This document shows, piece after piece, positions 1-64,000 of a DNA stretch of 64,000 bases. The notes beneath the pieces are model-generated. The model worked only from the letters and a program-made list of their open reading frames with translations, did not search any database and was not told where the DNA came from. The first letter of the stretch is position 1. The number at the start of each line of letters is the position of its first letter. Made by a program: the position numbers and the translations under genes. The stretch comes from an uncultured Oscillospiraceae bacterium (GTDB lineage: Bacteria; Bacillota; Clostridia; Oscillospirales; Oscillospiraceae): assembly GCA_947632005.1 (NCBI GenBank), contig CANRNU010000008.1, positions 1 to 64,000 of the forward strand, written 5' to 3'.

Positions 1-2
1 GC

Positions 3-116
3 GCGCCTTTAGGCGCCGCCAACATTATGCCCTTACAGGGCTTGTGCAGGCCACCCGCTATGCGGGTGGTCCTGACTCTTCTTCTCCGGACCGGAGAGGC
101 GTGCGCGTCTACGCGC
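3..116. other. cluster of short palindromes after the yfhO gene
   Basis: This G+C-rich stretch next to the end of the minus-strand yfhO gene holds four short inverted repeats: GCGCC 3-7 with GGCGC 12-16, CCACCCGC 51-58 with GCGGGTGG 62-69, TCTCCGG 83-89 with CCGGAGA 91-97, and GCGCG 103-107 with CGCGC 112-116. No T-run follows any of them on the minus strand, so this is not a textbook terminator. It may still end or stabilise the transcript. I see no gene in positions 1-108. Confidence 0.3.
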
Positions 117-2661
117 CGGGGCGCTTTTTCCGGGCCAGGATGATGCATGCTGTCAGGGAGGCCAGGGAGATGTAGGCGCCGGGGATGAGACCGGGCGGCA
201 TATAGCGCATGTCCAGGGTATGCTCCCCGGCTGTCACCGGGATGGCGGTGAGACAGCCCTGGACCTCCTGGGCCTGGACGGTCTCCCCGTCCAGGGTGAT
301 GTGCCAGCCGGCGTCGCAGGGAATGGTCAGCACCAGAAGGCTGTCCCCCCTGCCGGTGGTGAAGGTGCCGCTGAAATGGCTGGGGCTGAGCTTCCGGAGC
401 GGGCAGCCGCCCTCTTCCAGGGCCTGCTGATAGTCCGCCAGGACGGCGGCGTTCTCCGTGGCGAAGGCAGCCCCGGATATGGTCAGGTCCGCGGCGGCCC
501 GCATGAGCACGGTCACAGGCTCGCCGGCGGAGAAATCGCCCAGATACAGCGTCCCGTTGGCCTGGCCGTTGGCGTAATAGGCCCGGAACTCGCCGTTGAC
601 GGATACGATCACGCCCGGATAGTCCTGGATGCCGACAGCGCCGTACAGGGGGCCGTCCGCCCCGGGCGTGACGGTATAGGTCAGGGTGCCGGAACCGCTG
701 CCATCCAGGGTGTAGAGACCGCCGCCGGCGTCTGTCATGTCCTGGAGAGTCAGGACCGCCTCGGCGGGAGTATAGATGGAGGCGGCAGCCTCCGGAGCGG
801 CGGCGTCGTACAGCCCCTGGAGATAGGAGAAGGGGTCAGGGGCAGAGACGTCCGAGGCAAAGGACTCGTCCGCCGTCCAGGCCACAGGCAAGGCGTAAGG
901 ATCCTCATAGATGGTGTATTCTCCGGCGGTGGCCGTGGCCTTGTACGGCTTTTGCGTGCTGCCGGCGACCAGGTATTTTATACCAAGAAAGCTGTCGGTA
1001 CCCGCGGTCACATCCGGTCCGTACAGGCCGAACAGTCCCTGGTAGCGGGAGATGCCCAGGCGCTGGAAGAAGTCCAGGTTCTTCTGGGGGATGGTGGAGC
1101 CGTAGTGGCTGATGCCGTCATAGCCGAAGAGCATAGCCTCGCAGCGGTTTTGGTCGAAGCACTCCGGGCTCTCCGTCCGGACGAACGTGTCCCCGGTGTC
1201 CAGCGCATCCCAGGCGGCGGCCTTTGCCGATACATACGCGGACCATCTGGAGGGGCTGGAGGAGGTCTCGGTGAGCGCGTCCAGGGACAGCTTGGCATTG
1301 AGGCCCAGGTCGGTCCCGTGCACCAGCAGAATGACGGCGGCGACCGCGGCGGCCAGCCGCTTTCCGGTGCCGGGCCGGAGCAAAAGATACAGTCCCGCGC
1401 ACAGGACCGCGGCCGCAGCCCAGGTCCAGATGGCTGCGGCCCGGGAGACCAGCTCCCGGCCCGCCCCGGTCAGGGCCAGCACCGCGATCAGGGTGACGGC
1501 CACCATGGGCAGCGCCAGGTGCCGGGGAGCGGTCCCCTCCCGGAACCCGGCCAGGGCCCGATCCGCGGCGGCGATGAGCAGGAAGCTGAAGAGGAAGCTG
1601 TAGCGGTAATTGAACCAGGCTGGGACGTTCATGCCGTGCCAGACCAGATCCAGAATGGGTACCAGGAAGGAGAGGACCAGCACACCCAGCAAAAGCGCCG
1701 TCCCGATCCGCCGCCGGCGGGGGATGCGGCCATTGACGAAGTAGAGAGACGCCAGCACGCATGTCGCGACGCCGGAGAAGATGTTGGGCAGGCCAACAGG
1801 GGTCAGCTCGTTGTAGCGGAAGGACCCGGCGATCAGTTTGGAAAACAGGGCGGTTACGGGGAATTTCAGCCCCGGCTCCAGTTTGGACAGGGAGAGGCCG
1901 GCCTTGCCGCCCATCAGGGAGAAACCGGCGGGAAGGAGCACCGCCGCGGCCATCGCCCCGGCGGCGAGGCTGGCCAGCGCAAACCGGATCAGAGCCCTGC
2001 CGGGCCGGGCGCCAGGACCGGTCAAAAGCTCGTACAGGAAGAACAGCACCGAGAACAGGCACAGGATATAGCCGATGTAGAAGTTCAGGGCCAATGCTGC
2101 CGCCAAAGTGAACGCATACAGCGCCCAGCCCCGGCCTTCGGCGAGCCGGGCGATGCCCAGGGCGATCAGCGGGAGCATGATGACGCAATCATGCCACAGG
2201 TAGTTGATGCTGTAGGCGGACATATAGCCGATAAAGCCGTAGGCCAGGGCGGGAAACAGGATCCGCCAGTTCCAGCCATGGCGGGAGCCGGTGTAGACGG
2301 CCATGGTCAGGCCGCACAGCCCCACCCGGAGGATGTACAGGAGGCTGACAGCTGTCAGCAGGTCTTCCCGGGAAAACAGGCAGACGAGCAGATTGAGGGG
2401 GCTCATCAGGTAATAGGCCACGACCCCGGCCATGTTGCCCCCCAGGGTCAGGCTGGGAAGGTAGAGAAAGCTGGCCCGACCGGTCACCAGATCCCGCAGC
2501 GACCCCAGAAAAGACAGGTACTGAGAGGACATGTCCAGCACGCCAAGGCTCCGGCTGCCGAAGGGCGTCAGGCCGCATAGGAGGAAGACTGCCGCCATCA
2601 GGGCCATGGGCAGGAGGAAGGCGGTCAGCAGGATATAGGATCGTTTCGGCGCCTTTTTCAT
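109..2661 (-). CDS. YfhO-family polytopic membrane protein
   Basis: The product has 850 residues. A basic start and first membrane segment (about residues 7-30) are followed by a periplasmic-type loop and about a dozen hydrophobic helices to about residue 450. A large extracytoplasmic C-terminal region of beta type comes next, and a last membrane helix ends in KKRPGA. This layout is that of the YfhO family. In Bacillus, YfhO is linked to glycosylating lipoteichoic acid, acting as a GT-C-like enzyme that uses lipid-linked sugars; the sugar here is unknown. The start is supported by AAAGGAA just upstream and a promoter at 2697-2725. A second YfhO protein opens the glycan operon at 21736-24447, so the two may act on the same surface polymer. 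Family assignment is firm; function is by family only. Confidence 0.85.
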   Translation of the reverse strand: MKKAPKRSYILLTAFLLPMALMAAVFLLCGLTPFGSRSLGVLDMSSQYLSFLGSLRDLVTGRASFLYLPSLTLGGNMAGVVAYYLMSPLNLLVCLFSREDLLTAVSLLYILRVGLCGLTMAVYTGSRHGWNWRILFPALAYGFIGYMSAYSINYLWHDCVIMLPLIALGIARLAEGRGWALYAFTLAAALALNFYIGYILCLFSVLFFLYELLTGPGARPGRALIRFALASLAAGAMAAAVLLPAGFSLMGGKAGLSLSKLEPGLKFPVTALFSKLIAGSFRYNELTPVGLPNIFSGVATCVLASLYFVNGRIPRRRRIGTALLLGVLVLSFLVPILDLVWHGMNVPAWFNYRYSFLFSFLLIAAADRALAGFREGTAPRHLALPMVAVTLIAVLALTGAGRELVSRAAAIWTWAAAAVLCAGLYLLLRPGTGKRLAAAVAAVILLVHGTDLGLNAKLSLDALTETSSSPSRWSAYVSAKAAAWDALDTGDTFVRTESPECFDQNRCEAMLFGYDGISHYGSTIPQKNLDFFQRLGISRYQGLFGLYGPDVTAGTDSFLGIKYLVAGSTQKPYKATATAGEYTIYEDPYALPVAWTADESFASDVSAPDPFSYLQGLYDAAAPEAAASIYTPAEAVLTLQDMTDAGGGLYTLDGSGSGTLTYTVTPGADGPLYGAVGIQDYPGVIVSVNGEFRAYYANGQANGTLYLGDFSAGEPVTVLMRAAADLTISGAAFATENAAVLADYQQALEEGGCPLRKLSPSHFSGTFTTGRGDSLLVLTIPCDAGWHITLDGETVQAQEVQGCLTAIPVTAGEHTLDMRYMPPGLIPGAYISLASLTACIILARKKRPGA

Positions 2662-2696
2662 AGCATTCCTTTCACTGCGGAGATGGGATAAAATGT

Positions 2697-2725
2697 ATTA
2701 TAGCAGAAAACAAAGGATGGGACAA
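2697..2725 (-). promoter_or_regulatory. sigma-A-type promoter for yfhO
   Basis: Read on the minus strand: TTGTCC (2725-2720), a 17-nt spacer and TATAAT (2702-2697), about 36 nt before the yfhO start. It is back to back with the promoter of the divergent lipoprotein gene. Confidence 0.75.
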
Positions 2726-2741
2726 GCAGCGGGGAGAGAGC

Positions 2742-2770
2742 TTGACACATATTGCCGATACGAGTATAAT
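2742..2770 (+). promoter_or_regulatory. consensus promoter for the small lipoprotein gene
   Basis: TTGACA (2742-2747), a 17-nt spacer and TATAAT (2765-2770): a perfect match to the housekeeping consensus at both hexamers. The start would be near 2777, giving a leader of about 60 nt before the ATG at 2839. Confidence 0.9.
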
Positions 2771-2838
2771 AAACCAGCTGTGACCCGGGGAACGGGGCAG
2801 CCGAAAGACAACACGAAAACGCAAAGGAGATATCTGAC

Positions 2839-3291
2839 ATGAAAAAGACTTATATTGCCGCGCTCGTTCTGATGCTGATGCTGGCGATGCTCTGCACGGC
2901 CTGCGGCGGCTCTGACAACACGGCAAAAGAGAGTGCCACCGCGGCCCCGGAGGAGACGGAGATCCCCTCCATCACCGCACCTCCCGCCGGAGAGGGCGAC
3001 GGCCAGGAGGCCGGTCTGGCCGCTGACGACAATGCCGCCCCTGCGCAGAAGGCCAGCGGCGATGCTCTGGCCAACATGAGCGAGGAGCAGAGGAAGGCTG
3101 AAGACCTGATCGGCTCCCCTGTGGAAGACCTCTACAATGCCATCGGCGAGCCCAGCGAGATCTCCGCATATACCACCAGCTGCATGATGCCCGATGCTGA
3201 GGACGCAGTCCTGACCTATAACGGGTTCTATGTCTCCGTCACCCGCACGGCGAGCGGTGAGACATATGTCATGGGTACGTATAACGACTGA
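2839..3291 (+). CDS. small secreted lipoprotein, unknown function
   Basis: 150 residues. A lipoprotein signal runs MKKTYIAALVLML... to LCTAC (Cys 22), then comes a linker rich in Ala, Glu, Pro and Thr to about residue 70. The C-terminal 70 residues form a small folded domain (EDLIGSPVEDLYNAIGEPS...) that resembles the short SmpA/BamE-like or DUF-type modules often seen in clostridial lipoproteins; I do not assign a family. The lipobox has Cys at -3, which is unusual but tolerated. The start has AAAGGAGA eight bases upstream, a consensus promoter precedes it, and a strong terminator follows, so it is a one-gene unit. It would sit on the outer face of the membrane. The consensus promoter suggests steady, high expression. 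Confidence 0.8.
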   Translation: MKKTYIAALVLMLMLAMLCTACGGSDNTAKESATAAPEETEIPSITAPPAGEGDGQEAGLAADDNAAPAQKASGDALANMSEEQRKAEDLIGSPVEDLYNAIGEPSEISAYTTSCMMPDAEDAVLTYNGFYVSVTRTASGETYVMGTYND

Positions 3292-3310
3292 TATACCGGG
3301 AATAAAGCGA

Positions 3311-3342
3311 CCGGCCCTGTCCCACGGACAGGGCCGGTTTTT
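3311..3342 (+). terminator. intrinsic terminator of the lipoprotein gene
   Basis: A perfect 12-bp stem (3311-3322 with 3326-3337), a 3-nt loop CAC and five T residues. It also lies just past the end of the convergent glycan operon, but on that strand no T-run follows the stem. Confidence 0.9.
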
Positions 3343-3343
3343 G

Positions 3344-4366
3344 TCAGTTTTTCGCTTCCGGAATCGGACGGAGCTTGGTCAGAAAGACCGCCGGCATATA
3401 CAGATGGAGCTTAAAAAGGATGGTCAGGATCCACAGTTGATAGGTCAGCCCCCTGGCCCGCAGCAGTCGGGCCAATCCGGAGGTATGCATCTCCTGCCGG
3501 AGAAGACGGACAGCGCTGCGGAAGGTGCCGCTCTTCAGACAGCTGTCCATGTAGCAGTATGTGCGCATCAGGCAGTAGGCGTTGATCTGAGGCAGCGTGA
3601 CCGGCAGTTCCCGGCCCAAATGTGCGTTCATGTACTCCAGGCAGAGCCGGAGATTGCTCAGGTAACCGCTGCTCCGGTATTTGCTGGCGGAGTCCGACCG
3701 CCAACGGTAGGTATAGAGACACTCCGGACAGACATACAGGTCCCGGGCTCCCCCAAAGCAGGAAAACAGCATGGATACATCTTCATACATCTTGATACGT
3801 GGGTCCTGCAGGAAATGATCCAGCAGCACTTGCCGCCGGAACACTTTGGTGCAGAGGTAACCTTGAAACAGACGAGAATAGAAGGGTCCCCGCCGGTCCC
3901 AGAGCATGTAAGGATATATCTCCTTTTCCAGCCGGGCCCTGTCATAATAACCTGTCTGCGGGATGGGAGGATATTCCTTCTCACCATCGCCCTCATGGAA
4001 ATCGTGGATAAAACCAAACAGAATGATGTCAGGCCGGCCATTCTCAGAAATGGCGGTATAGATGGTCTGCAGCCAGGTGCTCTTCACGCTGTCGTCAGCG
4101 TCCACAAAGCAGATATACTCCGACCGGGCATGGTCCAGGCCGACCTTTCTGGCCACGGTCACGCCCCGGTTGGGCTGATGGATCACGACGACCCGGTCGT
4201 CCTTTTGGGCGTATTCGTCGCAGATCGCCCCGCTGTTGTCGGGAGAGCCGTCGTCCACCAGGAGGAGCTCGAAATCCCGGTGGGTCTGCGCCAGGATGCT
4301 ATCCACACATTCCCGGAGAAAAGGCTCCACCTTATAAACCGGCACGATGACAGAGAAGTCAGGCAT
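3344..4366 (-). CDS. family 2 glycosyltransferase, last gene of the glycan operon
   Basis: 340 residues from the ATG at 4366, chosen because FSVIVPVYKVEPF is the normal GT2 beginning and AGGAGGGG lies just upstream; a longer reading upstream lies out of frame inside the flippase gene. The GT-A fold is visible: VDDGS at 37-41 binds the nucleotide sugar and DADD at 89-92 is the metal-binding DxD motif. A C-terminal hydrophobic patch (LWILTILFKLHLYMPAVFL) may hold the enzyme on the membrane. It closely resembles the GT2 gene at 9350-10393, including EKEIYPYMLWDRR against EQEIYPYMLCDLR, so the two are paralogues. It overlaps the flippase by 8 nt. It should add a sugar to the lipid-linked repeat; donor and acceptor are unknown. 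Confidence 0.88.
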   Translation of the reverse strand: MPDFSVIVPVYKVEPFLRECVDSILAQTHRDFELLLVDDGSPDNSGAICDEYAQKDDRVVVIHQPNRGVTVARKVGLDHARSEYICFVDADDSVKSTWLQTIYTAISENGRPDIILFGFIHDFHEGDGEKEYPPIPQTGYYDRARLEKEIYPYMLWDRRGPFYSRLFQGYLCTKVFRRQVLLDHFLQDPRIKMYEDVSMLFSCFGGARDLYVCPECLYTYRWRSDSASKYRSSGYLSNLRLCLEYMNAHLGRELPVTLPQINAYCLMRTYCYMDSCLKSGTFRSAVRLLRQEMHTSGLARLLRARGLTYQLWILTILFKLHLYMPAVFLTKLRPIPEAKN

Positions 4367-5969
4367 TTGTGTCCCCTCCTTCGATTTGTGTTTTGGTATC
4401 GGTCTTGAATTTGGAGACGGCCAGATCCCGGAGCGAATGGATGAGGAAGCGAAACTCCACGGTACGGAAGAAACATAGGAAAAAGACAGCGCTGGGTATC
4501 GCCACGCACACGCAGCCATGGACCAGAAAACCGGCAATACCTGTCAGGGGAATGTGCCGGCAGAGCCACCAGCACAGCAGGCCAGAGCAGATGACGATGG
4601 CCTTGTAAAGGAGATTCTTGAGGAAATACCCCCGGGGAGAGCACTTCAGCGCTACCTTGTGGATGACGATGGGGTCGAAGATGATGTTGACCAGGGCGGC
4701 ACAGTTGGTACTGATGACGCACCCGGCGATGCCTACACGGGGGACTAGATAGAGGCAGACTGCCATATTTACGATCATGCCCAGAACGGGGCGGTATTTG
4801 ATCTGCTGGAACAGCCCCATGGTACCCCGACAGGTATTGAGATAGACCTTTTGGCCGTTGAGATATACCTCGATGCCGAGCCACAGGGCCAGGGGCGTGA
4901 CAGCGGTAACGCCGCTGGCGGCAGTGAAGGACGTGACGACGAACCGCGGACCCACCCACATGGAAATGAAATCGTCGGCCAGCACAGCCACGCCGATGGC
5001 CCCCACGCCGTACAGCCAGGCGGAGGAGAAATTCACCACTCGAAATACGAGCCGGGACCAGGCCAGGTTGCCGGTGGAGTACAGGCTGCCGAGGGAGGCG
5101 TTGATAGAGCGGGTGAATGTGGACAGAAAGGCCTCCAGATTTGCCCGGACCGAGATATAGTTGGCATACAGGGCGGTATAGGAAATACCAACAAATCCGG
5201 TCAGGATGATGCTGTCCGTGCCGCGGATCACAACGGCGTTCAGCTTATAGATCAACAGGGCGGAACAATCCTTAAAGAATTCCTTCAGCTCTTCCCGGGA
5301 GACACGATCGTTTACTTTTTCCTTCAGATAGGGATACCGTTTGTCGCAGATGGCGGCATACAGCAGGTTGCGCACCAGGGACTGGGCGATCATAACGCCG
5401 ATATAGACGATGAAGTTCTTGGTAAGATGCAGCGCCAGGATCTGCGCGACGCAGCCCACGATGTTGATGGCATAGCCGGTCACCTGCAGCAGATAGGTCT
5501 TCTGAGTGGCGGACACAAAGGCAGACTTGTAGGCGAAGAACCAATAGGAGGAGGCGCTGTTGAACAGGTACAGCAGGAAGATAAAAGCAGGGTTCAGCCG
5601 GAGCTCCAGAAGATGGTCGTAGTCCCGGATGAGCCGGGGCAGGAACGGGATCAGACACAGTCCCAGTCCCACGATCACCCAGCCGATGATCCGGTATACT
5701 TGGCGGTAGAGCTTCATCAGCACCTGGACCCGATGGCGGTCACCCTGTTCAATGGGCTTATAGAGCTTGAACACGATGGCGGAGCCAAAGCCCAGCTCCG
5801 TCAGGGACAGCATGGACAGGATGGAGCTGAAATAGCCCTCGATCCCCAGATAGCTGGTCCCCAGGGTGCGGATGAATACCGAGCGGATAATAAAGTTCAA
5901 AAGGACCACCAGGAAGGTGGAGATGAGATTCGTTATGAAATTGAGGAAGGAGTTCTGCGTTCGGGTCAT
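4359..5969 (-). CDS. polysaccharide flippase (PST/Wzx-type, MOP superfamily)
   Basis: 536 residues from the ATG at 5969. This start is preferred over a codon 27 nt upstream because GGAGG lies 6 nt before it and the family begins with RTQNSFLNFITNL. The protein has about 12-14 hydrophobic helices throughout, with the typical first helix and IRTLGTSYLGIEGYFSSIL, as in oligosaccharide flippases. It should move the lipid-linked repeat unit across the membrane so it can be polymerised or ligated outside. It sits between the last ATP-grasp gene and the terminal GT2 gene and overlaps the latter by 8 nt. No separate Wzy-like polymerase is obvious in the operon; the 720-residue membrane protein at 17382-19544 is the only candidate. 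Confidence 0.87.
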   Translation of the reverse strand: MTRTQNSFLNFITNLISTFLVVLLNFIIRSVFIRTLGTSYLGIEGYFSSILSMLSLTELGFGSAIVFKLYKPIEQGDRHRVQVLMKLYRQVYRIIGWVIVGLGLCLIPFLPRLIRDYDHLLELRLNPAFIFLLYLFNSASSYWFFAYKSAFVSATQKTYLLQVTGYAINIVGCVAQILALHLTKNFIVYIGVMIAQSLVRNLLYAAICDKRYPYLKEKVNDRVSREELKEFFKDCSALLIYKLNAVVIRGTDSIILTGFVGISYTALYANYISVRANLEAFLSTFTRSINASLGSLYSTGNLAWSRLVFRVVNFSSAWLYGVGAIGVAVLADDFISMWVGPRFVVTSFTAASGVTAVTPLALWLGIEVYLNGQKVYLNTCRGTMGLFQQIKYRPVLGMIVNMAVCLYLVPRVGIAGCVISTNCAALVNIIFDPIVIHKVALKCSPRGYFLKNLLYKAIVICSGLLCWWLCRHIPLTGIAGFLVHGCVCVAIPSAVFFLCFFRTVEFRFLIHSLRDLAVSKFKTDTKTQIEGGDTNA

Positions 5970-6038
5970 AAGAAGCCTCCGGGGGGCGATAGACAAAAAG
6001 AGCAGTTCAGCGTATCGCGGGAAGATTAAAGAGGTGCC

Positions 6039-7031
6039 TCAGTCGGGGCTGTTAAGCAGGTCTTTCAGTCTCTGGTACGCGCCCGGTCCGTCCAACTGAA
6101 AAACAATGTTGCCGGGATACTTGATATTGCCTTCGATGAGCTCCACGCCGTCCGGCAGGATGGCCACGTCCCAGCCGATATAGCCAATATGCTCTGTCAT
6201 GAAAGTGGCCTGGCGGACAGTGTCCAGCAGTTCATCCCAGAAGGGGACCTGAAGGCCGGGCATGATGTGTCCGGTTGTGGGATGGCATAACACGGGCATC
6301 CCGTCCAGGTCTGCACCACGAGCGGTGACAATGCCGGTCTCCAGGTCCAGGGGATAGGCCACGCCGCCGTGATGGAAGTTATCTACGAATTGCCCGGCAC
6401 CGCCGCAGCGCAGCCCGGCGCCGATAGGCACGACCCGGCTGCCCTTTCGGGCGGCAATGATGCGCACGGTATTAACAGAATCGGGGTTGACGGCGGCCAG
6501 CACAGGATGCTGTTGGATGATCTCTTCCAAGAGATACGCCCCGGAGCCAAATTTTTCCAAAAGTGTTTTGGGGTCTGTCTGGTCCCGCCGGAGGAACTGT
6601 ATGCCGTGGCCCTGGGTGCTGCGGCAGGGCTTGACCAGGAAAGTCTCGTGGCGCGCCAGAAAGGCGGCGAGCTGCTCCGGCGTGCTGTCCGGCAGGTACA
6701 GCCAATCCCGCCGGATGAACCGGGCAAAGTGCTGGTTGAACTGATATTTATCGCTGTAGAAGATCTCCTCCGTGGAGGGGTATCCATGGCACAGCAGGTC
6801 GCTTATTTTACAATTCTTCCGCCAGATGAGGAACTGATCCAGCATGGGACCGGAGTATTCGTAAAGACGAAGGGATCGAAATTCATTAACCTGTATGCGC
6901 CCGTGCAGGTAACAGCGCACAAAACCGAAAAAGAGACTGGCGACAGGCCACCCTGTCTGCTCGTGTATCTCCGACAATGTGACCATGATATGATGGAGAT
7001 ACTTTTTCTTTGCACGAATATAAGAGAGCAT
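6039..7031 (-). CDS. sugar-transfer-associated ATP-grasp protein (type A, copy 1)
   Basis: 330 residues from the ATG at 7031, which has AGAGG about 10 nt upstream; a TTG 21 nt earlier has no ribosome-binding site. ATP-grasp features are visible: Lys 134 in FLVKP, a Gly-rich STQGHG loop, Glu-Glu at 169-170 (LLEEI), the family-typical SVNTVR (185-190), Trp-Asp at 287-288 and ELIEGN (299-302 region) as metal ligands. This matches the ATP-grasp family often found beside sugar transferases (Pfam ATPgrasp_ST). ATP-grasp enzymes join an acid to an amine, hydroxyl or thiol through an acyl phosphate. Substrates here are unknown. It pairs with the gene at 7074-8165, just as the type A copy at 11601-12632 pairs with 12692-13762. 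Confidence 0.82.
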   Translation of the reverse strand: MLSYIRAKKKYLHHIMVTLSEIHEQTGWPVASLFFGFVRCYLHGRIQVNEFRSLRLYEYSGPMLDQFLIWRKNCKISDLLCHGYPSTEEIFYSDKYQFNQHFARFIRRDWLYLPDSTPEQLAAFLARHETFLVKPCRSTQGHGIQFLRRDQTDPKTLLEKFGSGAYLLEEIIQQHPVLAAVNPDSVNTVRIIAARKGSRVVPIGAGLRCGGAGQFVDNFHHGGVAYPLDLETGIVTARGADLDGMPVLCHPTTGHIMPGLQVPFWDELLDTVRQATFMTEHIGYIGWDVAILPDGVELIEGNIKYPGNIVFQLDGPGAYQRLKDLLNSPD

Positions 7032-7073
7032 ACGAATTATTCCTCTTGTCAAAGAGTATAGTGTCGAGGCAAC

Positions 7074-8165
7074 TTACAGTCGCAGCTTTTTATCCCGAAA
7101 GACTTCGGTCAGGATCTCCTCGGTCATATCACCAAAGGTTGGGCCGCAGTTTTCCTGATTCTGTCCGATATGGCAGTTGAATTCGATCAGAACCGGGTCG
7201 CCCTGCTCGTCCACCGAGAAATCCCAGCCGATCAGGGCCAAATGAGGCATTTTCAGAGCAAGATCCAACGCGGTGGCCCGGACTTTTTCCCAGGAGGGAA
7301 TGGCAAAACCTTCAAACCGGACACCTTCGTCGGTCTGCTCAACAAAGTTGTCTTTGCCTCCTTTGTGGGTATAGGCCAGCTTTTCCAGGGTCCCGTCTTC
7401 CCGCACGATTGCCTGATACCCACCTTTGGAGACGTTGTCTACCCGGCTGTCGGCGTGGCCGATGCGAAGAATGGCGGAGAGGAGGTAAGCCTTGCCGTGA
7501 AAGACCAGTGTCACCAGCCGGAGCGTGTTTACACTGGAGTGGTTGAAAGCGGCAAGGGAGGGGTGTTGGACCAGCACCCGCTGGACGATATGATCTGCCT
7601 GGACATAGTGGGTCATCATGTCCTCTATAGCAGATGGCGGAGTGTTCTCATCTACGGGTAGAAAAGATATCCCTGAACCTCCGCCCGTATCCCGCGCAGG
7701 TTTGAAGATGTATTGGCCACAGGTCAGGCGGGATGCGGCTTCTTCCGGGGTGATGGGCCGCAAATCGTCTTCCCGGTAACAGCCATCGGCATACTTGAAA
7801 ATGGTCTCAGGGCGTTTTAAACCGGGGAGGATCAGATGGTAGAGATTCTTGTCGGTCATCTGACGAACATAGCACTCGTTGTCAAAATAGGGGATGACAT
7901 AACGGCGGAAAATATCCGCCGGAATATACCGGGGGTCGACGATACCGGTGCGCAGGAAATCTCGTTTGAACCAATAAATCTTTGGCCGCACGCCAAACTG
8001 CTTCCAATATGGGACGACCTTCTCCCGGTATGCCTTATAAAATGACGCATCAAATTCGTGCTTCCGCATGGCTCTGCGGCAACGAAGGTTGAAAAAATGG
8101 CATAGGATATCCAGGTCAATGGTATAGTAAAGCCGATCATAGAGAATCTGTTTTGGCGTACGCAT
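7074..8165 (-). CDS. sugar-transfer-associated ATP-grasp protein (type B, copy 1)
   Basis: 363 residues; AGGAGGT lies 7 nt before the ATG. The N-terminal 140 residues (YWKQFG, KIYWFKRDF, RYIPADIFRRYVIPYFDN) are shared with the gene at 12692-13762 and absent from the type A copies. The ATP-grasp core follows: Lys 155, GGGSG 161-165, SVNTLR 211-216, VDNVSKGGY, IGWD 312-315 and Glu 328 / Asn 330 in LIEFN. The end, GPTFGDMTEEILTEVF, is nearly that of its paralogue (GPIFGDLTDEVLAEVF). It is the upstream member of a B-A pair with 6039-7031, separated by 42 nt. It is a likely ligase of glycan modification in the cytoplasm; acceptor and acid are not known. Confidence 0.82.
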   Translation of the reverse strand: MRTPKQILYDRLYYTIDLDILCHFFNLRCRRAMRKHEFDASFYKAYREKVVPYWKQFGVRPKIYWFKRDFLRTGIVDPRYIPADIFRRYVIPYFDNECYVRQMTDKNLYHLILPGLKRPETIFKYADGCYREDDLRPITPEEAASRLTCGQYIFKPARDTGGGSGISFLPVDENTPPSAIEDMMTHYVQADHIVQRVLVQHPSLAAFNHSSVNTLRLVTLVFHGKAYLLSAILRIGHADSRVDNVSKGGYQAIVREDGTLEKLAYTHKGGKDNFVEQTDEGVRFEGFAIPSWEKVRATALDLALKMPHLALIGWDFSVDEQGDPVLIEFNCHIGQNQENCGPTFGDMTEEILTEVFRDKKLRL

Positions 8166-8279
8166 AGGGGGGACCTCCTGAGGGGCGTCTGCAACGGGAC
8201 GAGACAGACAACAAACATAAATATATAGGTATAATATCTGTTGAAAATTAAGGGCGGCGGATTCGGAAACTGCACGATC

Positions 8280-9191
8280 TTAATGGATAGATATTTCGCC
8301 GCGGAGAAGCTGGGGCACAGCTTGGGTATAGGGCGTGTCTGGGTCCATATAAGTGTCATCGTGTTTTTCTGTGCGAGCCTCCGGAGGAGGCGGTGTCATA
8401 TAGTCGCCATAGCAGTCGGTGAGAAGCCGGTCATAGCCGACGGGAACGGGGACGGTGAGGCTCTCATAGGGAAGCATCAATGTGTCACGAAAATCCTCTG
8501 CATGCCAATAGTGCCGGATCGGGTAGAAACCATCCAGACACTGGACCATCGTGCTGTCCTGGTTCCGGGTACGGTAAAGAAATTGGAGCAGAGAGATGAG
8601 GTGTTGCCGGCCAATCAGGCCTTGGCAGAACCGGCAGATCTTATGGAGAAGGGGCTTTTCCGCCGCCGGACGGTTGGCCCGATAATCCACGCCCATAAAC
8701 AGGTATGCGACCTTTTTCCTGAGAGAGCAAAGGAAGGGAGGCCTGCAACAGTTGTCCAGTGGAAAGATAGCCAGGCACATACCCATGTGGTAGGGAGCCA
8801 GCCTGGGCCGCTCCCGTAGATAGGTTAGATCCGAATTTGTGACAGCAGTAGTGTCGCTTCGGCGGAAGCGGACCAGCATCTGGGCATAGGTCGGATCGGT
8901 GACCGGATTTTGAAGAAAATAGGGGGCATGGGTACCGAACTGCTGGTTGGTCATGCGCCAAAGTTTATCAAAGCTCTCCCGGGGCATCATGATATCTACG
9001 TCGTCATCCCAGGGGATAAAGCCTTTGTGACGGATGGTGCCCAGAAGAGTTCCGAAATACACCCAATATTTGATGCCGGCCTGCTTGCAGAGTCGATCAA
9101 ATTCCTCCAACAGATCCAGATAAACGGCGATCATCCGTTGTTTCTTTTCTGTGATTGGATAGCTGTCGTAATTTTGTTCGTTGAGACTCAT
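8280..9191 (-). CDS. LicD-family phosphotransferase
   Basis: 303 residues; AGGAG lies 6 nt before the ATG. The LicD signature is clear: YFGTLLGTIRHKGFIPWDDDVDI at 45-67, with the nucleotidyltransferase-fold Asp cluster 62-66. LicD enzymes move phosphocholine or other phospho-groups from a CDP- or similar donor to a sugar hydroxyl of teichoic acid or capsule. No choline uptake or activation genes (licA, licB, licC) are in the window, so the transferred group could be phosphocholine, phosphoethanolamine, a polyol phosphate or another residue. The gene lies in the middle of the operon between a GT2 gene and the first B-A ATP-grasp pair. The AT-rich 114-nt gap downstream and the 158-nt gap upstream (9192-9349) are the longest in the operon and could hold internal promoters, but I see no convincing one. 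Confidence 0.88.
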   Translation of the reverse strand: MSLNEQNYDSYPITEKKQRMIAVYLDLLEEFDRLCKQAGIKYWVYFGTLLGTIRHKGFIPWDDDVDIMMPRESFDKLWRMTNQQFGTHAPYFLQNPVTDPTYAQMLVRFRRSDTTAVTNSDLTYLRERPRLAPYHMGMCLAIFPLDNCCRPPFLCSLRKKVAYLFMGVDYRANRPAAEKPLLHKICRFCQGLIGRQHLISLLQFLYRTRNQDSTMVQCLDGFYPIRHYWHAEDFRDTLMLPYESLTVPVPVGYDRLLTDCYGDYMTPPPPEARTEKHDDTYMDPDTPYTQAVPQLLRGEISIH

Positions 9192-9349
9192 ATACTACTC
9201 CTGTTCTGCCTGATTGATGCGACCTCGCATGGGGGTCTGTCATCCACCAAGGAAAAGTCAAATCAGATAAGTCCTGTGTCAGAGTATGGTCTGTGTCTTG
9301 GCTAAAGATGTGACACTGCGCTTGTACACAGGCACAACAACGGGCAGGG

Positions 9350-10393
9350 TCAATGGGCCTGCGTTCCGTTGGTTTTGCTTTTGGGAGCCGGATCCAGCTT
9401 CATTATCGTGATCAACACGACAGGCAGGTATAGCCGCAGTTTGAGCAGCCACACATAGGGTCGAATGAACAGAGGAAGCCCCTTAGACGATATGGCCTTT
9501 GTAAGTCCGGACTGGCGCAGCCGACAGGCGACCGCTCTTGTCGTGGGGAGCAAACTGCCGCAGCGGGAATACTCAAGGGATATCCCGCCGACGATCCTGC
9601 GCGTGAAAAACCCGCTGATCTGCCGGTCCAGTGCCGGGGAATGGCCGCCAAGGGTGGCGAGCATGTAATCCTGGGCCATTTTTAACTGTAGAAAATAATC
9701 CGTCCGATAATGGTGCAGGTTTGAGTTTTTTACCATCCGGTAGATATACAGCTGCTCATGCGTGATGTACATGGACTCGGCGTGCGTTGCACAGTCATAG
9801 ATCATGGCGACATCCTCGAAGACGGTGATGCGGTCGTCCGTGATAAAATGATCGACGAGCAGCTGCCGCTTTACCGCCTTGGACCAAAGCATACCGGGAA
9901 AGAGTTGGGTGCCAAGGGGCCGCCGGCGAAGGTCGCACAACATATAAGGATATATCTCCTGCTCCATCCGGGCCTTGTCGTAAAACCCTTCTTTTGCCAG
10001 AATGGGGTACTCTGTGGGTCTTGTGTCACGGGTGTGTTCAAAAACGACCATGTCCGGCTGGCCGTTGCTTTCAATGATCCCGTGCAGGGTCTCCAGCCAG
10101 TGAGGGACTACCCAGTCGTCTGCGTCCACAAAACAGATGTATGACCCCTGGGTGTGAGACAGGCCGTTCCGCCTGGCTGGCGTGGGTCCGGCATTTTGCT
10201 GGCGGATGACCTGTACCCGGCCATCCTTGGCGGCGTACTCGTCGCAGATGGCCTGGCTGCTGTCCGAGGAGCCATCATCTACAAGGAAAAGGTCAAAGTC
10301 AGAAAAACTCTGTGCCAGAATACTGTCTATGCACTGGTGAAGATATGGCTCTGCGTTGTATACAGGCACGATAATGGAGAAAAAGGGAGGCAT
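9350..10393 (-). CDS. family 2 glycosyltransferase (paralogue of the operon's last gene)
   Basis: 347 residues beginning FFSIIVPVYNAEPYLHQC, a standard GT2 start. VDDGS lies at 38-42 and the DxD motif (VDADDW) at 89-94. The whole length aligns with the GT2 protein at 3344-4366, including the middle region (MEQEIYPYMLCDLRR, VFEDVAMIYDC). The tail has the same short hydrophobic, basic segment (LWLLKLRLYLPVVLI-like), which could associate with the membrane. It starts 11 nt after the ATP-grasp gene at 10405, so the two are probably co-translated. Each of the two GT2 paralogues lies on the 3' side of ATP-grasp genes, which fits a duplicated block. The sugar it uses cannot be told from the sequence. 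Confidence 0.88.
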   Translation of the reverse strand: MPPFFSIIVPVYNAEPYLHQCIDSILAQSFSDFDLFLVDDGSSDSSQAICDEYAAKDGRVQVIRQQNAGPTPARRNGLSHTQGSYICFVDADDWVVPHWLETLHGIIESNGQPDMVVFEHTRDTRPTEYPILAKEGFYDKARMEQEIYPYMLCDLRRRPLGTQLFPGMLWSKAVKRQLLVDHFITDDRITVFEDVAMIYDCATHAESMYITHEQLYIYRMVKNSNLHHYRTDYFLQLKMAQDYMLATLGGHSPALDRQISGFFTRRIVGGISLEYSRCGSLLPTTRAVACRLRQSGLTKAISSKGLPLFIRPYVWLLKLRLYLPVVLITIMKLDPAPKSKTNGTQAH

Positions 10394-10404
10394 AGTCTAC
10401 TCCT

Positions 10405-11493
10405 TTACCATCGCAGATCAAAATACGGCGACAGCTGCGCACGGAGCCCATGCTGGGTGGTGAACTGAGGACCGATAAACTGGCCAGTACTGTTGCTCTC
10501 CACCACGATCCAGCCACCGTCGGTCAATGCCAGATCCCAGCTGATATACGGCTGCTCCGGATAGGACAGGGCGAGCTCCGAGGCCAGGGCCAACATCTCC
10601 TCCCAGCGGGGCACCCGAAAGCCGAGAAGTTGCGTACCGGTGTCTGGATGGACCAGCTCCCGCTCCAGGACCTCGGTGGTACCCGGGGTGGTGACGATCC
10701 CGTTGTCAGTATCCAAAAGACACACGAAGCCGCCCGCACCGCCGTTGTCCACGATGCTATCGCCCCGTCCGACGCGAAGGAATGTAAACAAGATATGAGC
10801 CTGACCGTCCATTGTGAAGGTAGCACAGCGGACAGTATTTACAGACTGGGGATGGAGCCGGGCCATGGCCTCACACTGGACGATGGGTTCCTCCAAGAGG
10901 ACCCGGTCCGACCGGTGTTGCTCAAGAAATGCGGAGGGAGAAAAGCCGCTGGCCGTATCGCAGAAGTGTACGCCATTGCCGCTGGAATCGTCCCGAGGTT
11001 TGATGAGAAAGCGCGGATGCTTTTCTACGAACTGGCGGAGATCCTCCTCTGTGGTGCCGTCATCGAGTTTGATGGCGTCACGGTGGTAGTATTTCTTGAA
11101 CTGTTCATAGGATCTCCATTTATCTCGGAGGACATTTTTGTCCTCGGCAGTTCCCAGTCGGTCGCAGACATCCTGCTTTTCAAATTCGTTGACAAATTCC
11201 ATCCGACCGGAGTGATTCAGTCTGGGGTAATCGAAAAGAAAATACTCATTGAAGGCACATACATACCGGACAGCGCAGTACCACATATCTCGTTTTAGAT
11301 GCCGGATATAGGCCGGATTAGCCTTTTGCTCCGGCGTGCAAAACAAGTCGATATTTTCCTGAGCGTGCCGGTGAAGCTCTCCGCCCTGCAGTCTGTCTGC
11401 CGCCCGGAGAAGGGGCGCGAGAAGATGTGCCGAAAAGGGAACTGCATCCACCACGTTCTGTCCTGCTCTTCTCATTTTTTCCGCGATTGACAT
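10405..11493 (-). CDS. sugar-transfer-associated ATP-grasp protein (type C)
   Basis: 362 residues from the ATG at 11493, which has AGGAGG 9 nt upstream; an in-frame extension further upstream carries no ribosome-binding site. The core residues are present: Lys 165 (FLIKP), SSGNG, Glu-Glu 201-202, SVNTVR 217-222, VDNGGAGGF, SWD 318-320 and VVESN (Glu 332, Asn 334). The N-terminal third differs from both the type A and type B copies, and the usual GWD is SWD, so this is a third subtype. The His-Pro after the Glu pair in the other copies is replaced (QCEAMARLHP). It lies between the type A gene and a GT2 gene. It is probably another acyl-ligase acting on the glycan or its precursor; a different substrate from types A and B is my inference. 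Confidence 0.8.
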   Translation of the reverse strand: MSIAEKMRRAGQNVVDAVPFSAHLLAPLLRAADRLQGGELHRHAQENIDLFCTPEQKANPAYIRHLKRDMWYCAVRYVCAFNEYFLFDYPRLNHSGRMEFVNEFEKQDVCDRLGTAEDKNVLRDKWRSYEQFKKYYHRDAIKLDDGTTEEDLRQFVEKHPRFLIKPRDDSSGNGVHFCDTASGFSPSAFLEQHRSDRVLLEEPIVQCEAMARLHPQSVNTVRCATFTMDGQAHILFTFLRVGRGDSIVDNGGAGGFVCLLDTDNGIVTTPGTTEVLERELVHPDTGTQLLGFRVPRWEEMLALASELALSYPEQPYISWDLALTDGGWIVVESNSTGQFIGPQFTTQHGLRAQLSPYFDLRW

Positions 11494-11600
11494 GATAGGA
11501 TTCCTCCTGGTGTGATATGTTCGGGCAGGGCTTCCGACCCGAAAGAAGACAGAGGTGCGGCATGACAGGGACAAAATGCCAGTGTGCCGGAAGACAGGAG

Positions 11601-12632
11601 TCAGGCTTGTCGGAGAAAAGCTTTCAGTTTTCTGTAAACGCCGTTGCCACCAAGCTGTATCAGAGTAACCATGGGATCATCATTTCCCTCGATGAGTTCT
11701 ACGCCGTCAGGCAGGACGGCCACGTCCCAGCCGACCCAACCGATGCGGGGAGAGACAAGGGCGGCCTTGGATACTGTGTCCAGAAGAATATCCCAGTGTG
11801 GGACTTGGAAGCCCGGCATGATCTGTCCGGAGGCGGGATGGCGCAGGTATTCGTTGCCGGAGAGGTCTGCGCCGGGGCCGGTGACGATGCCTGTGTCAAT
11901 GTCTAACGGATAGGCACAGCCGCCGGCATGAAAATTGTCCAGATGAGACCCAGCGCCACCTGCCCGCAGCCCAGCACCAACTGCCATGACCTGTCCTTTG
12001 AAGCGGGCGGTGACAATGCGCACAGTATTGACAGAAGAGGGATTTAGTGACGCCATATCCGGGTGTTGGACGATATATTCCTCCAACAGTGCCCCGCTGC
12101 TCTGGCATTCGGCGAAAAAGCTGTCGATGTCCAACTGTTCCCGGTGGCAGAGGGTCACACCCTTGCCCTGTGTGCCAGCGGGGAATTTTCTCAAAAACAT
12201 CGGGTGACGGTCAACGAAGGCACGGAACTGTTCCTGCGTACAATCCGGCGCGTAGAGCCACTCTCGCCTGATAAAAGAGCGAAAAGCCTGGTTGAATTGG
12301 TGTTTGTCCCAAAAGAGGTCAATATCCTCTCTGGTGAAATCCGGATCGAAATATTTCTTCTTCAACCGGCTGGCACCCCTGGACAGGAGAAATTCTCTCT
12401 TCTTTTTGAGAGAATAGTCATACAGGCGCAGCACCAGAAACTGTTCGAACTGGGAGCCGTAAACGCACTTGTGCATCGCGTAGGAAAGGAACATTCCTCC
12501 GGGAGTGCGGCCCGTTCGTTGTGCGACCGGTTTCAGTTCACGGCTATGCTGTTTAAACCAGAGCAGGGGATGGCGTACCGGATTTTCTGCTGTACGGTTG
12601 AAGTTGACAGAGGAAGAGGTGTTAGCTTGCAT
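11601..12632 (-). CDS. sugar-transfer-associated ATP-grasp protein (type A, copy 2)
   Basis: 343 residues from the ATG at 12632, 8 nt after AGGAG; a TTG two codons earlier is too close to that site. It is clearly a paralogue of 6039-7031: DKHQFNQAFRSFIRREWLY against DKYQFNQHFARFIRRDWLY, VGAGLRAGGAGSHLDNFHAGG against IGAGLRCGGAGQFVDNFHHGG, and IMPGFQVPHWDILLDTV against IMPGLQVPFWDELLDTV. Core residues: Lys 149, GTQGKG, Glu-Glu 184-185, SVNTVR 200-205, GWD 301-303, Glu 315 and Asn 317. FLRKF replaces FLVKP around the first ATP-binding Lys. The N-terminal 45 residues are variable. It follows the type B gene at 12692 by about 60 nt. It is expected to be a cytoplasmic ligase; substrate unknown. 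Confidence 0.82.
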   Translation of the reverse strand: MQANTSSSVNFNRTAENPVRHPLLWFKQHSRELKPVAQRTGRTPGGMFLSYAMHKCVYGSQFEQFLVLRLYDYSLKKKREFLLSRGASRLKKKYFDPDFTREDIDLFWDKHQFNQAFRSFIRREWLYAPDCTQEQFRAFVDRHPMFLRKFPAGTQGKGVTLCHREQLDIDSFFAECQSSGALLEEYIVQHPDMASLNPSSVNTVRIVTARFKGQVMAVGAGLRAGGAGSHLDNFHAGGCAYPLDIDTGIVTGPGADLSGNEYLRHPASGQIMPGFQVPHWDILLDTVSKAALVSPRIGWVGWDVAVLPDGVELIEGNDDPMVTLIQLGGNGVYRKLKAFLRQA

Positions 12633-12691
12633 GATCAATACTCCTTAGATGGTAAAAACTGCCACCAGATCAGGTGCCGAAGGCCCGAGCG

Positions 12692-13762
12692 TTACCGCCG
12701 CCCGAATACTTCGGCCAGCACCTCGTCAGTCAGGTCTCCGAAGATGGGGCCATTGGTGGCGTGGGCCGGGGCAGGGATCACATTGTACTCTACCAGGACA
12801 GGCTCCCCGTCGGTCGCCACAGCCATGTCCCAGCCGATCAGCTTAAAATGACTCATTTTAGCGGCGTGGTTACAGACGGCATCCAAAACGCGGTCATAGG
12901 AAGGGATCGTCACATCGGCGAACCGGATGCCATTCTCATAATGATCCGAGTAGCGGAAATGGTGATCCATCCCAAGCCTGTCCAACCTTCCATCTGGGAG
13001 AACAGTAGCCTTGAAACCGCCCTGGGAGGTGTTGTCTACCTCGCTGTCGGCGCCGCCTACCCGGAGGATGGCTGCCAGCACATGAACTTGAGTGCCGTGC
13101 AGGAAGGTGATGACCCGGACGGTGTTCAAAGACCCTGGATTGAGCCGGGCCAGGTCTGAATGCTGCGCCAGTTTTTCTTGTATGATGAAATTCCGGCCGG
13201 ATCGCCAGAGGATATCAAGAGCGTCTTGCTCAGACAGATCGTCACTGTCATAGAACTGAATGCCGTGGCCTTGGCCGCTGTTTACAGACGGCTTGACGAT
13301 GACACGTCCGTGGCCGTGGAGACAGGAGGCGGCCTCACCTTCAGTCAAAAGGTTCAGGGCGTCATCATAATACTCGCCGGCGATACGTTTGACCACTGTC
13401 ACGGGCCGGCGAATGTCCGGAAACAGGACGCTGTGCAGACATTTGTCCTGAAGAGCCTTGGCAAAGATTAGATTATTGTAATGAGGAATGATATGGGAAA
13501 ACCACATATCATCCGGAATATACTTTGGGCTGAAAGGCCGGTGCTCGTTGGCCAGCAGCTCGAACCAGTACCGTTTTGGCGTACGGGTCCGGAACTGCTT
13601 CCAGTAGGGACGGATGACAGAGCTGTATTCTGATGCTACCTTTAAGTTGGGCCCCAGTCCTTTTAGGTCCTGCCGGGCATCCTGCCGAGCCCCGCGAGCC
13701 AGAAGCCAGGTCTCCACGCCGGTATACAACCTATCATACATTGGGCGCAGCTTACTGCTCAT
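12692..13762 (-). CDS. sugar-transfer-associated ATP-grasp protein (type B, copy 2)
   Basis: 356 residues. It is a paralogue of 7074-8165, sharing RPYWKQF, KRYWFELL, KYIPDDMWFSHIIPHYNN and the end GPIFGDLTDEVLAEVF. Core residues: Lys 157 (VIVKP), SGQGHG 162-167, QEK 195-197, SLNTVR 211-216, VDNTSQGGF, IGWD 309-312, Glu 325 and Asn 327. Its ATG lies 11 nt inside the end of the GtrB-like glycosyltransferase gene, so translation is coupled. It begins the run of three adjacent ATP-grasp genes. The order B-A here and again at 8165-6039 shows that a two-gene unit was copied, or acquired twice, and then diverged. It may use a different acid from copy 1; this is inferred only from the divergence. Confidence 0.82.
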   Translation of the reverse strand: MSSKLRPMYDRLYTGVETWLLARGARQDARQDLKGLGPNLKVASEYSSVIRPYWKQFRTRTPKRYWFELLANEHRPFSPKYIPDDMWFSHIIPHYNNLIFAKALQDKCLHSVLFPDIRRPVTVVKRIAGEYYDDALNLLTEGEAASCLHGHGRVIVKPSVNSGQGHGIQFYDSDDLSEQDALDILWRSGRNFIIQEKLAQHSDLARLNPGSLNTVRVITFLHGTQVHVLAAILRVGGADSEVDNTSQGGFKATVLPDGRLDRLGMDHHFRYSDHYENGIRFADVTIPSYDRVLDAVCNHAAKMSHFKLIGWDMAVATDGEPVLVEYNVIPAPAHATNGPIFGDLTDEVLAEVFGRR

Positions 13763-14714
13763 TGGTCTGGTTCACCCTTTCCTCGTCGGGGGTCCGAATC
13801 ACTTGGCGGACCTGAAACTGAGGCATATTGCTCACAGTCATATAAATGCGACCGATATACTCCCCGCACAGGCCCAGCAGCATGATGATGACGCCGCCCA
13901 TGAACACGTCCACGGCAATGGAGGTGGTGAAGCCCGCGGCAATATTGGAGTTGAGGAGTTTTCGGATTACCATGACCATGGCCAGGATAAATCCGAACAG
14001 GGCGCAGATCAAGCCGATGAACATGGCCATACGCAGCGGTACGATGGAGAAGTTGGTAAAACCGGTCAGCCACAGTCCCAGCATCTTTTTCAGGGTATAG
14101 TTGGACTGGCCGGCGATCCGGTCCCGGTGCGCCATGTCCACGTTGGCGTACCGCAAGGCCACATGGGACAGATACCCGCCCATGGAGGGGAAGGGGCTCT
14201 TGTATTTTTTCAACGCATCTATAGCCATCCGGTTCATGGCGTGGTAGCTGGAGATGGCGATGTCCTTGGGTTTGGTGCCGTTGAGCTCCAGCACTTTGCC
14301 GTTGAGCCAGCTGGTGAAGCGCTTGAACCAGGAGTGGTGCTTGTGAGGGAACTTGGCGTACACCAGGTCGTACCCCTCCTCCACTTTTTCCACCAGTTTG
14401 AAGAGCTGGTCCGCCGGGTGCTGACCGTCGTCGTCCATATATACCAGAACGTCGCCGGTCACATAGGGGATGGCAGCCATTTTTGCGACCGTCTGGCCGA
14501 AGTTTCGGGACAGATTCACTCCGATGATCTTTCTGTCCTCCCGGCACAGTGCCTCGATCGCGTCAAAGGTATCGTCATTGGGATAGTCGTTGACCAGAAT
14601 GATCTGGTAATCGTACGCCGACTGGGCACGAAACACGTTCTGCAGTTCATGGACAACGGGACCAATGGTCTTGGCCGACCGATAACATGGAATGGCGACG
14701 GAGATCGTTTTCAT
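13752..14714 (-). CDS. GtrB/ArnC-like polyprenyl-phosphate glycosyltransferase
   Basis: 320 residues; AGGAGGT precedes the ATG. It has a GT-A domain ([14 protein letters not shown] start, [15 protein letters not shown], and YMDDDGQHP as the metal motif) followed by two membrane helices near 228-250 and 265-290, then a short cytoplasmic tail. This is the build of enzymes that put a sugar on undecaprenyl phosphate (GtrB, ArnC and DPM1 types). Such sugar-lipids feed membrane GT-C enzymes on the outer face, so this gene likely supplies the YfhO protein and/or the 720-residue membrane protein of the same operon. It overlaps the acyltransferase gene by 4 nt (ATGA) and the next ATP-grasp gene by 11 nt. 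Confidence 0.9.
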
Positions 14715-15448
14715 TTTTCCGTACCTCCTGAAAATTCATCTCGCAGAAACAACAGCCGCTCCAGACCTGCCATATCTGGCCAGGAGTTGAAAAGGTCGTA
14801 ATTTTGACGTATCACATCCGCGGGCAGTTCCCACCAACGGCTTTCCAGCAGCAGACGGACAGCGTGCTCATCAAAGCGTTTTTTGAGCGGACGCGCAGGG
14901 ACTCCCGCTACAATGGTATAAGGTTCCACATCGTGGGTGACAACTGCACCGGCAGCGATTACAGCTCCGGTCCCCACAGTGGCACCCCGTAAAATGCAAG
15001 CATTAGCACCGATCCACACGTCATTTCCGATGACACAAGGCTCCGTGAACCGGTCATACCCAGTCTTTTCCTCCGGCATCAGGCCGAAATCCTTATTGTC
15101 GTAGAGAAAGGAATGGGTGGTCAGTCGGGAGTAGTCGTGATTTGCTCCGCCGATGGACACATTCCAGGAAATGGAACAAAAGGCACCGATCTCCGCGTGC
15201 CAGATAACCGTACCTCGACCGGTATAGCTATATCGCCCCAGCTGGGCGCCATAGACCATGTTGTATCGCTGCAAAGCGGCACGCTCACCCAGTATGCAGT
15301 CAGATACCCGGGAGAAATCCCCGATGGTGGCGTGCTCCCCCATCGTAATGTTTTCTGCCCATACGCTGCGGTAGACGGCGGCGGTGACCGGACCGGTCAC
15401 ATTCCGGCAATGTGCATCCGGGGCAATGTAAAGACGATTTCTATCCAC
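14711..15448 (-). CDS. left-handed beta-helix (hexapeptide) acyltransferase
   Basis: 245 residues. Hexapeptide repeats run from about residue 15 to 185 ([49 protein letters not shown]), ending with the usual [16 protein letters not shown]. The catalytic His is in GGANHDYS. The pattern is that of CatB/xenobiotic and NeuD/WbbJ-type O- or N-acetyltransferases. In this context it could acetylate the 4-amino group made by the aminotransferase encoded upstream, or a sugar hydroxyl, using acetyl-CoA in the cytoplasm. It overlaps the GtrB-like gene by 4 nt and lies 1 nt after the ATP-grasp gene at 15450, so the three are tightly coupled. The acceptor is not determined. Confidence 0.85.
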
Positions 15449-15449
15449 G

Positions 15450-16643
15450 TCATTGCACCTCGATCTCTATCTGGGTCAAAAGCGCATCCAACCGTTGGCG
15501 GCAGTCGTCCGGGCTGTCCCCGGACACGATGACCTGTCCGATGCGGTCGCCGGTCTGGGAAAACGCGTGCACTTGATCGCCCTCCCGGACGAGCAGCCGG
15601 ACCTGGTGGACATTCTCAGGCAGGGGTTTCGGTAACCGGATGGAGTGAACGGTGCCGGTACGGGGAGCCTGAAGCATGGCAGCGGCGGCGGCCTGGGGTT
15701 GTGAGGGTCTGGCGGCAAAATAGCCGGACACATCCTGTCCTAAAGCAGCCATAAGTATCATTCGGTAATAGTCGACACCGTAATAGAGGCTTACTAACTC
15801 CGGCAGGCAAGTGGCACCTGCCCGTGCCGTAAGTTCGATAATACACGGCTCACCGTTGTGAAGGACAAGATCTACGTTGACAGCGCAGTTGTCGAATCCA
15901 CAGGCACCGACAGCCCGTTCTACTTCCGCGCGGATGCAGTAGCAAAGAGTTTCGTTCTGGTCCAGAGGCACGAAATGCCCCACGGGGATGTTGGCGCCTC
16001 CGACAGAAAGGAAAGACAGTGTTCCGTCCGGCAGAACAAAAAGGATGTTTCCGTTTTGCACGAAGGCTTCTGCGCCGATGTTCTCACCGGCGGCAAAGGC
16101 TTCCGCCAAACAGAAATCTTGACCAGAGAGCGCCAGAGCGTCCTGCATCGCTCTGCGAGCTGTCTCTGCATCACGGACTACATATACACCGTTACTTCCC
16201 TGCAAGTCCACGGCTTTTACCACCAGAGGAAGGCCAAGCGCAGCAATGGCACAGTCCAGATCGGACAAGCCCCGCAGTACCCGATATTCCGGGGTGCGTA
16301 TACTTCCCGCCGAAAAGGCCTTCTTCATTGCCAGCTTGTTCACGGATATTTCCGCCGCAGCCATACTGGGGCCGGGCAGGCCCAGCATATCGCAGGTGTA
16401 GGCCTGGGCGGGAAGGCATATCTCCGAACAGCAGGAGGTCACGCCGGACACAGCATATTGCTTCGCCGCTGCTGCGATGGCGGGCGGGTCAGTAATATCT
16501 GTATAGGAAACTACGTCCGCCGCCGGGATGCCGGGATAATCACCGGGGATGGTAGCCACGACGGTCCCCAACCCCATGGCCTTAGCGGCCTGTATGAGTG
16601 GGACCTGGGCCGGACCGGCGCCCAGTATCATGATCTTTTTCAT
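15450..16643 (-). CDS. ATP-grasp carboxylate-amine/thiol ligase (PurT/PylC-like)
   Basis: 397 residues. The N-terminal Rossmann-like preATP-grasp domain starts [24 protein letters not shown]. Then come a conserved NKLAMKKAF and the ATP-grasp domain with [16 protein letters not shown] (ATP-binding Lys and Gly loop), [16 protein letters not shown], and the metal-binding end [22 protein letters not shown]. This is the carbamoyl-phosphate-synthase-L/biotin-carboxylase branch, unlike the five shorter ATP-grasp proteins downstream. Relatives ligate amino acids or small acids. It lies between WbqC and the acyltransferase, next to the amino-sugar genes, so it may activate or attach an amino acid to the 4-amino sugar. 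That role is inference; no substrate can be read from the sequence. Confidence 0.85.
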
Positions 16644-16656
16644 GGGGGACGTCCTC

Positions 16657-17385
16657 CTAATCCCTCCGGGGGAACTTCATATATTCCGGCGCCTTGGGCC
16701 CGGTCATGAACAGCAGGTCGAGAATGCTGACGTTGTGGGTGAATTCCCCGTGGAGCTGGGGATATTCCGGGTAACCGGCATAATCCATGTACGCCAGTTC
16801 GATCCCGGCGTTCTCAAATACCTCGTCCACGATATAATCCTTCGCCGCGGGACCGGACAGGTAGTAGTCCCCGCCAGCGGATCTCACCAGCGCCGCCAGC
16901 CGTTCCGTCTTTCCCTCGGCCAGCGTATAGTCACTGGACCAGGTAATCCTGGTGCCGATACCAAGTACGGCGCAAATCTCCGTGAGGAACAGGTGGTTGA
17001 TCTGGCTGAGCATTTCCATCCCCGCGGCCCGCTCGTACAAACTGGCAAACAAGGGCTCATAGACTTTAAAATAGGGGGCTTTCGCGTAGCTGTAGCGAAT
17101 GGCTTTCCAGTGGTCGGAAGTCCACTGGGAGCCGGTGACGCGAGTCTCGTTGATTTTCTGATAAAACTTTCCCTTGGTGTCCACGGGGATGGTTAACCAC
17201 TGCAGACCGCCCGTTGTCTTGATCTGATTGCGGTTGCGCCAGTCCCGGCGGGTGTACTGCATGTCATCGTAGAGGATGAACTCGTCCACCAGACCGATGA
17301 TGTCGAAATACCCCTTCCAGGGGATATAATTGGATTGTAGGATCGCGATTTTTTTCATAAGAATACGCTTTCTTGGGGCAATCAT
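16657..17385 (-). CDS. WbqC-family protein
   Basis: 242 residues. The family core begins at residue 10 with KKIAILQSNYIPWKGYFDIIGLVDEFILYDD and continues with YTRRDWRNRNQIKT and WLTIPV, the WbqC hallmarks. The first ATG overlaps the upstream stop (ATGA), which suggests coupling, but its GGAGG is only 1 nt away; the ATG at 17358 fits the family better and has only a weak AAG-type site, so the true start is open. WbqC proteins occur in O-antigen and capsule loci, often beside 4-amino-sugar genes. Their role is not well established, and modification of the amino sugar has been suggested. The neighbours here (aminotransferase two genes upstream, ATP-grasp ligase next) fit that idea. Confidence 0.85.
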   Translation of the reverse strand: MIAPRKRILMKKIAILQSNYIPWKGYFDIIGLVDEFILYDDMQYTRRDWRNRNQIKTTGGLQWLTIPVDTKGKFYQKINETRVTGSQWTSDHWKAIRYSYAKAPYFKVYEPLFASLYERAAGMEMLSQINHLFLTEICAVLGIGTRITWSSDYTLAEGKTERLAALVRSAGGDYYLSGPAAKDYIVDEVFENAGIELAYMDYAGYPEYPQLHGEFTHNVSILDLLFMTGPKAPEYMKFPRRD

Positions 17386-19544
17386 GCCTCCGGGGATATC
17401 AGGCTGTAGGCGTTGGTGAAATATATGAGCCCCTCCGGACTGCGGGAGGCGGCAAACTGGCTGTTCCCGCCGATGGGGGAGAAGGTATATTCCTCCCTGT
17501 CGATGGTCTGCTCACCAGTGAGAGCTTCCCCGTTCCGGAAGTAGTAGGTCATGCCGTTCTGCTCATGCCAGCCGGTGTAGTCGGGGTCGGCAGGGCCGAT
17601 CCTGGAGATGCGGAAAATGTAGACGTTGCCCTGCAGCTGGGCCTCTACCAGGGCTTGGACGGGCCCGTAGTCCAGGGTGAGATATTGCATCAGCAGCACC
17701 ACGGAGGAGACATCGTCGGTCATGAACCGCACGTCATCCCGGAAAAACGCGTCCGCGTAAAGCCGCCCCTCTGTGCGGTAGGTGTCGCCGCCGTCTCCCC
17801 AGAGGTCACGGTTGGAGGGATAGTGGGAGTCATGGAAGGGGTCCAGGTTATTGTCATAGATGTTGGTGATGAACAAGGTGTCCGGGTGGGCGTTCGCATA
17901 GTCCTCCGTGGCGCGCTCCCTGCCGAACAGGTCGTCCGGCGTGGCGGCATCCAGGACGTGGGGCACATGAAAGAGACTGACGCAGCAGCAAAGTGCCGCA
18001 GCGGCGGCAAACAGGCCTGCCAGGACCAGGGAGAACGTTTGGTGGCCGCCGGATGAAGAGGGACTGGCGGCGGTCAGGGCCATGAGGAGCACAGTGACCA
18101 GGGCCGGCAGAACGACCACCAGAAATACCCGCGTGGGGAAACGGCCCTGAATAACGAGATACAGAAGGAGTATCCCTGCGCCGCCCACTGCACACAGTGC
18201 GCACAGGAGCTCCAGCCACCGGGCCTTTCCCGCGTACCAGACCAGCCCAACGGTCAGACCGAGAAGACTGACAAGACACAGTGCCCGCCAGAGCATCTGG
18301 GGGTCATCTTGTATCTTGGCCAGGAGAGTGATGACAGATGTGGACAGAGAGGCCGCTTCCGGCTGCTCCTGAAGCTCGCTTTTGTGACGGGCGGAATAGG
18401 AGCGGGCCAGGTCCCGGAGGGTGTCAGTGGTGATGCGCTCATCCATGAAAAACCAGCCCCGCAGAAGCTTTCCCAGTTCCGGGGGGATACCGACGCTCTC
18501 AAAATCCTCGTCGGTCATGTCTTCGATGAGAAAATCTACCACACGGGAACGGGCGGACTCAGCCGAGCTGAAGGCGCCGTTCCTGGCTAGGGAGGTGCTG
18601 CGGGTGACGTATTTACTGGCGGAGAAGAGGGCCATCACCGCGAGGAAAACACATGCGACAGCGGCCAGCCGTCCGGGCCAGCCCTTGCCCCTGTCCAGCA
18701 CCGTGCGTAGGCACTGATATCCGACCGCAAGGGAGAAGAAGCAGAGAAGACATTGGCCGGTGTCCTTTCGCTGGAGGATGCAAAGGAGCATGAGGATGAC
18801 GCTTGCCGCGTCCGTGCAGATATGGCCCGCGCGGCTGTCTGTCTTTCCGCGGCAGAGGACCAGAGCCACCGCGCCGCATCCGGCGACAGCAGGCGTGACG
18901 GTAAAGGAGAGCTCTGCTATGGTATACATGAAGATACCGGCGCAGGTCAGGGCGTGGATCGCCGTACCGGCCACCAGGACCCACCGGGAGTCCCGCAGCA
19001 ACAGGAACACGCACCGCCCAATGATGGTCAGAGACAGGGCGATGATGACGAAATGGTAGCAGGTATACCACCAGAAATCGGGGTCGATGGAGTAAAATGA
19101 CCCGATGAGTCCGCAGAACAGGACATGGGAGAAGGTGGCGGTAGCGCCCCGGAGTCCCCGCGTGGGCACAGAGCGGATGCTTCCGAGGATGCCGACTTCG
19201 TCGCTGGTCATGAAGGAGGGGACGGTGACCCGGCTGGCCCAGAGGAAGAAGAGTCCCGTGAGCGCGGCTGCCGCCAGCCAGCAGTACCGATCTTTCCGCA
19301 GGGCGGACCGCAGCCGGGCGCTATATGAACGGCCCCTGTCCGTGAGGGCTGCAGCCAGGCACAGCACCAGCCAAGCGCCCATCCGGGCCGCGCGGCCAGG
19401 CAGGAACTGTCCGTCCCGGAAGGGCAGGAACAGGTCCGCGCCGATGCGCCGCTCGATGCCGCTCTCCAAAAGCGCGAACAGCAGCGCTGCGGCTGCCAGC
19501 GCCCCCAGAATGCGCCCGGTCCGCCGGGCGTTGCCGCGTGTCAT
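17382..19544 (-). CDS. polytopic membrane protein, GT-C-like, with a cell-wall-binding-like tail
   Basis: 720 residues. About ten hydrophobic helices lie between residues 10 and 540. The first external loop carries SFMTSDEVGIL, an acidic motif placed like the catalytic Asp/Glu of GT-C glycosyltransferases. A soluble outer region from about 545 to 655 follows. The last 60 residues read GWHEQNGMTYYFRNGEALTG and then QTIDREEYTFSP, which looks like one and a half cell-wall-binding (CW_binding_1, choline/glucan-binding) repeats; the Trp is at 659. I recognise no named family for the whole protein. It overlaps the aminotransferase and WbqC genes by 4 nt each (ATGA). It could be a sugar transferase or polymerase on the outer face. 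The function is inferred. Confidence 0.7.
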   Translation of the reverse strand: MTRGNARRTGRILGALAAAALLFALLESGIERRIGADLFLPFRDGQFLPGRAARMGAWLVLCLAAALTDRGRSYSARLRSALRKDRYCWLAAAALTGLFFLWASRVTVPSFMTSDEVGILGSIRSVPTRGLRGATATFSHVLFCGLIGSFYSIDPDFWWYTCYHFVIIALSLTIIGRCVFLLLRDSRWVLVAGTAIHALTCAGIFMYTIAELSFTVTPAVAGCGAVALVLCRGKTDSRAGHICTDAASVILMLLCILQRKDTGQCLLCFFSLAVGYQCLRTVLDRGKGWPGRLAAVACVFLAVMALFSASKYVTRSTSLARNGAFSSAESARSRVVDFLIEDMTDEDFESVGIPPELGKLLRGWFFMDERITTDTLRDLARSYSARHKSELQEQPEAASLSTSVITLLAKIQDDPQMLWRALCLVSLLGLTVGLVWYAGKARWLELLCALCAVGGAGILLLYLVIQGRFPTRVFLVVVLPALVTVLLMALTAASPSSSGGHQTFSLVLAGLFAAAAALCCCVSLFHVPHVLDAATPDDLFGRERATEDYANAHPDTLFITNIYDNNLDPFHDSHYPSNRDLWGDGGDTYRTEGRLYADAFFRDDVRFMTDDVSSVVLLMQYLTLDYGPVQALVEAQLQGNVYIFRISRIGPADPDYTGWHEQNGMTYYFRNGEALTGEQTIDREEYTFSPIGGNSQFAASRSPEGLIYFTNAYSLISPEA

Positions 19545-20677
19545 GTGGCGGGACCTCCCTGATAAAACCCGATCACAGCTTCCGCGGCCTTCGCCGTGTC
19601 GCTGTCGGTCAGGCCATAGTACATGGGCAGGCGCAGCAATCGCTCGCTCTCCCGGGTAGTATACCTATCCTCCCCGTGGAACCGGCCAAAGCGCCGGCCT
19701 GCGGCGGCGGAGTGCAGGGGCACATAGTGGAACACGGACTGGACGCCGTGTGCCCGGAGGTGGGCGATGAGTTTCGTGCGCTCCGTGATGTCCTTTGCCT
19801 TGAGATAGAACATGTGGCCGTTGTGGACACAGCCCTCCGGCACGGTGGGCAGCTCGATGCAGCCGGCTTCCGCCAGCGGGGCGAGCATCTCCCGATAGAG
19901 CTCCCAGGCATGGAGCCGGGCGGCGTTGATCTCGTCTGCTATCTCCAGCTGGCCGTACAGATAGGCGGCGTTCAGCTCGCTGGGCAGGTAGCTGGAGCCC
20001 AGGTCCTCCCAGGTATATTTGTCCACCTGGCCCCGGAGAAAACGGGCCCGGTCGGTGCCCTTCTCCCGGATGACCTCCGCCCGGGGGTCGTCCACCCGCA
20101 GGAGGATGGCGCCGCCCTCGCCCATGGAGTAGTTTTTCGTCTCATGGAAGCTGTAGCAGCCGTAGTCGCCGATGGTCCCCAGGGGCCGGCCTTTATAGGT
20201 GGACATGACCCCCTGGGCCGCGTCTTCCACCACCAGCAGGCCGTGGCGGCGGGCGATGTCCAGGATGGTGTCCATCTCACAGGCCACCCCGGCGTAGTGC
20301 ATGACGCAGATCACCTTCGTCCGGTCGGTGACGGCCTCCTCGATGAGAGTCTCGTCAATGTTCATGGTGTCAGGCCGGATGTCGACAAATACGGGGACGG
20401 CCCCGGCCAGCACGAAGGCGTTGGCCGTGGAGGAGAAGGTATAGGAGGGGAGGATGACCTCGTCGCCCGGCTCCAGACGGCACAGCAGCGCCGCCATATC
20501 CAGGGCGTGGGTGCCGCTGGTGGTGAGCAGGGCTTTGGCCGCGCCGGTATGCTCTTCCAGCCAGGCGTGGCATTTTTTCGTGAAGGCCCCGTCTCCGCAG
20601 ATCTTGTGGGAATGGATGGCCTCTAGGACATAGGCGTCCTCCCGACCGCAGTAAGGGGGCACGTTGAAGGGGATCAT
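19541..20677 (-). CDS. rffA: dTDP-4-amino-4,6-dideoxygalactose transaminase (WecE/RffA type)
   Basis: 378 residues from the ATG at 20677, 8 nt after GGAGG; a longer in-frame reading upstream overlaps rmlB in another frame and is not protein-like. It is a fold-type I, PLP-dependent DegT/DnrJ/EryC1 aminotransferase: the PLP Lys 181 is in SFHETKNYSMGEGGA, Asp 152 is in VEDAAQG, and FSSTANAF lies at 81-88. The FHETKN motif and overall pattern match WecE/RffA, which uses glutamate to convert dTDP-4-keto-6-deoxyglucose to dTDP-4-amino-4,6-dideoxygalactose. The substrate is made by RmlB encoded just upstream (22-nt gap). The free amine it creates is the natural target for the acyltransferase or the ATP-grasp ligases nearby. 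Confidence 0.9.
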   Translation of the reverse strand: MIPFNVPPYCGREDAYVLEAIHSHKICGDGAFTKKCHAWLEEHTGAAKALLTTSGTHALDMAALLCRLEPGDEVILPSYTFSSTANAFVLAGAVPVFVDIRPDTMNIDETLIEEAVTDRTKVICVMHYAGVACEMDTILDIARRHGLLVVEDAAQGVMSTYKGRPLGTIGDYGCYSFHETKNYSMGEGGAILLRVDDPRAEVIREKGTDRARFLRGQVDKYTWEDLGSSYLPSELNAAYLYGQLEIADEINAARLHAWELYREMLAPLAEAGCIELPTVPEGCVHNGHMFYLKAKDITERTKLIAHLRAHGVQSVFHYVPLHSAAAGRRFGRFHGEDRYTTRESERLLRLPMYYGLTDSDTAKAAEAVIGFYQGGPAT

Positions 20678-20699
20678 GGTCAGTTCCTCCGAATAGGTG

Positions 20700-21722
20700 T
20701 CAGCGGTCGCCGTACATCCGCTGGTAATAGTTTTTATACTCGCCGGAGATGATCTCCTCCCACCAGGACCGGTTGTCCAGGTACCAGCGGATGGTCCGGC
20801 GGATGCCGTCGGCAAAGGCGGTCTCCGGCTCCCATCCCAGCTCGGCAGATATCCTGGCCGGGTCGATGGCATAGCGCAGGTCGTGGCCCTTTCGGTCCGT
20901 CACGAAGGTGATGAGGCTCTCCGGCTTGCCCAGCTCCGCGCAGATAAGTTTCACGATGTCGATGTTGCGCATCTCGTTGTGCCCGCCCACGTTGTACACC
21001 TTGCCGATCCGGCCCTTTTGCAGGATCAGGTCGATGGCCCGGCAGTGGTCGTCCACATACAGCCAGTCCCGGACGTTCAGACCCTGGCCGTAGACCGGCA
21101 GGGGCTTGTCCGCCAGGGCGTTGGCGATCATGAGGGGGATGAGCTTTTCCGGGAACTGGAAGGGCCCGTAGTTGTTGGAGCAGCGGCTCACCGTGGCGGC
21201 CAGGCCGTAGGTGCGGCAGTAGGCCAGGGTGAGCAGGTCCGCCGAAGCCTTGGAGGCCGAATAGGGGCTGGAGGCGCGGATGGGGGTGTCCTCGGTGAAC
21301 AGCAGGTCCGGTCGGTCCAGGGGCAGGTCTCCGTACACCTCGTCGGTAGACACCTGGTGGAAGCGGATGTTCCCGTGGGCCAGGCAGGCGTCCATCAGCA
21401 CCTGGGTGCCCAGGATGTTGGTCTGCAAAAATATCTCTGGCGTCTCGATGGAGCGGTCCACATGGGTCTCGGCGGCGAAATTCACCACCGCATCGGGCTT
21501 TTCCTTGTGGAAAATGGCGTCGATCCCCGCCCGGTCCCGGATGTCCTGCCGGTAGAACGTGAACCGGGGGTCGGCCAGGGCCCTTTGCAGGGTGGACATG
21601 TTGCCGGCATAGGTCAGGCTGTCCACGCAGACCACCGCTGTGTCCGGGCGCCTGTCCAGCAGGTAATAGATGAAATTCGCGCCGATGAAGCCGGCGCCGC
21701 CGGTGACGAGTATCTTTTTCAC
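20700..21722 (-). CDS. rfbB: dTDP-glucose 4,6-dehydratase
   Basis: 340 residues from a GTG start at 21722, with AAGGAG upstream. It is a short-chain dehydrogenase of the extended type: NAD-binding TGGAGFIG at 7-14, catalytic Thr-Asp-Glu at 126-128 (STDEVYG), and Tyr 154 / Lys 158 in YSASK. These are the diagnostic residues of RmlB (RfbB), which turns dTDP-glucose into dTDP-4-keto-6-deoxyglucose. No RmlA, RmlC or RmlD is in the window, so the dTDP-glucose must come from an enzyme encoded elsewhere, and the rhamnose branch is not indicated here. It lies 13 nt after the YfhO gene and before the aminotransferase. Confidence 0.96.
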   Translation of the reverse strand: MKKILVTGGAGFIGANFIYYLLDRRPDTAVVCVDSLTYAGNMSTLQRALADPRFTFYRQDIRDRAGIDAIFHKEKPDAVVNFAAETHVDRSIETPEIFLQTNILGTQVLMDACLAHGNIRFHQVSTDEVYGDLPLDRPDLLFTEDTPIRASSPYSASKASADLLTLAYCRTYGLAATVSRCSNNYGPFQFPEKLIPLMIANALADKPLPVYGQGLNVRDWLYVDDHCRAIDLILQKGRIGKVYNVGGHNEMRNIDIVKLICAELGKPESLITFVTDRKGHDLRYAIDPARISAELGWEPETAFADGIRRTIRWYLDNRSWWEEIISGEYKNYYQRMYGDR

Positions 21723-21735
21723 AGGTGTCTCCTTG

Positions 21736-24447
21736 TCAGAACCAAATGATCTGGCCGTTGGTGACCAGCTTCCAGAGCGGGGCGATATACACGAATCCCA
21801 CCACGGCGGCTGTCACGGCGAAGAACGCTGCCAGGGAGGCGGTATAAAACACCTTGGGCAGCACCAGGGTCCGGAGCCGGGGGAATACGCGCCGCAGGAT
21901 CAGCCACAGCAATGCCAGCGCAAGACACGACGCCGGCAGGAGCCGGTCGCTGGTGAACCAGGACCCCTGTCCCGCGTCCGGGAAGAGAAGGATGGTGTTC
22001 TCCCCTTCCTGAAGGGGGATGCTGGTCATGATGCCGATGAAGTAGCTCAGCGCAGCCGGCTGGCCGTTCACCGTGCAGGACCGGCCGCCGGGGGAGATGG
22101 GCAGGAACATCCGGCGTCCCGCCCGGTCAGCGGTGACAGTGATGGCATAGCCGTCCGGCGTCTTTTCCAGGACCATGTCCCGGTCCGCATTGGCCGTGTT
22201 CTGAAATCCGTCCAGCGCCGCCTTGTCCAGGCTCATCAGCGTCAGGTCCTTCTCTGTCAGCTCCATGGCGGAGGAAAACCGGACCTCTGCCTCCCCAGCC
22301 GGGAACAGGCCCAGGCACAGCAGGTTGTTGTTGAAGGATACGGGATAGACGGTGTTGGAGGGGTTGAGGTAGGAGGGCACGGCGACCGGCTGGCCGTTTG
22401 CCCGGATGTTGACGGCGATGCCGTCCAGGGCAAAGTAGAGGAACGCCGGCGCCTCCAGCCGGCAGGTCAGGACATAGGTCCGCAGGCCGTCTCCCGACAC
22501 CTCCATCTCCGGCGCCAGGGCCTCGGCCAGCGGGCCGGCGCCGTCGGTAAAGGCCCCGTACAGGGCGTTGAGCCGGTCGGGGATGGTCTCCAGGTCAAAG
22601 TAATCCGCCAGGGCGTCCTCGTCGTACATCAGCCCCAGGACGCCGGGATAGCGGACGGAGCCGATCTGGATGCCCGCCACCGTGTCGCCGGGCTGGTAGA
22701 GGTCCTCGTCCAGGGGCGCCGCGGAGAGGACCTGATCTATCCGGAAGAGCATGTCGGAGAAGACCGTGCCGCCGGTATCCAGGATGCGGAAATAGTTGGT
22801 GGAATATCCCAGGTCCTGAAATATCCTCAGCCGTCCGGCGGATGTGCCGGAGCTGATGGAGGACAGGGCGTTGACCCCGGCAATGGCGGGGTATCCGGCG
22901 TTCAGGCTGTTGTCCACATTCTTGACCCGGGATATGAGCGGGGCCTCCTGCTGGGAGAAATAGGAAAACAGCTGTTCGGACGTCTCGATATAGGCCGGGT
23001 CATATTCATGGGTCGCCGTATGGTCGTCATTGGGGGCGATGTGCCCCCAGGCGTTGGCGCCCAGCTGGAACAGGACCACGGCGCCCACCGCCCATACGCT
23101 CCAGCGCCGGTCTGTCCGAAGCAGGAGAAAATACACCGCCGTGAACAGCACGCCGCAAAAGGCATACAGCAGAAGGTAGCGCACGCAGCCCGAACCCAGC
23201 AGGTTCAAAAAGCACGCACCGTATTCCCGGTTCAGCAGCGCCAGGCGGGGGACCAGCAAAAGGATGCCGGCGCCGGCCAGGCCCAGCCCGGCCCAGGGGA
23301 GCCAGGCCCGCCGGCCGGGAGCGGCCAAAGCGGGGGCGGCGGGGTGCGCGGCCTCATCCTCCAGCGCCAGACATCCCCCGGCGATCAGCGTTGCCGGGAG
23401 CATGTAGCCATAGCGCATGGGGAAGAAGTTGTACTGGCCGAAGTGCCAGGCGGTGTCGATGTTGGTGAAGATCATGGGCAGGGCGAACACGCCCAGCATA
23501 TAGCAGAAAAAGCGGATGGCCTGGCCGCGGGCGGCTTTCTCCGGCCCGGAGGCGGTCCTCTGGCGGCGGAGCGCCCGGAGGAACAGCGCGGCGATCAGGG
23601 CCATGCCCATGAGCATCAGGAAGGTGTGGCGGATATTGGGGATGTTCCAGGTGGTCATACCGGTCTGGATGCCGGTGTCCAGATTGTCCTGGAACCGGGC
23701 CGATCCGGCCAGAGAGACGGCCCGCCTGGTCCAGCGGTAGGAGCAGATGCCCAGGGCGGCGACCGTGGACAGCCCCAGGCGGAAGACGCGGTCACCCCGC
23801 TTTTCCCGGGGCATGACGATCAGACAGTAGCCCAGGGAGAACAGCAGGATATAGATGGTGGCCATGTAGGTGTAATAGATATCCAGCCGGAGGAAATAGA
23901 CGTACATCACCGTGTACAGAACGTATTTCCCGTCCCGGAGCAGACTTTCCAGGCCCAGCAGCATCAGGGGGAACACGGCGGCGACGGCCAGCCAGGAGAA
24001 ATTGGAGTAATACTGCAGCACGAAGCCGGAGAAGGTGTAAAGCAGGGTAAAGAGGGTCTTCCACAGCCCGCTGATCCGGGGAAAGCGCCGGCACAGGACG
24101 ATGCTGGTGATGGCGGCGATGATGAGGATGCGGATGCCCACATAGAGGCTCATCGCCTCCAGCACATGGTCCCGGGCCACAAAGAAGATCGGCCAGTTAT
24201 AGGGATAGAGGAGCTCCTCCCAGGCGCCGGAGGAGAGGCCGGCGTGCAGCCGGTCCCAGAGGGAGTAATAGCCCGGGAGATAGAACTGGGCGGCATCCAT
24301 ATAGGCCACGTTGTCGGTGCCGAAAGGCCAGATGCCCCGCAGGGCATACACCGCCGCCAGCAGCAGCGCCGTCAGGCCGCAGGAGGATATGCATACCCAG
24401 AAAGCAGCCGCTATCCTTTTTTTTCGGTCATGGAGGGGAGGGGACAT
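21736..24447 (-). CDS. YfhO-family membrane protein, first gene of the glycan operon
   Basis: 903 residues. The order is an N-terminal basic end, a first helix near 12-37, a loop with the conserved FGTDNVAYMDAAQFYLPGYYSLWDRLHAG stretch, about eleven helices to about residue 480, a large outer domain to about 850, and a final helix (AAFFAVTAAVVGFVYIA). This matches the YfhO family and the protein at 109-2661. Such proteins are thought to transfer sugars from undecaprenyl-phosphate carriers to surface polymers. In this operon the GtrB-like enzyme at 13752-14714 would make the carrier sugar. The ribosome-binding site is poor (GAAGGG about 16 nt upstream), so the exact start is less sure. The operon promoter lies at 24510-24537. 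Confidence 0.84.
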   Translation of the reverse strand: MSPPLHDRKKRIAAAFWVCISSCGLTALLLAAVYALRGIWPFGTDNVAYMDAAQFYLPGYYSLWDRLHAGLSSGAWEELLYPYNWPIFFVARDHVLEAMSLYVGIRILIIAAITSIVLCRRFPRISGLWKTLFTLLYTFSGFVLQYYSNFSWLAVAAVFPLMLLGLESLLRDGKYVLYTVMYVYFLRLDIYYTYMATIYILLFSLGYCLIVMPREKRGDRVFRLGLSTVAALGICSYRWTRRAVSLAGSARFQDNLDTGIQTGMTTWNIPNIRHTFLMLMGMALIAALFLRALRRQRTASGPEKAARGQAIRFFCYMLGVFALPMIFTNIDTAWHFGQYNFFPMRYGYMLPATLIAGGCLALEDEAAHPAAPALAAPGRRAWLPWAGLGLAGAGILLLVPRLALLNREYGACFLNLLGSGCVRYLLLYAFCGVLFTAVYFLLLRTDRRWSVWAVGAVVLFQLGANAWGHIAPNDDHTATHEYDPAYIETSEQLFSYFSQQEAPLISRVKNVDNSLNAGYPAIAGVNALSSISSGTSAGRLRIFQDLGYSTNYFRILDTGGTVFSDMLFRIDQVLSAAPLDEDLYQPGDTVAGIQIGSVRYPGVLGLMYDEDALADYFDLETIPDRLNALYGAFTDGAGPLAEALAPEMEVSGDGLRTYVLTCRLEAPAFLYFALDGIAVNIRANGQPVAVPSYLNPSNTVYPVSFNNNLLCLGLFPAGEAEVRFSSAMELTEKDLTLMSLDKAALDGFQNTANADRDMVLEKTPDGYAITVTADRAGRRMFLPISPGGRSCTVNGQPAALSYFIGIMTSIPLQEGENTILLFPDAGQGSWFTSDRLLPASCLALALLWLILRRVFPRLRTLVLPKVFYTASLAAFFAVTAAVVGFVYIAPLWKLVTNGQIIWF

Positions 24448-24509
24448 AGAAAAGCACCGAAGACCCTTCAGGAGCTAGGCAAAAGCCAGCCTTTAGCAAT
24501 ATTCAATAC

Positions 24510-24537
24510 ATTATAACATAAAAATACAGAAACGCAA
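24510..24537 (-). promoter_or_regulatory. promoter of the glycan operon
   Basis: On the minus strand: TTGCGT (24537-24532), a 16-nt A+T-rich spacer and TATAAT (24515-24510), about 63 nt before the YfhO start. Its -35 box overlaps the foot of the upstream terminator. It is the only good promoter I see for the 21-kb operon. Confidence 0.7.
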
Positions 24538-24570
24538 GCGCCCCCGTGCAGGAACCGGGGGCGGCTTGCG
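24533..24570 (-). terminator. terminator of the ybaK-chromate transporter operon
   Basis: A 14-bp inverted repeat with one bulged base (24533-24546 with 24556-24570, loop 24547-24555), followed on the minus strand by the T-rich TTTCTGTATTTTTA. It ends the chromate-transporter transcript and separates it from the glycan-operon promoter. Confidence 0.82.
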
Positions 24571-24580
24571 AAAGGCTCCG

Positions 24581-25156
24581 TCAGGCGCCGGCAAAGCGGA
24601 ATACCGCCCCGGCTATGGCGCCGATGAGGATCAAAATGGCGGGGTGGAGCTTCTTCCATTTCCGGCTGACGGCGAAGATGGCCGCGGCCAGCAGCCACGC
24701 CTTCCAGTCCAGCACGGTCCAGAACCGGCTCCAGCCCTCCCAGGCGTCCGTTTGCAGCAGCGCCCCGGCGGCCACGGTGACGCCCGCGGCGGCGATGAGG
24801 CCGGTGGATGCCGGACGGATGCCGTAAAAGGCGCTGTTCACATATTTGTTGTCTCGGAAGGCCCGCAGGGCGGCGGCGACGAGGACGATGACGATGATGC
24901 TGGGGGTCACGATGCCCACCAGGGCGCACAGACTGCCCAGGATGCCGGCGCTGGTATAGCCCGTGTACACGGCCATATTGATGCCGATGGGGCCGGGGGT
25001 GGACTCGCTGACGGCCAGCATGTCCGCCACCTGATGGGCGGTGAACCAGCCGGTCCGGGCTCCCATGTCGTAGAGGAAGGGCAGCGTGGCCAGGCCGCCG
25101 CCCACGGCGAACAGGCCGGTCTTGAAAAACTCCCAGAAAAGCTGCAGATAGATCAT
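24581..25156 (-). CDS. chromate-transporter-family half protein (second half)
   Basis: 191 residues with five or six membrane helices. The ChrA signature is near the start: FFKTGLFAVGGGLATLPFL, then STPGPIGINMAVYTGY. It is half the size of classical ChrA and is paired with another half protein (25153-25698), the usual split form in Firmicutes. The two probably assemble as a heterodimer in the membrane. Chromate export is known for the long forms. For split forms in gut bacteria the true anion is uncertain, and sulfate or another oxyanion is possible. Its ATG overlaps the partner's stop by 4 nt. A terminator follows at once. Confidence 0.9.
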   Translation of the reverse strand: MIYLQLFWEFFKTGLFAVGGGLATLPFLYDMGARTGWFTAHQVADMLAVSESTPGPIGINMAVYTGYTSAGILGSLCALVGIVTPSIIVIVLVAAALRAFRDNKYVNSAFYGIRPASTGLIAAAGVTVAAGALLQTDAWEGWSRFWTVLDWKAWLLAAAIFAVSRKWKKLHPAILILIGAIAGAVFRFAGA

Positions 25157-25698
25157 GACTTCCGGGCCCCCTTCCCCACCTGGAGAGCGACGCCCAGCGC
25201 CCCGGCGATGAGCACGAAAATGACCGGGGACAGGTCCAGGAACCAGGCGGCCAGCGCCACGGCGATGAAGATACAGCCGGTGGGCTTATCCACCACAGAG
25301 GACTTCAGGAGCTTCAGCACGGCGTTGAGGATGAGCACGGTCACGGCCACCCGGATGCCGGCGAAGGCATTTTGCACGACGGCGTAGTCGGCAAAATTCT
25401 GCAGCAGGGCGGCGATGATGCCGATGACGATGAAGCTTGGCGCCACCAGCCCGTACGTGGCCACGATCGCGCCGGGCACGCCTTTTTGCTTGAAGCCGAT
25501 GAAGGTGGCCGTATTCACGGCGATGATGCCCGGGGTGCACTGGCCGATGGCGTAATAGTCCGCCAGCTCGCCGTCGGTGCACCAGCCGCGGTTTTCCACC
25601 ACCTCCCGCTGGAGGATGGGGAGCATGGCGTAGCCGCCGCCGAAGGTGACGGCGCCCATGCGGAAGAACGTGCTGAAAAGGTCCCAGTAGATCTTCAT
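25153..25698 (-). CDS. chromate-transporter-family half protein (first half)
   Basis: 181 residues from the ATG at 25698, with GGAGG 7 nt upstream and a 4-nt overlap with ybaK. An in-frame extension upstream is Pro/Gly/Arg-rich antisense-like sequence and was dropped. The family motif is MGAVTFGGGYAMLPILQREVV, with the second motif QCTPGIIAVNTATFIGFKQ. About five helices follow. It pairs with the gene at 24581-25156, with which it shares the same topology. The spacing in the ybaK-chr-chr unit (ATGA overlaps throughout) implies coupled translation. Why a tRNA-editing gene leads a transporter operon is not evident. Confidence 0.9.
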   Translation of the reverse strand: MKIYWDLFSTFFRMGAVTFGGGYAMLPILQREVVENRGWCTDGELADYYAIGQCTPGIIAVNTATFIGFKQKGVPGAIVATYGLVAPSFIVIGIIAALLQNFADYAVVQNAFAGIRVAVTVLILNAVLKLLKSSVVDKPTGCIFIAVALAAWFLDLSPVIFVLIAGALGVALQVGKGARKS

Positions 25699-26174
25699 GC
25701 CTGCGCCTCCAGGGGCTTGCACACGTCGCACCAGCCGGCGGGCTTTGCCAGGCTCTCCAGCTCCGCGCAGCTCAGGGCGATGCCGCTGTGGGCGCTGCCG
25801 GCGGCGGGATAGACGGTGTCGTGGTCCCGGAGGCTCACGTCCAGCCACACCTCCGCCTCCGGCGGGACCAGGAAGGGACACACGCCCCCGGCGGCGTTGC
25901 CGGTGAGCCTCTCCGTGTCCTCCCCGGAGAGCATCCTGGCCTTGCAGCCAAACTGGTCCTTGAACTTGCGGTTGTCGACCCGCCGCTTTCCGGCGGCCAC
26001 GACCAGGACCGCGCCCTCCCCGTGGTAAAACCCCAGGGTCTTGGCGATCTGGTCCGGGTCAACGCCCAGGGCCGCGGCGGCCAGGTCCACCGTGGCGGTG
26101 GACTCGTCAAATTCATGCAGCCGGTCCAGAAGGCCGGCTTCGGCCAGCAGGGCCTTCACCTTTTCGATGGTCAT
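25695..26174 (-). CDS. ybaK: YbaK/EbsC-family aminoacyl-tRNA deacylase
   Basis: 159 residues from the ATG at 26174, 5-6 nt after AAGGAGGA; a long in-frame reading upstream runs antisense to the psuK gene and was rejected. The YbaK fold is visible: VDLAAAALGVDPDQIAKTLGF with the conserved Lys, then VVAAGKRRVDNRKFKDQFG, LTGNAAGGVCPFL and the C-terminal SGIALSCAELESL. These single-domain proteins clear mischarged Cys-tRNA(Pro) or similar tRNAs. The C-terminal WCDVC adds two Cys, a small oddity. It is the first gene of the operon with the two chromate-transporter halves and is divergent from psuK, whose promoter occupies the 46-nt gap. Confidence 0.88.
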   Translation of the reverse strand: MTIEKVKALLAEAGLLDRLHEFDESTATVDLAAAALGVDPDQIAKTLGFYHGEGAVLVVAAGKRRVDNRKFKDQFGCKARMLSGEDTERLTGNAAGGVCPFLVPPEAEVWLDVSLRDHDTVYPAAGSAHSGIALSCAELESLAKPAGWCDVCKPLEAQA

Positions 26175-26186
26175 GGAGATTCCTCC

Positions 26187-26214
26187 TTGAAAAACGCGGA
26201 ATATTTGGTACAAT
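26187..26214 (+). promoter_or_regulatory. promoter of psuK placed for a leaderless transcript
   Basis: TTGAAA (26187-26192), a 16-nt spacer and TACAAT (26209-26214). Exactly 6 nt separate the -10 box from the ATG at 26221, so the usual start point (+1) is the A of the ATG. No Shine-Dalgarno sequence lies upstream. Confidence 0.75.
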
Positions 26215-26220
26215 AATAGC

Positions 26221-27111
26221 ATGGATACGACAAAAAAGAAAGTCGCTGTGATCGGCGCATTGAATGTGGATGTGGGCGGTCGGGCAGACCGGCCTCTGAC
26301 CCGGGGCGATTCCATCCCTGGCCGGGTGCGTACCTCGCTGGGGGGCGTGGGCTGGAACATCGCCAGAAACTGTTCTCTGCTGGGGGCGGAGACCGCCTTT
26401 TTCTCCCTGCTCGGCCAGGATGAGCACGAACAGGCCATCCGGGCGGACGGCGAGCGCTTTGGCGTGAGTCTGGACGGCTGCTGCTGGGAGGAGCGGCAGA
26501 ACAACCGCTATCTGTACATATGCGATGAGCGGGGAGATGTGGCGGCTGCCGTGAACGACATGGAGCTCTGCTCCCGGATAACGCCGGATATGGCCGCAAC
26601 GTGGCTCCCGGCGCTGGCCGGGTACGACGCGGTGGTGATAGACGCGAACCTGCCGGCGGAGACGCTGGCGTTTCTGGGGGAGCATGTGACGGCGCCGCTG
26701 GCGGCGGACAGCGTCTCCGCCGCAAAGGCGCCCCGGCTGCGGTCCATTCTGTCCAGGCTGCACACGCTGAAGGTCAACCGGGTAGAGGCGGACGCGCTCA
26801 CCGGCTGTCACCGGCCCCTGGACGCGGCCAGGGCCCTGCTGGAAGCCGGCGTGCGGCGGGTCGCGGTCTCCCTGGGACCGGAAGGCGTCCTGTGCGCGGA
26901 GGGGAAGACCTTCCTGCGGCAAAACGCCATCAATGTCTCCGCGGTGGACGCCACCGGCGCGGGCGACGCCCTGACAGCGGCCCTGGCGGTGGGTCTGGCA
27001 GGGGGATTGCCCCTGCCCCGATGCGCCCAGCTGGGGGTGACCGCGGCCAGCGTCACCATCTCCCAGCCCGGCTCCGTCACCGAGGCTTTGCGGGACCTGG
27101 CGAAGCGGTAA
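26221..27111 (+). CDS. psuK: PfkB-family kinase, probably pseudouridine kinase
   Basis: 296 residues. It is a ribokinase-like fold: VAVIGALNVDVGGRADRPL at the start, SLGGVGWNIARNCSLLGA (sugar-binding Gly-Gly motif), and DATGAGDA at 243-250 with catalytic Asp 249. The stretch LYICDERGDVAAAVNDMEL is typical of the PsuK subgroup, and a clear PsuG glycosidase gene lies at 56703-57623. Together the two would phosphorylate pseudouridine and split it into uracil and ribose-5-phosphate. Some PsuK proteins carry an N-terminal winged-helix domain; this one does not. The start codon has no ribosome-binding site and the promoter sits 6 nt upstream, which suggests a leaderless mRNA. It is a single-gene unit closed by a strong terminator. 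Another nucleoside as substrate remains possible. Confidence 0.85.
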   Translation: MDTTKKKVAVIGALNVDVGGRADRPLTRGDSIPGRVRTSLGGVGWNIARNCSLLGAETAFFSLLGQDEHEQAIRADGERFGVSLDGCCWEERQNNRYLYICDERGDVAAAVNDMELCSRITPDMAATWLPALAGYDAVVIDANLPAETLAFLGEHVTAPLAADSVSAAKAPRLRSILSRLHTLKVNRVEADALTGCHRPLDAARALLEAGVRRVAVSLGPEGVLCAEGKTFLRQNAINVSAVDATGAGDALTAALAVGLAGGLPLPRCAQLGVTAASVTISQPGSVTEALRDLAKR

Positions 27112-27126
27112 GGCCCCCGGAAAAGG

Positions 27127-27168
27127 AAAATGAAAAAGAGGACCAGAACTGGTCCTCTTTTTCATTTT
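27127..27168. terminator. terminator after psuK, symmetric
   Basis: A perfect 19-bp stem (27127-27145 with 27150-27168) with loop GAAC. The stem foot is A-rich on the left and T-rich on the right, so it should work on both strands. It ends psuK on the plus strand and could stop transcription coming from the DHH gene. Confidence 0.92.
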
Positions 27169-27170
27169 AT

Positions 27171-27417
27171 AAAAGCCACACCCCTGTGCGCTTTGAGGAT
27201 GGAAAGGAGTTTCCTGTATGAGAAAGCATCAAGAGGAGAAAGGGGAGTTACACAAAAGGCCCATGTACAGGGGCGTGGCCGGCGGCTGTTTTATCGGAAT
27301 CAACAAATCAACTATGATTCCTAACTGTATCTAAACATATTTTAGTCAATTCGTCAAGCTCTTTTTTCAATTTATTGGAAATTTCTTTTCTGGAGGACAT
27401 CTGTCCGCCGTGGGCGG
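27171..27417. other. A+T-rich spacer between psuK and the DHH gene
   Basis: With the terminator, this makes about 300 nt without a convincing gene. The right part is markedly A+T-rich. On the minus strand a 30-codon frame (27400-27308, beginning MSSRKEISNK and ending TVRNHS) has a protein-like composition with heptad-like Leu/Ile spacing. It has no good ribosome-binding site and overlaps nothing known, so I do not call it a gene. Confidence 0.4.
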
Positions 27418-28374
27418 TTATTTTATGGAATATTCTTCCAATTTCTTCAAAACAGCGGCTTCGACGGTCTGGGGAGGCAGTCCGGTGACGGCGCCGGCGG
27501 CGTCCGCGTGTCCGCCGCCCCCCACGGTCTCCTGAAGGATCTGTCCCGCGTGGACGGAGCCGTCGGTCCGCAGGGAGATTTTCCACTGTCCGCCGGGGAG
27601 CTGCCGGAGCATGAGCCCGGTCCGGGTGCCCTCCGGCACGGTGGCGAGAAGGGACAGCTTGTCCATATCGTCCTCGCCGGCGCCGCAGGCGGTCACGGTC
27701 TCCAGGGGCAGGACCATGACGCACACCCCGGGCATGGGAAAGCGCATGTCGCCGTACAGGGCCGCCTCCAGCCGGAGCCGGGCGGCGGACTTGGTCTCAA
27801 AGAGCCGGTGGGTGAGCCCGGCCGCGTCGAAGCCGGTCTCCCGCAGCGCCCCCGCGATGGTCAGGGTCCGACCGGTGGTGCCCGGAGTGCGGAAGCCATT
27901 GGTGTCCGTGGCCAGGGCGGTATAGAGGGCCTCGGCCATGTCCGCCGTCAGGGGCATGCCCAGCTCCCGGAGCGTCAGATAGACCAGCTCTCCTGTGGCG
28001 GCGCTGTCCGCCTCCAGGTAGGTATACCGGGCGTAGCCGGGATTGGTGCCGTGGTGGTCGATGGCAAGATCGGTCCTCTCCGCCATATGCCCCCAGCCTG
28101 TGGGAAACTGGCCGGGGCCCGGGGTATCCACCGCCGCGACGAAGCCGGGGGCGAAGTCCGCCGGGGCAAAATAGGGGGTCATGTATTTTTCGTACCGGGC
28201 CATGGAGGGGGGATTGGCGGCGAGAAACGCCCTCTTTCCCAGGGCCCGCAGGCCCAGGCACAGGGCGCAGCCGCTGCCGGCGGTGTCCCCGTCCGGGCGG
28301 ATGTGGGTGATGATGAGGACGTCGTCCGCGGCCCGCAGCAGGTCCGCGGCCTTCGCCGCGTCTATCAGCAGCAT
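27418..28374 (-). CDS. DHH/DHHA1-family phosphoesterase (NrnA-like)
   Basis: 318 residues; GGAGG lies 8 nt before the ATG. The four metal-binding motifs of DHH phosphoesterases are present: ITHIRPDGD (His 24, Asp 28, Asp 30), AAVDTP (Asp 83), AIDHHGTN (106-108) and the DHHA1 motif GGGGHADAAG near 285. Length and order match NrnA, which degrades short RNA and 3'-phosphoadenosine-5'-phosphate. In many Clostridia nrnA lies with rbfA and truB; here it stands alone between psuK and a secreted YD-repeat protein, so this may be a second, divergent copy. Enzyme class is firm; the substrate (nanoRNA, pAp or cyclic dinucleotide product) is not. Confidence 0.87.
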   Translation of the reverse strand: MLLIDAAKAADLLRAADDVLIITHIRPDGDTAGSGCALCLGLRALGKRAFLAANPPSMARYEKYMTPYFAPADFAPGFVAAVDTPGPGQFPTGWGHMAERTDLAIDHHGTNPGYARYTYLEADSAATGELVYLTLRELGMPLTADMAEALYTALATDTNGFRTPGTTGRTLTIAGALRETGFDAAGLTHRLFETKSAARLRLEAALYGDMRFPMPGVCVMVLPLETVTACGAGEDDMDKLSLLATVPEGTRTGLMLRQLPGGQWKISLRTDGSVHAGQILQETVGGGGHADAAGAVTGLPPQTVEAAVLKKLEEYSIK

Positions 28375-28402
28375 GGCATATGCCTCCCTTCAGGATAGAA
28401 AG

Positions 28403-28429
28403 ACCCGGGACAGCAGGCGCTGCCCGGGT
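28403..28429 (-). terminator. hairpin after the YD-repeat gene
   Basis: An inverted repeat of 12 bp with one mismatch (ACCCGGG at the foot), just past the stop of the YD-repeat gene, followed on the minus strand by CTTTCTAT. It is a moderate intrinsic terminator. Confidence 0.6.
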
Positions 28430-28439
28430 GTTTGCCGTA

Positions 28440-29453
28440 TCAGGTCACCGGCTCGTAGGTGAATTCAAGCGTGCCGCCCTCGCCGCCGTCCACGCGGGTC
28501 AGGTATCCGTTGGCGTCATATTCCAGCACGGGCTCCGCTGTTGTCAGGCGCCAGCTCGAGATGACCGTGCCGGCGTTATCGTTCAGGGCCAGGGAGATGA
28601 CGCACTCCTCATGGGAATCGCCCCAGCTCCCGTCCTCGTTCAGCGTGAACCATTGGGAGCGGTCCCAGCTGGCGCTCAGCAGGGGCTGGAAGTATATCTT
28701 TTCCGCGCTGTCGGCGCTGTCTATGCCGATCTGTCGGCCCTGCTCGTCATAGGAATAGGTGGTCTCTTCGGTGGTGCCGTCGTCCGATGTGGTCGTCCGG
28801 CTGGTCATATTGCCCTTGTCATCGTAGACGTACTCATAAGTGGTCGTGGAGACGGTCTCGGCCCCGGCGGCGTCCGTGTTGGTGAGCGTCGAGGAGGCTG
28901 TGTCGCCGTTTTCATTGTAGGTGTACTCCGTGACAGAGGTGCCGTTGTCGTTTGTGGAGAGCAGGGTGATGAGATTTCCGTCATCGTCGTAGGTATACTC
29001 CGCGTGATAGGTGCTCAGATCGTCATAGAAGGCATACTTCCTGTCAACGGTGAGCACGTTGCCGTTGTCGTCATAGGTGCGGGTGTTGACGGTGTCGAAG
29101 GAGACGGTGTTGGGGTCGTCGTAATCTGTCTCGTGGTCCTCCAGCATGTTGCCGCTGGCGTCATAGGTATAGGTCCGGGTGAACCAGGAGGAGGAGACGC
29201 TCACCAGCCGTCCGGCCTCGTCATACGTCAGCGTCTCGGCGTCCCCGCCCACGGTGACCCCTGTGGGAAGATAGCCGCCGTTGTCGTAGGAGAAGGTAGT
29301 CTCCTCGGTATAATCCGGGGTCGTGCTGACCGCTTTGACCAGCCGGTACTCCGGCTCGGGAGTGGGTTCCGGCTCCTGCTGGGCAAAGGCGGGCGCGGCC
29401 AGGGCCAGGAGCATGCAGAGGGCCAGGGAAAAGCTGAAAATGCGCTTGTTCAT
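28440..29453 (-). CDS. secreted YD/RHS-type repeat protein
   Basis: 337 residues; GGAGG lies before the ATG. A Sec signal peptide ends AFA/QQ at 24/25. After a Pro-Glu spacer come at least seven imperfect YD repeats of about 20 residues (LTYDEAGRLVSVSS, YTYDASGNML, RTYDDNGNVL, YTYDDDGNLI, YTYNENGDTA, YVYDDKGNMT, YSYDEQGRQI). The last repeat-like stretch, LEYDANGYLTRVDG, closes the protein. YD repeats form a beta-sheet spiral that in large Rhs proteins encloses a toxin; this one is short, has no toxin or core domain and no anchor, so it is a stand-alone secreted or surface repeat protein. Likely partners are unknown. The composition is rich in Asp and Thr, giving a very acidic protein. Confidence 0.8.
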   Translation of the reverse strand: MNKRIFSFSLALCMLLALAAPAFAQQEPEPTPEPEYRLVKAVSTTPDYTEETTFSYDNGGYLPTGVTVGGDAETLTYDEAGRLVSVSSSWFTRTYTYDASGNMLEDHETDYDDPNTVSFDTVNTRTYDDNGNVLTVDRKYAFYDDLSTYHAEYTYDDDGNLITLLSTNDNGTSVTEYTYNENGDTASSTLTNTDAAGAETVSTTTYEYVYDDKGNMTSRTTTSDDGTTEETTYSYDEQGRQIGIDSADSAEKIYFQPLLSASWDRSQWFTLNEDGSWGDSHEECVISLALNDNAGTVISSWRLTTAEPVLEYDANGYLTRVDGGEGGTLEFTYEPVT

Positions 29454-29568
29454 AAGTCGATCCTCCTTTTGTGTATGATTTTCCGGCGAGACCAGATAAG
29501 AAGATTATACCGGCCCGCCGGAGCGGCTGCAACAGTTTTTTCAAACGCCGGCGCGAAAAGTTCGCGGC

Positions 29569-30954
29569 TCAGGCATGGGGGTGCTCCGCCGCCAGCTTTT
29601 TCATGGCCTTGCGGAACTGGAAGGAGAACAGGATGGAGGTGAAGCTCACGGCGATCACGTCCGCCACCGGCTCGGCCATGTATACGCCCAGGGTCGGGTC
29701 AGCCGCCAGGTGGGGCATGAGGTAGATGAAGGGCAGCAGGAGCACGAACTTCCGCACCACGGCCACCAGCACGGAACAGGGGGCGTTGCCCAGGGACACG
29801 AAGGTCATCTGGCAGGAGGTCTGGATGCCGAACAGGAACGTGCCGCCGCAGTAGATGCGGATGGCGGTGGCGGCGAAGTCGATGAGCGCCCGGTCGGAGG
29901 TGAAGATGGCGGCAAAGGCCCGGGGAAAGAGCATCAGGGCCAGCCACAGAGCGGTGGAGAAGCTGAGGCAGCAGGTCAGAAGCAGCCGGAAGGTCTTCTT
30001 CACCCGGGAGACGTTCCCCGCGCCGTAGTTGTAGCTGGAGATGGGCTGGGCCCCCTGGGATATGCCCTGCATGGGCATCATGGCGAACTGGGTGATGCTG
30101 GTACAGATGGTCATGGCCCCCACGGCCACGTCCCCGCCGTATTTGAGGAGCGAGGAATTGAAGCACACGAAAATGATGCTCTCGCTGCTCTGCATGACGA
30201 AGGCGGCAAAACCCAGGGCCACACAGGGGAGCACCACGGAGGGGTCCAGGGACAGGTCCTGCCTCCGCAGGCGCAAAACGGCCTTTTTCCCGCAGAGGAA
30301 CGCCACGCACCACACGCAGGAGACGCCCTGGGACAGGATGGTGGCCAGGGCCGCGCCCTGCACGCCCATGCGGAAGACGAAGATGAAAAGGGGGTCCAGG
30401 AGGATGTTGCACACCGCGCCGATGAGCACGGTGACCATGGCGGTGCGGGTGCTGCCCTGGGCGGTGATGAAGGCGTTCATGCCCAGGGTGAGCTGGACGA
30501 AGAGGGTGCCCATGGCGTACACCTGCAGATAGCCTGCGGCGTAGCCGATGGTATTCCCGCTGGCTCCGAAGACCAGCAGCAGGTCCCGGCCCCAAAGCAG
30601 CAGCGCGGCGGTCAGGACCGCGGAGGCGATGAGCTGCAGGGTGAAGCAGCCGCCCAGGGTCCGGTGGGCGGCGTCCATATCGCCCCGGCCCATAAAGATG
30701 GAGGCCCGGGGCGCGCCGCCGGAGCTGACCAGCGCCGCGAAGGCGGACACGATCATGATGACCGGCAGGCACACCCCCACCCCGGTGAGGGCCAAAGGGC
30801 CGTCCCCGGGCATGTGGCCGATGTAGATGCGGTCCACGATGTTGTAGAGCATATTGATGAGCTGGGCGATGACGGTGGGCACCGCCAGCTTGAACAGCAG
30901 CTTGCCGATGGGCTCCGTGCCGAGAAGATCCTTACTCTTGTCCGTGGTGATCAT
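29569..30954 (-). CDS. MATE-family efflux transporter
   Basis: 461 residues with twelve membrane helices. The start is typical of MATE proteins: GTEPIGKLLFKLAVPTVIAQLINMLYNIVDRIYIGHM, and a second-half repeat begins near PCVALGFAAFVMQSSES. It would export cationic drugs or metabolites using sodium or protons. The ATG at 30954 has AAAGGAG only 1 nt away, which is close; no better start fits the family. It lies 19 nt after the ABC exporter gene and is probably co-transcribed with it, a frequent pairing of two drug-type exporters in gut Clostridia. No regulator gene (MarR or TetR) is next to them. Substrate unknown. Confidence 0.92.
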   Translation of the reverse strand: MITTDKSKDLLGTEPIGKLLFKLAVPTVIAQLINMLYNIVDRIYIGHMPGDGPLALTGVGVCLPVIMIVSAFAALVSSGGAPRASIFMGRGDMDAAHRTLGGCFTLQLIASAVLTAALLLWGRDLLLVFGASGNTIGYAAGYLQVYAMGTLFVQLTLGMNAFITAQGSTRTAMVTVLIGAVCNILLDPLFIFVFRMGVQGAALATILSQGVSCVWCVAFLCGKKAVLRLRRQDLSLDPSVVLPCVALGFAAFVMQSSESIIFVCFNSSLLKYGGDVAVGAMTICTSITQFAMMPMQGISQGAQPISSYNYGAGNVSRVKKTFRLLLTCCLSFSTALWLALMLFPRAFAAIFTSDRALIDFAATAIRIYCGGTFLFGIQTSCQMTFVSLGNAPCSVLVAVVRKFVLLLPFIYLMPHLAADPTLGVYMAEPVADVIAVSFTSILFSFQFRKAMKKLAAEHPHA

Positions 30955-30973
30955 GCTCCTTTGAACGTTCGGT

Positions 30974-32716
30974 CTATGTCAGGTCCTGGGCCTGCCAGAG
31001 CTTGGCGAAGGCGCCGTTTTTGGCCAGAAGCTCCTCCCGGGGCCCCAGCTCCACGATGTGCTCGTCCTCCACCACGGCGATCAGGTCCGCGTTTTTCACG
31101 GTGGAGAGCCGGTGGGCGATGATGATGCCGGTGCGGCCCCGGGCCAGTTCGTCCAGGGACGCCTGGATGTGCTTTTCCGTGACGCTGTCCAGGGCGGAGG
31201 TGGCCTCGTCCAGGATGAGCACCGGGGGATTTTTCAAAAACACCCGGGCGATGGAGAGCCGCTGCTTCTGCCCGCCGGAGAGCATCACGCCCCGCTCCCC
31301 CACAAAGGTGTCGTACCCGTCGGGCATGGCCATGATCTCCTCATGGATCTCCGCCCGCATGGCGGCGGCGACGATCTCCTCGTCGGTGGCGTCGGGCCGG
31401 CCGTAGCGGATGTTCTCCCGGATGGTGTCGGCAAAGACGAACACGTCCTGCTGGATGATGCCGATGGCCCGGTGGAGGCTCTGCTGGGTCACGTCCCGCA
31501 CGTCCCGGCCATCCAGGAGCACCGCCCCGTCCGTCACGTCGTAAAACCGGGGCAGGAGCTGGCACAGGGTGGTCTTGCCGCCCCCGGAAGGGCCCACCAC
31601 CGCAAGGGTCTTCCCGTGGGGCAGGGTGAAGCTCACATGCTCCAGCACGGGCACGCCGCTGTCATAGGAGAAGGACACATCCCGGTATTCCACGTCTCCT
31701 GTTACGTCCTTCAGCTCCTCCGCGCCGGGCCGGTCCTCGATCTCGGGTCTGGTGTTCATCAGCTCCCGGAAGCGCTTGAAGCCGGTCATGCCGTCGGTGA
31801 AGGTCTCGATGAAGTCTGCCAGCTGGGTGATGGGCCGGACGAAGGTGGACACATACAGGGAGAAGGTGATCAGATCCACATAGTCCATGCGGTCCCGCAT
31901 GATGAAAAACCCGCCCACGGTGATGGTGAGCACCTGCATCAGGCTCATGGTGGAGTCGATGCCGGCGTGGTAGATGCCCATGGTCTTATACCAGTTCTTC
32001 TTGGCGTCCTTGAACATGTCGTTGGCCTGCCGGAACTTGTCGGCCTCGGCGGTCTCGTTGGCGAAGGCCTTGGCGGTGCGGATGCCGGAGATGCCCGACT
32101 CAATGGAGGCGTTGATCTCCCCCAGGCTCTTTTTCACCTCGGCGTTGGCCTGGTCCATCTTCCCGTTCCAGTGGACGGTGAAAATGATGAACAGGGGCAC
32201 CACCGCCAGGATGACGCAGGCCAGGGGCCAGCAGATGGTGCATAAAATGGCGAAGGCCCCCAAAATGGTCACCAGGCTGGTCATCAGATTCTCCGGCCCG
32301 TGGTGGGACAGCTCCGTGATGGAGAACAGGTCGTTGGTGATGCGGCTCATGAGCACGCCCGTCCGGTTCCTGTCGAAGAAGGAAAAGGACAGGGTCTGGA
32401 TGTGGGTCAGAATGTCCGTGCGCATGTCCGCCTCCAGCCGGACCCCCATCAGGTGGCCCAGGTAGGTGATGATGAATTTGCACACAGCCTTTACCACATA
32501 GGCCGCCGCCAAAATGCCCATGATGGCGAAAAACAGACGAAACAGCCTGTCCGGCAGCAGGGAGTTGAGGGTATACCGGGTCACATAGGGGAACACCAGG
32601 TCCGCCCCGCAGGCGATGAGCGCGCAGGCCATGTCCAGCAGGAACAGCCGCATATGGGGCTTGTAGTAGCTGGCAAACAGCCGGATGGGATGGGAGGAAA
32701 AATCCTTTTCTTTCAT
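30974..32716 (-). CDS. ABC exporter, fused membrane and ATPase domains
   Basis: 580 residues. A six-helix exporter membrane domain (about 20-310) is followed by an ATPase domain with Walker [10 protein letters not shown], signature [14 protein letters not shown], Walker [13 protein letters not shown] and the His loop [10 protein letters not shown]. This is the type IV (MsbA/LmrA-like) half-transporter form, working as a homodimer or with a partner. No second half is adjacent, so a homodimer is likely. It is the first gene of a two-gene unit with the MATE exporter. Upstream lies a palindromic intergenic repeat (32766-32903). The substrate could be a lipid, peptide or drug; it cannot be read from the sequence. 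Confidence 0.93.
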
Positions 32717-32765
32717 GTATGTACGTTCCTTCTGTGTGGGCCGCTGGGCGGCACTATATTGAAAG

Positions 32766-32903
32766 CCTCCCCTGTGTAAGGGGAGGTGGGCCGCCGCAAA
32801 GCGGCTCGGAGAGGTTGCTGCCAGTCTTGGAGCACATCCCCGCTTGGCAACGATCCCTCAGTCAGCGCCAAAGGCGCCGACAGCTCCCTTTACACAAGGG
32901 AGC
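32766..32903. repeat. palindromic intergenic element, copy 1
   Basis: A 138-nt element bounded by two hairpins: CCTCCCCT / AGGGGAGG at the left (32766-32786) and GCTCCCTT / AAGGGAGC at the right (32883-32903). Inner parts GAGAGGTTGCTGCCAG and CGATCCCTCAGTC recur in the copies at 41099-41216 and 51606-51742. A GCGCC AAA GGCGC hairpin lies near the right end. It has no coding capacity and fills the gap between the ABC exporter and clpE genes. It looks like a non-autonomous mobile or REP-type repeat. Confidence 0.85.
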
Positions 32904-32940
32904 CGTCAGCAAGGTGCGGCTTCCGCCGCTTTAGCCCATT

Positions 32941-35271
<2,331 letters not shown>

Positions 35272-35289
35272 AGATGCCTCCTTATGAGG

Positions 35290-36051
35290 TCAGAGGGTTA
35301 TGTAGTTGGCCAGCAGGTTGGCGTCCATAAGATAGGCCGCGAGGCCGGTGCCCCGAAGGGTCTCCTCTGACAGCAGCAGGCCCGCGAACTGGCAGGCCCA
35401 TACGATGATGGAGCAAAACAGCAGACCCGCGAACACCCCGATGGCGGCACCGCCGATGTCGTTGACGATGCCCACATAGGGGATCTTGAAGCTCAGGTTC
35501 GGCAGGTTGACGATGATGGTAAAGATGGCGAACATGATGATGAAGGCCAGCAGGAACCCGCCGTACCAGGTGATGGCCTGGCAGGTGATGGTGACGACCG
35601 AGGAGCTGAGAGACGCCTCGTTCTCCTGGGAATAGGTCAGGGTCCGCTCCGTGAGGGTCTGGGCCATGCTGTCATACAGGCCCAGGGACTTGAAGGTGGC
35701 AGAGGCGATCTGCTCCTCCATGCCGGGGTTTTCGATGAGCAGGTCCGACAGGGAGCGGTCCACGTTGAATTTCCCCTGGTCGTCCGGTTCGTACCCCATC
35801 TCCTTGTACGCGGTGTTCTCCACCTGGGCCTCCATGTAGCCGCTGACGAAGGGCTTCAGCACCGGGATGACCTCATAGGAATAGGTGTCGGACAGCAGCT
35901 GTGCGCCATATAGAGATAGTATTATCACCAGCACCTCGATAATTCCCATGATGATGCCCTTTTTATAACCCTGCCAGCCACAGACGACCAGAATGACCAC
36001 CAGGACGATGTTGATGATAGAGTTGATGTTGAGGGAGTGCAGGAAATCCAT
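35290..36051 (-). CDS. CvpA-family membrane protein
   Basis: 253 residues. A helix near 14-28 and another near 33-50 open the protein with GWQGYKKGIIMGIIEVL, the CvpA hallmark. An extracytoplasmic insertion of about 100 residues (50-150) follows, then two more helices near 155-180 and 195-225. CvpA proteins are linked to colicin V production and to envelope stability under stress; a biochemical role is not settled. The large charged insertion is longer than in proteobacterial CvpA but common in Clostridia. It sits between the propeller protein and clpE genes with short gaps (45 and 18 nt), so the three are likely one transcript with an envelope or stress theme. Confidence 0.83.
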   Translation of the reverse strand: MDFLHSLNINSIINIVLVVILVVCGWQGYKKGIIMGIIEVLVIILSLYGAQLLSDTYSYEVIPVLKPFVSGYMEAQVENTAYKEMGYEPDDQGKFNVDRSLSDLLIENPGMEEQIASATFKSLGLYDSMAQTLTERTLTYSQENEASLSSSVVTITCQAITWYGGFLLAFIIMFAIFTIIVNLPNLSFKIPYVGIVNDIGGAAIGVFAGLLFCSIIVWACQFAGLLLSEETLRGTGLAAYLMDANLLANYITL

Positions 36052-36096
36052 AGACTGTTACCTCTCGCAAAATGAAATGGGCGTGGATGTAAGGGG

Positions 36097-37716
36097 TCAG
36101 AAGGTATATACCTCCGCGTAGTTGGCGGCGATGAGAAGGGCCTCTCCCCGATTGCGCAGCAGACCGTATTTGAAGCCGGGCAGGCCGTTGAGACGGCCCT
36201 TTTCGGCCAGGGAGCTGGTGTAAAGGACGGCGCCGTCGGAGCAAAGGACCATGATCTCCAGGTCCGACGATGTGAGACACACGATCTCGCTCTGAACGTC
36301 CGCCGTGCCCAGCTGTTCCCCGTTGGGGTCCAGACTGACCAGGGTAGCCGTGGTCCCGGCCCGGTACGGGCTCAGGGCAAAGGAGACGCAGTTGCTGCCG
36401 TCGAAGGTGTATCCCACCAGGTACTGACCGTCAAAGGGATAGGTGTTTTTCCACTGGCCGTTGGCGTCGAAAAACAGGATCTGCTCGCTGGACAGGGCGC
36501 ACAGCGCGTCGGAGGTGAACCAGTGCACATCCAGCAGCACGGTGGACTCCACCACATAGGCGCTGACCTGCTCCTCCTCGTTCAGGCGGAAGAAACGGAC
36601 CTCGCTGCCGCTGGCGGTATAGCCCAGCACGGCCAGCTTCCGGCTGTCGGGGGAGACGATGGCGCTGATCACCCAGGAGGAGGAGGAATACCACTCGTAT
36701 ACCTCGTCCAGCTCGGGGCTGTACACCTTCACCAGGGCCCGGTAGCCCGTCTGCTCCGTGGTGACGGCGATATAGCCGCCCTCCGAGACCGTGGCGGAGA
36801 GGATGTTCCCCTCCATGTCGATCTCCTCCACGGTGCCGTCGAACCGGGCCACGGCCAGGCGCCGTCCGCCCAGGTCATAGAACACCGCAAAGCGGTCGCA
36901 CCCGGCTGCGGCGGGATTTTCCATCTGCATGACCATGCTGGTGACCGGGTCGCCGTTGCCGTCCAGCAGCTCGAAGCCGGAGGTGTTGGCCACGGCCAGC
37001 CCCTGTCCGGCGGCGGCGAAGGCCTCGCCGGAGCCCGCGTCGAACACATATTCCTCCTGGGCCACCGCCGCCGTGTTGGCGGAGAGGATCATCCCATCGG
37101 GGGAGAAGCTGTCCCGGTAAAACCAGATCACAGCCGAGGCCGCCAGCAGCACCAGCGCCGCCACCAGGGCGATGATGGCGCCCACCGCGTCCCGGTGGGA
37201 CAGCATGGGTTTGTTTTTGTCGTTTTTCTCCTGGGTCTTGTCCCGCCGAAAGACGACGCGCTTTTTTTTGCCGTCTTTCTTCTCCGCCCCGGAGAGGTCC
37301 TCCTGCTCCTGCTTCTGGTGCTTGGGGGCGGGGGCCTGCTCGGGGACGGCGTCCGCCTTCTTCGGCGCGGGCCGGTCGGCTGTCCCGGCCTTTTTGTCGG
37401 GTTTGCCGGCCTTTTTGGCCTTCTTGCCATCCCCGTCCCCGGCTTGGGCGCCGCCTGCCTTCTTCTGGGCCAGGGACGCCTCCAGCTGGGCGGTGAGGGC
37501 GTCCGTCAGGGAGATGACCTGTTCCTGAGACTGCTCCGCCTCCGGGCCGGTCTTGGCCTTTTTCCCGGATGCCGCGGTCTTGGCCTTCTTCGGGGGTCTG
37601 GTCTTCTTCGGAGGCTTGGACGGCTTGGCGTGCTTTGCGCCCTTTGTGCTCTCCGCGCCCTTGGACGACTCCTCTTTGGGGGGCTTGTTGGGTTGTTTCA
37701 GATGCTTGCTTGCCAT
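36097..37716 (-). CDS. membrane-anchored beta-propeller protein (DUF5711-like)
   Basis: 539 residues; AAGGGG precedes the ATG. The first 165 residues are extremely rich in Lys, Ala, Pro and Glu and lack order. A single membrane helix follows near 175-197 (VGAIIALVAALVLLAASAVIW), so the basic part is cytoplasmic. The outer domain of about 340 residues shows repeated short blades such as LAVARFDGTVEEIDMEG, LVKVYSPELDEVYEW and LVSLDPNGEQLGTADV. This fits the DUF5711 group by memory; no function is known. The Lys-rich arm could touch DNA, RNA or acidic lipids. It is the first gene of the unit with cvpA and clpE and has its own promoter region at 37756-37783. Confidence 0.75.
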   Translation of the reverse strand: MASKHLKQPNKPPKEESSKGAESTKGAKHAKPSKPPKKTRPPKKAKTAASGKKAKTGPEAEQSQEQVISLTDALTAQLEASLAQKKAGGAQAGDGDGKKAKKAGKPDKKAGTADRPAPKKADAVPEQAPAPKHQKQEQEDLSGAEKKDGKKKRVVFRRDKTQEKNDKNKPMLSHRDAVGAIIALVAALVLLAASAVIWFYRDSFSPDGMILSANTAAVAQEEYVFDAGSGEAFAAAGQGLAVANTSGFELLDGNGDPVTSMVMQMENPAAAGCDRFAVFYDLGGRRLAVARFDGTVEEIDMEGNILSATVSEGGYIAVTTEQTGYRALVKVYSPELDEVYEWYSSSSWVISAIVSPDSRKLAVLGYTASGSEVRFFRLNEEEQVSAYVVESTVLLDVHWFTSDALCALSSEQILFFDANGQWKNTYPFDGQYLVGYTFDGSNCVSFALSPYRAGTTATLVSLDPNGEQLGTADVQSEIVCLTSSDLEIMVLCSDGAVLYTSSLAEKGRLNGLPGFKYGLLRNRGEALLIAANYAEVYTF

Positions 37717-37755
37717 GGGTCATCCCCTTGGTATTTCGTAACTATATATTTTAGC

Positions 37756-37783
37756 ACAATACGTCAATATCTGTCTACGTCAA
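37756..37783 (-). promoter_or_regulatory. promoter region with tandem TTGACGTA boxes
   Basis: On the minus strand the eight-base TTGACGTA occurs twice, 16 nt apart (37783-37776 and 37767-37760), in an A+T-rich gap before the propeller-protein gene. One reading is TTGACG (37783-37778), a 16-nt spacer and TATTGT (37761-37756). The repeat could also be an operator for a dimeric regulator. Confidence 0.5.
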
Positions 37784-37800
37784 CATTCGCCAATTCGGTC

Positions 37801-38565
37801 TCATTTTGCCATCATCTGACCGACTTCCCCTTTATACCACACCCGGTGCATATAGAGGCCCTGGGGCGGCATGGTGGGGCCGGTGAGCCGCCGGTCGCCG
37901 GTCCGGAGCAGGCCCGGGATGTCGCCGGGGGCGAGCTTGCCGTCGGAGGCATACACCAATGTGCCCACGATGGCCCGGACCATGTTGTAGAGGAAGCCGT
38001 CCGCGCAGACCGAGACGGTGATGATGTCCCCGTCCCGCTCCGCCCGGCACCAATGTATGGTGCGGACGGTGGTCTTCGTCTGGGTGCCCACGCTGCGCAC
38101 GGCGGCGAAATCATGGGTCCCCACGAAGGCGGCGGCCGCCGCGTTCATGGTCTCCGCGTCCAGGGGCGCGGGCCAGAAGCAGGCCCGGTCGACCCAGAAC
38201 GGGTCCCGGATGCGGCTGTTGTGTATCTTGTAGATGTACTCCTTCTGGAGGCAGGAGCCGATGGCGTTGAAGTCCTCCGGGGCCTCCGTTGCCGCCTGGA
38301 CGGCGATGTCCGCCGGCAGGCGGCTGTTCAGCGCCAGGGGGATGCGGTCCGTGGGAATGGCGCAGTCCGCGCGGAAATTGGCGCAGTAGCGCAGGGCGTG
38401 GACCCCCGCGTCGGTCCGGCCGCAGCCGGTCACATGGGTCCGGGCCCCGACGGTCTTCTCCACGGCCCGCTCCAGTGTCTGCTGGACCGTGGGCAGGCCC
38501 GCCTGGGTCTGCCAGCCGTGGTAGGCGGTGCCCAGATAGGCCAGGCGCAGAGCGATGTTTCTCAT
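37801..38565 (-). CDS. truA: tRNA pseudouridine(38-40) synthase TruA
   Basis: 254 residues from the ATG at 38565, which overlaps the ecfT stop by 4 nt; a longer open frame upstream runs over ecfT out of frame. The catalytic Asp 52 is in GCGRTDAGVHA, and the C-terminal motif FLYNMVRAIVGTLV is present. The enzyme isomerises uridines 38-40 in the tRNA anticodon arm in the cytoplasm. TruA genes directly after the ECF module are the rule in Firmicutes. Pseudouridine made by TruA and related enzymes is the eventual substrate of the PsuK/PsuG pair, also in this window. Confidence 0.96.
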   Translation of the reverse strand: MRNIALRLAYLGTAYHGWQTQAGLPTVQQTLERAVEKTVGARTHVTGCGRTDAGVHALRYCANFRADCAIPTDRIPLALNSRLPADIAVQAATEAPEDFNAIGSCLQKEYIYKIHNSRIRDPFWVDRACFWPAPLDAETMNAAAAAFVGTHDFAAVRSVGTQTKTTVRTIHWCRAERDGDIITVSVCADGFLYNMVRAIVGTLVYASDGKLAPGDIPGLLRTGDRRLTGPTMPPQGLYMHRVWYKGEVGQMMAK

Positions 38566-39368
38566 ATCCCCAGCCTCCGCAGGACCCAAATGGCCGCCAC
38601 GAACAGCGCCCCCAGGACGAAAGCCGCAGCGTCCTGCCAGCCCATGTGCAGCTGCTTCATCCTGGTCCGGCCCTGGCCGCCGTTGTAGCACCGGCACTCC
38701 ATGGCCAGCGCCAGCTCGTCCGCCCGCCGGAAGGAGGAGATGAAAAGAGGGACCAGCAGGGGCAGCAGGGCCCGGGCCCGCTCCGGGAGCGTGCCCGTCT
38801 CCAGGTCGGCCCCCCGGGCCTTCTGGGCGGACATGATCCGGTCCGTCTCCTCGATGAGGGTGGGGATGAACCGCAGGGCGATGCACATCATCAGACTCAG
38901 CTCGTATACCGGCACATGCAGCTTTTTCAGCGGCGAGAGCAGACTCTCCAGCCCGTCGGTGATGGCCAGGGGCGAGGTGGTGTAGGTGAGCATGAAGGTG
39001 CCCGACACCAGCAGCAGCACCCGCAGCACCATGGAGATGGCCCGTTCCAGGCCGGTGTAGGTGATCCGGATGAACTTCCAGCGGAAGAGGATGTCGTCTC
39101 CGGCGGTGAAGAAGAGGTTCAGCACGGCGGTGAAGACGATGATGAATACCAGCGGCCGCAGCCCTTTCAAAAGGGCCCGGGGCCGGATATGGGCGATGGC
39201 GGACACGGTGGCCAGGGCGGCGAATACCAGGGCGTAGCCGCCCCAGGAGCCCACCAGGAAGATGGCGGCGATGTAGACCAGAGTCAGGATGAGCTTCGTC
39301 CGGGGGTCCAGCCGGTGCACGACGGTGTCGCCGGGGAAATACTGGCCCAGGGTGATGTCCTTCAGCAT
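38562..39368 (-). CDS. ecfT: ECF transporter membrane subunit EcfT
   Basis: 268 residues, with five or six hydrophobic helices beginning LGQYFPGDTVVHRLDPRTKLILTL. The coupling-helix motif with Ala-Arg-Gly (SAQKARGADLETG) near 170 and a second region around SFRRADELALAMECRCY link it to the two ATPases. EcfT joins EcfA1 and EcfA2 with exchangeable substrate-binding S proteins to import vitamins and trace metals. No S protein gene lies here, as expected for the shared group II type. It overlaps ecfA2 by 7 nt and truA by 4 nt. Confidence 0.95.
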   Translation of the reverse strand: MLKDITLGQYFPGDTVVHRLDPRTKLILTLVYIAAIFLVGSWGGYALVFAALATVSAIAHIRPRALLKGLRPLVFIIVFTAVLNLFFTAGDDILFRWKFIRITYTGLERAISMVLRVLLLVSGTFMLTYTTSPLAITDGLESLLSPLKKLHVPVYELSLMMCIALRFIPTLIEETDRIMSAQKARGADLETGTLPERARALLPLLVPLFISSFRRADELALAMECRCYNGGQGRTRMKQLHMGWQDAAAFVLGALFVAAIWVLRRLGI

Positions 39369-40228
39369 GCCGGCCCCCCCTTTCCGCCCCGGAGGGCCAG
39401 GATGGCGTCGGCCAGCTGGTCCACGGTATAGATGCCCTGGGGCACCTGCACGCCCTGCTGCCGCAGCAGCCGGGCGATGTGGGCGGCCGCCGGCAGGTCC
39501 AGGCCGATGGAGACGAGCTCGTCCCCGTGGGCGAAGACCTCCTCCGGCGTCCCGTCCAGCACGATCTGCCCCTCCGACATGACCACGAGCCGGTCGCAGC
39601 GGTTGGCGATGGACATGTCGTGGGTGACCAGAAGGATGGCGGCGTCCGTGGCTCTCCGCCAGATGAACAGCCGCTCCAGAAGGTCCTCCCGGCCCGCCGG
39701 GTCCAGACCCGCCGTGGGCTCGTCCAGGACCAGAAGCCCCGGCTCCATGGCCAGCACGCCGGCGATGGCCGCCCGGCGCTTCTGACCGCCGGACAGCTCC
39801 AGCGGCGAGCGGTCAAAGGTGTTCTCCGCAAGGCCCACAAAGGCGGCGGCCTGACGGACCCGCCGGTCGATCTCCTGCTGGGAGAGCTTCAGATTCTTGG
39901 GCCCATAGGCGATGTCGGCGAATACGGTCTCTTCAAAAAGCTGATATTCCGGGTACTGGAACACCACCCCTACCCGGAACCGGGCGGCGCGGATGGCGGC
40001 CTTGGAGGCAAAGATGTCCCGCCCGTCCAGGAGCACGGTGCCCGCGTCGGGCTTCAGAAGGGCGTTCAAGTGGCTGATGAGGGTGCTCTTGCCGCTGCCG
40101 GTGTGGCCGATGAGGGCCACGGTCTCCCCGGCACGGATGGTCAGGTCCAGGCCGTCGATGGCCGTCTTTTCAAAGGGGGTGCCCTTGCTGTAGATGTGGG
40201 TCAGGCCCCGCAGTTCGATGCTCTTCAT
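39362..40228 (-). CDS. ecfA2: ECF transporter ATPase EcfA2
   Basis: 288 residues from the ATG at 40228, which overlaps the ecfA1 stop by 4 nt (ATGA). The start MKSIELRGLTHIYSKGTPFEKTAIDGLDL is the EcfA2 pattern. Walker A is GHTGSGKST, the Q loop QYPEYQLFEETV, the signature LSGGQKRRAAIAGVLA, Walker B LLVLDEPTAGLDP and the His loop VTHDMS. It forms the ATPase heterodimer with EcfA1 below EcfT. Confidence 0.96.
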   Translation of the reverse strand: MKSIELRGLTHIYSKGTPFEKTAIDGLDLTIRAGETVALIGHTGSGKSTLISHLNALLKPDAGTVLLDGRDIFASKAAIRAARFRVGVVFQYPEYQLFEETVFADIAYGPKNLKLSQQEIDRRVRQAAAFVGLAENTFDRSPLELSGGQKRRAAIAGVLAMEPGLLVLDEPTAGLDPAGREDLLERLFIWRRATDAAILLVTHDMSIANRCDRLVVMSEGQIVLDGTPEEVFAHGDELVSIGLDLPAAAHIARLLRQQGVQVPQGIYTVDQLADAILALRGGKGGPAC

Positions 40229-41058
40229 CGGAGGGCCCTCCCTATGGCGGCGGCGCACTCCTCCGGCGTGAGGGCGTCGGCGGGCACGGCCATCCCGGCG
40301 GCGTTCAGCCGGGCGATGAGGGCGGTGGTGTCCGGCACGGTCAGCCGCAGGGCCGCCAGGGTATCGGTCCGGGGGAATACCTCCCTGGGAGTGCCGTCCA
40401 TAGCCAGCCTGCCCCGGTCCATGACCAGCACCCGGTCCGCCCGGACGGCCTCGTCCATGTGATGGGTGATGAGCACCACGGTGATGCCCCGCTCCCGGCA
40501 GAGCTTCTCCACCGCGGCCACCACCTCCCGGCGGCCCCGGGGATCCAGCATGGCGGTGGGCTCGTCCAGCACCAGCACCGCGGGGTCCATGGCCAGGATG
40601 CCCGCGATGGCGACTCTCTGCTTCTGCCCTCCGGAGAGGAGGTGCGGCGCGTGCAGGCGAAAATCATACATGTCCACCTGCTTCAGGGCCGCGTCCACCC
40701 GGCGGCGTATCTCCCGGGGCTCCACGCCCAGATTCTCCGGGGCGAAGGCCACGTCGTCCTCCACCACATTGGCAACGATCTGGTTGTCCGGGTTCTGAAA
40801 TACCATCCCCACCCGCCGGCGGATGGCCAGAAGACTTCCCTCGTCGATGGTGTCCATGCCGTCCACGAACACCTTCCCCGCCTGGGGCAGGAGGATGGCG
40901 TTCAGATGCTTGGCAAGGGTGGACTTGCCGCTGCCGTTGGAGCCCAGCACCGCCACGAAGGAGCCGGCTTCGATGTCCAGCGTCACCCCGTCCAGGGCGG
41001 GCCGGTCCGCGTCGGGATAGGTGTAGGATATATTTTTGATGCGTATCACAGGGTCCAT
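40225..41058 (-). CDS. ecfA1: ECF transporter ATPase EcfA1
   Basis: 277 residues. The start IRIKNISYTYPDADRPALDGVTLDI is typical of EcfA1. Walker A GSNGSGKST, Q loop FQNPDNQIVANVVEDDVAF, signature [16 protein letters not shown], Walker B LVLDEPTAMLDP and His loop ITHHMDE are all present. It is the first gene of ecfA1-ecfA2-ecfT-truA, all overlapping by a few bases. In many relatives rplQ precedes ecfA1; here a palindromic repeat (41099-41216) and a methyltransferase gene do. No clear promoter is seen in the 40 nt before the gene. Confidence 0.96.
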   Translation of the reverse strand: MDPVIRIKNISYTYPDADRPALDGVTLDIEAGSFVAVLGSNGSGKSTLAKHLNAILLPQAGKVFVDGMDTIDEGSLLAIRRRVGMVFQNPDNQIVANVVEDDVAFAPENLGVEPREIRRRVDAALKQVDMYDFRLHAPHLLSGGQKQRVAIAGILAMDPAVLVLDEPTAMLDPRGRREVVAAVEKLCRERGITVVLITHHMDEAVRADRVLVMDRGRLAMDGTPREVFPRTDTLAALRLTVPDTTALIARLNAAGMAVPADALTPEECAAAIGRALR

Positions 41059-41098
41059 ATATACTGCCTTACCGATAAAGTGAAAAACCTTGTTGAAT

Positions 41099-41216
41099 GC
41101 CTCCCCTGTGCAGGGGGAGGCGGGCGCCGCAGGCGGCGCTCGGAGGGGTTGCTGCCAGGATCGGTAACGATCCCTCAGTCTCGCTTCGCCCGACAGCTCC
41201 CTTTACACAAGGGAGC
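41099..41216. repeat. palindromic intergenic element, copy 2
   Basis: A 118-nt copy of the element at 32766-32903, shorter in the middle. The left hairpin starts GCCTCCCCTGTG; the right hairpin is GCTCCCTTTACACAAGGGAGC. The shared inner blocks GGTTGCTGCCAG and CGATCCCTCAGTC are present. It lies between ecfA1 and the convergently placed end of the methyltransferase gene on the same strand. Confidence 0.85.
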
Positions 41217-41245
41217 TTTCAAAACGGCTGTGCGCATGCAAACGA

Positions 41246-42106
41246 CTATTTTTCCCATCTGCAAGTCGCCCCGCAGGGCAGCACCAGCCCGGAGGCAGAG
41301 GCCCGCAGGCCAAGCTCCTGGGCGTCGCTGTGCCCGCCGAATCTTTTGGTGAACAGGCTCTCGGCGATGTAGGTGAGCACCGACGGGGCCAGCCCCGTGG
41401 TGTAGGAGTTGATGAGCACGAACAGGGGCTCGTCCGATAACAGCGGGACGATAGAACTCACAAAGGGCCACAGATCGTCCTCCAGCCGCCAGACCTCCCC
41501 GCCGGGTCCCCGGCCATAGGAGGGTGGGTCCATGATGATGGCGTCATATCGCCGGCCCCGTCGGATCTCCCGCTGGCAGAACTTGGCGCAGTCGTCCACG
41601 ATCCAGCGGACCGGCCTGTCCGCCACGCCGGAGCAGGCGGCGTTTTCCTTGGCCCAGGCCACCATGCCCTTGGCGGCGTCCACATGGCACACCTCCGCCC
41701 CCGCAGCCAGACAGGCCACTGTGGCCGCGCCGGTGTAGGCGAAGAGGTTCAGCACCCGGATGGGCCGTCTGGCGGCGCGTATCTTCTCCATGGCCCAGTC
41801 CCAGTTGGACGCCTGCTCCGGGAACAGACCCGTGTGCTTGAAGCTCATGGGCTTGACCTGGAAGGTGAGCGCGCCGTAGCGTATCTGCCAGCTGGGGGGA
41901 AGGCTGTTCTTCTCCCAGGCCCCGCCGCCGGAGCTGGAGCGCCGGTAGACCGCGTCAGGGGTCCTCCAGCGCCTGTCGGTCCGGGCCGTGGCCCAGATGG
42001 CCTGGGGGTCCGGCCGCAGCAGGATATGCCCGCCCCAGCGCTCCAGCTTCTCCCCGCCGGAGGCGTCGATGAGCTCATAGTCCCGCCACTTGTCCGACAC
42101 CCACAT
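41246..42106 (-). CDS. class I SAM-dependent RNA methyltransferase (RlmI/RlmK-like)
   Basis: 286 residues from the ATG at 42106; a TTG four codons earlier is possible. A small N-terminal part (WVSDKWRDYELIDASGGEKLERWG) is followed by the Rossmann methyltransferase domain: VLNLFAYTGAATVACLAAGA (motif I), CHVDAAKGMVAWAKENA (motif II region) and the catalytic IIMDPPSYGRG (motif IV, DPPSY). The DPPSY form occurs in 23S rRNA base methyltransferases of the RlmI/RlmKL group. The target base here is unknown. It has its own good promoter at 42145-42173. Confidence 0.87.
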   Translation of the reverse strand: MWVSDKWRDYELIDASGGEKLERWGGHILLRPDPQAIWATARTDRRWRTPDAVYRRSSSGGGAWEKNSLPPSWQIRYGALTFQVKPMSFKHTGLFPEQASNWDWAMEKIRAARRPIRVLNLFAYTGAATVACLAAGAEVCHVDAAKGMVAWAKENAACSGVADRPVRWIVDDCAKFCQREIRRGRRYDAIIMDPPSYGRGPGGEVWRLEDDLWPFVSSIVPLLSDEPLFVLINSYTTGLAPSVLTYIAESLFTKRFGGHSDAQELGLRASASGLVLPCGATCRWEK

Positions 42107-42144
42107 AAAAGTACCCAAACCCCCAGGTTACAAAATATCAACAT

Positions 42145-42173
42145 ATTATAACACCAATTGCAGAGAGGGTCAA
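42145..42173 (-). promoter_or_regulatory. promoter of the methyltransferase gene
   Basis: On the minus strand: TTGACC (42173-42168), a 17-nt spacer and TATAAT (42150-42145), about 38 nt before the ATG at 42106. Very close to consensus. Confidence 0.85.
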
Positions 42174-42272
42174 TCGGCCCGGGGCCATTTTTGCCCTTTC
42201 ACCCCCTGTGGGGACCTGGCATATCCTGCCATAGGCGGGCAGACCAGCAGTCCGCCGGTTGGAGGGGATATT

Positions 42273-42830
42273 TTGCATTTTTTTGAGCAGCTTTTATTGA
42301 TACTGGGACTTTCCATGGACGGATTTGCCGCATCGGTGTGCATGGGTATGGCCGCGGGCGGCAGACGGATATGGCCCATCGTGACCATCATGAGCGGGTT
42401 TCATGTGGGGATGCTCCTGGCGGGCTACGGAGTGGGCGCGGGGCTTCCGGACCGGCTGGCGGCGGCGTATCCCTGGGCGGCGGCGCTGCTGCTGGCGGGG
42501 ATGGGGGTCAACATGATCCGGGAGGCCCGGCAGCCGGAGGCGGCGTGCCCGGAACAAAAAAATACCGCCGGGTCCATCGCGATGCTCTCGCTGGCCACCA
42601 GCATCGACGCCATGACGGTGGGGGTGGCCTTCGCGGTGATGGAGGTGCCGGCCCTGCGGGCGGGGGCCCTGGTGGCCCTGGTGATGGGCACGCTTGCCAC
42701 CCTGGGGTCCGCCTTCGGAAGCCGGGTGGGCCAGAACCGCCGCCGGGCGGCCCGGACCGCCGGCGGGACCATCCTGTGCCTGCTTGGGCTGAAGCTCCTT
42801 TTGAACGCCCTGGGCGTCATTGATTTTTGA
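42273..42830 (+). CDS. mntP: MntP-type manganese efflux pump
   Basis: 185 residues from a TTG at 42273, chosen because GGAGGGG lies 5 nt upstream and the length matches the family; an upstream in-frame extension is not protein-like. Six helices are visible, with the paired family motifs LILGLSMDGFAASVCMGMA and LATSIDAMTVGVAFAV, each with the functionally important Asp. MntP lowers toxic manganese in the cytoplasm. Such genes are often under the yybP-ykoY manganese riboswitch; I looked in 42107-42272 and found no convincing match. The gene is convergent with the MATE gene, with a shared hairpin between them. Confidence 0.9.
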   Translation: MHFFEQLLLILGLSMDGFAASVCMGMAAGGRRIWPIVTIMSGFHVGMLLAGYGVGAGLPDRLAAAYPWAAALLLAGMGVNMIREARQPEAACPEQKNTAGSIAMLSLATSIDAMTVGVAFAVMEVPALRAGALVALVMGTLATLGSAFGSRVGQNRRRAARTAGGTILCLLGLKLLLNALGVIDF

Positions 42831-42843
42831 AAGAGTACATGAA

Positions 42844-42872
42844 AGACCGCCGGCGCGTCTGCCCGGCGGTCT
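42844..42872. terminator. hairpin between mntP and the second MATE gene
   Basis: A perfect 10-bp stem (AGACCGCCGG 42844-42853 with 42863-42872) in the 51-nt gap between convergent genes. T-runs are weak on both sides, so it may act as a modest two-way terminator. Confidence 0.5.
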
Positions 42873-42881
42873 GGTCTGCTG

Positions 42882-44240
42882 TCAGGCGGCCTTCGCCTTT
42901 GCCTGCAGGCGTTTCAGGAGGATCAGGTAGCTGGTGACCAGCACGATGTCCGCCCCCATCCAGGAGGAGACCTCTGCGTAAAAGACGCCCGGCCCGCCGA
43001 TGAGCCGGGACAGGGCGAGGGCCACCCCTGTGCGCATGAACAGTTCCATGACGCCGGAGACCATGGGCAGCACCGTGTTGCCCATGCCCTGGATGGCGGA
43101 GCGGACCACATGCAGCCCGTAGAGCGCCGGCAGGCACACGCTCATGACCGAGAGATAGCGGTAGGCCGTGTCCAGGGCTAGGGCGCTCTGGTCCGGCGGG
43201 CCGGAGATGAAGGCGCTCAGGATGGTCCGCCCGCCCAGAAGCGTGACGGCGGCGATGGCCAGGGAGGTGGCCCCGGCGATGAGCAGGGCGGCCCGGACCC
43301 CCTGCCGGATGCGGAGGACATGGCCGGCGCCCAGGTTCTGGCCCACATAGGTGATCATGGCGTAGCCGTAAGAGACGGCGGCCATTTCCAGCACGCCGAA
43401 GAATTTGTTGGCGGCGGTGTACCCGGCGATGAACGCCACGCCGAAGCCGTTGACGATGGCCGTGAGGATCATGCCGCCCACGGCGATGACGCAGTTCTGC
43501 AGAGCCATGGGCGCACCCAGGGCCAGCAGCCGCCGGCCCAAACCGTCCCGGAGCCGGAGGTCGTCCCGGGCCAGGTGCAGGATGTCCACCCCTACGACCC
43601 GGACCAGGCAGCACAGGGCGGAGACGCTCTGGGCAATGAGAGTGGCCGCTGCCGCCCCGGCGATGCCCCAGCCAAATCCCATCACGAACAGCATATCCAG
43701 CGCGATGTTGGTCAGGGAGGAGGCCGCCATGGCCAGCAGGGGCGTTCTCCCGTCCCCCAGGGCCCGGAGCATGCTGGCCAGCAGGTTGAAGGCCATCACG
43801 ATGGGGATGCCGGCAAACATGATGCGCAGATACAGCCCGGCGCCGCCTATGATCTCGTCCGGGGTCCGCAGAAGATGCAGCACGGGCAGGACCAGGGCCT
43901 GTCCCGCCCCGGTGAGCAGCAGCGCGGACGCCGTCCCCAGCAGGACGGAAGCGCCCGCCGCCCGCCGGAGCCGGTCATACTGACCCGCGCCGAAGTGCTG
44001 GGCCAGGGGAATGGCGAAGCCCTGGGCAAGGCCCTGGACGGCGCTCAGCATCATCCAGTTGAACCAATCCGCCGCCCCTAGCGCCGCCAGCGCGTCCACG
44101 CCCAGCACCTTGCCCACCACCATGGTGTCCACCAGGGTGTAAAGCTGCTGGAACACGTTCCCCGCCATCAGGGGCAGGGCAAAGGCAAATATGAGCGGCG
44201 CGGGCCGCCCCGCTGTCATGTTTTTCAGTCTCCGGTCCAT
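42882..44240 (-). CDS. MATE-family efflux transporter (second)
   Basis: 452 residues from the ATG at 44240 with AGGTGATC upstream. An in-frame ATG about 28 codons earlier, in the leader, has poor spacing to GGAGGG; it would add a non-conserved, soluble stretch. Twelve helices are visible, with the MATE start APLIFAFALPLMAGNVFQQLYTLVDTMVVGKVLG and the conserved LRALGDGRTPLLAM and NKFFGVLEMAAVSYGYAMITYVGQNLGAG. It is a different branch from the MATE protein at 29569-30954. It exports an unknown substrate. Its promoter (44364-44392) is divergent from that of addB, and the leader carries a 9-bp hairpin at 44299-44321. Confidence 0.9.
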   Translation of the reverse strand: MDRRLKNMTAGRPAPLIFAFALPLMAGNVFQQLYTLVDTMVVGKVLGVDALAALGAADWFNWMMLSAVQGLAQGFAIPLAQHFGAGQYDRLRRAAGASVLLGTASALLLTGAGQALVLPVLHLLRTPDEIIGGAGLYLRIMFAGIPIVMAFNLLASMLRALGDGRTPLLAMAASSLTNIALDMLFVMGFGWGIAGAAAATLIAQSVSALCCLVRVVGVDILHLARDDLRLRDGLGRRLLALGAPMALQNCVIAVGGMILTAIVNGFGVAFIAGYTAANKFFGVLEMAAVSYGYAMITYVGQNLGAGHVLRIRQGVRAALLIAGATSLAIAAVTLLGGRTILSAFISGPPDQSALALDTAYRYLSVMSVCLPALYGLHVVRSAIQGMGNTVLPMVSGVMELFMRTGVALALSRLIGGPGVFYAEVSSWMGADIVLVTSYLILLKRLQAKAKAA

Positions 44241-44363
44241 AATGATCACCTGATGGCGCAGTGCCGCAAGAGGTTGCGCCGGGCCGCTTTGCGGCGCAGC
44301 AAAACAGCCGCGCTGTTTTGCCATATATTCGTTGCGATGCCCTCCGGGGTATTCGGTATCAGG

Positions 44364-44392
44364 AGAATACCACAGGTCCGACGGGAAAGCAA
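44364..44392 (-). promoter_or_regulatory. promoter of the second MATE gene
   Basis: On the minus strand: TTGCTT (44392-44387), a 17-nt spacer and TATTCT (44369-44364). The leader to the ATG is about 120 nt and holds a hairpin (GCAAAACAG / CTGTTTTGC, 44299-44321), so some control in the leader is possible. Confidence 0.65.
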
Positions 44393-44404
44393 CTGCCAAA
44401 GGCG

Positions 44405-44433
44405 GTGACAATTTCCGGGAACTGTTGTATAAT
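44405..44433 (+). promoter_or_regulatory. promoter of addB placed for a leaderless transcript
   Basis: GTGACA (44405-44410), a 17-nt spacer and TATAAT (44428-44433). The ATG at 44440 follows after exactly 6 nt, so +1 would be the A of the start codon. There is no Shine-Dalgarno sequence at usable spacing. Confidence 0.8.
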
Positions 44434-44439
44434 CGGGGC

Positions 44440-47400
44440 ATGGTACGATTGATCTTGGGCCGGGCCGGCGCGGGCAAGACCGCGCGGGTGTTCCGGGAGA
44501 TAGCAGAATATGCGGCGGCGGGCCGGGGAGATATGGTCCTGCTGGTGCCGGAGCAGTACAGCCATGAGGCGGAGCGGGAGCTGTGCGCCGCGGCGGGGGA
44601 CACGCTGAGCCGGTACGGGGAGGTGCTGTCCTTTACGGGCCTGGCCAGGAAGGTGTTCGACGCGTGCGGCGGCGGGCGTCCCGTCATGGACGGGGGCGGC
44701 CGCCTTCTGTGCATGGCCGTGGCGGCCCAGGCGGTGGAGGAGTCCCTCCGGACCTACCGCCGGGCGGTCCGGGAGCCCCGGACACTGGACAGCCTCTCCC
44801 GGGCGGTGGAAGAGCTGCAAAACGCCGGGCTCACGGCAGGGGATATGGCCGCGGCGGCGGAGAAGACGGAGGGCGTGCTGTCGGACAAGCTGCGGGACCT
44901 GTCCCTGCTGACGGAGGCGTATACTGCCGTCCGGGCCCGGAGCGGTGCGGACAGCGCCAGCCGCCTGGAGACCCTGGCCGCCCTCATTGGGGACAGCCCC
45001 GTGGTGAAGGGCACGTTCTATGTGGACGGCTTTTCCGACTTCACCGCCCTGGAGAAAAATGTGCTCCGCCAGATCATCCGGGCGGGGGCGGACCTGACGG
45101 TGTGCCTGACCTGCAGCCGGGCCGGAGACGACGGGGTATTTCTCCTGCCCCGGGCCACGGCCCGCTGGCTGGCCGGGACGGCGGCGGAGTACGGCGCGGC
45201 CTGTGAGGAGCTCTGGCTGGAGCCGCCTCAGCCGGACGGGGCTCCCATCTCCTTCTTTTGCGGCCATCTTTTCGACTTTTCCGCCGACCCCGCCCCGGAT
45301 AACGGGGGCGCGGTCAGCACGGTGTACGCCGCGGACATCTATGAGGAATGCGAGCTGGCGGCTGCCAGGATGTCGGAGCTGGCCCGCGGCGGCTGCCGAT
45401 GGCGGGATATGGCCGTGGCGGCCCGGGGCTTCGGCGACTACCGGACGGCGCTGGAGAGCGCCTGTGCCCGGTATGGGGTGCCGCTGTTTCTGTCCGGCCG
45501 GGGGGATACGGCCCAGAAGAGCCTGCCCCTGGCCCTGCTGTGCGCCCTGGAGGCGGCAGACCGGGGGCTGTATGAGTATGAGGCGGTGTTCGGATATCTG
45601 AAGACCGGCCTTGGCCCTCTCACGGCGGACGAGACGGACCGGCTGGAGAACTATGTGCTGCTGTGGGGCATCCGGGGCGGTCAGTGGGACCGGCCCTTCG
45701 GCATGCACCCGGCGGGATATGAGCGGGAATTCACCGATGAGGACAAAGCGGTCCTGGCGGACCTGGACCGGATGCGTCAGGCGGTGATGGGACCGCTGAA
45801 AACCCTGGAGCGGCGGGTAAAGGCCGCTTCCACGGCGGCGGAGCAGGCCATGGCCGCGGCGGGATTTCTGGAGGACGCGGGCCTGGCCGCCCGGTTGGAG
45901 GAGCGGACGGCGGAGCTGACCGCCGAGGGCCGGGAGGAGACGGCGGCGGAGCTGGGCCGGCTGTGGGACGTGGTGTGCACGGCACTGGAGCAGTTCGCCG
46001 CGGTGCTGGCGGATATGCCCATGGACGGGGAGCGGTTCGCGGGGCTTTTCGGGCTCATGCTGTCCAAGTACGACGTGAGCGTCATCCCCGTGTCCCTGGA
46101 CCGGGTGAGCGCGGGGGATATCGACGGCATGCGCCGGCGGCACATGAGGCATCTGCTCCTGCTGGGGGCGGCGGATGGCCGCATCCCGGCGCCGGAGGAG
46201 AGCGCAGGGGTGTTCACCGCCGAGGAGCGGGAGCTCCTGGCAGGGCTGGACTTTCCCCTGGGCGGGGCGGAGGAGGACCTCTCCCGGGAGCTGGGACGTG
46301 TTTACAGCGTGCTGACTCTGCCCTCGGAGACGCTTTACATGAGCTGGTCCACGGCGGACGGCGATGGGGGCGAGGCACGGCCCAGCCTTCTCGTCAGCCG
46401 GGCAGAGGCGCTGCTGGGGGCGAAGCCCGTCCGGGGGGATATCCTGCGGGCCAGGACCTTTGCGCCGGACCCGGCCTTCGGCCTGGCGCTGATGGGCCAG
46501 ACGGGGCAGGATGAGCCGGTGTGTCTGGCGGCCCGGGAGCACTTTATCCGGGCTGGCCGGGGGGAGGAGCTGACCCGCCTGGCGGCGGGGGCCAGAGCCG
46601 TCCAGCGGGACCTGGGGGCGGCCTCTGTCCGGGCCCTGTACGGCCCGGAGCCTGGCCTGACCGCCACCCGGGCGGAGAGATTCGCCAGCTGCCGGTTCGG
46701 ATATTTCCTCCAGTACGGCCTGAAGGCCAAGCCCCGGCGGCAGGCGGTGTTCGACCCACGGGACTACGGAAACTTCATGCATTACGTCCTGGAAAAGACC
46801 GCCGGGGACGTGCTGGAGATGGGCGGCTTTGCCGCGGTCACGGCGGCGCAGGTGGGCGCCGTGGCGGACAAGTATGTGGATGAGTACATCAGCCGGGAGC
46901 TGCGGGACTTTGCGGACCATACCGCCCGGTTCGAGTACCTGTTCCGGCGGCTCCGGACCACGGTCCGGCGGGTGACGGAGGAGATGTGGCAGGAGCTGAG
47001 AGACTCCAGGTTCCAGCCCCTGGACCTGGAGCTGGACCTGGCCGGCGAAGGGGTCCTGGAGCCCGGGCAGGAGGGGGACGTGTCCCTGTCCGGCCGGGCG
47101 GACCGGGTGGACGGCTGGGTGCGGGGGGACACCCTGTACCTGCGCATCACGGACTACAAGACCGGGGTGAAGAAATTCGACCTGGCCGACGTGTGCCAGG
47201 GGCTCAACATGCAGATGCTCCTGTACCTGTTTGCCCTGGAAAAACGGGGCAGGTCCCATTTCCGCGCGAAGGACATCCGCCCGGCGGGGGTGCTCTACTC
47301 CCCGGCCCGGTTCGACATCGTCAGCGCCGACAGCGACGTGACCGACGAGGAGCTGGCGGCCCTGCGGAGAAATACCGCCCGGCGCAGCGGGCTCATTTTG

Positions 47401-47751
47401 GACGACGAGGCGGTGCTGGAGGCCATGGAGCCGGGACCGGACCGGCGCTTCCTGCCGGTGAAGCTCACCAAGGCGGGGACGTATACCAAGGACAGCTTGG
47501 CGAGCCTGGCCAGTCTGGAGCAGTTCGGGGCCCTGAGCCGGTATATCGGGAGCACGCTGCGGGAGCTGGCCGGGGAGCTGAAGGCGGGCAGCGTCCGTCT
47601 GGACCCTTGGTTCAAGTCCGCCCGGGACAACGCCTGCGCCTTCTGCGAGTACCGCCAGGCGTGCCTGTTCGACGACACGGGAGACGGCTGGCGCCTCTGG
47701 ACGAAGCTCACGCCGGAGCAGGCATGGGAGAGGATCGAGAGCCATGAGTGA
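44440..47751 (+). CDS. addB: AddB subunit of the AddAB helicase-nuclease
   Basis: 1103 residues from the ATG at 44440, where the AddB start VRLILGRAGAGKTARVFREI (Walker A GRAGAGKT) begins; upstream codons in frame have no homology. The C-terminal nuclease domain has ITDYKTGVKKF (Asp and Lys of the active site) and a four-cysteine iron-sulfur cluster: Cys 751 (FASCRFGYF), then Cys 1066, 1069 and 1075 (CAFCEYRQAC). With AddA it resects double-strand breaks at Chi-like sites to load RecA. It overlaps addA by 8 nt. The promoter is set for a leaderless mRNA. Confidence 0.95.
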   Translation: MVRLILGRAGAGKTARVFREIAEYAAAGRGDMVLLVPEQYSHEAERELCAAAGDTLSRYGEVLSFTGLARKVFDACGGGRPVMDGGGRLLCMAVAAQAVEESLRTYRRAVREPRTLDSLSRAVEELQNAGLTAGDMAAAAEKTEGVLSDKLRDLSLLTEAYTAVRARSGADSASRLETLAALIGDSPVVKGTFYVDGFSDFTALEKNVLRQIIRAGADLTVCLTCSRAGDDGVFLLPRATARWLAGTAAEYGAACEELWLEPPQPDGAPISFFCGHLFDFSADPAPDNGGAVSTVYAADIYEECELAAARMSELARGGCRWRDMAVAARGFGDYRTALESACARYGVPLFLSGRGDTAQKSLPLALLCALEAADRGLYEYEAVFGYLKTGLGPLTADETDRLENYVLLWGIRGGQWDRPFGMHPAGYEREFTDEDKAVLADLDRMRQAVMGPLKTLERRVKAASTAAEQAMAAAGFLEDAGLAARLEERTAELTAEGREETAAELGRLWDVVCTALEQFAAVLADMPMDGERFAGLFGLMLSKYDVSVIPVSLDRVSAGDIDGMRRRHMRHLLLLGAADGRIPAPEESAGVFTAEERELLAGLDFPLGGAEEDLSRELGRVYSVLTLPSETLYMSWSTADGDGGEARPSLLVSRAEALLGAKPVRGDILRARTFAPDPAFGLALMGQTGQDEPVCLAAREHFIRAGRGEELTRLAAGARAVQRDLGAASVRALYGPEPGLTATRAERFASCRFGYFLQYGLKAKPRRQAVFDPRDYGNFMHYVLEKTAGDVLEMGGFAAVTAAQVGAVADKYVDEYISRELRDFADHTARFEYLFRRLRTTVRRVTEEMWQELRDSRFQPLDLELDLAGEGVLEPGQEGDVSLSGRADRVDGWVRGDTLYLRITDYKTGVKKFDLADVCQGLNMQMLLYLFALEKRGRSHFRAKDIRPAGVLYSPARFDIVSADSDVTDEELAALRRNTARRSGLILDDEAVLEAMEPGPDRRFLPVKLTKAGTYTKDSLASLASLEQFGALSRYIGSTLRELAGELKAGSVRLDPWFKSARDNACAFCEYRQACLFDDTGDGWRLWTKLTPEQAWERIESHE

Positions 47752-50700
47752 ATTCAAACTGACGCCATCCCAGACCCGGGCGGTGCAGACGAGGAACGGC
47801 CCGGTGCTGGTGAGCGCCGCGGCGGGCAGCGGCAAGACCCGGGTGCTGACGGAGCGGCTGATGGCCCGGGTGCTGGCGGGGGAGGACATCGACCGGTTCC
47901 TGGTCATCACCTTCACCCGGGCAGCCGCGGCGGAGCTGCGGGGGCGCATCCTGACGGAGCTGAACGCCCGGGCGGCGGCTGACCCGACGGACCGGCGGCT
48001 GCGGCGGCAGAGCGCCCTGCTGTACCGGGCTCAGATCGGCACCATCGACAGCTTCTGCACCTATCTTGTCCGGGAGAACGCCCATATGCTCGGCATCTCC
48101 CCCGGCTTCTCCGTCCTGGATGAGGAGCGGGCCCAGGCCCTGCGGGCCAGGGCCCTGGAGGATGTGCTGGACCGGGCTTATGAGCGCATCGGGACCGACG
48201 AGGGGCTGCAAGCCCTGGTGGACAGCGTGGGGGCGGGCCGGGACGACAGCCGGCTGGCCGCGCTGGTACTGGACCTGGATACCCGGATGCAGAGCCACGC
48301 CTTCCCCCGGAAATGGGCGGAGGAGAAGCTGGCGGCGCTGGACACATCCGGTCTCGCCGACGCATCCGAGACCCCCTGGGGGGCATATCTTCTCGCCGAC
48401 GCCGCCGCGGAGGCGGGATACCGGGCGGCGGAGCTGGAGCGGGTCCTGTCCCGGATGGAGCAGCCGGAGAATGCCGCCGGGATGGGCGGGTATATCAAGT
48501 CCTTCCAGGACATGGCCCTGCTGTTCCGGGATATCGCCCGGGCGGCGGCGGAGGGCTGGGAGAAGACGCGCACGGTGCTGGAAGCGCCCAACCCCCGGCT
48601 TGGCCGGACGGGAAAGGACGCGGACCCGGCGGCAAAGGAACAGGCCAAGGCGGTCTGGGACGGGGCCCGGGACGCCCTGGCCCGGCTGCGGAAGAGCCTG
48701 GCCGGGACCAGCGGACTGCTGCTGGCGGGGACGGCGGCCTCCAAGGCGCCCCTCACGGCGCTGATGGACCTGGTGTGGGCCCTGGAGAAGGAGTACAGCG
48801 CCCGGAAGCGCCGGGCGGACGCCTGTGATTTCTCCGACGTGGAGCACTTTTGTGTACAGTTGCTGTGCGGCGAAAACGGCGGCCCCACCCCCCTGGCCGC
48901 CTCGGTCTCCGCCCGGTTCGCGGAGGTGATGGTGGACGAGTACCAGGACGTGAACGCGGTCCAGGAGCTCATCTTCCGGCGGGTATCCCACGAGGGGAAG
49001 GACCTGTTCATGGTGGGGGACGCGAAGCAGTCCATCTACCGGTTCCGGCTGGCGGAGCCGGACATTTTCCATGAGAAATACCGGGCCATGGCAGACGGGA
49101 CCGCGGAGGAGCGGGTGCTGCTGCGGGAGAACTTCCGCAGCCGGGCCGCCGTGCTGGCGGCCTGCAACAGCGTGTTCGGACGCATCATGAGTCCGGCGCT
49201 GGGGGAGATCGAGTACAACGGCGAGGCAGCGCTGATCCCCGGCGCGGACTACCCGGAGACAGGGGAGGCGAAGCCGGAGCTGTGCCTTCTGGACCCGGGC
49301 GCCGGCAGCGGGGAGGAGACCCCGGACAAGGCCCGGCTGGAGGCCCGGTATGTGGCCGGGCGCATCCGGGCCATGGTGGAGAGCCGGGAGCCTGTCTCCG
49401 ACGGACACGGCGGCACCCGGCCCGTCCGGTACGGGGACATCGCGCTGCTGATGCGGACGCCCAAGACCTCCGGAGGCGCCTTCCGCCGGGCGCTGGGCGA
49501 GGCGGGCGTGCCTGTGGCGGCCCAGCAGGGCGGGAGCTTTTTTGCCCAGCCGGAGGTGAGCTTTGCCTTGTCCATGCTGACGGTGGCGGACAACCCCCGG
49601 CAGGACGTGCCGCTGATCGCGGCGCTGCGGGGCCTGCCCTTCGGCTTCACGCCGGACGAGCTCAGCGCGGTCCGGGCGGAGGGAAAGGGGGACTTCTGGG
49701 ACGCGCTGCGGCTGCGGGCCCCGAAGGACGGGCGCTGCGCCCGGTTCGTTGAGCTGACGGAGCGCCTGCGGAGCTTTGCCCGGGAGGCGTCTACGGACAG
49801 TGTTCTGCGGCGGCTGTATGATGAGACGGGGCTTCTCACCGTCTGCGGCGTCATGGCGGACGCCTCCCGGCGGATCGCCGGTCTGATGCAGCTGTATGAA
49901 TACGCCCGGAAATTCGAGCAGGACGGGAACCGGGGGCTGTTCCGGTTCGTGCTGTGGCTGCGGGAGCTGGAGCGCCGGGGCCTGGAGCCCCCTGCCCCGG
50001 CGGCCGGGGACGCGGTACAGCTCATGAGCGTGCATAAATCGAAGGGCCTGGAGTGGCCGGTGGTCTTTCTGTGCGACCTGAGCCACGGCTGGAACCGGCA
50101 GGGCCGGGGGCAGGTCCTGTGCCACCGGTCACTGGGCCTGGGCATGCAGGCGACGGACACGGAGCGGGGCGTCCGGTGGCCCACGCTGCCCTGGCGGGCC
50201 ATCGACCGAAGGGACCAGTGGGAGGAGCTGAGCGAGCAGGAGCGGGTGCTGTATGTGGCCATGACCCGGGCCCGGGAACGGCTCATCATGACCTGCGTCC
50301 AGCCCGGCGCGGCGGAGAAGCTGGCCGCATACGGCCCGGCGTCTCCGGAGCCCATCAGTCCCCGGGCGCTGGTCCGGGCCCAAAGCCCGGCACCCTGGCT
50401 GCTGGCCGCCGCTGCGGCGGACGGGGGCGAGACCATCGTGACGAAGATCGTGGCGCCGGAAGATGTGCTCCCGGCGGCGGAGCCCCCCGCACCGGTGCTC
50501 CCGGCGGCGGACCCGGCCCTGACGGCGGAGATATCGGCGCGGCTCGCCTGGCGGTATCCCTGGCAGGCGGCGGTGTCTCTCCCCTCCAAGCTCACAGCCA
50601 CGGCGGCCCGGGACATGGCCCCGGACGCCGGAGACAGCGAGGCGGCGGAGCTGCCCCGGAAAAAGGGGCATGTCACCGACCGGCTGCGGCGGCCGGACTT

Positions 50701-51232
50701 TGGCCGGCGGGACCGGCCCCTCACCGGCCCGGAGCGGGGGGTGGCGGCCCATCTGGTGATGCAGCACATCGACTTTGCGAAGACCGGCGCGGCGGCGGAT
50801 ATCTCCGGGGAGATCGCCCGGATGGAGCGCATGGGCTTTTTGGACGGGCGGCAGGCCGCGGCGGTGGATCCGGAAGACATTTTGGCTTTCTTCCGCTCGG
50901 ACCTGGGCCGGCGGGTGCTGGCGGCAGACAGGGTGATCCGGGAATTCCGGTTCTCTCTGCTGTGTCCGGCGGAGCTGTGGTATCCGGACGCCCCGGCGGG
51001 AGAGGACATCCTTCTCCAGGGCGTGGTGGACTGCTGCATCCAGGAGGACGGGGCCCTCACGGTCATCGACTTCAAGACCGACGGCCAGATGGAGCCGGAG
51101 CGGTACACGGCGCAGCTCGCGGCTTACGCCGCCGCCATGGAGCGCATCTACAAACTGCCCGTGCGGCAGGCGGCGCTGTGGTATCTGCGCCGCCGGGAGA
51201 TGGTCCTGTGCCCGCCGCCGGAGAAAAAATGA
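47744..51232 (+). CDS. addA: AddA subunit of the AddAB helicase-nuclease
   Basis: 1162 residues. It is a UvrD/Rep-type helicase: Walker A SAAAGSGKT (24-32), FTRAAAAELRGRI, Walker B VMVDEYQDVN, VGDAKQSIYRFRLAEP, VHKSKGLEWPVVF and VAMTRARERL. The C-terminal RecB-type nuclease shows GVAAHLVMQHID, then VIDFKTDG with Asp 1109 and Lys 1111, and QLAAYAAAME. It moves along one strand and cuts DNA ends with AddB. It starts within the end of addB (8-nt overlap) and is followed by rpmE with its own promoter. The usual size is about 1200 residues, so it is full length. Confidence 0.96.
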   Translation: MSEFKLTPSQTRAVQTRNGPVLVSAAAGSGKTRVLTERLMARVLAGEDIDRFLVITFTRAAAAELRGRILTELNARAAADPTDRRLRRQSALLYRAQIGTIDSFCTYLVRENAHMLGISPGFSVLDEERAQALRARALEDVLDRAYERIGTDEGLQALVDSVGAGRDDSRLAALVLDLDTRMQSHAFPRKWAEEKLAALDTSGLADASETPWGAYLLADAAAEAGYRAAELERVLSRMEQPENAAGMGGYIKSFQDMALLFRDIARAAAEGWEKTRTVLEAPNPRLGRTGKDADPAAKEQAKAVWDGARDALARLRKSLAGTSGLLLAGTAASKAPLTALMDLVWALEKEYSARKRRADACDFSDVEHFCVQLLCGENGGPTPLAASVSARFAEVMVDEYQDVNAVQELIFRRVSHEGKDLFMVGDAKQSIYRFRLAEPDIFHEKYRAMADGTAEERVLLRENFRSRAAVLAACNSVFGRIMSPALGEIEYNGEAALIPGADYPETGEAKPELCLLDPGAGSGEETPDKARLEARYVAGRIRAMVESREPVSDGHGGTRPVRYGDIALLMRTPKTSGGAFRRALGEAGVPVAAQQGGSFFAQPEVSFALSMLTVADNPRQDVPLIAALRGLPFGFTPDELSAVRAEGKGDFWDALRLRAPKDGRCARFVELTERLRSFAREASTDSVLRRLYDETGLLTVCGVMADASRRIAGLMQLYEYARKFEQDGNRGLFRFVLWLRELERRGLEPPAPAAGDAVQLMSVHKSKGLEWPVVFLCDLSHGWNRQGRGQVLCHRSLGLGMQATDTERGVRWPTLPWRAIDRRDQWEELSEQERVLYVAMTRARERLIMTCVQPGAAEKLAAYGPASPEPISPRALVRAQSPAPWLLAAAAADGGETIVTKIVAPEDVLPAAEPPAPVLPAADPALTAEISARLAWRYPWQAAVSLPSKLTATAARDMAPDAGDSEAAELPRKKGHVTDRLRRPDFGRRDRPLTGPERGVAAHLVMQHIDFAKTGAAADISGEIARMERMGFLDGRQAAAVDPEDILAFFRSDLGRRVLAADRVIREFRFSLLCPAELWYPDAPAGEDILLQGVVDCCIQEDGALTVIDFKTDGQMEPERYTAQLAAYAAAMERIYKLPVRQAALWYLRRREMVLCPPPEKK

Positions 51233-51241
51233 AAATTCCTG

Positions 51242-51270
51242 TTGCCTTTTTGAGGAAGCTGTGATAATAT
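51242..51270 (+). promoter_or_regulatory. promoter of rpmE
   Basis: TTGCCT (51242-51247), a 17-nt spacer and TAATAT (51265-51270), starting just after the addA stop. The leader is about 60 nt and ends with GAGGTGA before the ATG. Confidence 0.6.
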
Positions 51271-51336
51271 GGCTTCTGCGCCTTGTAACGGCGGGCTTTG
51301 CCCGTACTCAAGGCAGCCTGATATGAGGTGAATACG

Positions 51337-51540
51337 ATGAAGGAAGGCATCCATCCCAAGTACTACAAGACCACCATCCGCTGCGCCTGCGGCAACGTGA
51401 TCGAGACCGGCTCCACCCGGGAGAACATCACCGTTGAAATTTGCTCCAAGTGCCACCCGTTCTACACCGGCAAGCAGAAGCTGGTGGACACCAGCGGCCG
51501 CGTGGACAAGTTCAACCGCAAGTACGGCCTGGCCAAATAA
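51337..51540 (+). CDS. rpmE: ribosomal protein bL31, zinc-binding form
   Basis: 67 residues from the ATG at 51337 (GAGGTGA 5 nt upstream); a GTG three codons earlier overlaps that site. The sequence [25 protein letters not shown] is standard L31. The zinc ligands CxC (Cys-Ala-Cys) and CSKC are present, so this is the zinc-containing type. The end, [12 protein letters not shown], is conserved. It joins the large and small subunits in the ribosome. It is a single-gene unit with its own terminator. Confidence 0.97.
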
Positions 51541-51557
51541 GGAAAATGCCAACAGAA

Positions 51558-51587
51558 AAAAGCCCCTCTCCGCCGAGAGGGGCTTTT
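51558..51587 (+). terminator. terminator of rpmE
   Basis: A perfect 13-bp stem (51558-51570 with 51575-51587), loop CGCC, ending in four T. The A-run on the other side lets it also work for the minus strand. Confidence 0.93.
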
Positions 51588-51605
51588 GCTATGCTATAGG
51601 AAATA

Positions 51606-51742
51606 CCTCCCCTGTAAGGAGAGGGGACTGCGCAGCGCGCGGCGGAGAGGTCGTAACCTTGCGACGGCCAAGCCTACGTTACAACCTCTCAGTCTCACTC
51701 GGGCTCCGCCCTTGCCCGACAGCTCCCCTTACACAGGGGAGC
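51606..51742. repeat. palindromic intergenic element, copy 3
   Basis: A 137-nt, more diverged copy of the element seen at 32766-32903 and 41099-41216. The left part is CCTCCCCTGTAAGGAGAGGGG and the right hairpin GCTCCCCTTACACAGGGGAGC. The middle keeps GGAGAGGT and CCTCTCAGTC in place of the ATCCCTCAGTC form, with matching changes in both arms, which suggests that base pairing is kept. It lies between rpmE and the end of the tryptophan operon. Confidence 0.82.
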
Positions 51743-51819
51743 CGTAAAAGGTAGAGGAATTTAAAATGGCCCCCAAAAGGCTCGGCAGCACGTTTGAAGG
51801 GCAGAGCCTTTCAAACCGA

Positions 51820-52605
51820 CTACGCAAGGAGCATCCGGTCGTTGTCTAGGGCCTTGCCGACGTTTTCCTTGAACATCCGCAGCAGGTCGTCCACGGTGAG
51901 GCCCTTCCGCTCCGCTCCCTTCAGGTCCAGCAGGATGCGGCCCGCGTCCATCATCAGCGTCCGGTCTCCCAGGGCCAGGGCGGAGGACATGTTGTGGGTG
52001 ATCATCAGACAGGTCAGGCCGTGCTCCCGGACGGTGGCCTCGGTGAGGGCCAGGACCTTTTCCGCAGTCCCCGGGTCCAGGGCGGCGGTGTGCTCATCCA
52101 GCAGCAGCAGCTTGGGGGGCACCATGGTGGCCATGAGCAGCGTGAGGGCCTGGCGCTGTCCGCCGGACAGCAGGCCCACCGGCTGGCGCATCCGGTCCTC
52201 CAGGCCCATATCCAGCAGGGCCAGGCGGTCCCGGAATTTGGCCTTGTCCTTGCCGGACACATGGCTGAGCCAGCCACCGCCGGGGGCCGCCAGGGCCAGA
52301 TTCTCCTCAATGGTCATGGCCGGGGCGCTGCCCCGCATGGGGTCCTGAAACAGCCGGCCGATGGATCGGGCCCGCTTGTACTCCGGCAGGAACGTCACGT
52401 CCTGCCCGTCCATGGTGATGGAGCCGGTGTCGGGATAGAAGCTGCCGGCGATCAGGTTGAACAGGGTGGACTTGCCCGCCCCGTTGGCCCCGATGATGGT
52501 GACGAACTCCCCTTTGTCCAGGTGCAGGTCCAGACCGGGTATGGCGGTCTTCTCGTTGACGGTGCCGGGATTGAAGGTCTTGGAGACGTTTTTCAGGGTG
52601 AGCAT
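51820..52605 (-). CDS. ABC transporter ATPase of the Trp-regulated operon
   Basis: 261 residues. Walker A GANGAGKST, Q loop FQDPMRGSAPAMTIEENL, signature LSGGQRQALTLLMA, Walker B LLLLDEHTAALDP and His loop ITHNMS. The DEHTAALDP form in place of DEPT is typical of the ATPases that work with this permease type (TrpZ-like). It is the last gene of the operon behind the T-box and starts 1 nt before the permease stop region ends, so it is co-translated. It drives import through the permease at 52607-53536. Confidence 0.9.
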   Translation of the reverse strand: MLTLKNVSKTFNPGTVNEKTAIPGLDLHLDKGEFVTIIGANGAGKSTLFNLIAGSFYPDTGSITMDGQDVTFLPEYKRARSIGRLFQDPMRGSAPAMTIEENLALAAPGGGWLSHVSGKDKAKFRDRLALLDMGLEDRMRQPVGLLSGGQRQALTLLMATMVPPKLLLLDEHTAALDPGTAEKVLALTEATVREHGLTCLMITHNMSSALALGDRTLMMDAGRILLDLKGAERKGLTVDDLLRMFKENVGKALDNDRMLLA

Positions 52606-52606
52606 G

Positions 52607-53536
52607 TCACTTCGCCTCCTTCCCGGACCCGGCCAGCCGCCGCCGGAGACTGGGGACCTGGCTCTTGAGGTAAGGTCCCGCGATGGCGATGACCACGATG
52701 ACGGAGCTGACCAGCTTCAGCATGAACGCGGGCATGTTGAACCGCAGGGCGATGGTGTACACCAGCCGGAAGATCACGGAGCCCACCACCATGCCAGCCG
52801 CCCGCTTGGCGATGGAGCCCCGGCCCAGGAAGGTCTGGCCGATGAGAAGGCTGGCCAGGGCGATGGTGACCATGCCGGAGCCGATGTCGATGTTGACGGA
52901 TTTCTGGCTCTGGGCCAGAAGACAGCCGGACAGACCCGTGAAGGCGTTGGCCACGCACAGCCCCACCGTGGTGGTGAACACCGGGTTGATGGAGGAGGAG
53001 CGGACCATGTCCGGGTTGTTGCCGGTAGCCCGGATGGCGAGTCCCAGCCGGGTCCGGAGAAACAGCGCCAGGAACACGATCACGAGGATGACCGCGAAAA
53101 GCGCGAGGATGAGGTCCTGCTGCCCGGCCAGGGGCGTGTCGGCCAGGAGGGCCTTCAGCTTGGTGAAGACGGTCTCCGTCTTGTTCATGTTCAAAAGGGA
53201 CGACTTGCCCATGACGGCGATGTTGATGGAGTAAAGGCCGGTGTTGACGATGATGCCGGCCAGAAGGCTCTCGATGCCCATGCGGGTCTGGAGGACCGCG
53301 GTGATGAAGCCGGAGAGCATCCCCGCGCCCATGGCGGCGGGGATGGACAGGTACGGGTGGCCGGAGATGGCCACTACCGCCCCCACCGCAGCTCCCAGGG
53401 TGAAGCAGCCGTCGGTGCTCAGGTCGCACACGTTCAGCATGGAATAGCTCAAAAACAGGGCCAGCACGGTCAGCGAGCAGGTCAGCCCCAGTTCCAGGGC
53501 CGTCTGAATCAGCCCCCATATGGCAGACAGTGACAT
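52607..53536 (-). CDS. ABC transporter permease (branched-chain type, TrpY-like)
   Basis: 309 residues with eight or nine helices and the BPD_transp_2 pattern: LSTDGCFTLGAAVGAVVAI near 40-58 and FLRTRLGLAIRATGNNPDMVRSSSIN, where the cytoplasmic loop meets the ATPase. The closest type by pattern is the permease of the TrpXYZ tryptophan and related importers. It lies 81 nt after trpB2, with a stable hairpin in the gap. The binding protein and ATPase genes of the same operon complete the transporter. The substrate is likely tryptophan or an indole-type compound, given the T-box. Confidence 0.9.
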   Translation of the reverse strand: MSLSAIWGLIQTALELGLTCSLTVLALFLSYSMLNVCDLSTDGCFTLGAAVGAVVAISGHPYLSIPAAMGAGMLSGFITAVLQTRMGIESLLAGIIVNTGLYSINIAVMGKSSLLNMNKTETVFTKLKALLADTPLAGQQDLILALFAVILVIVFLALFLRTRLGLAIRATGNNPDMVRSSSINPVFTTTVGLCVANAFTGLSGCLLAQSQKSVNIDIGSGMVTIALASLLIGQTFLGRGSIAKRAAGMVVGSVIFRLVYTIALRFNMPAFMLKLVSSVIVVIAIAGPYLKSQVPSLRRRLAGSGKEAK

Positions 53537-53571
53537 GGATGATCTTCCTCCGGGTGGATAGGGTCATGATA

Positions 53572-53599
53572 GAGAAGGGGGCGGAAACGCCCCCTTCTC
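53572..53599 (-). other. stable hairpin between trpB2 and the permease gene
   Basis: A perfect 12-bp stem (53572-53583 with 53588-53599) and a 4-nt loop lie in the 81-nt gap. No T-run follows on the minus strand, so it is not a normal terminator. It may lower expression of the downstream transporter genes or protect the 3' end of a processed trpB2 message. Confidence 0.7.
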
Positions 53600-53617
53600 G
53601 CGTGAGATCAGATGGGT

Positions 53618-54997
53618 TCAGTCGTACTCAGGCACAGGGGGCAGGCTGGCAAAGCCCACGGCCAGGTCCTCGTCGGTGGGGATATAGTCGGTCATGCTCC
53701 CATCGTGGAAGGACTCGTAGGCCTTCATATCGAAGTAGCCGGTGCCGGTCAGGCCGAAGAGGATGGTCTTCTCCTCGCCGGTCTCCTTGCACTTGAGGGC
53801 CTCGTCGATGGCCACCTTGATGGCGTGGCTGCTTTCCGGGGCGGGCAGGATGCCCTCTACCCGGGCGAACTGCTCCGCGGCCTTGAACACGGCCGTCTGC
53901 TCCACCGCCGTGGCCTCCATGTAGCCGTCGTGATACAGCTGGCTCAGGGTGGTGCTCATGCCGTGGAAGCGCAGGCCGCCGGCATGGTTGGGGGAGGGGA
54001 TGAAGCCGCTGCCCAAGGTGTACATCCGGGCCAGGGGGCAGATCTTGCCGGTGTCGCAGAAGTCGAAGGCGAACTTGCCCCGGGTGAAGCTGGGGCAGGA
54101 GGCGGGCTCCACGGCGATGACCCGGTAATCCGCCTCGCCACGGAGCTTCTGGCCCATGAAGGGGGCGATGAGGCCGCCCAGGTTGGAGCCGCCGCCGGCG
54201 CAGCCGATGATGATGTCGGGCTTGACGCCGTACTTATCCATGGCGGTCTTGGTCTCCAGGCCAATGACGGACTGGTGCAGGAGCACCTGGTTGAGCACGC
54301 TGCCCAGCACATAGCGGTAGCCGGGATGGGTGACGGCCACCTCCACCGCCTCGGAGATCGCGCAGCCAAGGCTGCCGGTGGTGCCGGGGTGCTCGGCCAG
54401 GATCTTCCGGCCCACTTCTGTCTCCATGGAGGGGGAGGGGGTCACGTCGGCGCCGTAGGTGCGCATGACCTCCCGGCGGAAGGGCTTCTGCTCATAGGAC
54501 ACCTTCACCATGTAGACCTTGCAGTCCAGGCCCAGATAGGCGCAGGCCATGCTCAGCGCGGTGCCCCACTGGCCGGCGCCGGTCTCGGTGGTGACGCCCT
54601 TCAGGCCCTGCTTCTTGGCGTAGTACGCCTGGGCAATGGCGGAGTTGAGCTTGTGGCTGCCGCTGGTGTTGTTGCCCTCGAATTTGTAATATATCTTGGC
54701 AGGGGTCTTAAGCTTCTCCTCCAGGCAGTAGGCCCGGACCAGGGGCGAGGGGCGGTACATCTTGTAAAAATCCCGTATCTCCTGAGGGATGGGGACAAAG
54801 GCCGTGGTGTCGTCCAGCTCCTGGGCCACCAGCTCTTCGCAGAAGATGCCGCCCATCTCTTCCGCCGTCAGGGGCTGATGGGTGCCGGGGTTCAGAAGGG
54901 GCGCGGGCTTGGTCTTCATGTCCGCCCGCAGGTTGTACCAGGCGGTGGGCAGCTCGTCCTCGGACAGATAGATCTTATAGGGGATATGGTCTTCCAT
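53618..54997 (-). CDS. TrpB2-type tryptophan synthase beta-like enzyme
   Basis: 459 residues from the ATG at 54997 (AAAGGAG 7 nt upstream). The PLP Lys 116 is in EGNNTSGSHKLNSA, ETGAGQWGTALS is the substrate-side loop, and the phosphate-binding GCAGGGSNLGG is present. The long N-terminal part and YKFEGNNTSGSHK rather than the TrpB1 form place it in the TrpB2 group. It would condense serine with indole to tryptophan. No trpA is nearby, so it probably uses free indole or another nucleophile. Being second in a T-box(Trp) operon with an importer, it may salvage indole. The substrate is inferred. Confidence 0.92.
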   Translation of the reverse strand: MEDHIPYKIYLSEDELPTAWYNLRADMKTKPAPLLNPGTHQPLTAEEMGGIFCEELVAQELDDTTAFVPIPQEIRDFYKMYRPSPLVRAYCLEEKLKTPAKIYYKFEGNNTSGSHKLNSAIAQAYYAKKQGLKGVTTETGAGQWGTALSMACAYLGLDCKVYMVKVSYEQKPFRREVMRTYGADVTPSPSMETEVGRKILAEHPGTTGSLGCAISEAVEVAVTHPGYRYVLGSVLNQVLLHQSVIGLETKTAMDKYGVKPDIIIGCAGGGSNLGGLIAPFMGQKLRGEADYRVIAVEPASCPSFTRGKFAFDFCDTGKICPLARMYTLGSGFIPSPNHAGGLRFHGMSTTLSQLYHDGYMEATAVEQTAVFKAAEQFARVEGILPAPESSHAIKVAIDEALKCKETGEEKTILFGLTGTGYFDMKAYESFHDGSMTDYIPTDEDLAVGFASLPPVPEYD

Positions 54998-55029
54998 GAT
55001 ATAACTCCTTTCTTTCCGCGGGCCGCGAC

Positions 55030-56070
55030 TCACTCTGCCGCGTCTTCAAACTCCTCGTTGGTCTCGATGGGCTTGACGGCAGTGCACATGGGGGCGAACA
55101 GCTCCTCCAGCTCCTCGAAGGTCTTGCCGGTGATCTGCTCGCAGACGTCGGTGTTGATGGTGGCGGTGCCGTTGTCAAAGGTCATGACGGGCAGCTCCGC
55201 GGGGTCCGCGCCGTCCAGCAGGACCTGGGCGACCATGTTGGCAGTCTCCACGCCCAGGTTGGCGTAGTCCACGCCGTAGCCAAGGAACGCGCCGTTCAGG
55301 GCGAAGGAGTCAGCGCCGGTGTAGTGGCGGATGCCGGCCTCGGCCAGGGTCTCATAGATGCTGAGCTCCGCGGTCATGATGGTGTTGTCGGAGGGGGTGA
55401 AGGCGGCGTCCACGCCGTCGGCGGCCATGGCATCGGCGGCCAGCTGGACCTCGGGGACGTCGGTGCCGTTGTACTCCTTGTACGCCACGCCCTTCTCGTC
55501 AAGATACTCCTTGGCCGCGGCGATGGGGGTGGTAGAGGAGTCCTGGCCCACGTCATACAGCAGGCCGACCAGGTCCGTATCGGGGTTCTCGGCGAAGATC
55601 AGGTCCATGACGGCGTTGGTGTCCAAAAAATCGCTGGTGCCGGTGATGTTGGCGCCGGGGTGTTCGTTGCTCTCCACAAGGCCGGCGCTCTCCGGGTCAG
55701 ACACGGCGGAGAAGATCACGGGGATCTGGTTGTCCTCGGTGGCGGCCTGCATGGCCAGGGCCACGGGGGTGGCCACGCCCACCATCAGATCCACATCGTC
55801 GGCGATGAAGTTCTGGATGATCTGGTCCAGCACGGCGGTGTCCGCGTTGCAGTTGTCGTAGCTGACGTCGAAGGTGACGCCCTTTTCCTCGCCGATGGCG
55901 GCGAGCTGGGTCTGGATGTTCTCCACGATCTGGTTCAGGGACGCGTCGTCCACATAGTTGCAGATGCCCACCTTGTAGGTCTCGCCCTCGTCGGCGAAGG
56001 CGGCGGCAGACAGGCTCAGAACGATGGTCAGGGCCATCACGGCGCAGAGCAGTTTTTTCATGGTCTTCAT
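55030..56070 (-). CDS. ABC transporter substrate-binding protein (TrpX-like)
   Basis: 346 residues from the ATG at 56070 (AAGGAGA 8 nt upstream); an upstream in-frame stretch lacks a signal and a ribosome-binding site. A Sec signal ends AAAFADEG. The mature part is the periplasmic-binding fold of the ABC_sub_bind (TrpX/DUF534) family: YKVGICNYVDDASLNQIVENIQTQL, VATPVALAMQAATEDNQIPVIFSAVSDPESAGLV and FTPSDNTIMTA. Gram-positive binding proteins are usually lipoproteins; this one has no lipobox Cys, so its anchoring is unclear. It is the first gene of the operon behind the tryptophan T-box. Confidence 0.92.
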   Translation of the reverse strand: MKTMKKLLCAVMALTIVLSLSAAAFADEGETYKVGICNYVDDASLNQIVENIQTQLAAIGEEKGVTFDVSYDNCNADTAVLDQIIQNFIADDVDLMVGVATPVALAMQAATEDNQIPVIFSAVSDPESAGLVESNEHPGANITGTSDFLDTNAVMDLIFAENPDTDLVGLLYDVGQDSSTTPIAAAKEYLDEKGVAYKEYNGTDVPEVQLAADAMAADGVDAAFTPSDNTIMTAELSIYETLAEAGIRHYTGADSFALNGAFLGYGVDYANLGVETANMVAQVLLDGADPAELPVMTFDNGTATINTDVCEQITGKTFEELEELFAPMCTAVKPIETNEEFEDAAE

Positions 56071-56147
56071 GGGTATGTTCTCCTTTTCATGCTTTCTCAT
56101 AATAGATATTAATTTAATGTCGGTTTTGTTCCTGTGCTGGGCTGTCC

Positions 56148-56183
56148 TCACGCCCGCCATCGTCTGGACAGATCAACAAACAT
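56148..56183 (-). CDS. possible 11-residue leader peptide (MFVDLSRRWRA)
   Basis: In the leader after the T-box terminator, AGGAGGT (56199-56193) lies 9 nt before an ATG that opens 11 codons ending in TGA. The peptide has one Trp codon, next to Arg codons. This is the strongest ribosome-binding site in the area and has no other gene to serve. It could be a leader peptide or a decoy. Nothing beyond the site and frame supports it. Confidence 0.3.
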   Translation of the reverse strand: MFVDLSRRWRA

Positions 56184-56253
56184 TCTGCTGTTACCTCCTC
56201 ATGGATTAGTTTGCGAAGCCCGGTCAGGGCGAGCCGCGCGGTGGGCCGCGCGT

Positions 56254-56346
56254 AAATTCAAAATTCACTTGGATTTTGAATTTCTGCCGGCGGGATTCAT
56301 TTCCGCCGAGCAGTTTAAATCGTGAAGTCAAAAACTTGTTTTTGAC
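56254..56346 (-). other. two hairpins downstream of the T-box terminator
   Basis: An 11-bp A+T-only stem (56254-56264 with 56273-56283) and an 8-bp stem GTCAAAAA / TTTTTGAC (56327-56334 with 56339-56346) follow the T-box terminator. The second is right next to it. They may be a back-up terminator or part of message processing. The rest of 56071-56350 holds no clear gene except the possible leader peptide. Confidence 0.5.
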
Positions 56347-56351
56347 GAAAC

Positions 56352-56641
56352 AAAAACCTGCCCCAGCATTTTGCTGGGACAGGATGAAATAACGTCCTGC
56401 GGTGCCACCCGGCTTGACGCGCAAACACGCGCCCGCTTTGTTCCGCGCCATCACGCGGCGGCGTTTTTCACGGAGCGCCCCTCTCCGTCGCACATAGGGC
56501 GGAAAACCATCCGCCTTCCGATTGCCCTCAGAAGTCCATTCACACGTTCCTGCCTGTACCGCGCTCTCAGCACCCGCGGCTCTCTGTGACACGCCTGGAA
56601 CGGCTACTCACTCTTCTTCAACGGTTTGTTGTATTAAATTC
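56352..56641 (-). promoter_or_regulatory. T-box riboswitch, tryptophan specific
   Basis: The minus-strand leader shows the T-box order: GAAGAAGAGTGAGTA start, stem I with AGAGAGCCGCGGGTGCTGAGA, a specifier region GTGAATGGAC, and the antiterminator T-box sequence GGGTGGCACCGC (56410-56399). The transcription terminator CCTGTCCCAGC / GCTGGGGCAGG plus five T follows at 56383-56352. The specifier codon is TGG (56538-56536), Trp. Uncharged tRNA(Trp) should favour antitermination and turn on the binding protein, TrpB2, permease and ATPase genes. Start point near 56641. Confidence 0.93.
56357..56383 (-). terminator. terminator half of the T-box switch
   Basis: An 11-bp stem with one T-G wobble (56383-56373 with 56367-56357) and five T at 56356-56352. 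Its 5' arm lies just after the GGGTGGCACCGC motif, so antiterminator and terminator exclude each other. Confidence 0.9.
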
Positions 56642-56647
56642 AAGCGC

Positions 56648-56676
56648 ATTATAACCCCCGTCTTTGTGTTTGTCAA
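56648..56676 (-). promoter_or_regulatory. consensus promoter of the T-box operon
   Basis: On the minus strand: TTGACA (56676-56671), a 17-nt spacer and TATAAT (56653-56648), a perfect match at both hexamers. It lies just after the psuG stop. Strong constant initiation fits control by attenuation. Confidence 0.93.
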
Positions 56677-56702
56677 GGGGTGATTTGTGTTTATTTTTCG
56701 AT

Positions 56703-57623
56703 TTATTTTGCAAGCCCGCACAGCGCCCCGGCTGTATCGGCGGCCAGGGCGGCGTTGTTGAGGACCAGCTGGATGTTGGACTCCAGGCTGTCCCCGCCGG
56801 TGAGCTCCTTGACCCGGGCCAGCAGGAAGGGGGTGACCTTCTTGCCCTTGACGCCCTGGGCCACGCTCTCGGCCACGGCCTGGTCGATGGCGGCGTTGAT
56901 GACGGCCGGCTCCATAGAATATGCCTCGGGGATGGGATTGGTGCACAGCATCCCACCGGGATAGCCCAGGGCCCGCTGGGCGGCGAAGGCCGCGGCCAGC
57001 TCCGCCGGGGTCTCGGCCCGGAAGTCCACGCCGAAGCCGCTGGTGCGGGTGTAGAAGGCGGGCAGCTCGTCGGTCCGGTAGCCGCACACGGGAACGCCCT
57101 TGGTTTCCAGATACTCCAGCGTCAGGCCCAGGTCCAGGATGGACTTGGCCCCGGCGCAGACCACCAGTACCGGGGTGCGGGCCAGTTCCTCCAGGTCGGC
57201 GGAGATGTCCATGGTGGTCTCGGCGCCCCGGTGGACGCCGCCGATGCCGCCGGTGGCGAAGACCTGGATGCCCGCCAGGGCGGCCACGATCATGGTGGCG
57301 GCCACGGTGGTGGCGCCGTCCTCCTGCCGGGCGCACAGCACCGGCAGGTCCCGGCGGCTGGCCTTGGTGACGGCCTGGCCCTTCTTGGCCAGATATTCAA
57401 TCTCATCTTTTTCCAGGCCGGCCTTCAGCCGGCCACCGATGACGGCGATGGTGGCGGGCACCGCCCCGTGGGCACGGATCATATCCTCCACCGCGAAAGC
57501 GGTCTCGGCGTTCTGGGGCCAGGGCATGCCGTGGGAGATGATGGTGCTCTCCAGCGCCACCACGGGCTTTCCTGCCACCAGGGCCTGGGCCACCTCGGGC
57601 TTTATGTCCAAATAATGATTCAT
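56703..57623 (-). CDS. psuG: pseudouridine-5'-phosphate glycosidase
   Basis: 306 residues; GGAGGT lies 10 nt before the ATG. Family motifs: VVALESTIISHGMPWPQN (Glu 25), ISRRDLPV-like KASRRDLPVLCA, ATTVAATM, FATGGIGGVHRGAE, and the catalytic Lys 160 in VVCAGAKSILDLG. The enzyme splits pseudouridine 5'-phosphate to uracil and ribose 5-phosphate in the cytoplasm. The matching kinase gene, psuK, is about 30 kb away at 26221-27111 on the other strand, although the two are usually adjacent. It stands between the DUF1294 gene and the T-box operon and ends right at the T-box promoter. Confidence 0.96.
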   Translation of the reverse strand: MNHYLDIKPEVAQALVAGKPVVALESTIISHGMPWPQNAETAFAVEDMIRAHGAVPATIAVIGGRLKAGLEKDEIEYLAKKGQAVTKASRRDLPVLCARQEDGATTVAATMIVAALAGIQVFATGGIGGVHRGAETTMDISADLEELARTPVLVVCAGAKSILDLGLTLEYLETKGVPVCGYRTDELPAFYTRTSGFGVDFRAETPAELAAAFAAQRALGYPGGMLCTNPIPEAYSMEPAVINAAIDQAVAESVAQGVKGKKVTPFLLARVKELTGGDSLESNIQLVLNNAALAADTAGALCGLAK

Positions 57624-57666
57624 GCTTGACGCACCTCCGTAAATTCTCTACAATATAAACGCCGGG

Positions 57667-57948
57667 TCAGTAGGACACGGCGTAAAAAAGCATCAGAAAA
57701 AAAGAGATCTGGAATACCAGGATCACCGGCACGCCCACGGTGAAGCGGCGTTTGCGGGTCTTGTGGCGGAACAGAAACATCCCCGCCAGGGCGCCAACGC
57801 CCCCGCCGATGGCCACCAGCCCCATGAGCACCGCCTCCGGGATGCGCTCCCGGTGGACCTTTGCCAGGTGCTTATCCAGGCCGAAGGCGGCCAGGGTCAG
57901 CAGATTCACAGTTTCCAGATAGATGAGCAGTACAGTGAAGATATCCAT
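57667..57948 (-). CDS. DUF1294 small membrane protein
   Basis: 93 residues from the ATG at 57948; a GTG five codons earlier lies inside the -10 box and is excluded by the promoter. Two or three helices are visible with the DUF1294 motif NLLTLAAFGLDKHLAK (Asp-Lys), then RIPEAVLMGLVAIGGGVGALAGMFLFRHKTRK. The cellular role of the family is not known. The start has no ribosome-binding site, and the promoter -10 box ends 6 nt before the ATG, so it looks leaderless. The gene is divergent from the AlaX-type gene, whose Shine-Dalgarno sequence overlaps this gene's -35 box. Confidence 0.85.
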   Translation of the reverse strand: MDIFTVLLIYLETVNLLTLAAFGLDKHLAKVHRERIPEAVLMGLVAIGGGVGALAGMFLFRHKTRKRRFTVGVPVILVFQISFFLMLFYAVSY

Positions 57949-57954
57949 GGCCGC

Positions 57955-57983
57955 AGTATACACTTTTTTGGCTGGGAGGTCAA
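57955..57983 (-). promoter_or_regulatory. promoter of the DUF1294 gene placed for a leaderless transcript
   Basis: On the minus strand: TTGACC (57983-57978), a 17-nt spacer and TATACT (57960-57955). Six nt follow before the ATG at 57948, so +1 would be its A. The core GTATAC is self-complementary and might also serve the divergent gene. Confidence 0.8.
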
Positions 57984-57986
57984 CCG

Positions 57987-59129
57987 ATGCAGACGAGAAA
58001 GCTCTACTATGAAGACGCGTACACCCGCCGGTTCCAGTCGGAGGTGCTCCGGTGTGAGAAGGCGAAGGACGGCTGGGCGGTGGTGCTGAAGGCGACCGCC
58101 TTCTTCCCGGAGGAGGGCGGCCAGGAGGCGGATACGGGCACCCTGGACGGGGTGCGGGTGCTGGACGTGCGGGAGCGGGACGGAGTCATCGTCCACACCA
58201 CCGACCGGCCCCTGACGGCGGGCCGGACCGTGACCGGCGCCCTTGACTGGCCGGAACGGTTCCGGAAGATGCAGACCCACACGGGGGAGCACATCGTCTC
58301 CGGGCTCATCCACAGAGCGTATGGCTATGACAATGTGGGCTTTCACCTGGGGGCCGGGGGCTGCACCGTCGATTTCAGCGGGGAGCTGACCCGGGTGCAG
58401 CTGGATGAGATCGAGGAGCAGGCCAACGCCGCGGTATGGCAGGACCTGCCGGTGCTGGCCCGGTTCCCCCTGGCGTCGGAGCTGGCGGAGATGGATTACC
58501 GGAGCAAGCTGGAGCTGACCCACGACGTGCGCATCGTGACCATCGGCGAGGTGGACGCGTGCGCCTGCTGCGCGCCCCATGTGTCCTCCACCGGACAGAT
58601 CGGGCAGATCAAACTGCTGGACTTCATGCGCCACCGGGGCGGGGTCCGGGTCTGGATCAAGGCCGGCTCGGACGCCCTGGCGGACTATCAGGCCCGGTAT
58701 GAGGCGGCCCTGGCGGTCTCCGGGCTTCTGAACGCCCCCCAGAGCGACATCGCCGCCGGGGTGGAGAAGCTCCTGGCCCAGCGGGACGCCCTGAAGCACG
58801 AGCTCACCGGCCTGCGCCGGCAGATGGCCCAGGTCCAGGCGGCGGCGCTGGAGAGCCGGCCGGGACACATGCTCCTGTTCGGCCCGGCGGACGAGGACAG
58901 CATGCGCATCCTGGCCAATGCCGGCATGGAAAAATGCGGCGGTGTGTGCGCGGTGTTCTCCGGGGAAGAGGGGGATTACCGCTTCGTCATGGGGAGCCGG
59001 AGCGTGGACATGCGGGCGTTCATCAGGGAGCACGGCCCGGCCCTGAAGGCCCGGGGCGGCGGCCAGAGCCGGATGATCTCCGGCCGGTGCACGGCTGCCA
59101 GGGCGGAGCTGGAGGCGTTCTTCCAATAG
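57987..59129 (+). CDS. AlaX-type alanyl-tRNA editing protein, long form
   Basis: 380 residues; GGGAGGT precedes the ATG. The N-terminal part resembles the AlaRS second domain (FFPEEGGQEADTGTL). The editing site has HTGEHIVSG (His 98, His 102) and CACCAPHV (Cys 194 and His 198 as zinc ligands; Cys 192 and 195 are extra). The C-terminal 130 residues are a DHHA1-like domain ending GGGQSRMISGRC. This is the AlaX-L form, which removes Ser or Gly from mischarged tRNA(Ala). The first His pair and Cys-His pair are all present, so it should be active. It is a one-gene unit, convergent with the lipoprotein gene that follows. Confidence 0.88.
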   Translation: MQTRKLYYEDAYTRRFQSEVLRCEKAKDGWAVVLKATAFFPEEGGQEADTGTLDGVRVLDVRERDGVIVHTTDRPLTAGRTVTGALDWPERFRKMQTHTGEHIVSGLIHRAYGYDNVGFHLGAGGCTVDFSGELTRVQLDEIEEQANAAVWQDLPVLARFPLASELAEMDYRSKLELTHDVRIVTIGEVDACACCAPHVSSTGQIGQIKLLDFMRHRGGVRVWIKAGSDALADYQARYEAALAVSGLLNAPQSDIAAGVEKLLAQRDALKHELTGLRRQMAQVQAAALESRPGHMLLFGPADEDSMRILANAGMEKCGGVCAVFSGEEGDYRFVMGSRSVDMRAFIREHGPALKARGGGQSRMISGRCTAARAELEAFFQ

Positions 59130-59143
59130 AAACATGTAAAAAT

Positions 59144-59174
59144 ATGCCGGCGGACGCATCGCGTCCGCCGGCAT
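59144..59174. terminator. bidirectional terminator between the AlaX and lipoprotein genes
   Basis: A perfect 14-bp stem (59144-59157 with 59161-59174), loop ATC. On the plus strand it is followed by CCTTATCTTTT; on the minus strand by ATTTTTACATG. It serves both convergent genes. Confidence 0.92.
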
Positions 59175-59189
59175 CCTTATCTTTTGCGG

Positions 59190-60491
59190 TCAGCTCGACG
59201 TGGAGCCGGCGCCGGTGGTGATGTTGTTCTCGTCCTGAGCCAGGGTCAGGATGGTGTTGCGCAGGTCGTTCATGGCGTTGGCGTCGCACTGGTGGTTGGT
59301 GCCCACCATCTGCTGGACCGTGTCGCCGGTAAAGACGATGATGGGGCCGGACTGGTCGGACAGGGTCACGAACACGGTGATGTCCTCGCCGGAGGGCTGG
59401 ACGGCCTCGGACCCGGCGCTGATGGAGCAGACGCGCTGGACGAAGCTGATGGCGTTGGCGCCGTCCAGGGTCAGATAACCGTGTTGGCCGTTGATGTTGT
59501 AGTCCACATAGACCCCCAGCACGGTGATGCCCTCCAGTTGGCCGTTGGCGGCGGCCAGGGCCTGGGCGATCTCCTCCCGCATGCCGGTGATGGGCCCGCC
59601 GGCAAAGGTGGGCACGGTGCTCTCCGGCAGGATGGTGACATAGGGCAGGCTGTCCACGCCGTTGAGCCAGTAGTACACCGGGCCGTAGTCGTCGGAGGCG
59701 GTCACGGTGAGGCAGGGGCCGGTGAAGGAGAAGGTGTAGTAGGACTCATCGGCCATGGTGAAGATGTAATCGGTGGTCTGGGTCAGGTCGATGTTCTGGT
59801 CGGGGCTCTCCTCGATGCGGGCGATGGAGGCGCCGGCCAGCAGCTGGAACACCTGCTGGATCACCGCCGGGTCCTGGGAGTTCAGGGTGGCGCCGCCGTT
59901 GGAGCGGCGGCCCACGGCAATGGGCATGTTGTCATAGAAGCCGTCGGCGAAGGCGCGGATGTCCTCGTCGAAATACAGGTCGAACAGGTCGTACTCCCCG
60001 CCGTAGCCGGGGAAGGTGAGCTGCCACAGGGCGTCGCCGCCGGTGACGGCGTAAAGCCCAGTATCCAGGCTGAGCTGGCCCCCGGCAAAGGCCACGGTGT
60101 ACTGGATGCCGCCGTCCATGGTGAAGGTGAACACGGTCTCGGTCCCGCCGGTCCCGGCCTCGCCGGCCCGGTCGGTGACCTTCATGGCCCGGAGGGCGTC
60201 GCAGGCGGCGATGATGGAGGTCCGGTCAAAGACGGGGGAGGCATAGGCGTCGCCGGAGCGGACGCTCAGCGCCACCGGGGTGTCGTTATAGTAGTTGGCG
60301 GCGAAATCGTCCCATCGCAGAAAGGTCATCAGCCCCTGCTCCCGGAAGCCGTCCTCCGGCTCCTCTGTCTGGACGGCGGCTGCGACCTCGCCGGTCTGGC
60401 CGTCTCCCGGCATGATGCTCACGAAATGGCCGCAGGCGGAAAGCCCCAGACACATGGCCAGCGTCAGCAGCGCGGCCAGGGATCTTTTCAT
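59190..60491 (-). CDS. lipoprotein with no recognised domain
   Basis: 433 residues; GGGAG lies before the ATG. The lipoprotein signal is MKRSLAALLTLAMCLGLSAC, with the lipobox LSAC (Cys 20). The rest is acidic and beta-rich. It has two similar parts: each holds an FTF- or FSF-type strand after a TDYIFTM/TVFTFTM segment, then a VYYWL- or LYAVTGGDALW-like stretch. This suggests an internal duplication. I recognise no family. It would be on the outer face of the membrane. It has a promoter at 60541-60570 and a shared terminator. The C-terminal tail is Ser/Thr/Gly-rich. Confidence 0.8.
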   Translation of the reverse strand: MKRSLAALLTLAMCLGLSACGHFVSIMPGDGQTGEVAAAVQTEEPEDGFREQGLMTFLRWDDFAANYYNDTPVALSVRSGDAYASPVFDRTSIIAACDALRAMKVTDRAGEAGTGGTETVFTFTMDGGIQYTVAFAGGQLSLDTGLYAVTGGDALWQLTFPGYGGEYDLFDLYFDEDIRAFADGFYDNMPIAVGRRSNGGATLNSQDPAVIQQVFQLLAGASIARIEESPDQNIDLTQTTDYIFTMADESYYTFSFTGPCLTVTASDDYGPVYYWLNGVDSLPYVTILPESTVPTFAGGPITGMREEIAQALAAANGQLEGITVLGVYVDYNINGQHGYLTLDGANAISFVQRVCSISAGSEAVQPSGEDITVFVTLSDQSGPIIVFTGDTVQQMVGTNHQCDANAMNDLRNTILTLAQDENNITTGAGSTSS

Positions 60492-60540
60492 ATCGTCATG
60501 TCTCCCTTCCCGGCAGAGCGTAAAAGTCGTTTATCGTCAC

Positions 60541-60570
60541 AGTATACCACGACATAGGCCGCTCTGTCAA
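60541..60570 (-). promoter_or_regulatory. promoter of the lipoprotein gene
   Basis: On the minus strand: TTGACA (60570-60565), an 18-nt spacer and TATACT (60546-60541), about 50 nt before the ATG. Confidence 0.8.
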
Positions 60571-60588
60571 AAGCAGATGGCAAAGCAA

Positions 60589-60620
60589 TCGCCGGAGCAA
60601 AGATGTCTTTGCTCCGGCGA
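60589..60620 (-). terminator. terminator after the probable 6S RNA
   Basis: A perfect 15-bp inverted repeat (60589-60603 with 60606-60620) followed on the minus strand by TTGCTTTGCC. It starts exactly where the paired end of the RNA stops. Confidence 0.75.
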
Positions 60621-60812
60621 GGCCCGCCCTGCCGTGGGGGCCAGATTTGTAACCTGCACAACCCGGCAGGTGGGTCGCCTCGTGGCGGTTTCTGTGCTTC
60701 CAACATCCGGCGTGGGCCGGGAGGCCTGCGCTCCGCCGCCATATATGGCGTCCCTTATGATAGATGTGGGTCCAACCGGGCCCTTGAGACCACGAACAGG
60801 GCAGGTTTCATT
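60621..60812 (-). ncRNA. ssrS: probable 6S RNA
   Basis: The 340-nt gap between the DUF1292 and lipoprotein genes holds no gene but a well-structured RNA of about 190 nt on the minus strand. The ends pair: CCTGCCCTG with CAGGGCGGG, then CGTGG with CCACG, then GGGCC with GGCCC. Next comes a large open region. On its 3' side a small hairpin ACCTGC / GCAGGT is followed directly by TACA, the same order as in known 6S RNA (hairpin then GUUACA). A longer inner arm is G+C-rich. Length, closing stem, bulge and the following terminator all fit 6S RNA, which binds RNA polymerase. I cannot run a covariance model, so the name is probable, not proven. Confidence 0.55.
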
Positions 60813-60832
60813 CCGTATGATACTCTATGCGG

Positions 60833-61126
60833 TCACTCCGCCGGAGTTTCCTCCTCGTCCTCGTCGGAGAAGACCAGTTCCATATAGCGGTCATAGACCC
60901 GCTGGCGCGTCTCGTCGTCCACGTCCGCCAGCTGTTCCTCGCCGTCCGCTTCCTCCACCTTCAGGATGACGAAGCCGTAATCCGGGTCGTCCTCATCCAT
61001 GTCGGCGGGGAGGAAGACCATATACTCGTCACCCTCGAATTCCAGGGTCCCCAGATGCTCCAGCTCGATCTCGTTGCCGTCGTCATCCTCCAGGGTGATA
61101 TAGTTCGCACCGAAGTCGCTGTCCAT
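60833..61126 (-). CDS. DUF1292 acidic small protein
   Basis: 97 residues from the ATG at 61126 (GGAGGG upstream). It is very acidic with the family core YITLEDDDGNEIELEHLGTLEFEGDEYMVFLP, followed by FVILKVEE and a C-terminal DEDEEE tail. DUF1292 proteins are found across Clostridia and Bacilli, often near mltG or ruvX; their role is not known. The gene ends right before the probable 6S RNA and may share a transcript with the 33-residue peptide gene upstream. Confidence 0.92.
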   Translation of the reverse strand: MDSDFGANYITLEDDDGNEIELEHLGTLEFEGDEYMVFLPADMDEDDPDYGFVILKVEEADGEEQLADVDDETRQRVYDRYMELVFSDEDEEETPAE

Positions 61127-61212
61127 GCCGGTCCCTCCTGTTTGTTCTGTCTCTATTGTAAAGCCTGCGCGGATGGATTGCAAGAGGAAAAAAGGGGATT
61201 TGGCGGCGCCGG

Positions 61213-61314
61213 TCATGACGAAAAGACGCCCAGCTCCGCCAGCACCGACAGCAGACTGGCCGCTGCGAACAGCATCAGCGCCACGCACAGGGCGATCTTG
61301 AACCGCAGTTTCAT
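61213..61314 (-). CDS. 33-residue single-helix membrane peptide
   Basis: A short frame on the minus strand from the ATG at 61314 to TGA at 61215-61213, with AAGGAG 6 nt upstream. The peptide starts MKLRFKIALCVALML and continues as one hydrophobic helix (about 6-28), ending ELGVFSS. A basic N-terminus and a single helix are what is expected of a small membrane protein. I know no family. It lies 86 nt before the DUF1292 gene on the same strand. The good ribosome-binding site, proper spacing and membrane character are the support. Confidence 0.5.
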   Translation of the reverse strand: MKLRFKIALCVALMLFAAASLLSVLAELGVFSS

Positions 61315-61422
61315 ACCGAACTCCTTCCGGGCCGCACGCCGGCGGCACAGAAACAGTATGCCCACAGCCGGGCCGGTCCATGCCGGAAAATGGCAAAGTT
61401 CATTTTTTCTTTACAAATGGGA

Positions 61423-61451
61423 TATACAACCGGGGAAAAAGGTGTTATAAT
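61423..61451 (+). promoter_or_regulatory. promoter of the penicillin-binding protein gene
   Basis: TATACA (61423-61428), a 17-nt spacer and TATAAT (61446-61451). The leader to the GTG at 61520 is about 62 nt. Confidence 0.65.
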
Positions 61452-61519
61452 AACCATGTCTGTAATTTTTCGTAAACCCTTGTCACCTATTCATGGCCGA
61501 TTGATCCGGAGGAGCGCTT

Positions 61520-63931
61520 GTGAATATATTCCGAAAGATACGCGATACATTTCGCCGGGTGCGGGACTGGTGGATGAACCGGAAGTTCCGCCGGGCCCGG
61601 CGCGCCGCCAGCGCGGTGGTGGACACGGCTGCCAGCGGCGCGGGCTTTGTCCTGCGCATGGGGGTGAAGGTGGTCATCACGACTTTGCTGGTGTTCCTGA
61701 CCACCGGTATGCTCCTGGCGTGCATCTTCGCGGTGTACGTGAAAAACTGCATGAACGAGGAGCTGAACCTGACGCCGGAGGAACTGAGCAGCAGCCTGTC
61801 CAGCCACATCTGGGTGGAGAGCAGCCCCGGCGCCAACGACTGGCAGGAGCTGGAGGTCCTCTACGCCACGGAGAACCGTCTGTGGCTGGAGCACGACCAG
61901 ATCCCCATCAACCTGGAGCACGCGGCTGTGGCCATCGAGGACCAGCGGTTCTATACCCACAAGGGCGTGGACTGGTGGCGTACCATCGGCGCCTTCGGCA
62001 ACATGTTCCTGAGCATGAGCGACACCTTCGGCGGCTCCACGTTGACCCAACAGCTCATCAAGAACCTGACGGGCAAAAAGGAAGTCACCGTCCAGCGAAA
62101 ATTGCTGGAGATGTTCCGGGCGCTGGAATTTGAAAAGAAATACACCAAGGAAGAGATCGTCACCTGGTACCTGAACGAGATCTACCTGGGGGAGGGCTGC
62201 TACGGCGTAGGCGCCGCGGCCCGGGAGTATTTCGGCAAGGAGGTCTGGGAGCTGGACCTGGCCGAGTGCGCCAGCCTCATCGGCATCACCAACAACCCCT
62301 CCCTGTACGACCCCTACATCGGCCCCAAGAGCCAGGCCCGCAACAAGACCCGTCAGGAGCTGATCCTGCACGAGATGTATGACCAGGGCTACATCACCTA
62401 TGACGAGTACCTGTCGGCCAAGGCGGAGGAACTGCACTTCAAGCGGGCCGAGGGCGAGGAGCGGGTCATCCCCATCCACTCCTACTATGTGGACTCCCTG
62501 ATCTGGGAGCTGGTGGAGGACCTGGCGGAGGCCAGGGGCATCACCGAGCGCCAGGCGGAGATGCTGCTGTATAACGGCGGCTACAACATCTATGCCTGCA
62601 TGAATCCCCGCATCCAGGGCATCATCGACAACATCTATCAGAACTCCGGCAACCTGCCCGGCTCCTACTGGAACCCCACCGGCCAGAAGCTCAGCTCCGC
62701 CATCGTGGTCATCGACCCCAGCGACGGCGCCATCATGGGCCTGGCGGGAGACACCGGCGTGAAGAAGGGCAGCTTCACCGACAACTACGCCACCCAGCTG
62801 GTCCGGCGGCCCGGCTCCTCCTTCAAGCCGGTGGCGGTCTACGCCCCGGCCATCGACCTGGGCATCGTCACCCAGCGGACCTCCGTCAACGACTCTCCCG
62901 GCGTCCGTCTGAAGGGCACCAGCTGGTATCCCAAAAACGACGGCGGCGGCTACAGCGGCTGGACCACCATCCGCAACGGCGTCATCTATTCCCGCAACAC
63001 CGTGGCGGCCCAGACCCTGGACCGGATTGGCCTGAAGGCGTCCTGGAACTACCTGACCAACCGCTTCGGCTTCACCTCCCTGGTCCGGGACCATCTGGAT
63101 GAGAATACCGGCGCCACCGTCTCCGACTATGGCTACGCCGCCCTGGCCCTGGGCCAGCTCAACTACGGCGTCACGGCCAAGGAGATGGCCCAGGCGTACA
63201 CCGCCTTCGCCAACGACGGCATCATGAGCCGGGGCCGGACCTATTCCCTGGTGACCGACAGCGACGGCAAGGTCATCCTGGACAATCCCGCGGACCAGCG
63301 GGTGGCGGTGAAGGCCAACACGGCCTACAACATCGATGACATGCTCAAAGCGGCGGTCCAGTACGGCACCGGTACCATGGCCTATTTCGGCTCCACCGCC
63401 GTCGCCGGCAAGACCGGTACCACCAGCAACAACCAGGACCGTTACTTCACCGGCTTCACCCGCTACTATGTGGCGGCGGTCTGGACCGGCTATAAGTACC
63501 CGGCCCAGATGTACTTCTACTCCAACCCCGCGGCCCAGATCTGGCGCTCGGTCATGAGCCGGGTCCATGAAGGTCTGCCCTGGAAGGACTTCAAGACGCC
63601 CACCATCGGAGGCGGAGGCGGCCTGTGGAGCGGCGTGTCCAGCGGCGGGACCTCGAACGCCAGCGCGCCCCCGGCGGCCACCCAGGCTCCCCCGCCCTCT
63701 ACAGAGCCCTCGACGGATCCCGGAACCACTGAGGCGACGGCGGTGCCTGCAGCGACCGATCCGCCCGCAGCGACCGATCCGCCTGCAGCGACGGAGGTGC
63801 CTGTAGCGACCGATCCGCCCGCAGCGACCGATCCGCCTGTAGCGACCGATCCACCCGCAGTAGCGACCGATCCGCCGCCTCCTCCCGCGACTGAAGCACC
63901 TCCTTCTGCGAGCGAAGCGCCGGTAGAATAG
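61520..63931 (+). CDS. class A penicillin-binding protein (GT51 plus transpeptidase)
   Basis: 803 residues from a GTG at 61520 with GGAGGA upstream. A basic cytoplasmic tail and a membrane helix at about 50-75 come first. The GT51 glycosyltransferase has catalytic Glu 140 in AIEDQRFYTHKGVDW and GGSTLTQQLIKNLTG at 171-185. The transpeptidase has SSFK with Ser 433, SRN (YSRNT) and KTGT (VAGKTGTTSNN). A low-complexity C-terminal tail from about residue 717 is rich in Pro, Ala and Thr, with seven PAATDP-like hexapeptides. It builds peptidoglycan on the outer face. The Pro/Ala/Thr tail could cross the wall or be glycosylated. Functional residues are all intact. Confidence 0.95.
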   Translation: MNIFRKIRDTFRRVRDWWMNRKFRRARRAASAVVDTAASGAGFVLRMGVKVVITTLLVFLTTGMLLACIFAVYVKNCMNEELNLTPEELSSSLSSHIWVESSPGANDWQELEVLYATENRLWLEHDQIPINLEHAAVAIEDQRFYTHKGVDWWRTIGAFGNMFLSMSDTFGGSTLTQQLIKNLTGKKEVTVQRKLLEMFRALEFEKKYTKEEIVTWYLNEIYLGEGCYGVGAAAREYFGKEVWELDLAECASLIGITNNPSLYDPYIGPKSQARNKTRQELILHEMYDQGYITYDEYLSAKAEELHFKRAEGEERVIPIHSYYVDSLIWELVEDLAEARGITERQAEMLLYNGGYNIYACMNPRIQGIIDNIYQNSGNLPGSYWNPTGQKLSSAIVVIDPSDGAIMGLAGDTGVKKGSFTDNYATQLVRRPGSSFKPVAVYAPAIDLGIVTQRTSVNDSPGVRLKGTSWYPKNDGGGYSGWTTIRNGVIYSRNTVAAQTLDRIGLKASWNYLTNRFGFTSLVRDHLDENTGATVSDYGYAALALGQLNYGVTAKEMAQAYTAFANDGIMSRGRTYSLVTDSDGKVILDNPADQRVAVKANTAYNIDDMLKAAVQYGTGTMAYFGSTAVAGKTGTTSNNQDRYFTGFTRYYVAAVWTGYKYPAQMYFYSNPAAQIWRSVMSRVHEGLPWKDFKTPTIGGGGGLWSGVSSGGTSNASAPPAATQAPPPSTEPSTDPGTTEATAVPAATDPPAATDPPAATEVPVATDPPAATDPPVATDPPAVATDPPPPPATEAPPSASEAPVE
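63746..63874 (+). repeat. 18-bp coding tandem repeat (PAATDP) in the PBP tail
   Basis: Seven units of about 18 bp (the last is 21 bp), each coding for PAATDP or a close form (PAATEV, PVATDP, PAVATDP), in frame at the end of the PBP gene. The DNA units are nearly the same (GCAGCGACCGATCCG core), so copy number could change by slippage without breaking the frame. After the stop at 63931 I see no further gene up to 64000. Confidence 0.93.
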
Positions 63932-64000
63932 CGCCCCGACAGCGGCAGGATACAGACAGAAAAACGCACGCATCCGCTTTCTTCCCCCATTCTTTTTCTG

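Follow-up and report, generated by a model that had tools for sequence, protein, structure and literature searches.

A surface-glycan locus with six ATP-grasp genes, a probable expanded variant of a variable locus found across an Oscillospiraceae genus

Why would one bacterial locus encode six ATP-grasp enzymes? In the DNA analyzed here (the window, 64,000 nucleotides from an uncultured Oscillospiraceae bacterium, genome G000), the initial annotation had described five proteins of the ATPgrasp_ST family (ST) and a sixth ATP-grasp ligase among glycan genes, and proposed a glycan whose repeat carries several acids, each added by its own ligase. The features are summarized in Table 1. All five ST proteins match PF14397 above its curated cut-off (113.5–151.8 bits vs 31.4), and all five PF14397 matches found in G000, an assembly 77.6% complete, fall inside the locus. 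The sugar-transfer context is present as well, with GT2, LicD, DegT and RmlB genes adjoining. Profile matches also bear out the neighbors named earlier, i.e. three GT2s, LicD, a hexapeptide acyltransferase and a DegT aminotransferase; the flippase has its name without model support, as no match was found in Pfam or NCBIfam. This candidate is 69% identical to a G915 gene and 42–43% to genes adjoining gamma ST genes in L091/L092, and its 42% homologues have eight hydrophobic stretches. The acyltransferase is under cut-off for the best 25 of the 45 NCBIfam models matched. The hairpin past GT2a comes from a consensus scan of positions 2600–22000 on both strands, which gave 21 such sites against 14.5 expected.

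Table 1. Features of the locus and its flank, with positions in the window.
Feature	Position	Strand	Evidence and remarks
RmlB, dTDP-glucose 4,6-dehydratase, fixed head	20700..21722	-	TIGR01181 475 bits, cut-off 365
WecE/VioA-type sugar 4-aminotransferase (DegT)	19541..20677	-	TIGR02379 598 bits, cut-off 435
720-aa membrane protein, candidate GT-C-type transferase or polymerase (inferred name)	17382..19544	-	sister homologues 45-60%
WbqC-like protein	16657..17385	-	PF08889 258 bits
LAL-like ATP-grasp ligase (sixth ATP-grasp)	15450..16643	-	LAL_C2, GARS_A, ATP-grasp_3 over cut-off
Hexapeptide acyltransferase	14711..15448	-	PF00132 55 bits
GT2c, ArnC/PgfS-like GT2	13752..14714	-	NCBIfam PgfS 161, ArnC 151 bits, both sub-cut-off
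AG5, ATPgrasp_ST beta5	12692..13762	-	PF14397 113.5 bits; fixed first ligase past GT2c
AG4, ATPgrasp_ST alpha	11601..12632 (ORF caller start 12638)	-	PF14397 143.5 bits
AG3, ATPgrasp_ST gamma	10405..11493 (ORF caller start 11574)	-	PF14397 145.1 bits
GT2b glycosyltransferase	9350..10393	-	PF00535 122 bits; 43% identical to GT2a
LicD phosphotransferase family	8280..9191	-	PF04991 120.6 bits; 42% to a G915 gene
AG2, ATPgrasp_ST beta2	7074..8165	-	PF14397 118.2 bits
AG1, ATPgrasp_ST alpha	6039..7031 (ORF caller start 7052)	-	PF14397 151.8 bits
Candidate flippase (inferred name)	4359..5969 (ORF caller start 5996)	-	size, place, homologues
GT2a glycosyltransferase	3344..4366 (ORF caller start 4537)	-	PF00535 126 bits
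Terminator-like 13-pair hairpin past GT2a	3310..3338	-	consensus scan
YfhO membrane protein, flank	109..2661	-	PF09586 541 bits

The Lys, the SxNTxR Arg, DN, the WD Asp and the Glu and Asn of ExN are conserved in AG1–AG5. The earlier statement that all five keep their ATP- and metal-binding residues thus holds for the core catalytic set, but the "Glu-Glu" position is altered in two of them, reading E-E in AG1, AG3 and AG4, Q-R in AG2 and Q-E in AG5. Gln at the first (hinge) position is found in 16/16 rows of the AG2/AG5 clade vs 4/92 other rows. The AF2 core of AG4 has the ATP-grasp fold and matches RimK, LysX/ArgX and Ddl; its nearest solved folds are mostly ligases, at ~9–21% identity in structural alignments. 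The predicted structure of AG5 is of poor quality, and a sequence-based search for solved relatives of the ST proteins gave none that was convincing. No paper naming ATPgrasp_ST or reporting a tested function was found in the open-access literature searched.

The ST proteins of the window fall into three clades (alpha, beta and gamma), separate from the LAL-like ligase, and include two paralogue pairs, AG1/AG4 (48% identical) and AG2/AG5 (35%). In the genus tree, the alpha clade has eight members (support 100*) and AG2 groups with two copies from the sister genome G891 (support 100*). AG1 is 55% identical to a G891 copy, AG3 has orthologues in G906–G909 (58–62%) and AG5 in 13 sister loci. Recent tandem duplication was ruled out, as the pairs are merely 48% and 35% identical. 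A clean block duplication from AG5-AG4-GT2b to AG2-AG1-GT2a was also rejected: the colinearity by itself has a chance of 0.066, and because the modules have different nearest relatives in the genus tree, recombination explains them better.

The sixth ATP-grasp protein scores 51.3 bits against LAL_C2 (cut-off 29.4) and is also over cut-off for GARS_A and ATP-grasp_3. Of the solved chains, 4dim_A (deposited as phosphoribosylglycinamide synthetase) comes closest to it with 281.5 bits, ahead of BacD and the L-amino-acid ligase BL00235. With 50.1 bits against the 850 of the NCBIfam BacD equivalog it is LAL-like, not BacD; "LAL-like" is more exact than the earlier label "PurT/PylC-like".

Among the head genes, RmlB is 82–84% identical to its best sister matches. 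The WecE/VioA-type gene (ORF caller start 20872, model match beginning at residue 66) is over cut-off for PRK11706 too, so that the product may be either Qui4N or Fuc4N. Neither Pfam nor NCBIfam has a model that matches the 720-aa membrane protein. The profile search assigned none of the locus genes to a Wzy or EpsG family, although this protein may itself be a polymerase. The place of WbqC (6 loci) is taken by another ATP-grasp ligase, LALp, in 12 of 18 uncut loci including the window, and the two never occur together, an exclusion whose statistics count related loci as independent and so overstate its strength. In Shigella dysenteriae 7, WbqC has been linked to the glycine carried by Qui4N. 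Glycine is given as an N-linked amino acid in this organism (PMC10609480). Among the matches listed from the open-access literature, no title or abstract names WbqC. GT2c stays below the equivalog cut-offs of both ArnC (151 vs 529 bits) and PgfS (161 vs 500), so that only a works-like claim is made. GT2s of the ArnC and PgfS type load a sugar onto undecaprenyl phosphate (Und-P), as GT2c probably does; this points to single-unit loading of at least one amino sugar onto the lipid carrier.

A unique one-off was ruled out by the genus search. The sister set comprised 34 genomes, with locus regions read in 30, and the same locus was found in 21 of these 30. Its head runs RmlB, WecE-type aminotransferase, membrane protein, WbqC or ATP-grasp, LAL or counterpart and ArnC-like transferase. 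Next comes a single fixed ST gene, after which the loci vary in their ST, LicD, glycosyltransferase and flippase genes. The fixed ST gene is beta5 (AG5) or, in other species, delta, lying past an ArnC-like GT2 in 20/21 labelled loci. The YfhO flank is labelled in 7/21 loci (L144, L145, L147, L154, L165, L166 and L169). One to five ST genes occur per locus in the genus, and G891 carries five together with two other ATP-grasps. The nearest relatives of the window genes differ gene by gene: beta5-gamma-GT2 is arranged as in G906–G909, beta-alpha-flippase-GT2 as in G913 and G903, and beta2-alpha as in G891. Judged from these relationships, the locus is a mosaic of modules that sisters carry separately. 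Our main reading, to which we assign a probability of about 0.6, is that it represents an enlarged form of a variable surface-glycan locus shared across the genus, the diversity of which would reside largely in ATP-grasp amino-acid ligases acting as proposed below.

The same mosaic fits a build-up of redundant ST copies, without new chemistry, through recombination between serotype-like locus variants. The joined modules of G906–G909, G913/G903 and G891 speak for this explanation, as does a GC content of 0.53–0.59 from WbqC through GT2a vs 0.63–0.66 for flanking genes. We nevertheless consider it unlikely: no broken ST copy is present in the window, and the catalytic residues kept in every copy, together with only 48% identity between AG4 and AG1, argue that they were long maintained as separate enzymes.

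Rarity outside the genus was assessed in 120 family, 394 order and 398 phylum genomes (overlapping, 882 in all, G001–G882), with up to six candidates scored per genome in the order and phylum samples. PF14397 matches over cut-off, found in about a quarter of each sample, occurred in 29/120 family, 95/394 order and at least 90/398 phylum genomes, many weak ones in the last possibly being other ATP-grasp families. Clusters of two or more ST genes are uncommon in these samples. Among the matches listed, none of the 882 genomes has five ST genes per cluster, the largest cluster holding three intact and one broken. The view that six ATP-grasp genes per locus are not normal is therefore upheld outside the genus, but not as a one-off within it, given G891.

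Which acids might be ligated is suggested by relatives. Alanine racemase adjoins ST genes in 18/34 sister genomes, opine dehydrogenase in five genomes and an ornithine-cyclodeaminase-family (OCD) enzyme in eight loci. These partners support amino-acid ligation and give ATPgrasp_ST specific candidate substrates; the amide- or ester-linked acids suggested earlier would thus be amino acids, with the 4-amino sugar as the probable acceptor. The ST genes of the window have no adjoining racemase, opine or OCD gene, such neighbors belonging to other clades or loci. Opine dehydrogenase, over cut-off in 27 order genomes, adjoins ST genes in only two of them, and L112, L113, L115, L124, L138, L158 and L159 are ST loci without amino-acid-linked neighbors. 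In the open-access literature searched we found no paper on opine dehydrogenase together with an ATP-grasp, nor on a surface gene cluster with LicD and an ATP-grasp.

The family is not confined to sugar-related settings, since L110, L115 and the racemase pairs hold ST genes that appear to stand apart from any glycan locus. ST enzymes might be ATP-grasp kinases or small-molecule enzymes rather than glycan-acting. In L110 an ST gene with opine dehydrogenase stands near fatty-acid-type genes, and in L161 and L172 one stands with a racemase; the few neighbors scanned in each case included no glycan gene. The ArnC-like GT2 preceding beta5/delta in nearly every labelled locus, and nearest folds that are chiefly ligases, make this reading improbable.

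Alternatively, a uronic acid carboxylate could be amidated by amines, as by the TupA-like Cj1438C of Campylobacter jejuni. Amidation of the GlcA C6-carboxylate is the closest characterized glycan ATP-grasp chemistry found (PMC11800379); a TupA-like gene adjoins ST in L123 and L156, and a sugar-nucleotide 6-dehydrogenase was found in 6/12 other genomes checked. Against this, none of the five ST proteins matches PF14305 (TupA-like) at E<=0.1, and no full-length dehydrogenase was found in six other ST-bearing genomes, 90–100% complete, or in G000. The best PF03721 match of G000 reaches 26.9 bits over 42/187 positions (27.6 with neighbors; cut-off 27), absence from an assembly 77.6% complete being weak evidence. 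The racemase, opine and OCD partners also suggest amino acids, though they could supply the amine. Uronate amidation is improbable here and disfavoured as general chemistry.

Starting from the observed families, residues, clades, fixed and variable gene order and amino-acid neighbors in relatives, we propose substrates, a bond, the amine used, an order of action and a route of export as follows. RmlB and the WecE-type aminotransferase would yield a dTDP-4-amino-4,6-dideoxyhexose, which would be prepared by WbqC (or an ATP-grasp instead) and the LAL-like ligase, joined in some species by an acyltransferase, before the ArnC-like GT2 transfers the sugar to undecaprenyl phosphate. The fixed ST (AG5 or delta) and then the variable ST enzymes would act, each activating an amino acid or derived acid with ATP to an acyl phosphate and passing it to an amine, either the sugar 4-amine or that of an already attached amino acid. 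GT2, LicD and the flippase would finish and export the product; the acyltransferase and LicD may have a target other than the sugar.

That each of the six ligases has its own acid and its own site within one repeat unit is possible but somewhat doubtful. Three ST clades and a LAL-like ligase do share one locus, and the different ligase sets of sister species resemble different decorations. The two paralogue pairs argue against it, as do just three GT2s, one of them ArnC-like, for placing sugars, and the unmatched repeat-unit polymerase family. A repeat carrying the acids, as envisaged initially, is accordingly not established, the ArnC/PgfS-like GT2 pointing to single-unit loading, and one acid per ligase is likewise only a possibility: given the pairs, some ligases may duplicate each other's function or work one after another. 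More speculatively, and with rather low confidence, the locus could be a modular non-ribosomal assembly line, in which WbqC/LALp, LAL, beta5/delta and variable alpha/gamma/beta2 enzymes build a short species-specific amino-acid chain on the lipid-linked 4-amino sugar; in relatives, D-amino acids or opines would be among its residues. The first ligase would have WbqC as a non-homologous stand-in, and module swaps, more than glycosyltransferases, would give serotype-like diversity.

The genus comparison reveals a surface locus varying largely by ligase modules. From the different ligase sets of sister species, these enzymes look like exchangeable units through which the cell surface is varied. 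If the chemistry is true, this is a form of surface variation overlooked by glycosyltransferase-centred annotation.

Among known systems, GT2c resembles the GT2s of the ArnC/ArnT and PgfS systems, from which it differs in scoring below both cut-offs; no ArnT model match was found in the locus. To our knowledge, those systems include no ATP-grasp ligases. RimK, LysX/ArgX, Ddl and BacD, among the nearest solved folds of AG4, perform ATP-dependent amino-acid ligation via an acyl phosphate, their substrates being proteins, a carrier protein or free amino acids. Cj1438C likewise is an ATP-grasp ligase, in a capsule locus; it is fused to a GT2, is TupA-like (PF14305-type) and joins uronate to small amines, unlike the window proteins, which lack that match (PMC11800379). 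In the Providencia alcalifaciens O35 O-antigen, known here from a title cited in PMC10609480, an alanopine derivative of 4-amino-4,6-dideoxyglucose occurs. This is a Gram-negative O-antigen, likened by product alone, and opine dehydrogenase adjoins ST genes in relatives, not in the window; its opine on a 4-amino-6-deoxy sugar is what would be expected from an opine dehydrogenase and an ATP-grasp acting on a WecE/VioA-type sugar.

Using Pfam profiles, we identified five ATPgrasp_ST (ST, PF14397) genes, AG1 to AG5, and one L-amino-acid-ligase-like (LAL) ATP-grasp gene in the window, in agreement with the initial annotation, which had claimed five sugar-transfer-associated ATP-grasp proteins and a sixth ATP-grasp. 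The neighbours it had named, GT2, LicD, acyltransferase and amino-sugar genes, were also recovered (three GT2, LicD, a hexapeptide acyltransferase and DegT), and profile matches place WbqC and RmlB in the same locus. From 21722 to 3344 all genes lie on one strand, with small overlaps or with intergenic gaps no longer than about 160 bases, and a terminator-like hairpin of 13 pairs is located at 3338-3310, after the last gene of the run (3344). From the first ST gene onwards the order is beta5-alpha-gamma-GT2b-LicD-beta2-alpha-flippase-GT2a, where the Greek letters denote ST groups. Two genes for YfhO-family membrane proteins (21736-24447 and 109-2661) flank the locus, and an RHS/YD-repeat protein of 337 aa is encoded nearby at 28440-29453. 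Base 1 of the window is base 1 of the contig.

ATP-grasp and GT2 genes of the surface-glycan locus
Gene	Family	ST group	Position	Strand	Basis
AG1	ATPgrasp_ST	alpha	6039-7052	minus	Pfam
AG2	ATPgrasp_ST	beta2	7074-8165	minus	Pfam
AG3	ATPgrasp_ST	gamma	10405-11574	minus	Pfam
AG4	ATPgrasp_ST	alpha	11601-12638	minus	Pfam
AG5	ATPgrasp_ST	beta5	12692-13762	minus	Pfam
LAL	LAL-like ATP-grasp		15450-16643		Pfam
GT2a	GT2		3344-4366		
GT2b	GT2		9350-10393		
GT2c	GT2		13752-14714		

Every genome in the genus set (35, including the window's own, G000) has ST genes, and the same locus was recognized in 21 sister genomes among the 30 of 34 whose long regions were compared, a comparison covering some ST places per genome rather than all. 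Where the contig shows it, the locus begins with RmlB, DegT, a large membrane protein and then either WbqC or LALp, an ATP-grasp; next come LAL, with or without the acyltransferase, or the pair o425-o357, then GT2c, one ST gene and a variable part. GT2c is labelled immediately 5' of the first ST gene in 20 of 21 loci (it is unlabelled there in G905), and this first ST is beta5 in 13 loci and another type, delta, in 8. LAL accompanies beta5 in all 12 uncut loci, window included, while the seven uncut delta loci are without LAL and carry o425 instead, another ATP-grasp with an LAL_C2 match below cut-off. Beta5 is followed by gamma in G906, G907, G908 and G909, by alpha in G913, G903, G889 and G890, by a Glycos_transf_1 gene in G902, G910 and G912 (in the last with alpha after it), by LicD in G915, and by beta2-alpha-beta2 in G891, which has five ST genes (the fifth diverged, 65.9 bits) together with LAL and LALp. 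Each of the 38 ST rows from the genus loci (groups alpha, beta, gamma and delta, window included) keeps the catalytic residues checked. WbqC (window 16657-17385) and LALp (e.g. L147:4955-6064) occupy one position as alternatives, in 6 and 12 of the 18 uncut loci (window included), respectively, and never occur together; judged from this replacement, WbqC may do a ligase-like job.

The closest relative of the window differs gene by gene (G908, G913, G909, G915 and G891). Best-hit identity is 81-89% for RmlB, DegT and WbqC, 76% for AG5 and 69% for the flippase, and 42-61% for AG4, AG3, GT2b, LicD, AG2, AG1 and GT2a, and GC is 0.53-0.59 across WbqC to GT2a versus 0.63-0.66 in the flanking genes. 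The drop in identity, the shifting relatives and the lower GC inside are typical of a surface locus that varies while its flanks stay fixed. In a tree of 89 rows built by a quick method (tree 2), AG5 groups with sister beta5 genes, AG2 joins two G891 copies (100), AG1 and AG4 belong to a clade of eight alpha genes (100), and AG3 joins four sister genes (100).

PF14397 scored over cut-off in 29 of 120 family, 95 of 394 order and 90 of 398 phylum genomes, with at most six candidates per genome scored in the order and phylum samples; the samples overlap and comprise 882 genomes altogether. Their largest ST clusters belong to two members of another family in the same order, G446 (three intact genes and one broken) and G487 (three). 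Both adjoin a CDP-glycerol phosphotransferase and a flippase-like gene that shares 42-43% identity with the window's candidate flippase; GT2 and EpsG genes are also present in G446, where a teichoic-acid-like gene set adjoins the ST genes (L091:8067-12361), and a further ATP-grasp in G487. ST pairs less than 5 kb apart occur in G445, G290, G312, G377, G698, G029 and G095 (one split), and in G735 a single 751-aa protein is a fusion of two beta-type ATPgrasp_ST domains, with a GH3-family gene after it (L097:2041-4296). A TupA-like ATP-grasp adjoins ATPgrasp_ST in G565 (L123:649-2671) and G896 (L156:7225-9614), pairing two ATP-grasp families per locus. The initial annotation had regarded six ATP-grasps in one locus as abnormal. 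The count is indeed unusual outside the genus, as none of the 882 genomes showed five ST genes in one cluster, but the window is no lone oddity: it holds an enlarged form of a variable locus that is genus-wide.

Enzymes of amino acid metabolism were found beside ST genes in relatives. In 18 of 34 sister genomes, a stand-alone ST is preceded on the same strand, within 1.9 kb, by an alanine racemase, the matched domains being at most 433 bases apart in 13 and about 1.75-1.83 kb apart in 5. Pfam identified a full-length Alr, followed by stand-alone ATPgrasp_ST, in all three regions scanned (L161:6973-9134, L172:7373-9548 and L173:7590-9998); a further racemase-ST pair occurs in another genus (L030), and in G886 a shorter Ala_racemase_N protein is flanked by an ST gene on either side. 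An opine dehydrogenase adjoins beta-clade ST genes in G312, G002, G054, G247 and G038 (L118:4273-6502, L110:189-2425, L111:9529-11891, L119:597-2823 and L127:2-3330), with one ST on each side in G038. It scored over cut-off in 27 of 394 order genomes and stands beside ST in only two of these (G312 and G247); near the L110 pair, the genes scanned are for ETF and acyl-CoA dehydrogenase. The o357 protein, present in all eight delta loci, is an ornithine cyclodeaminase/mu-crystallin homologue, and the ST context includes a FemAB-like gene and an amino-acid permease in G377 and, in G735, the GH3-family gene that follows the fused double ST. The proposal that amino acids are the acids added by the ligases is better supported by gene context in relatives than the sequence-only annotation could show. 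Against it, the window's own genome gave no opine dehydrogenase match, and no amino-acid link was seen among the scanned ST neighbours in L112, L113, L115, L124, L138, L158 and L159. The single racemase match in the window's genome sits on a different contig.

RmlB and the WecE-type aminotransferase of the locus, both assigned by profile match, presumably lead to a 4-amino-4,6-dideoxyhexose, the probable acceptor. Among 13 genomes tested, a sugar-nucleotide 6-dehydrogenase (>100 bits) was found in six and not in G000 (77.6% complete), G095, G377, G002, G054, G011 or G237. In G000, G002, G054 and G237, borderline and incomplete matches (27-33 bits) exceeded the Pfam cut-off, the strongest being a 3-hydroxyacyl-CoA dehydrogenase instead. 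Bacterial glycans with amino acids amide-linked to amino sugars are known, and according to a cited title an alanopine derivative of 4-amino-4,6-dideoxyglucose has been described (PMC10609480). Cj1438C is described in another article as a glycan ATP-grasp with a known reaction, uronate amidation (PMC11800379).
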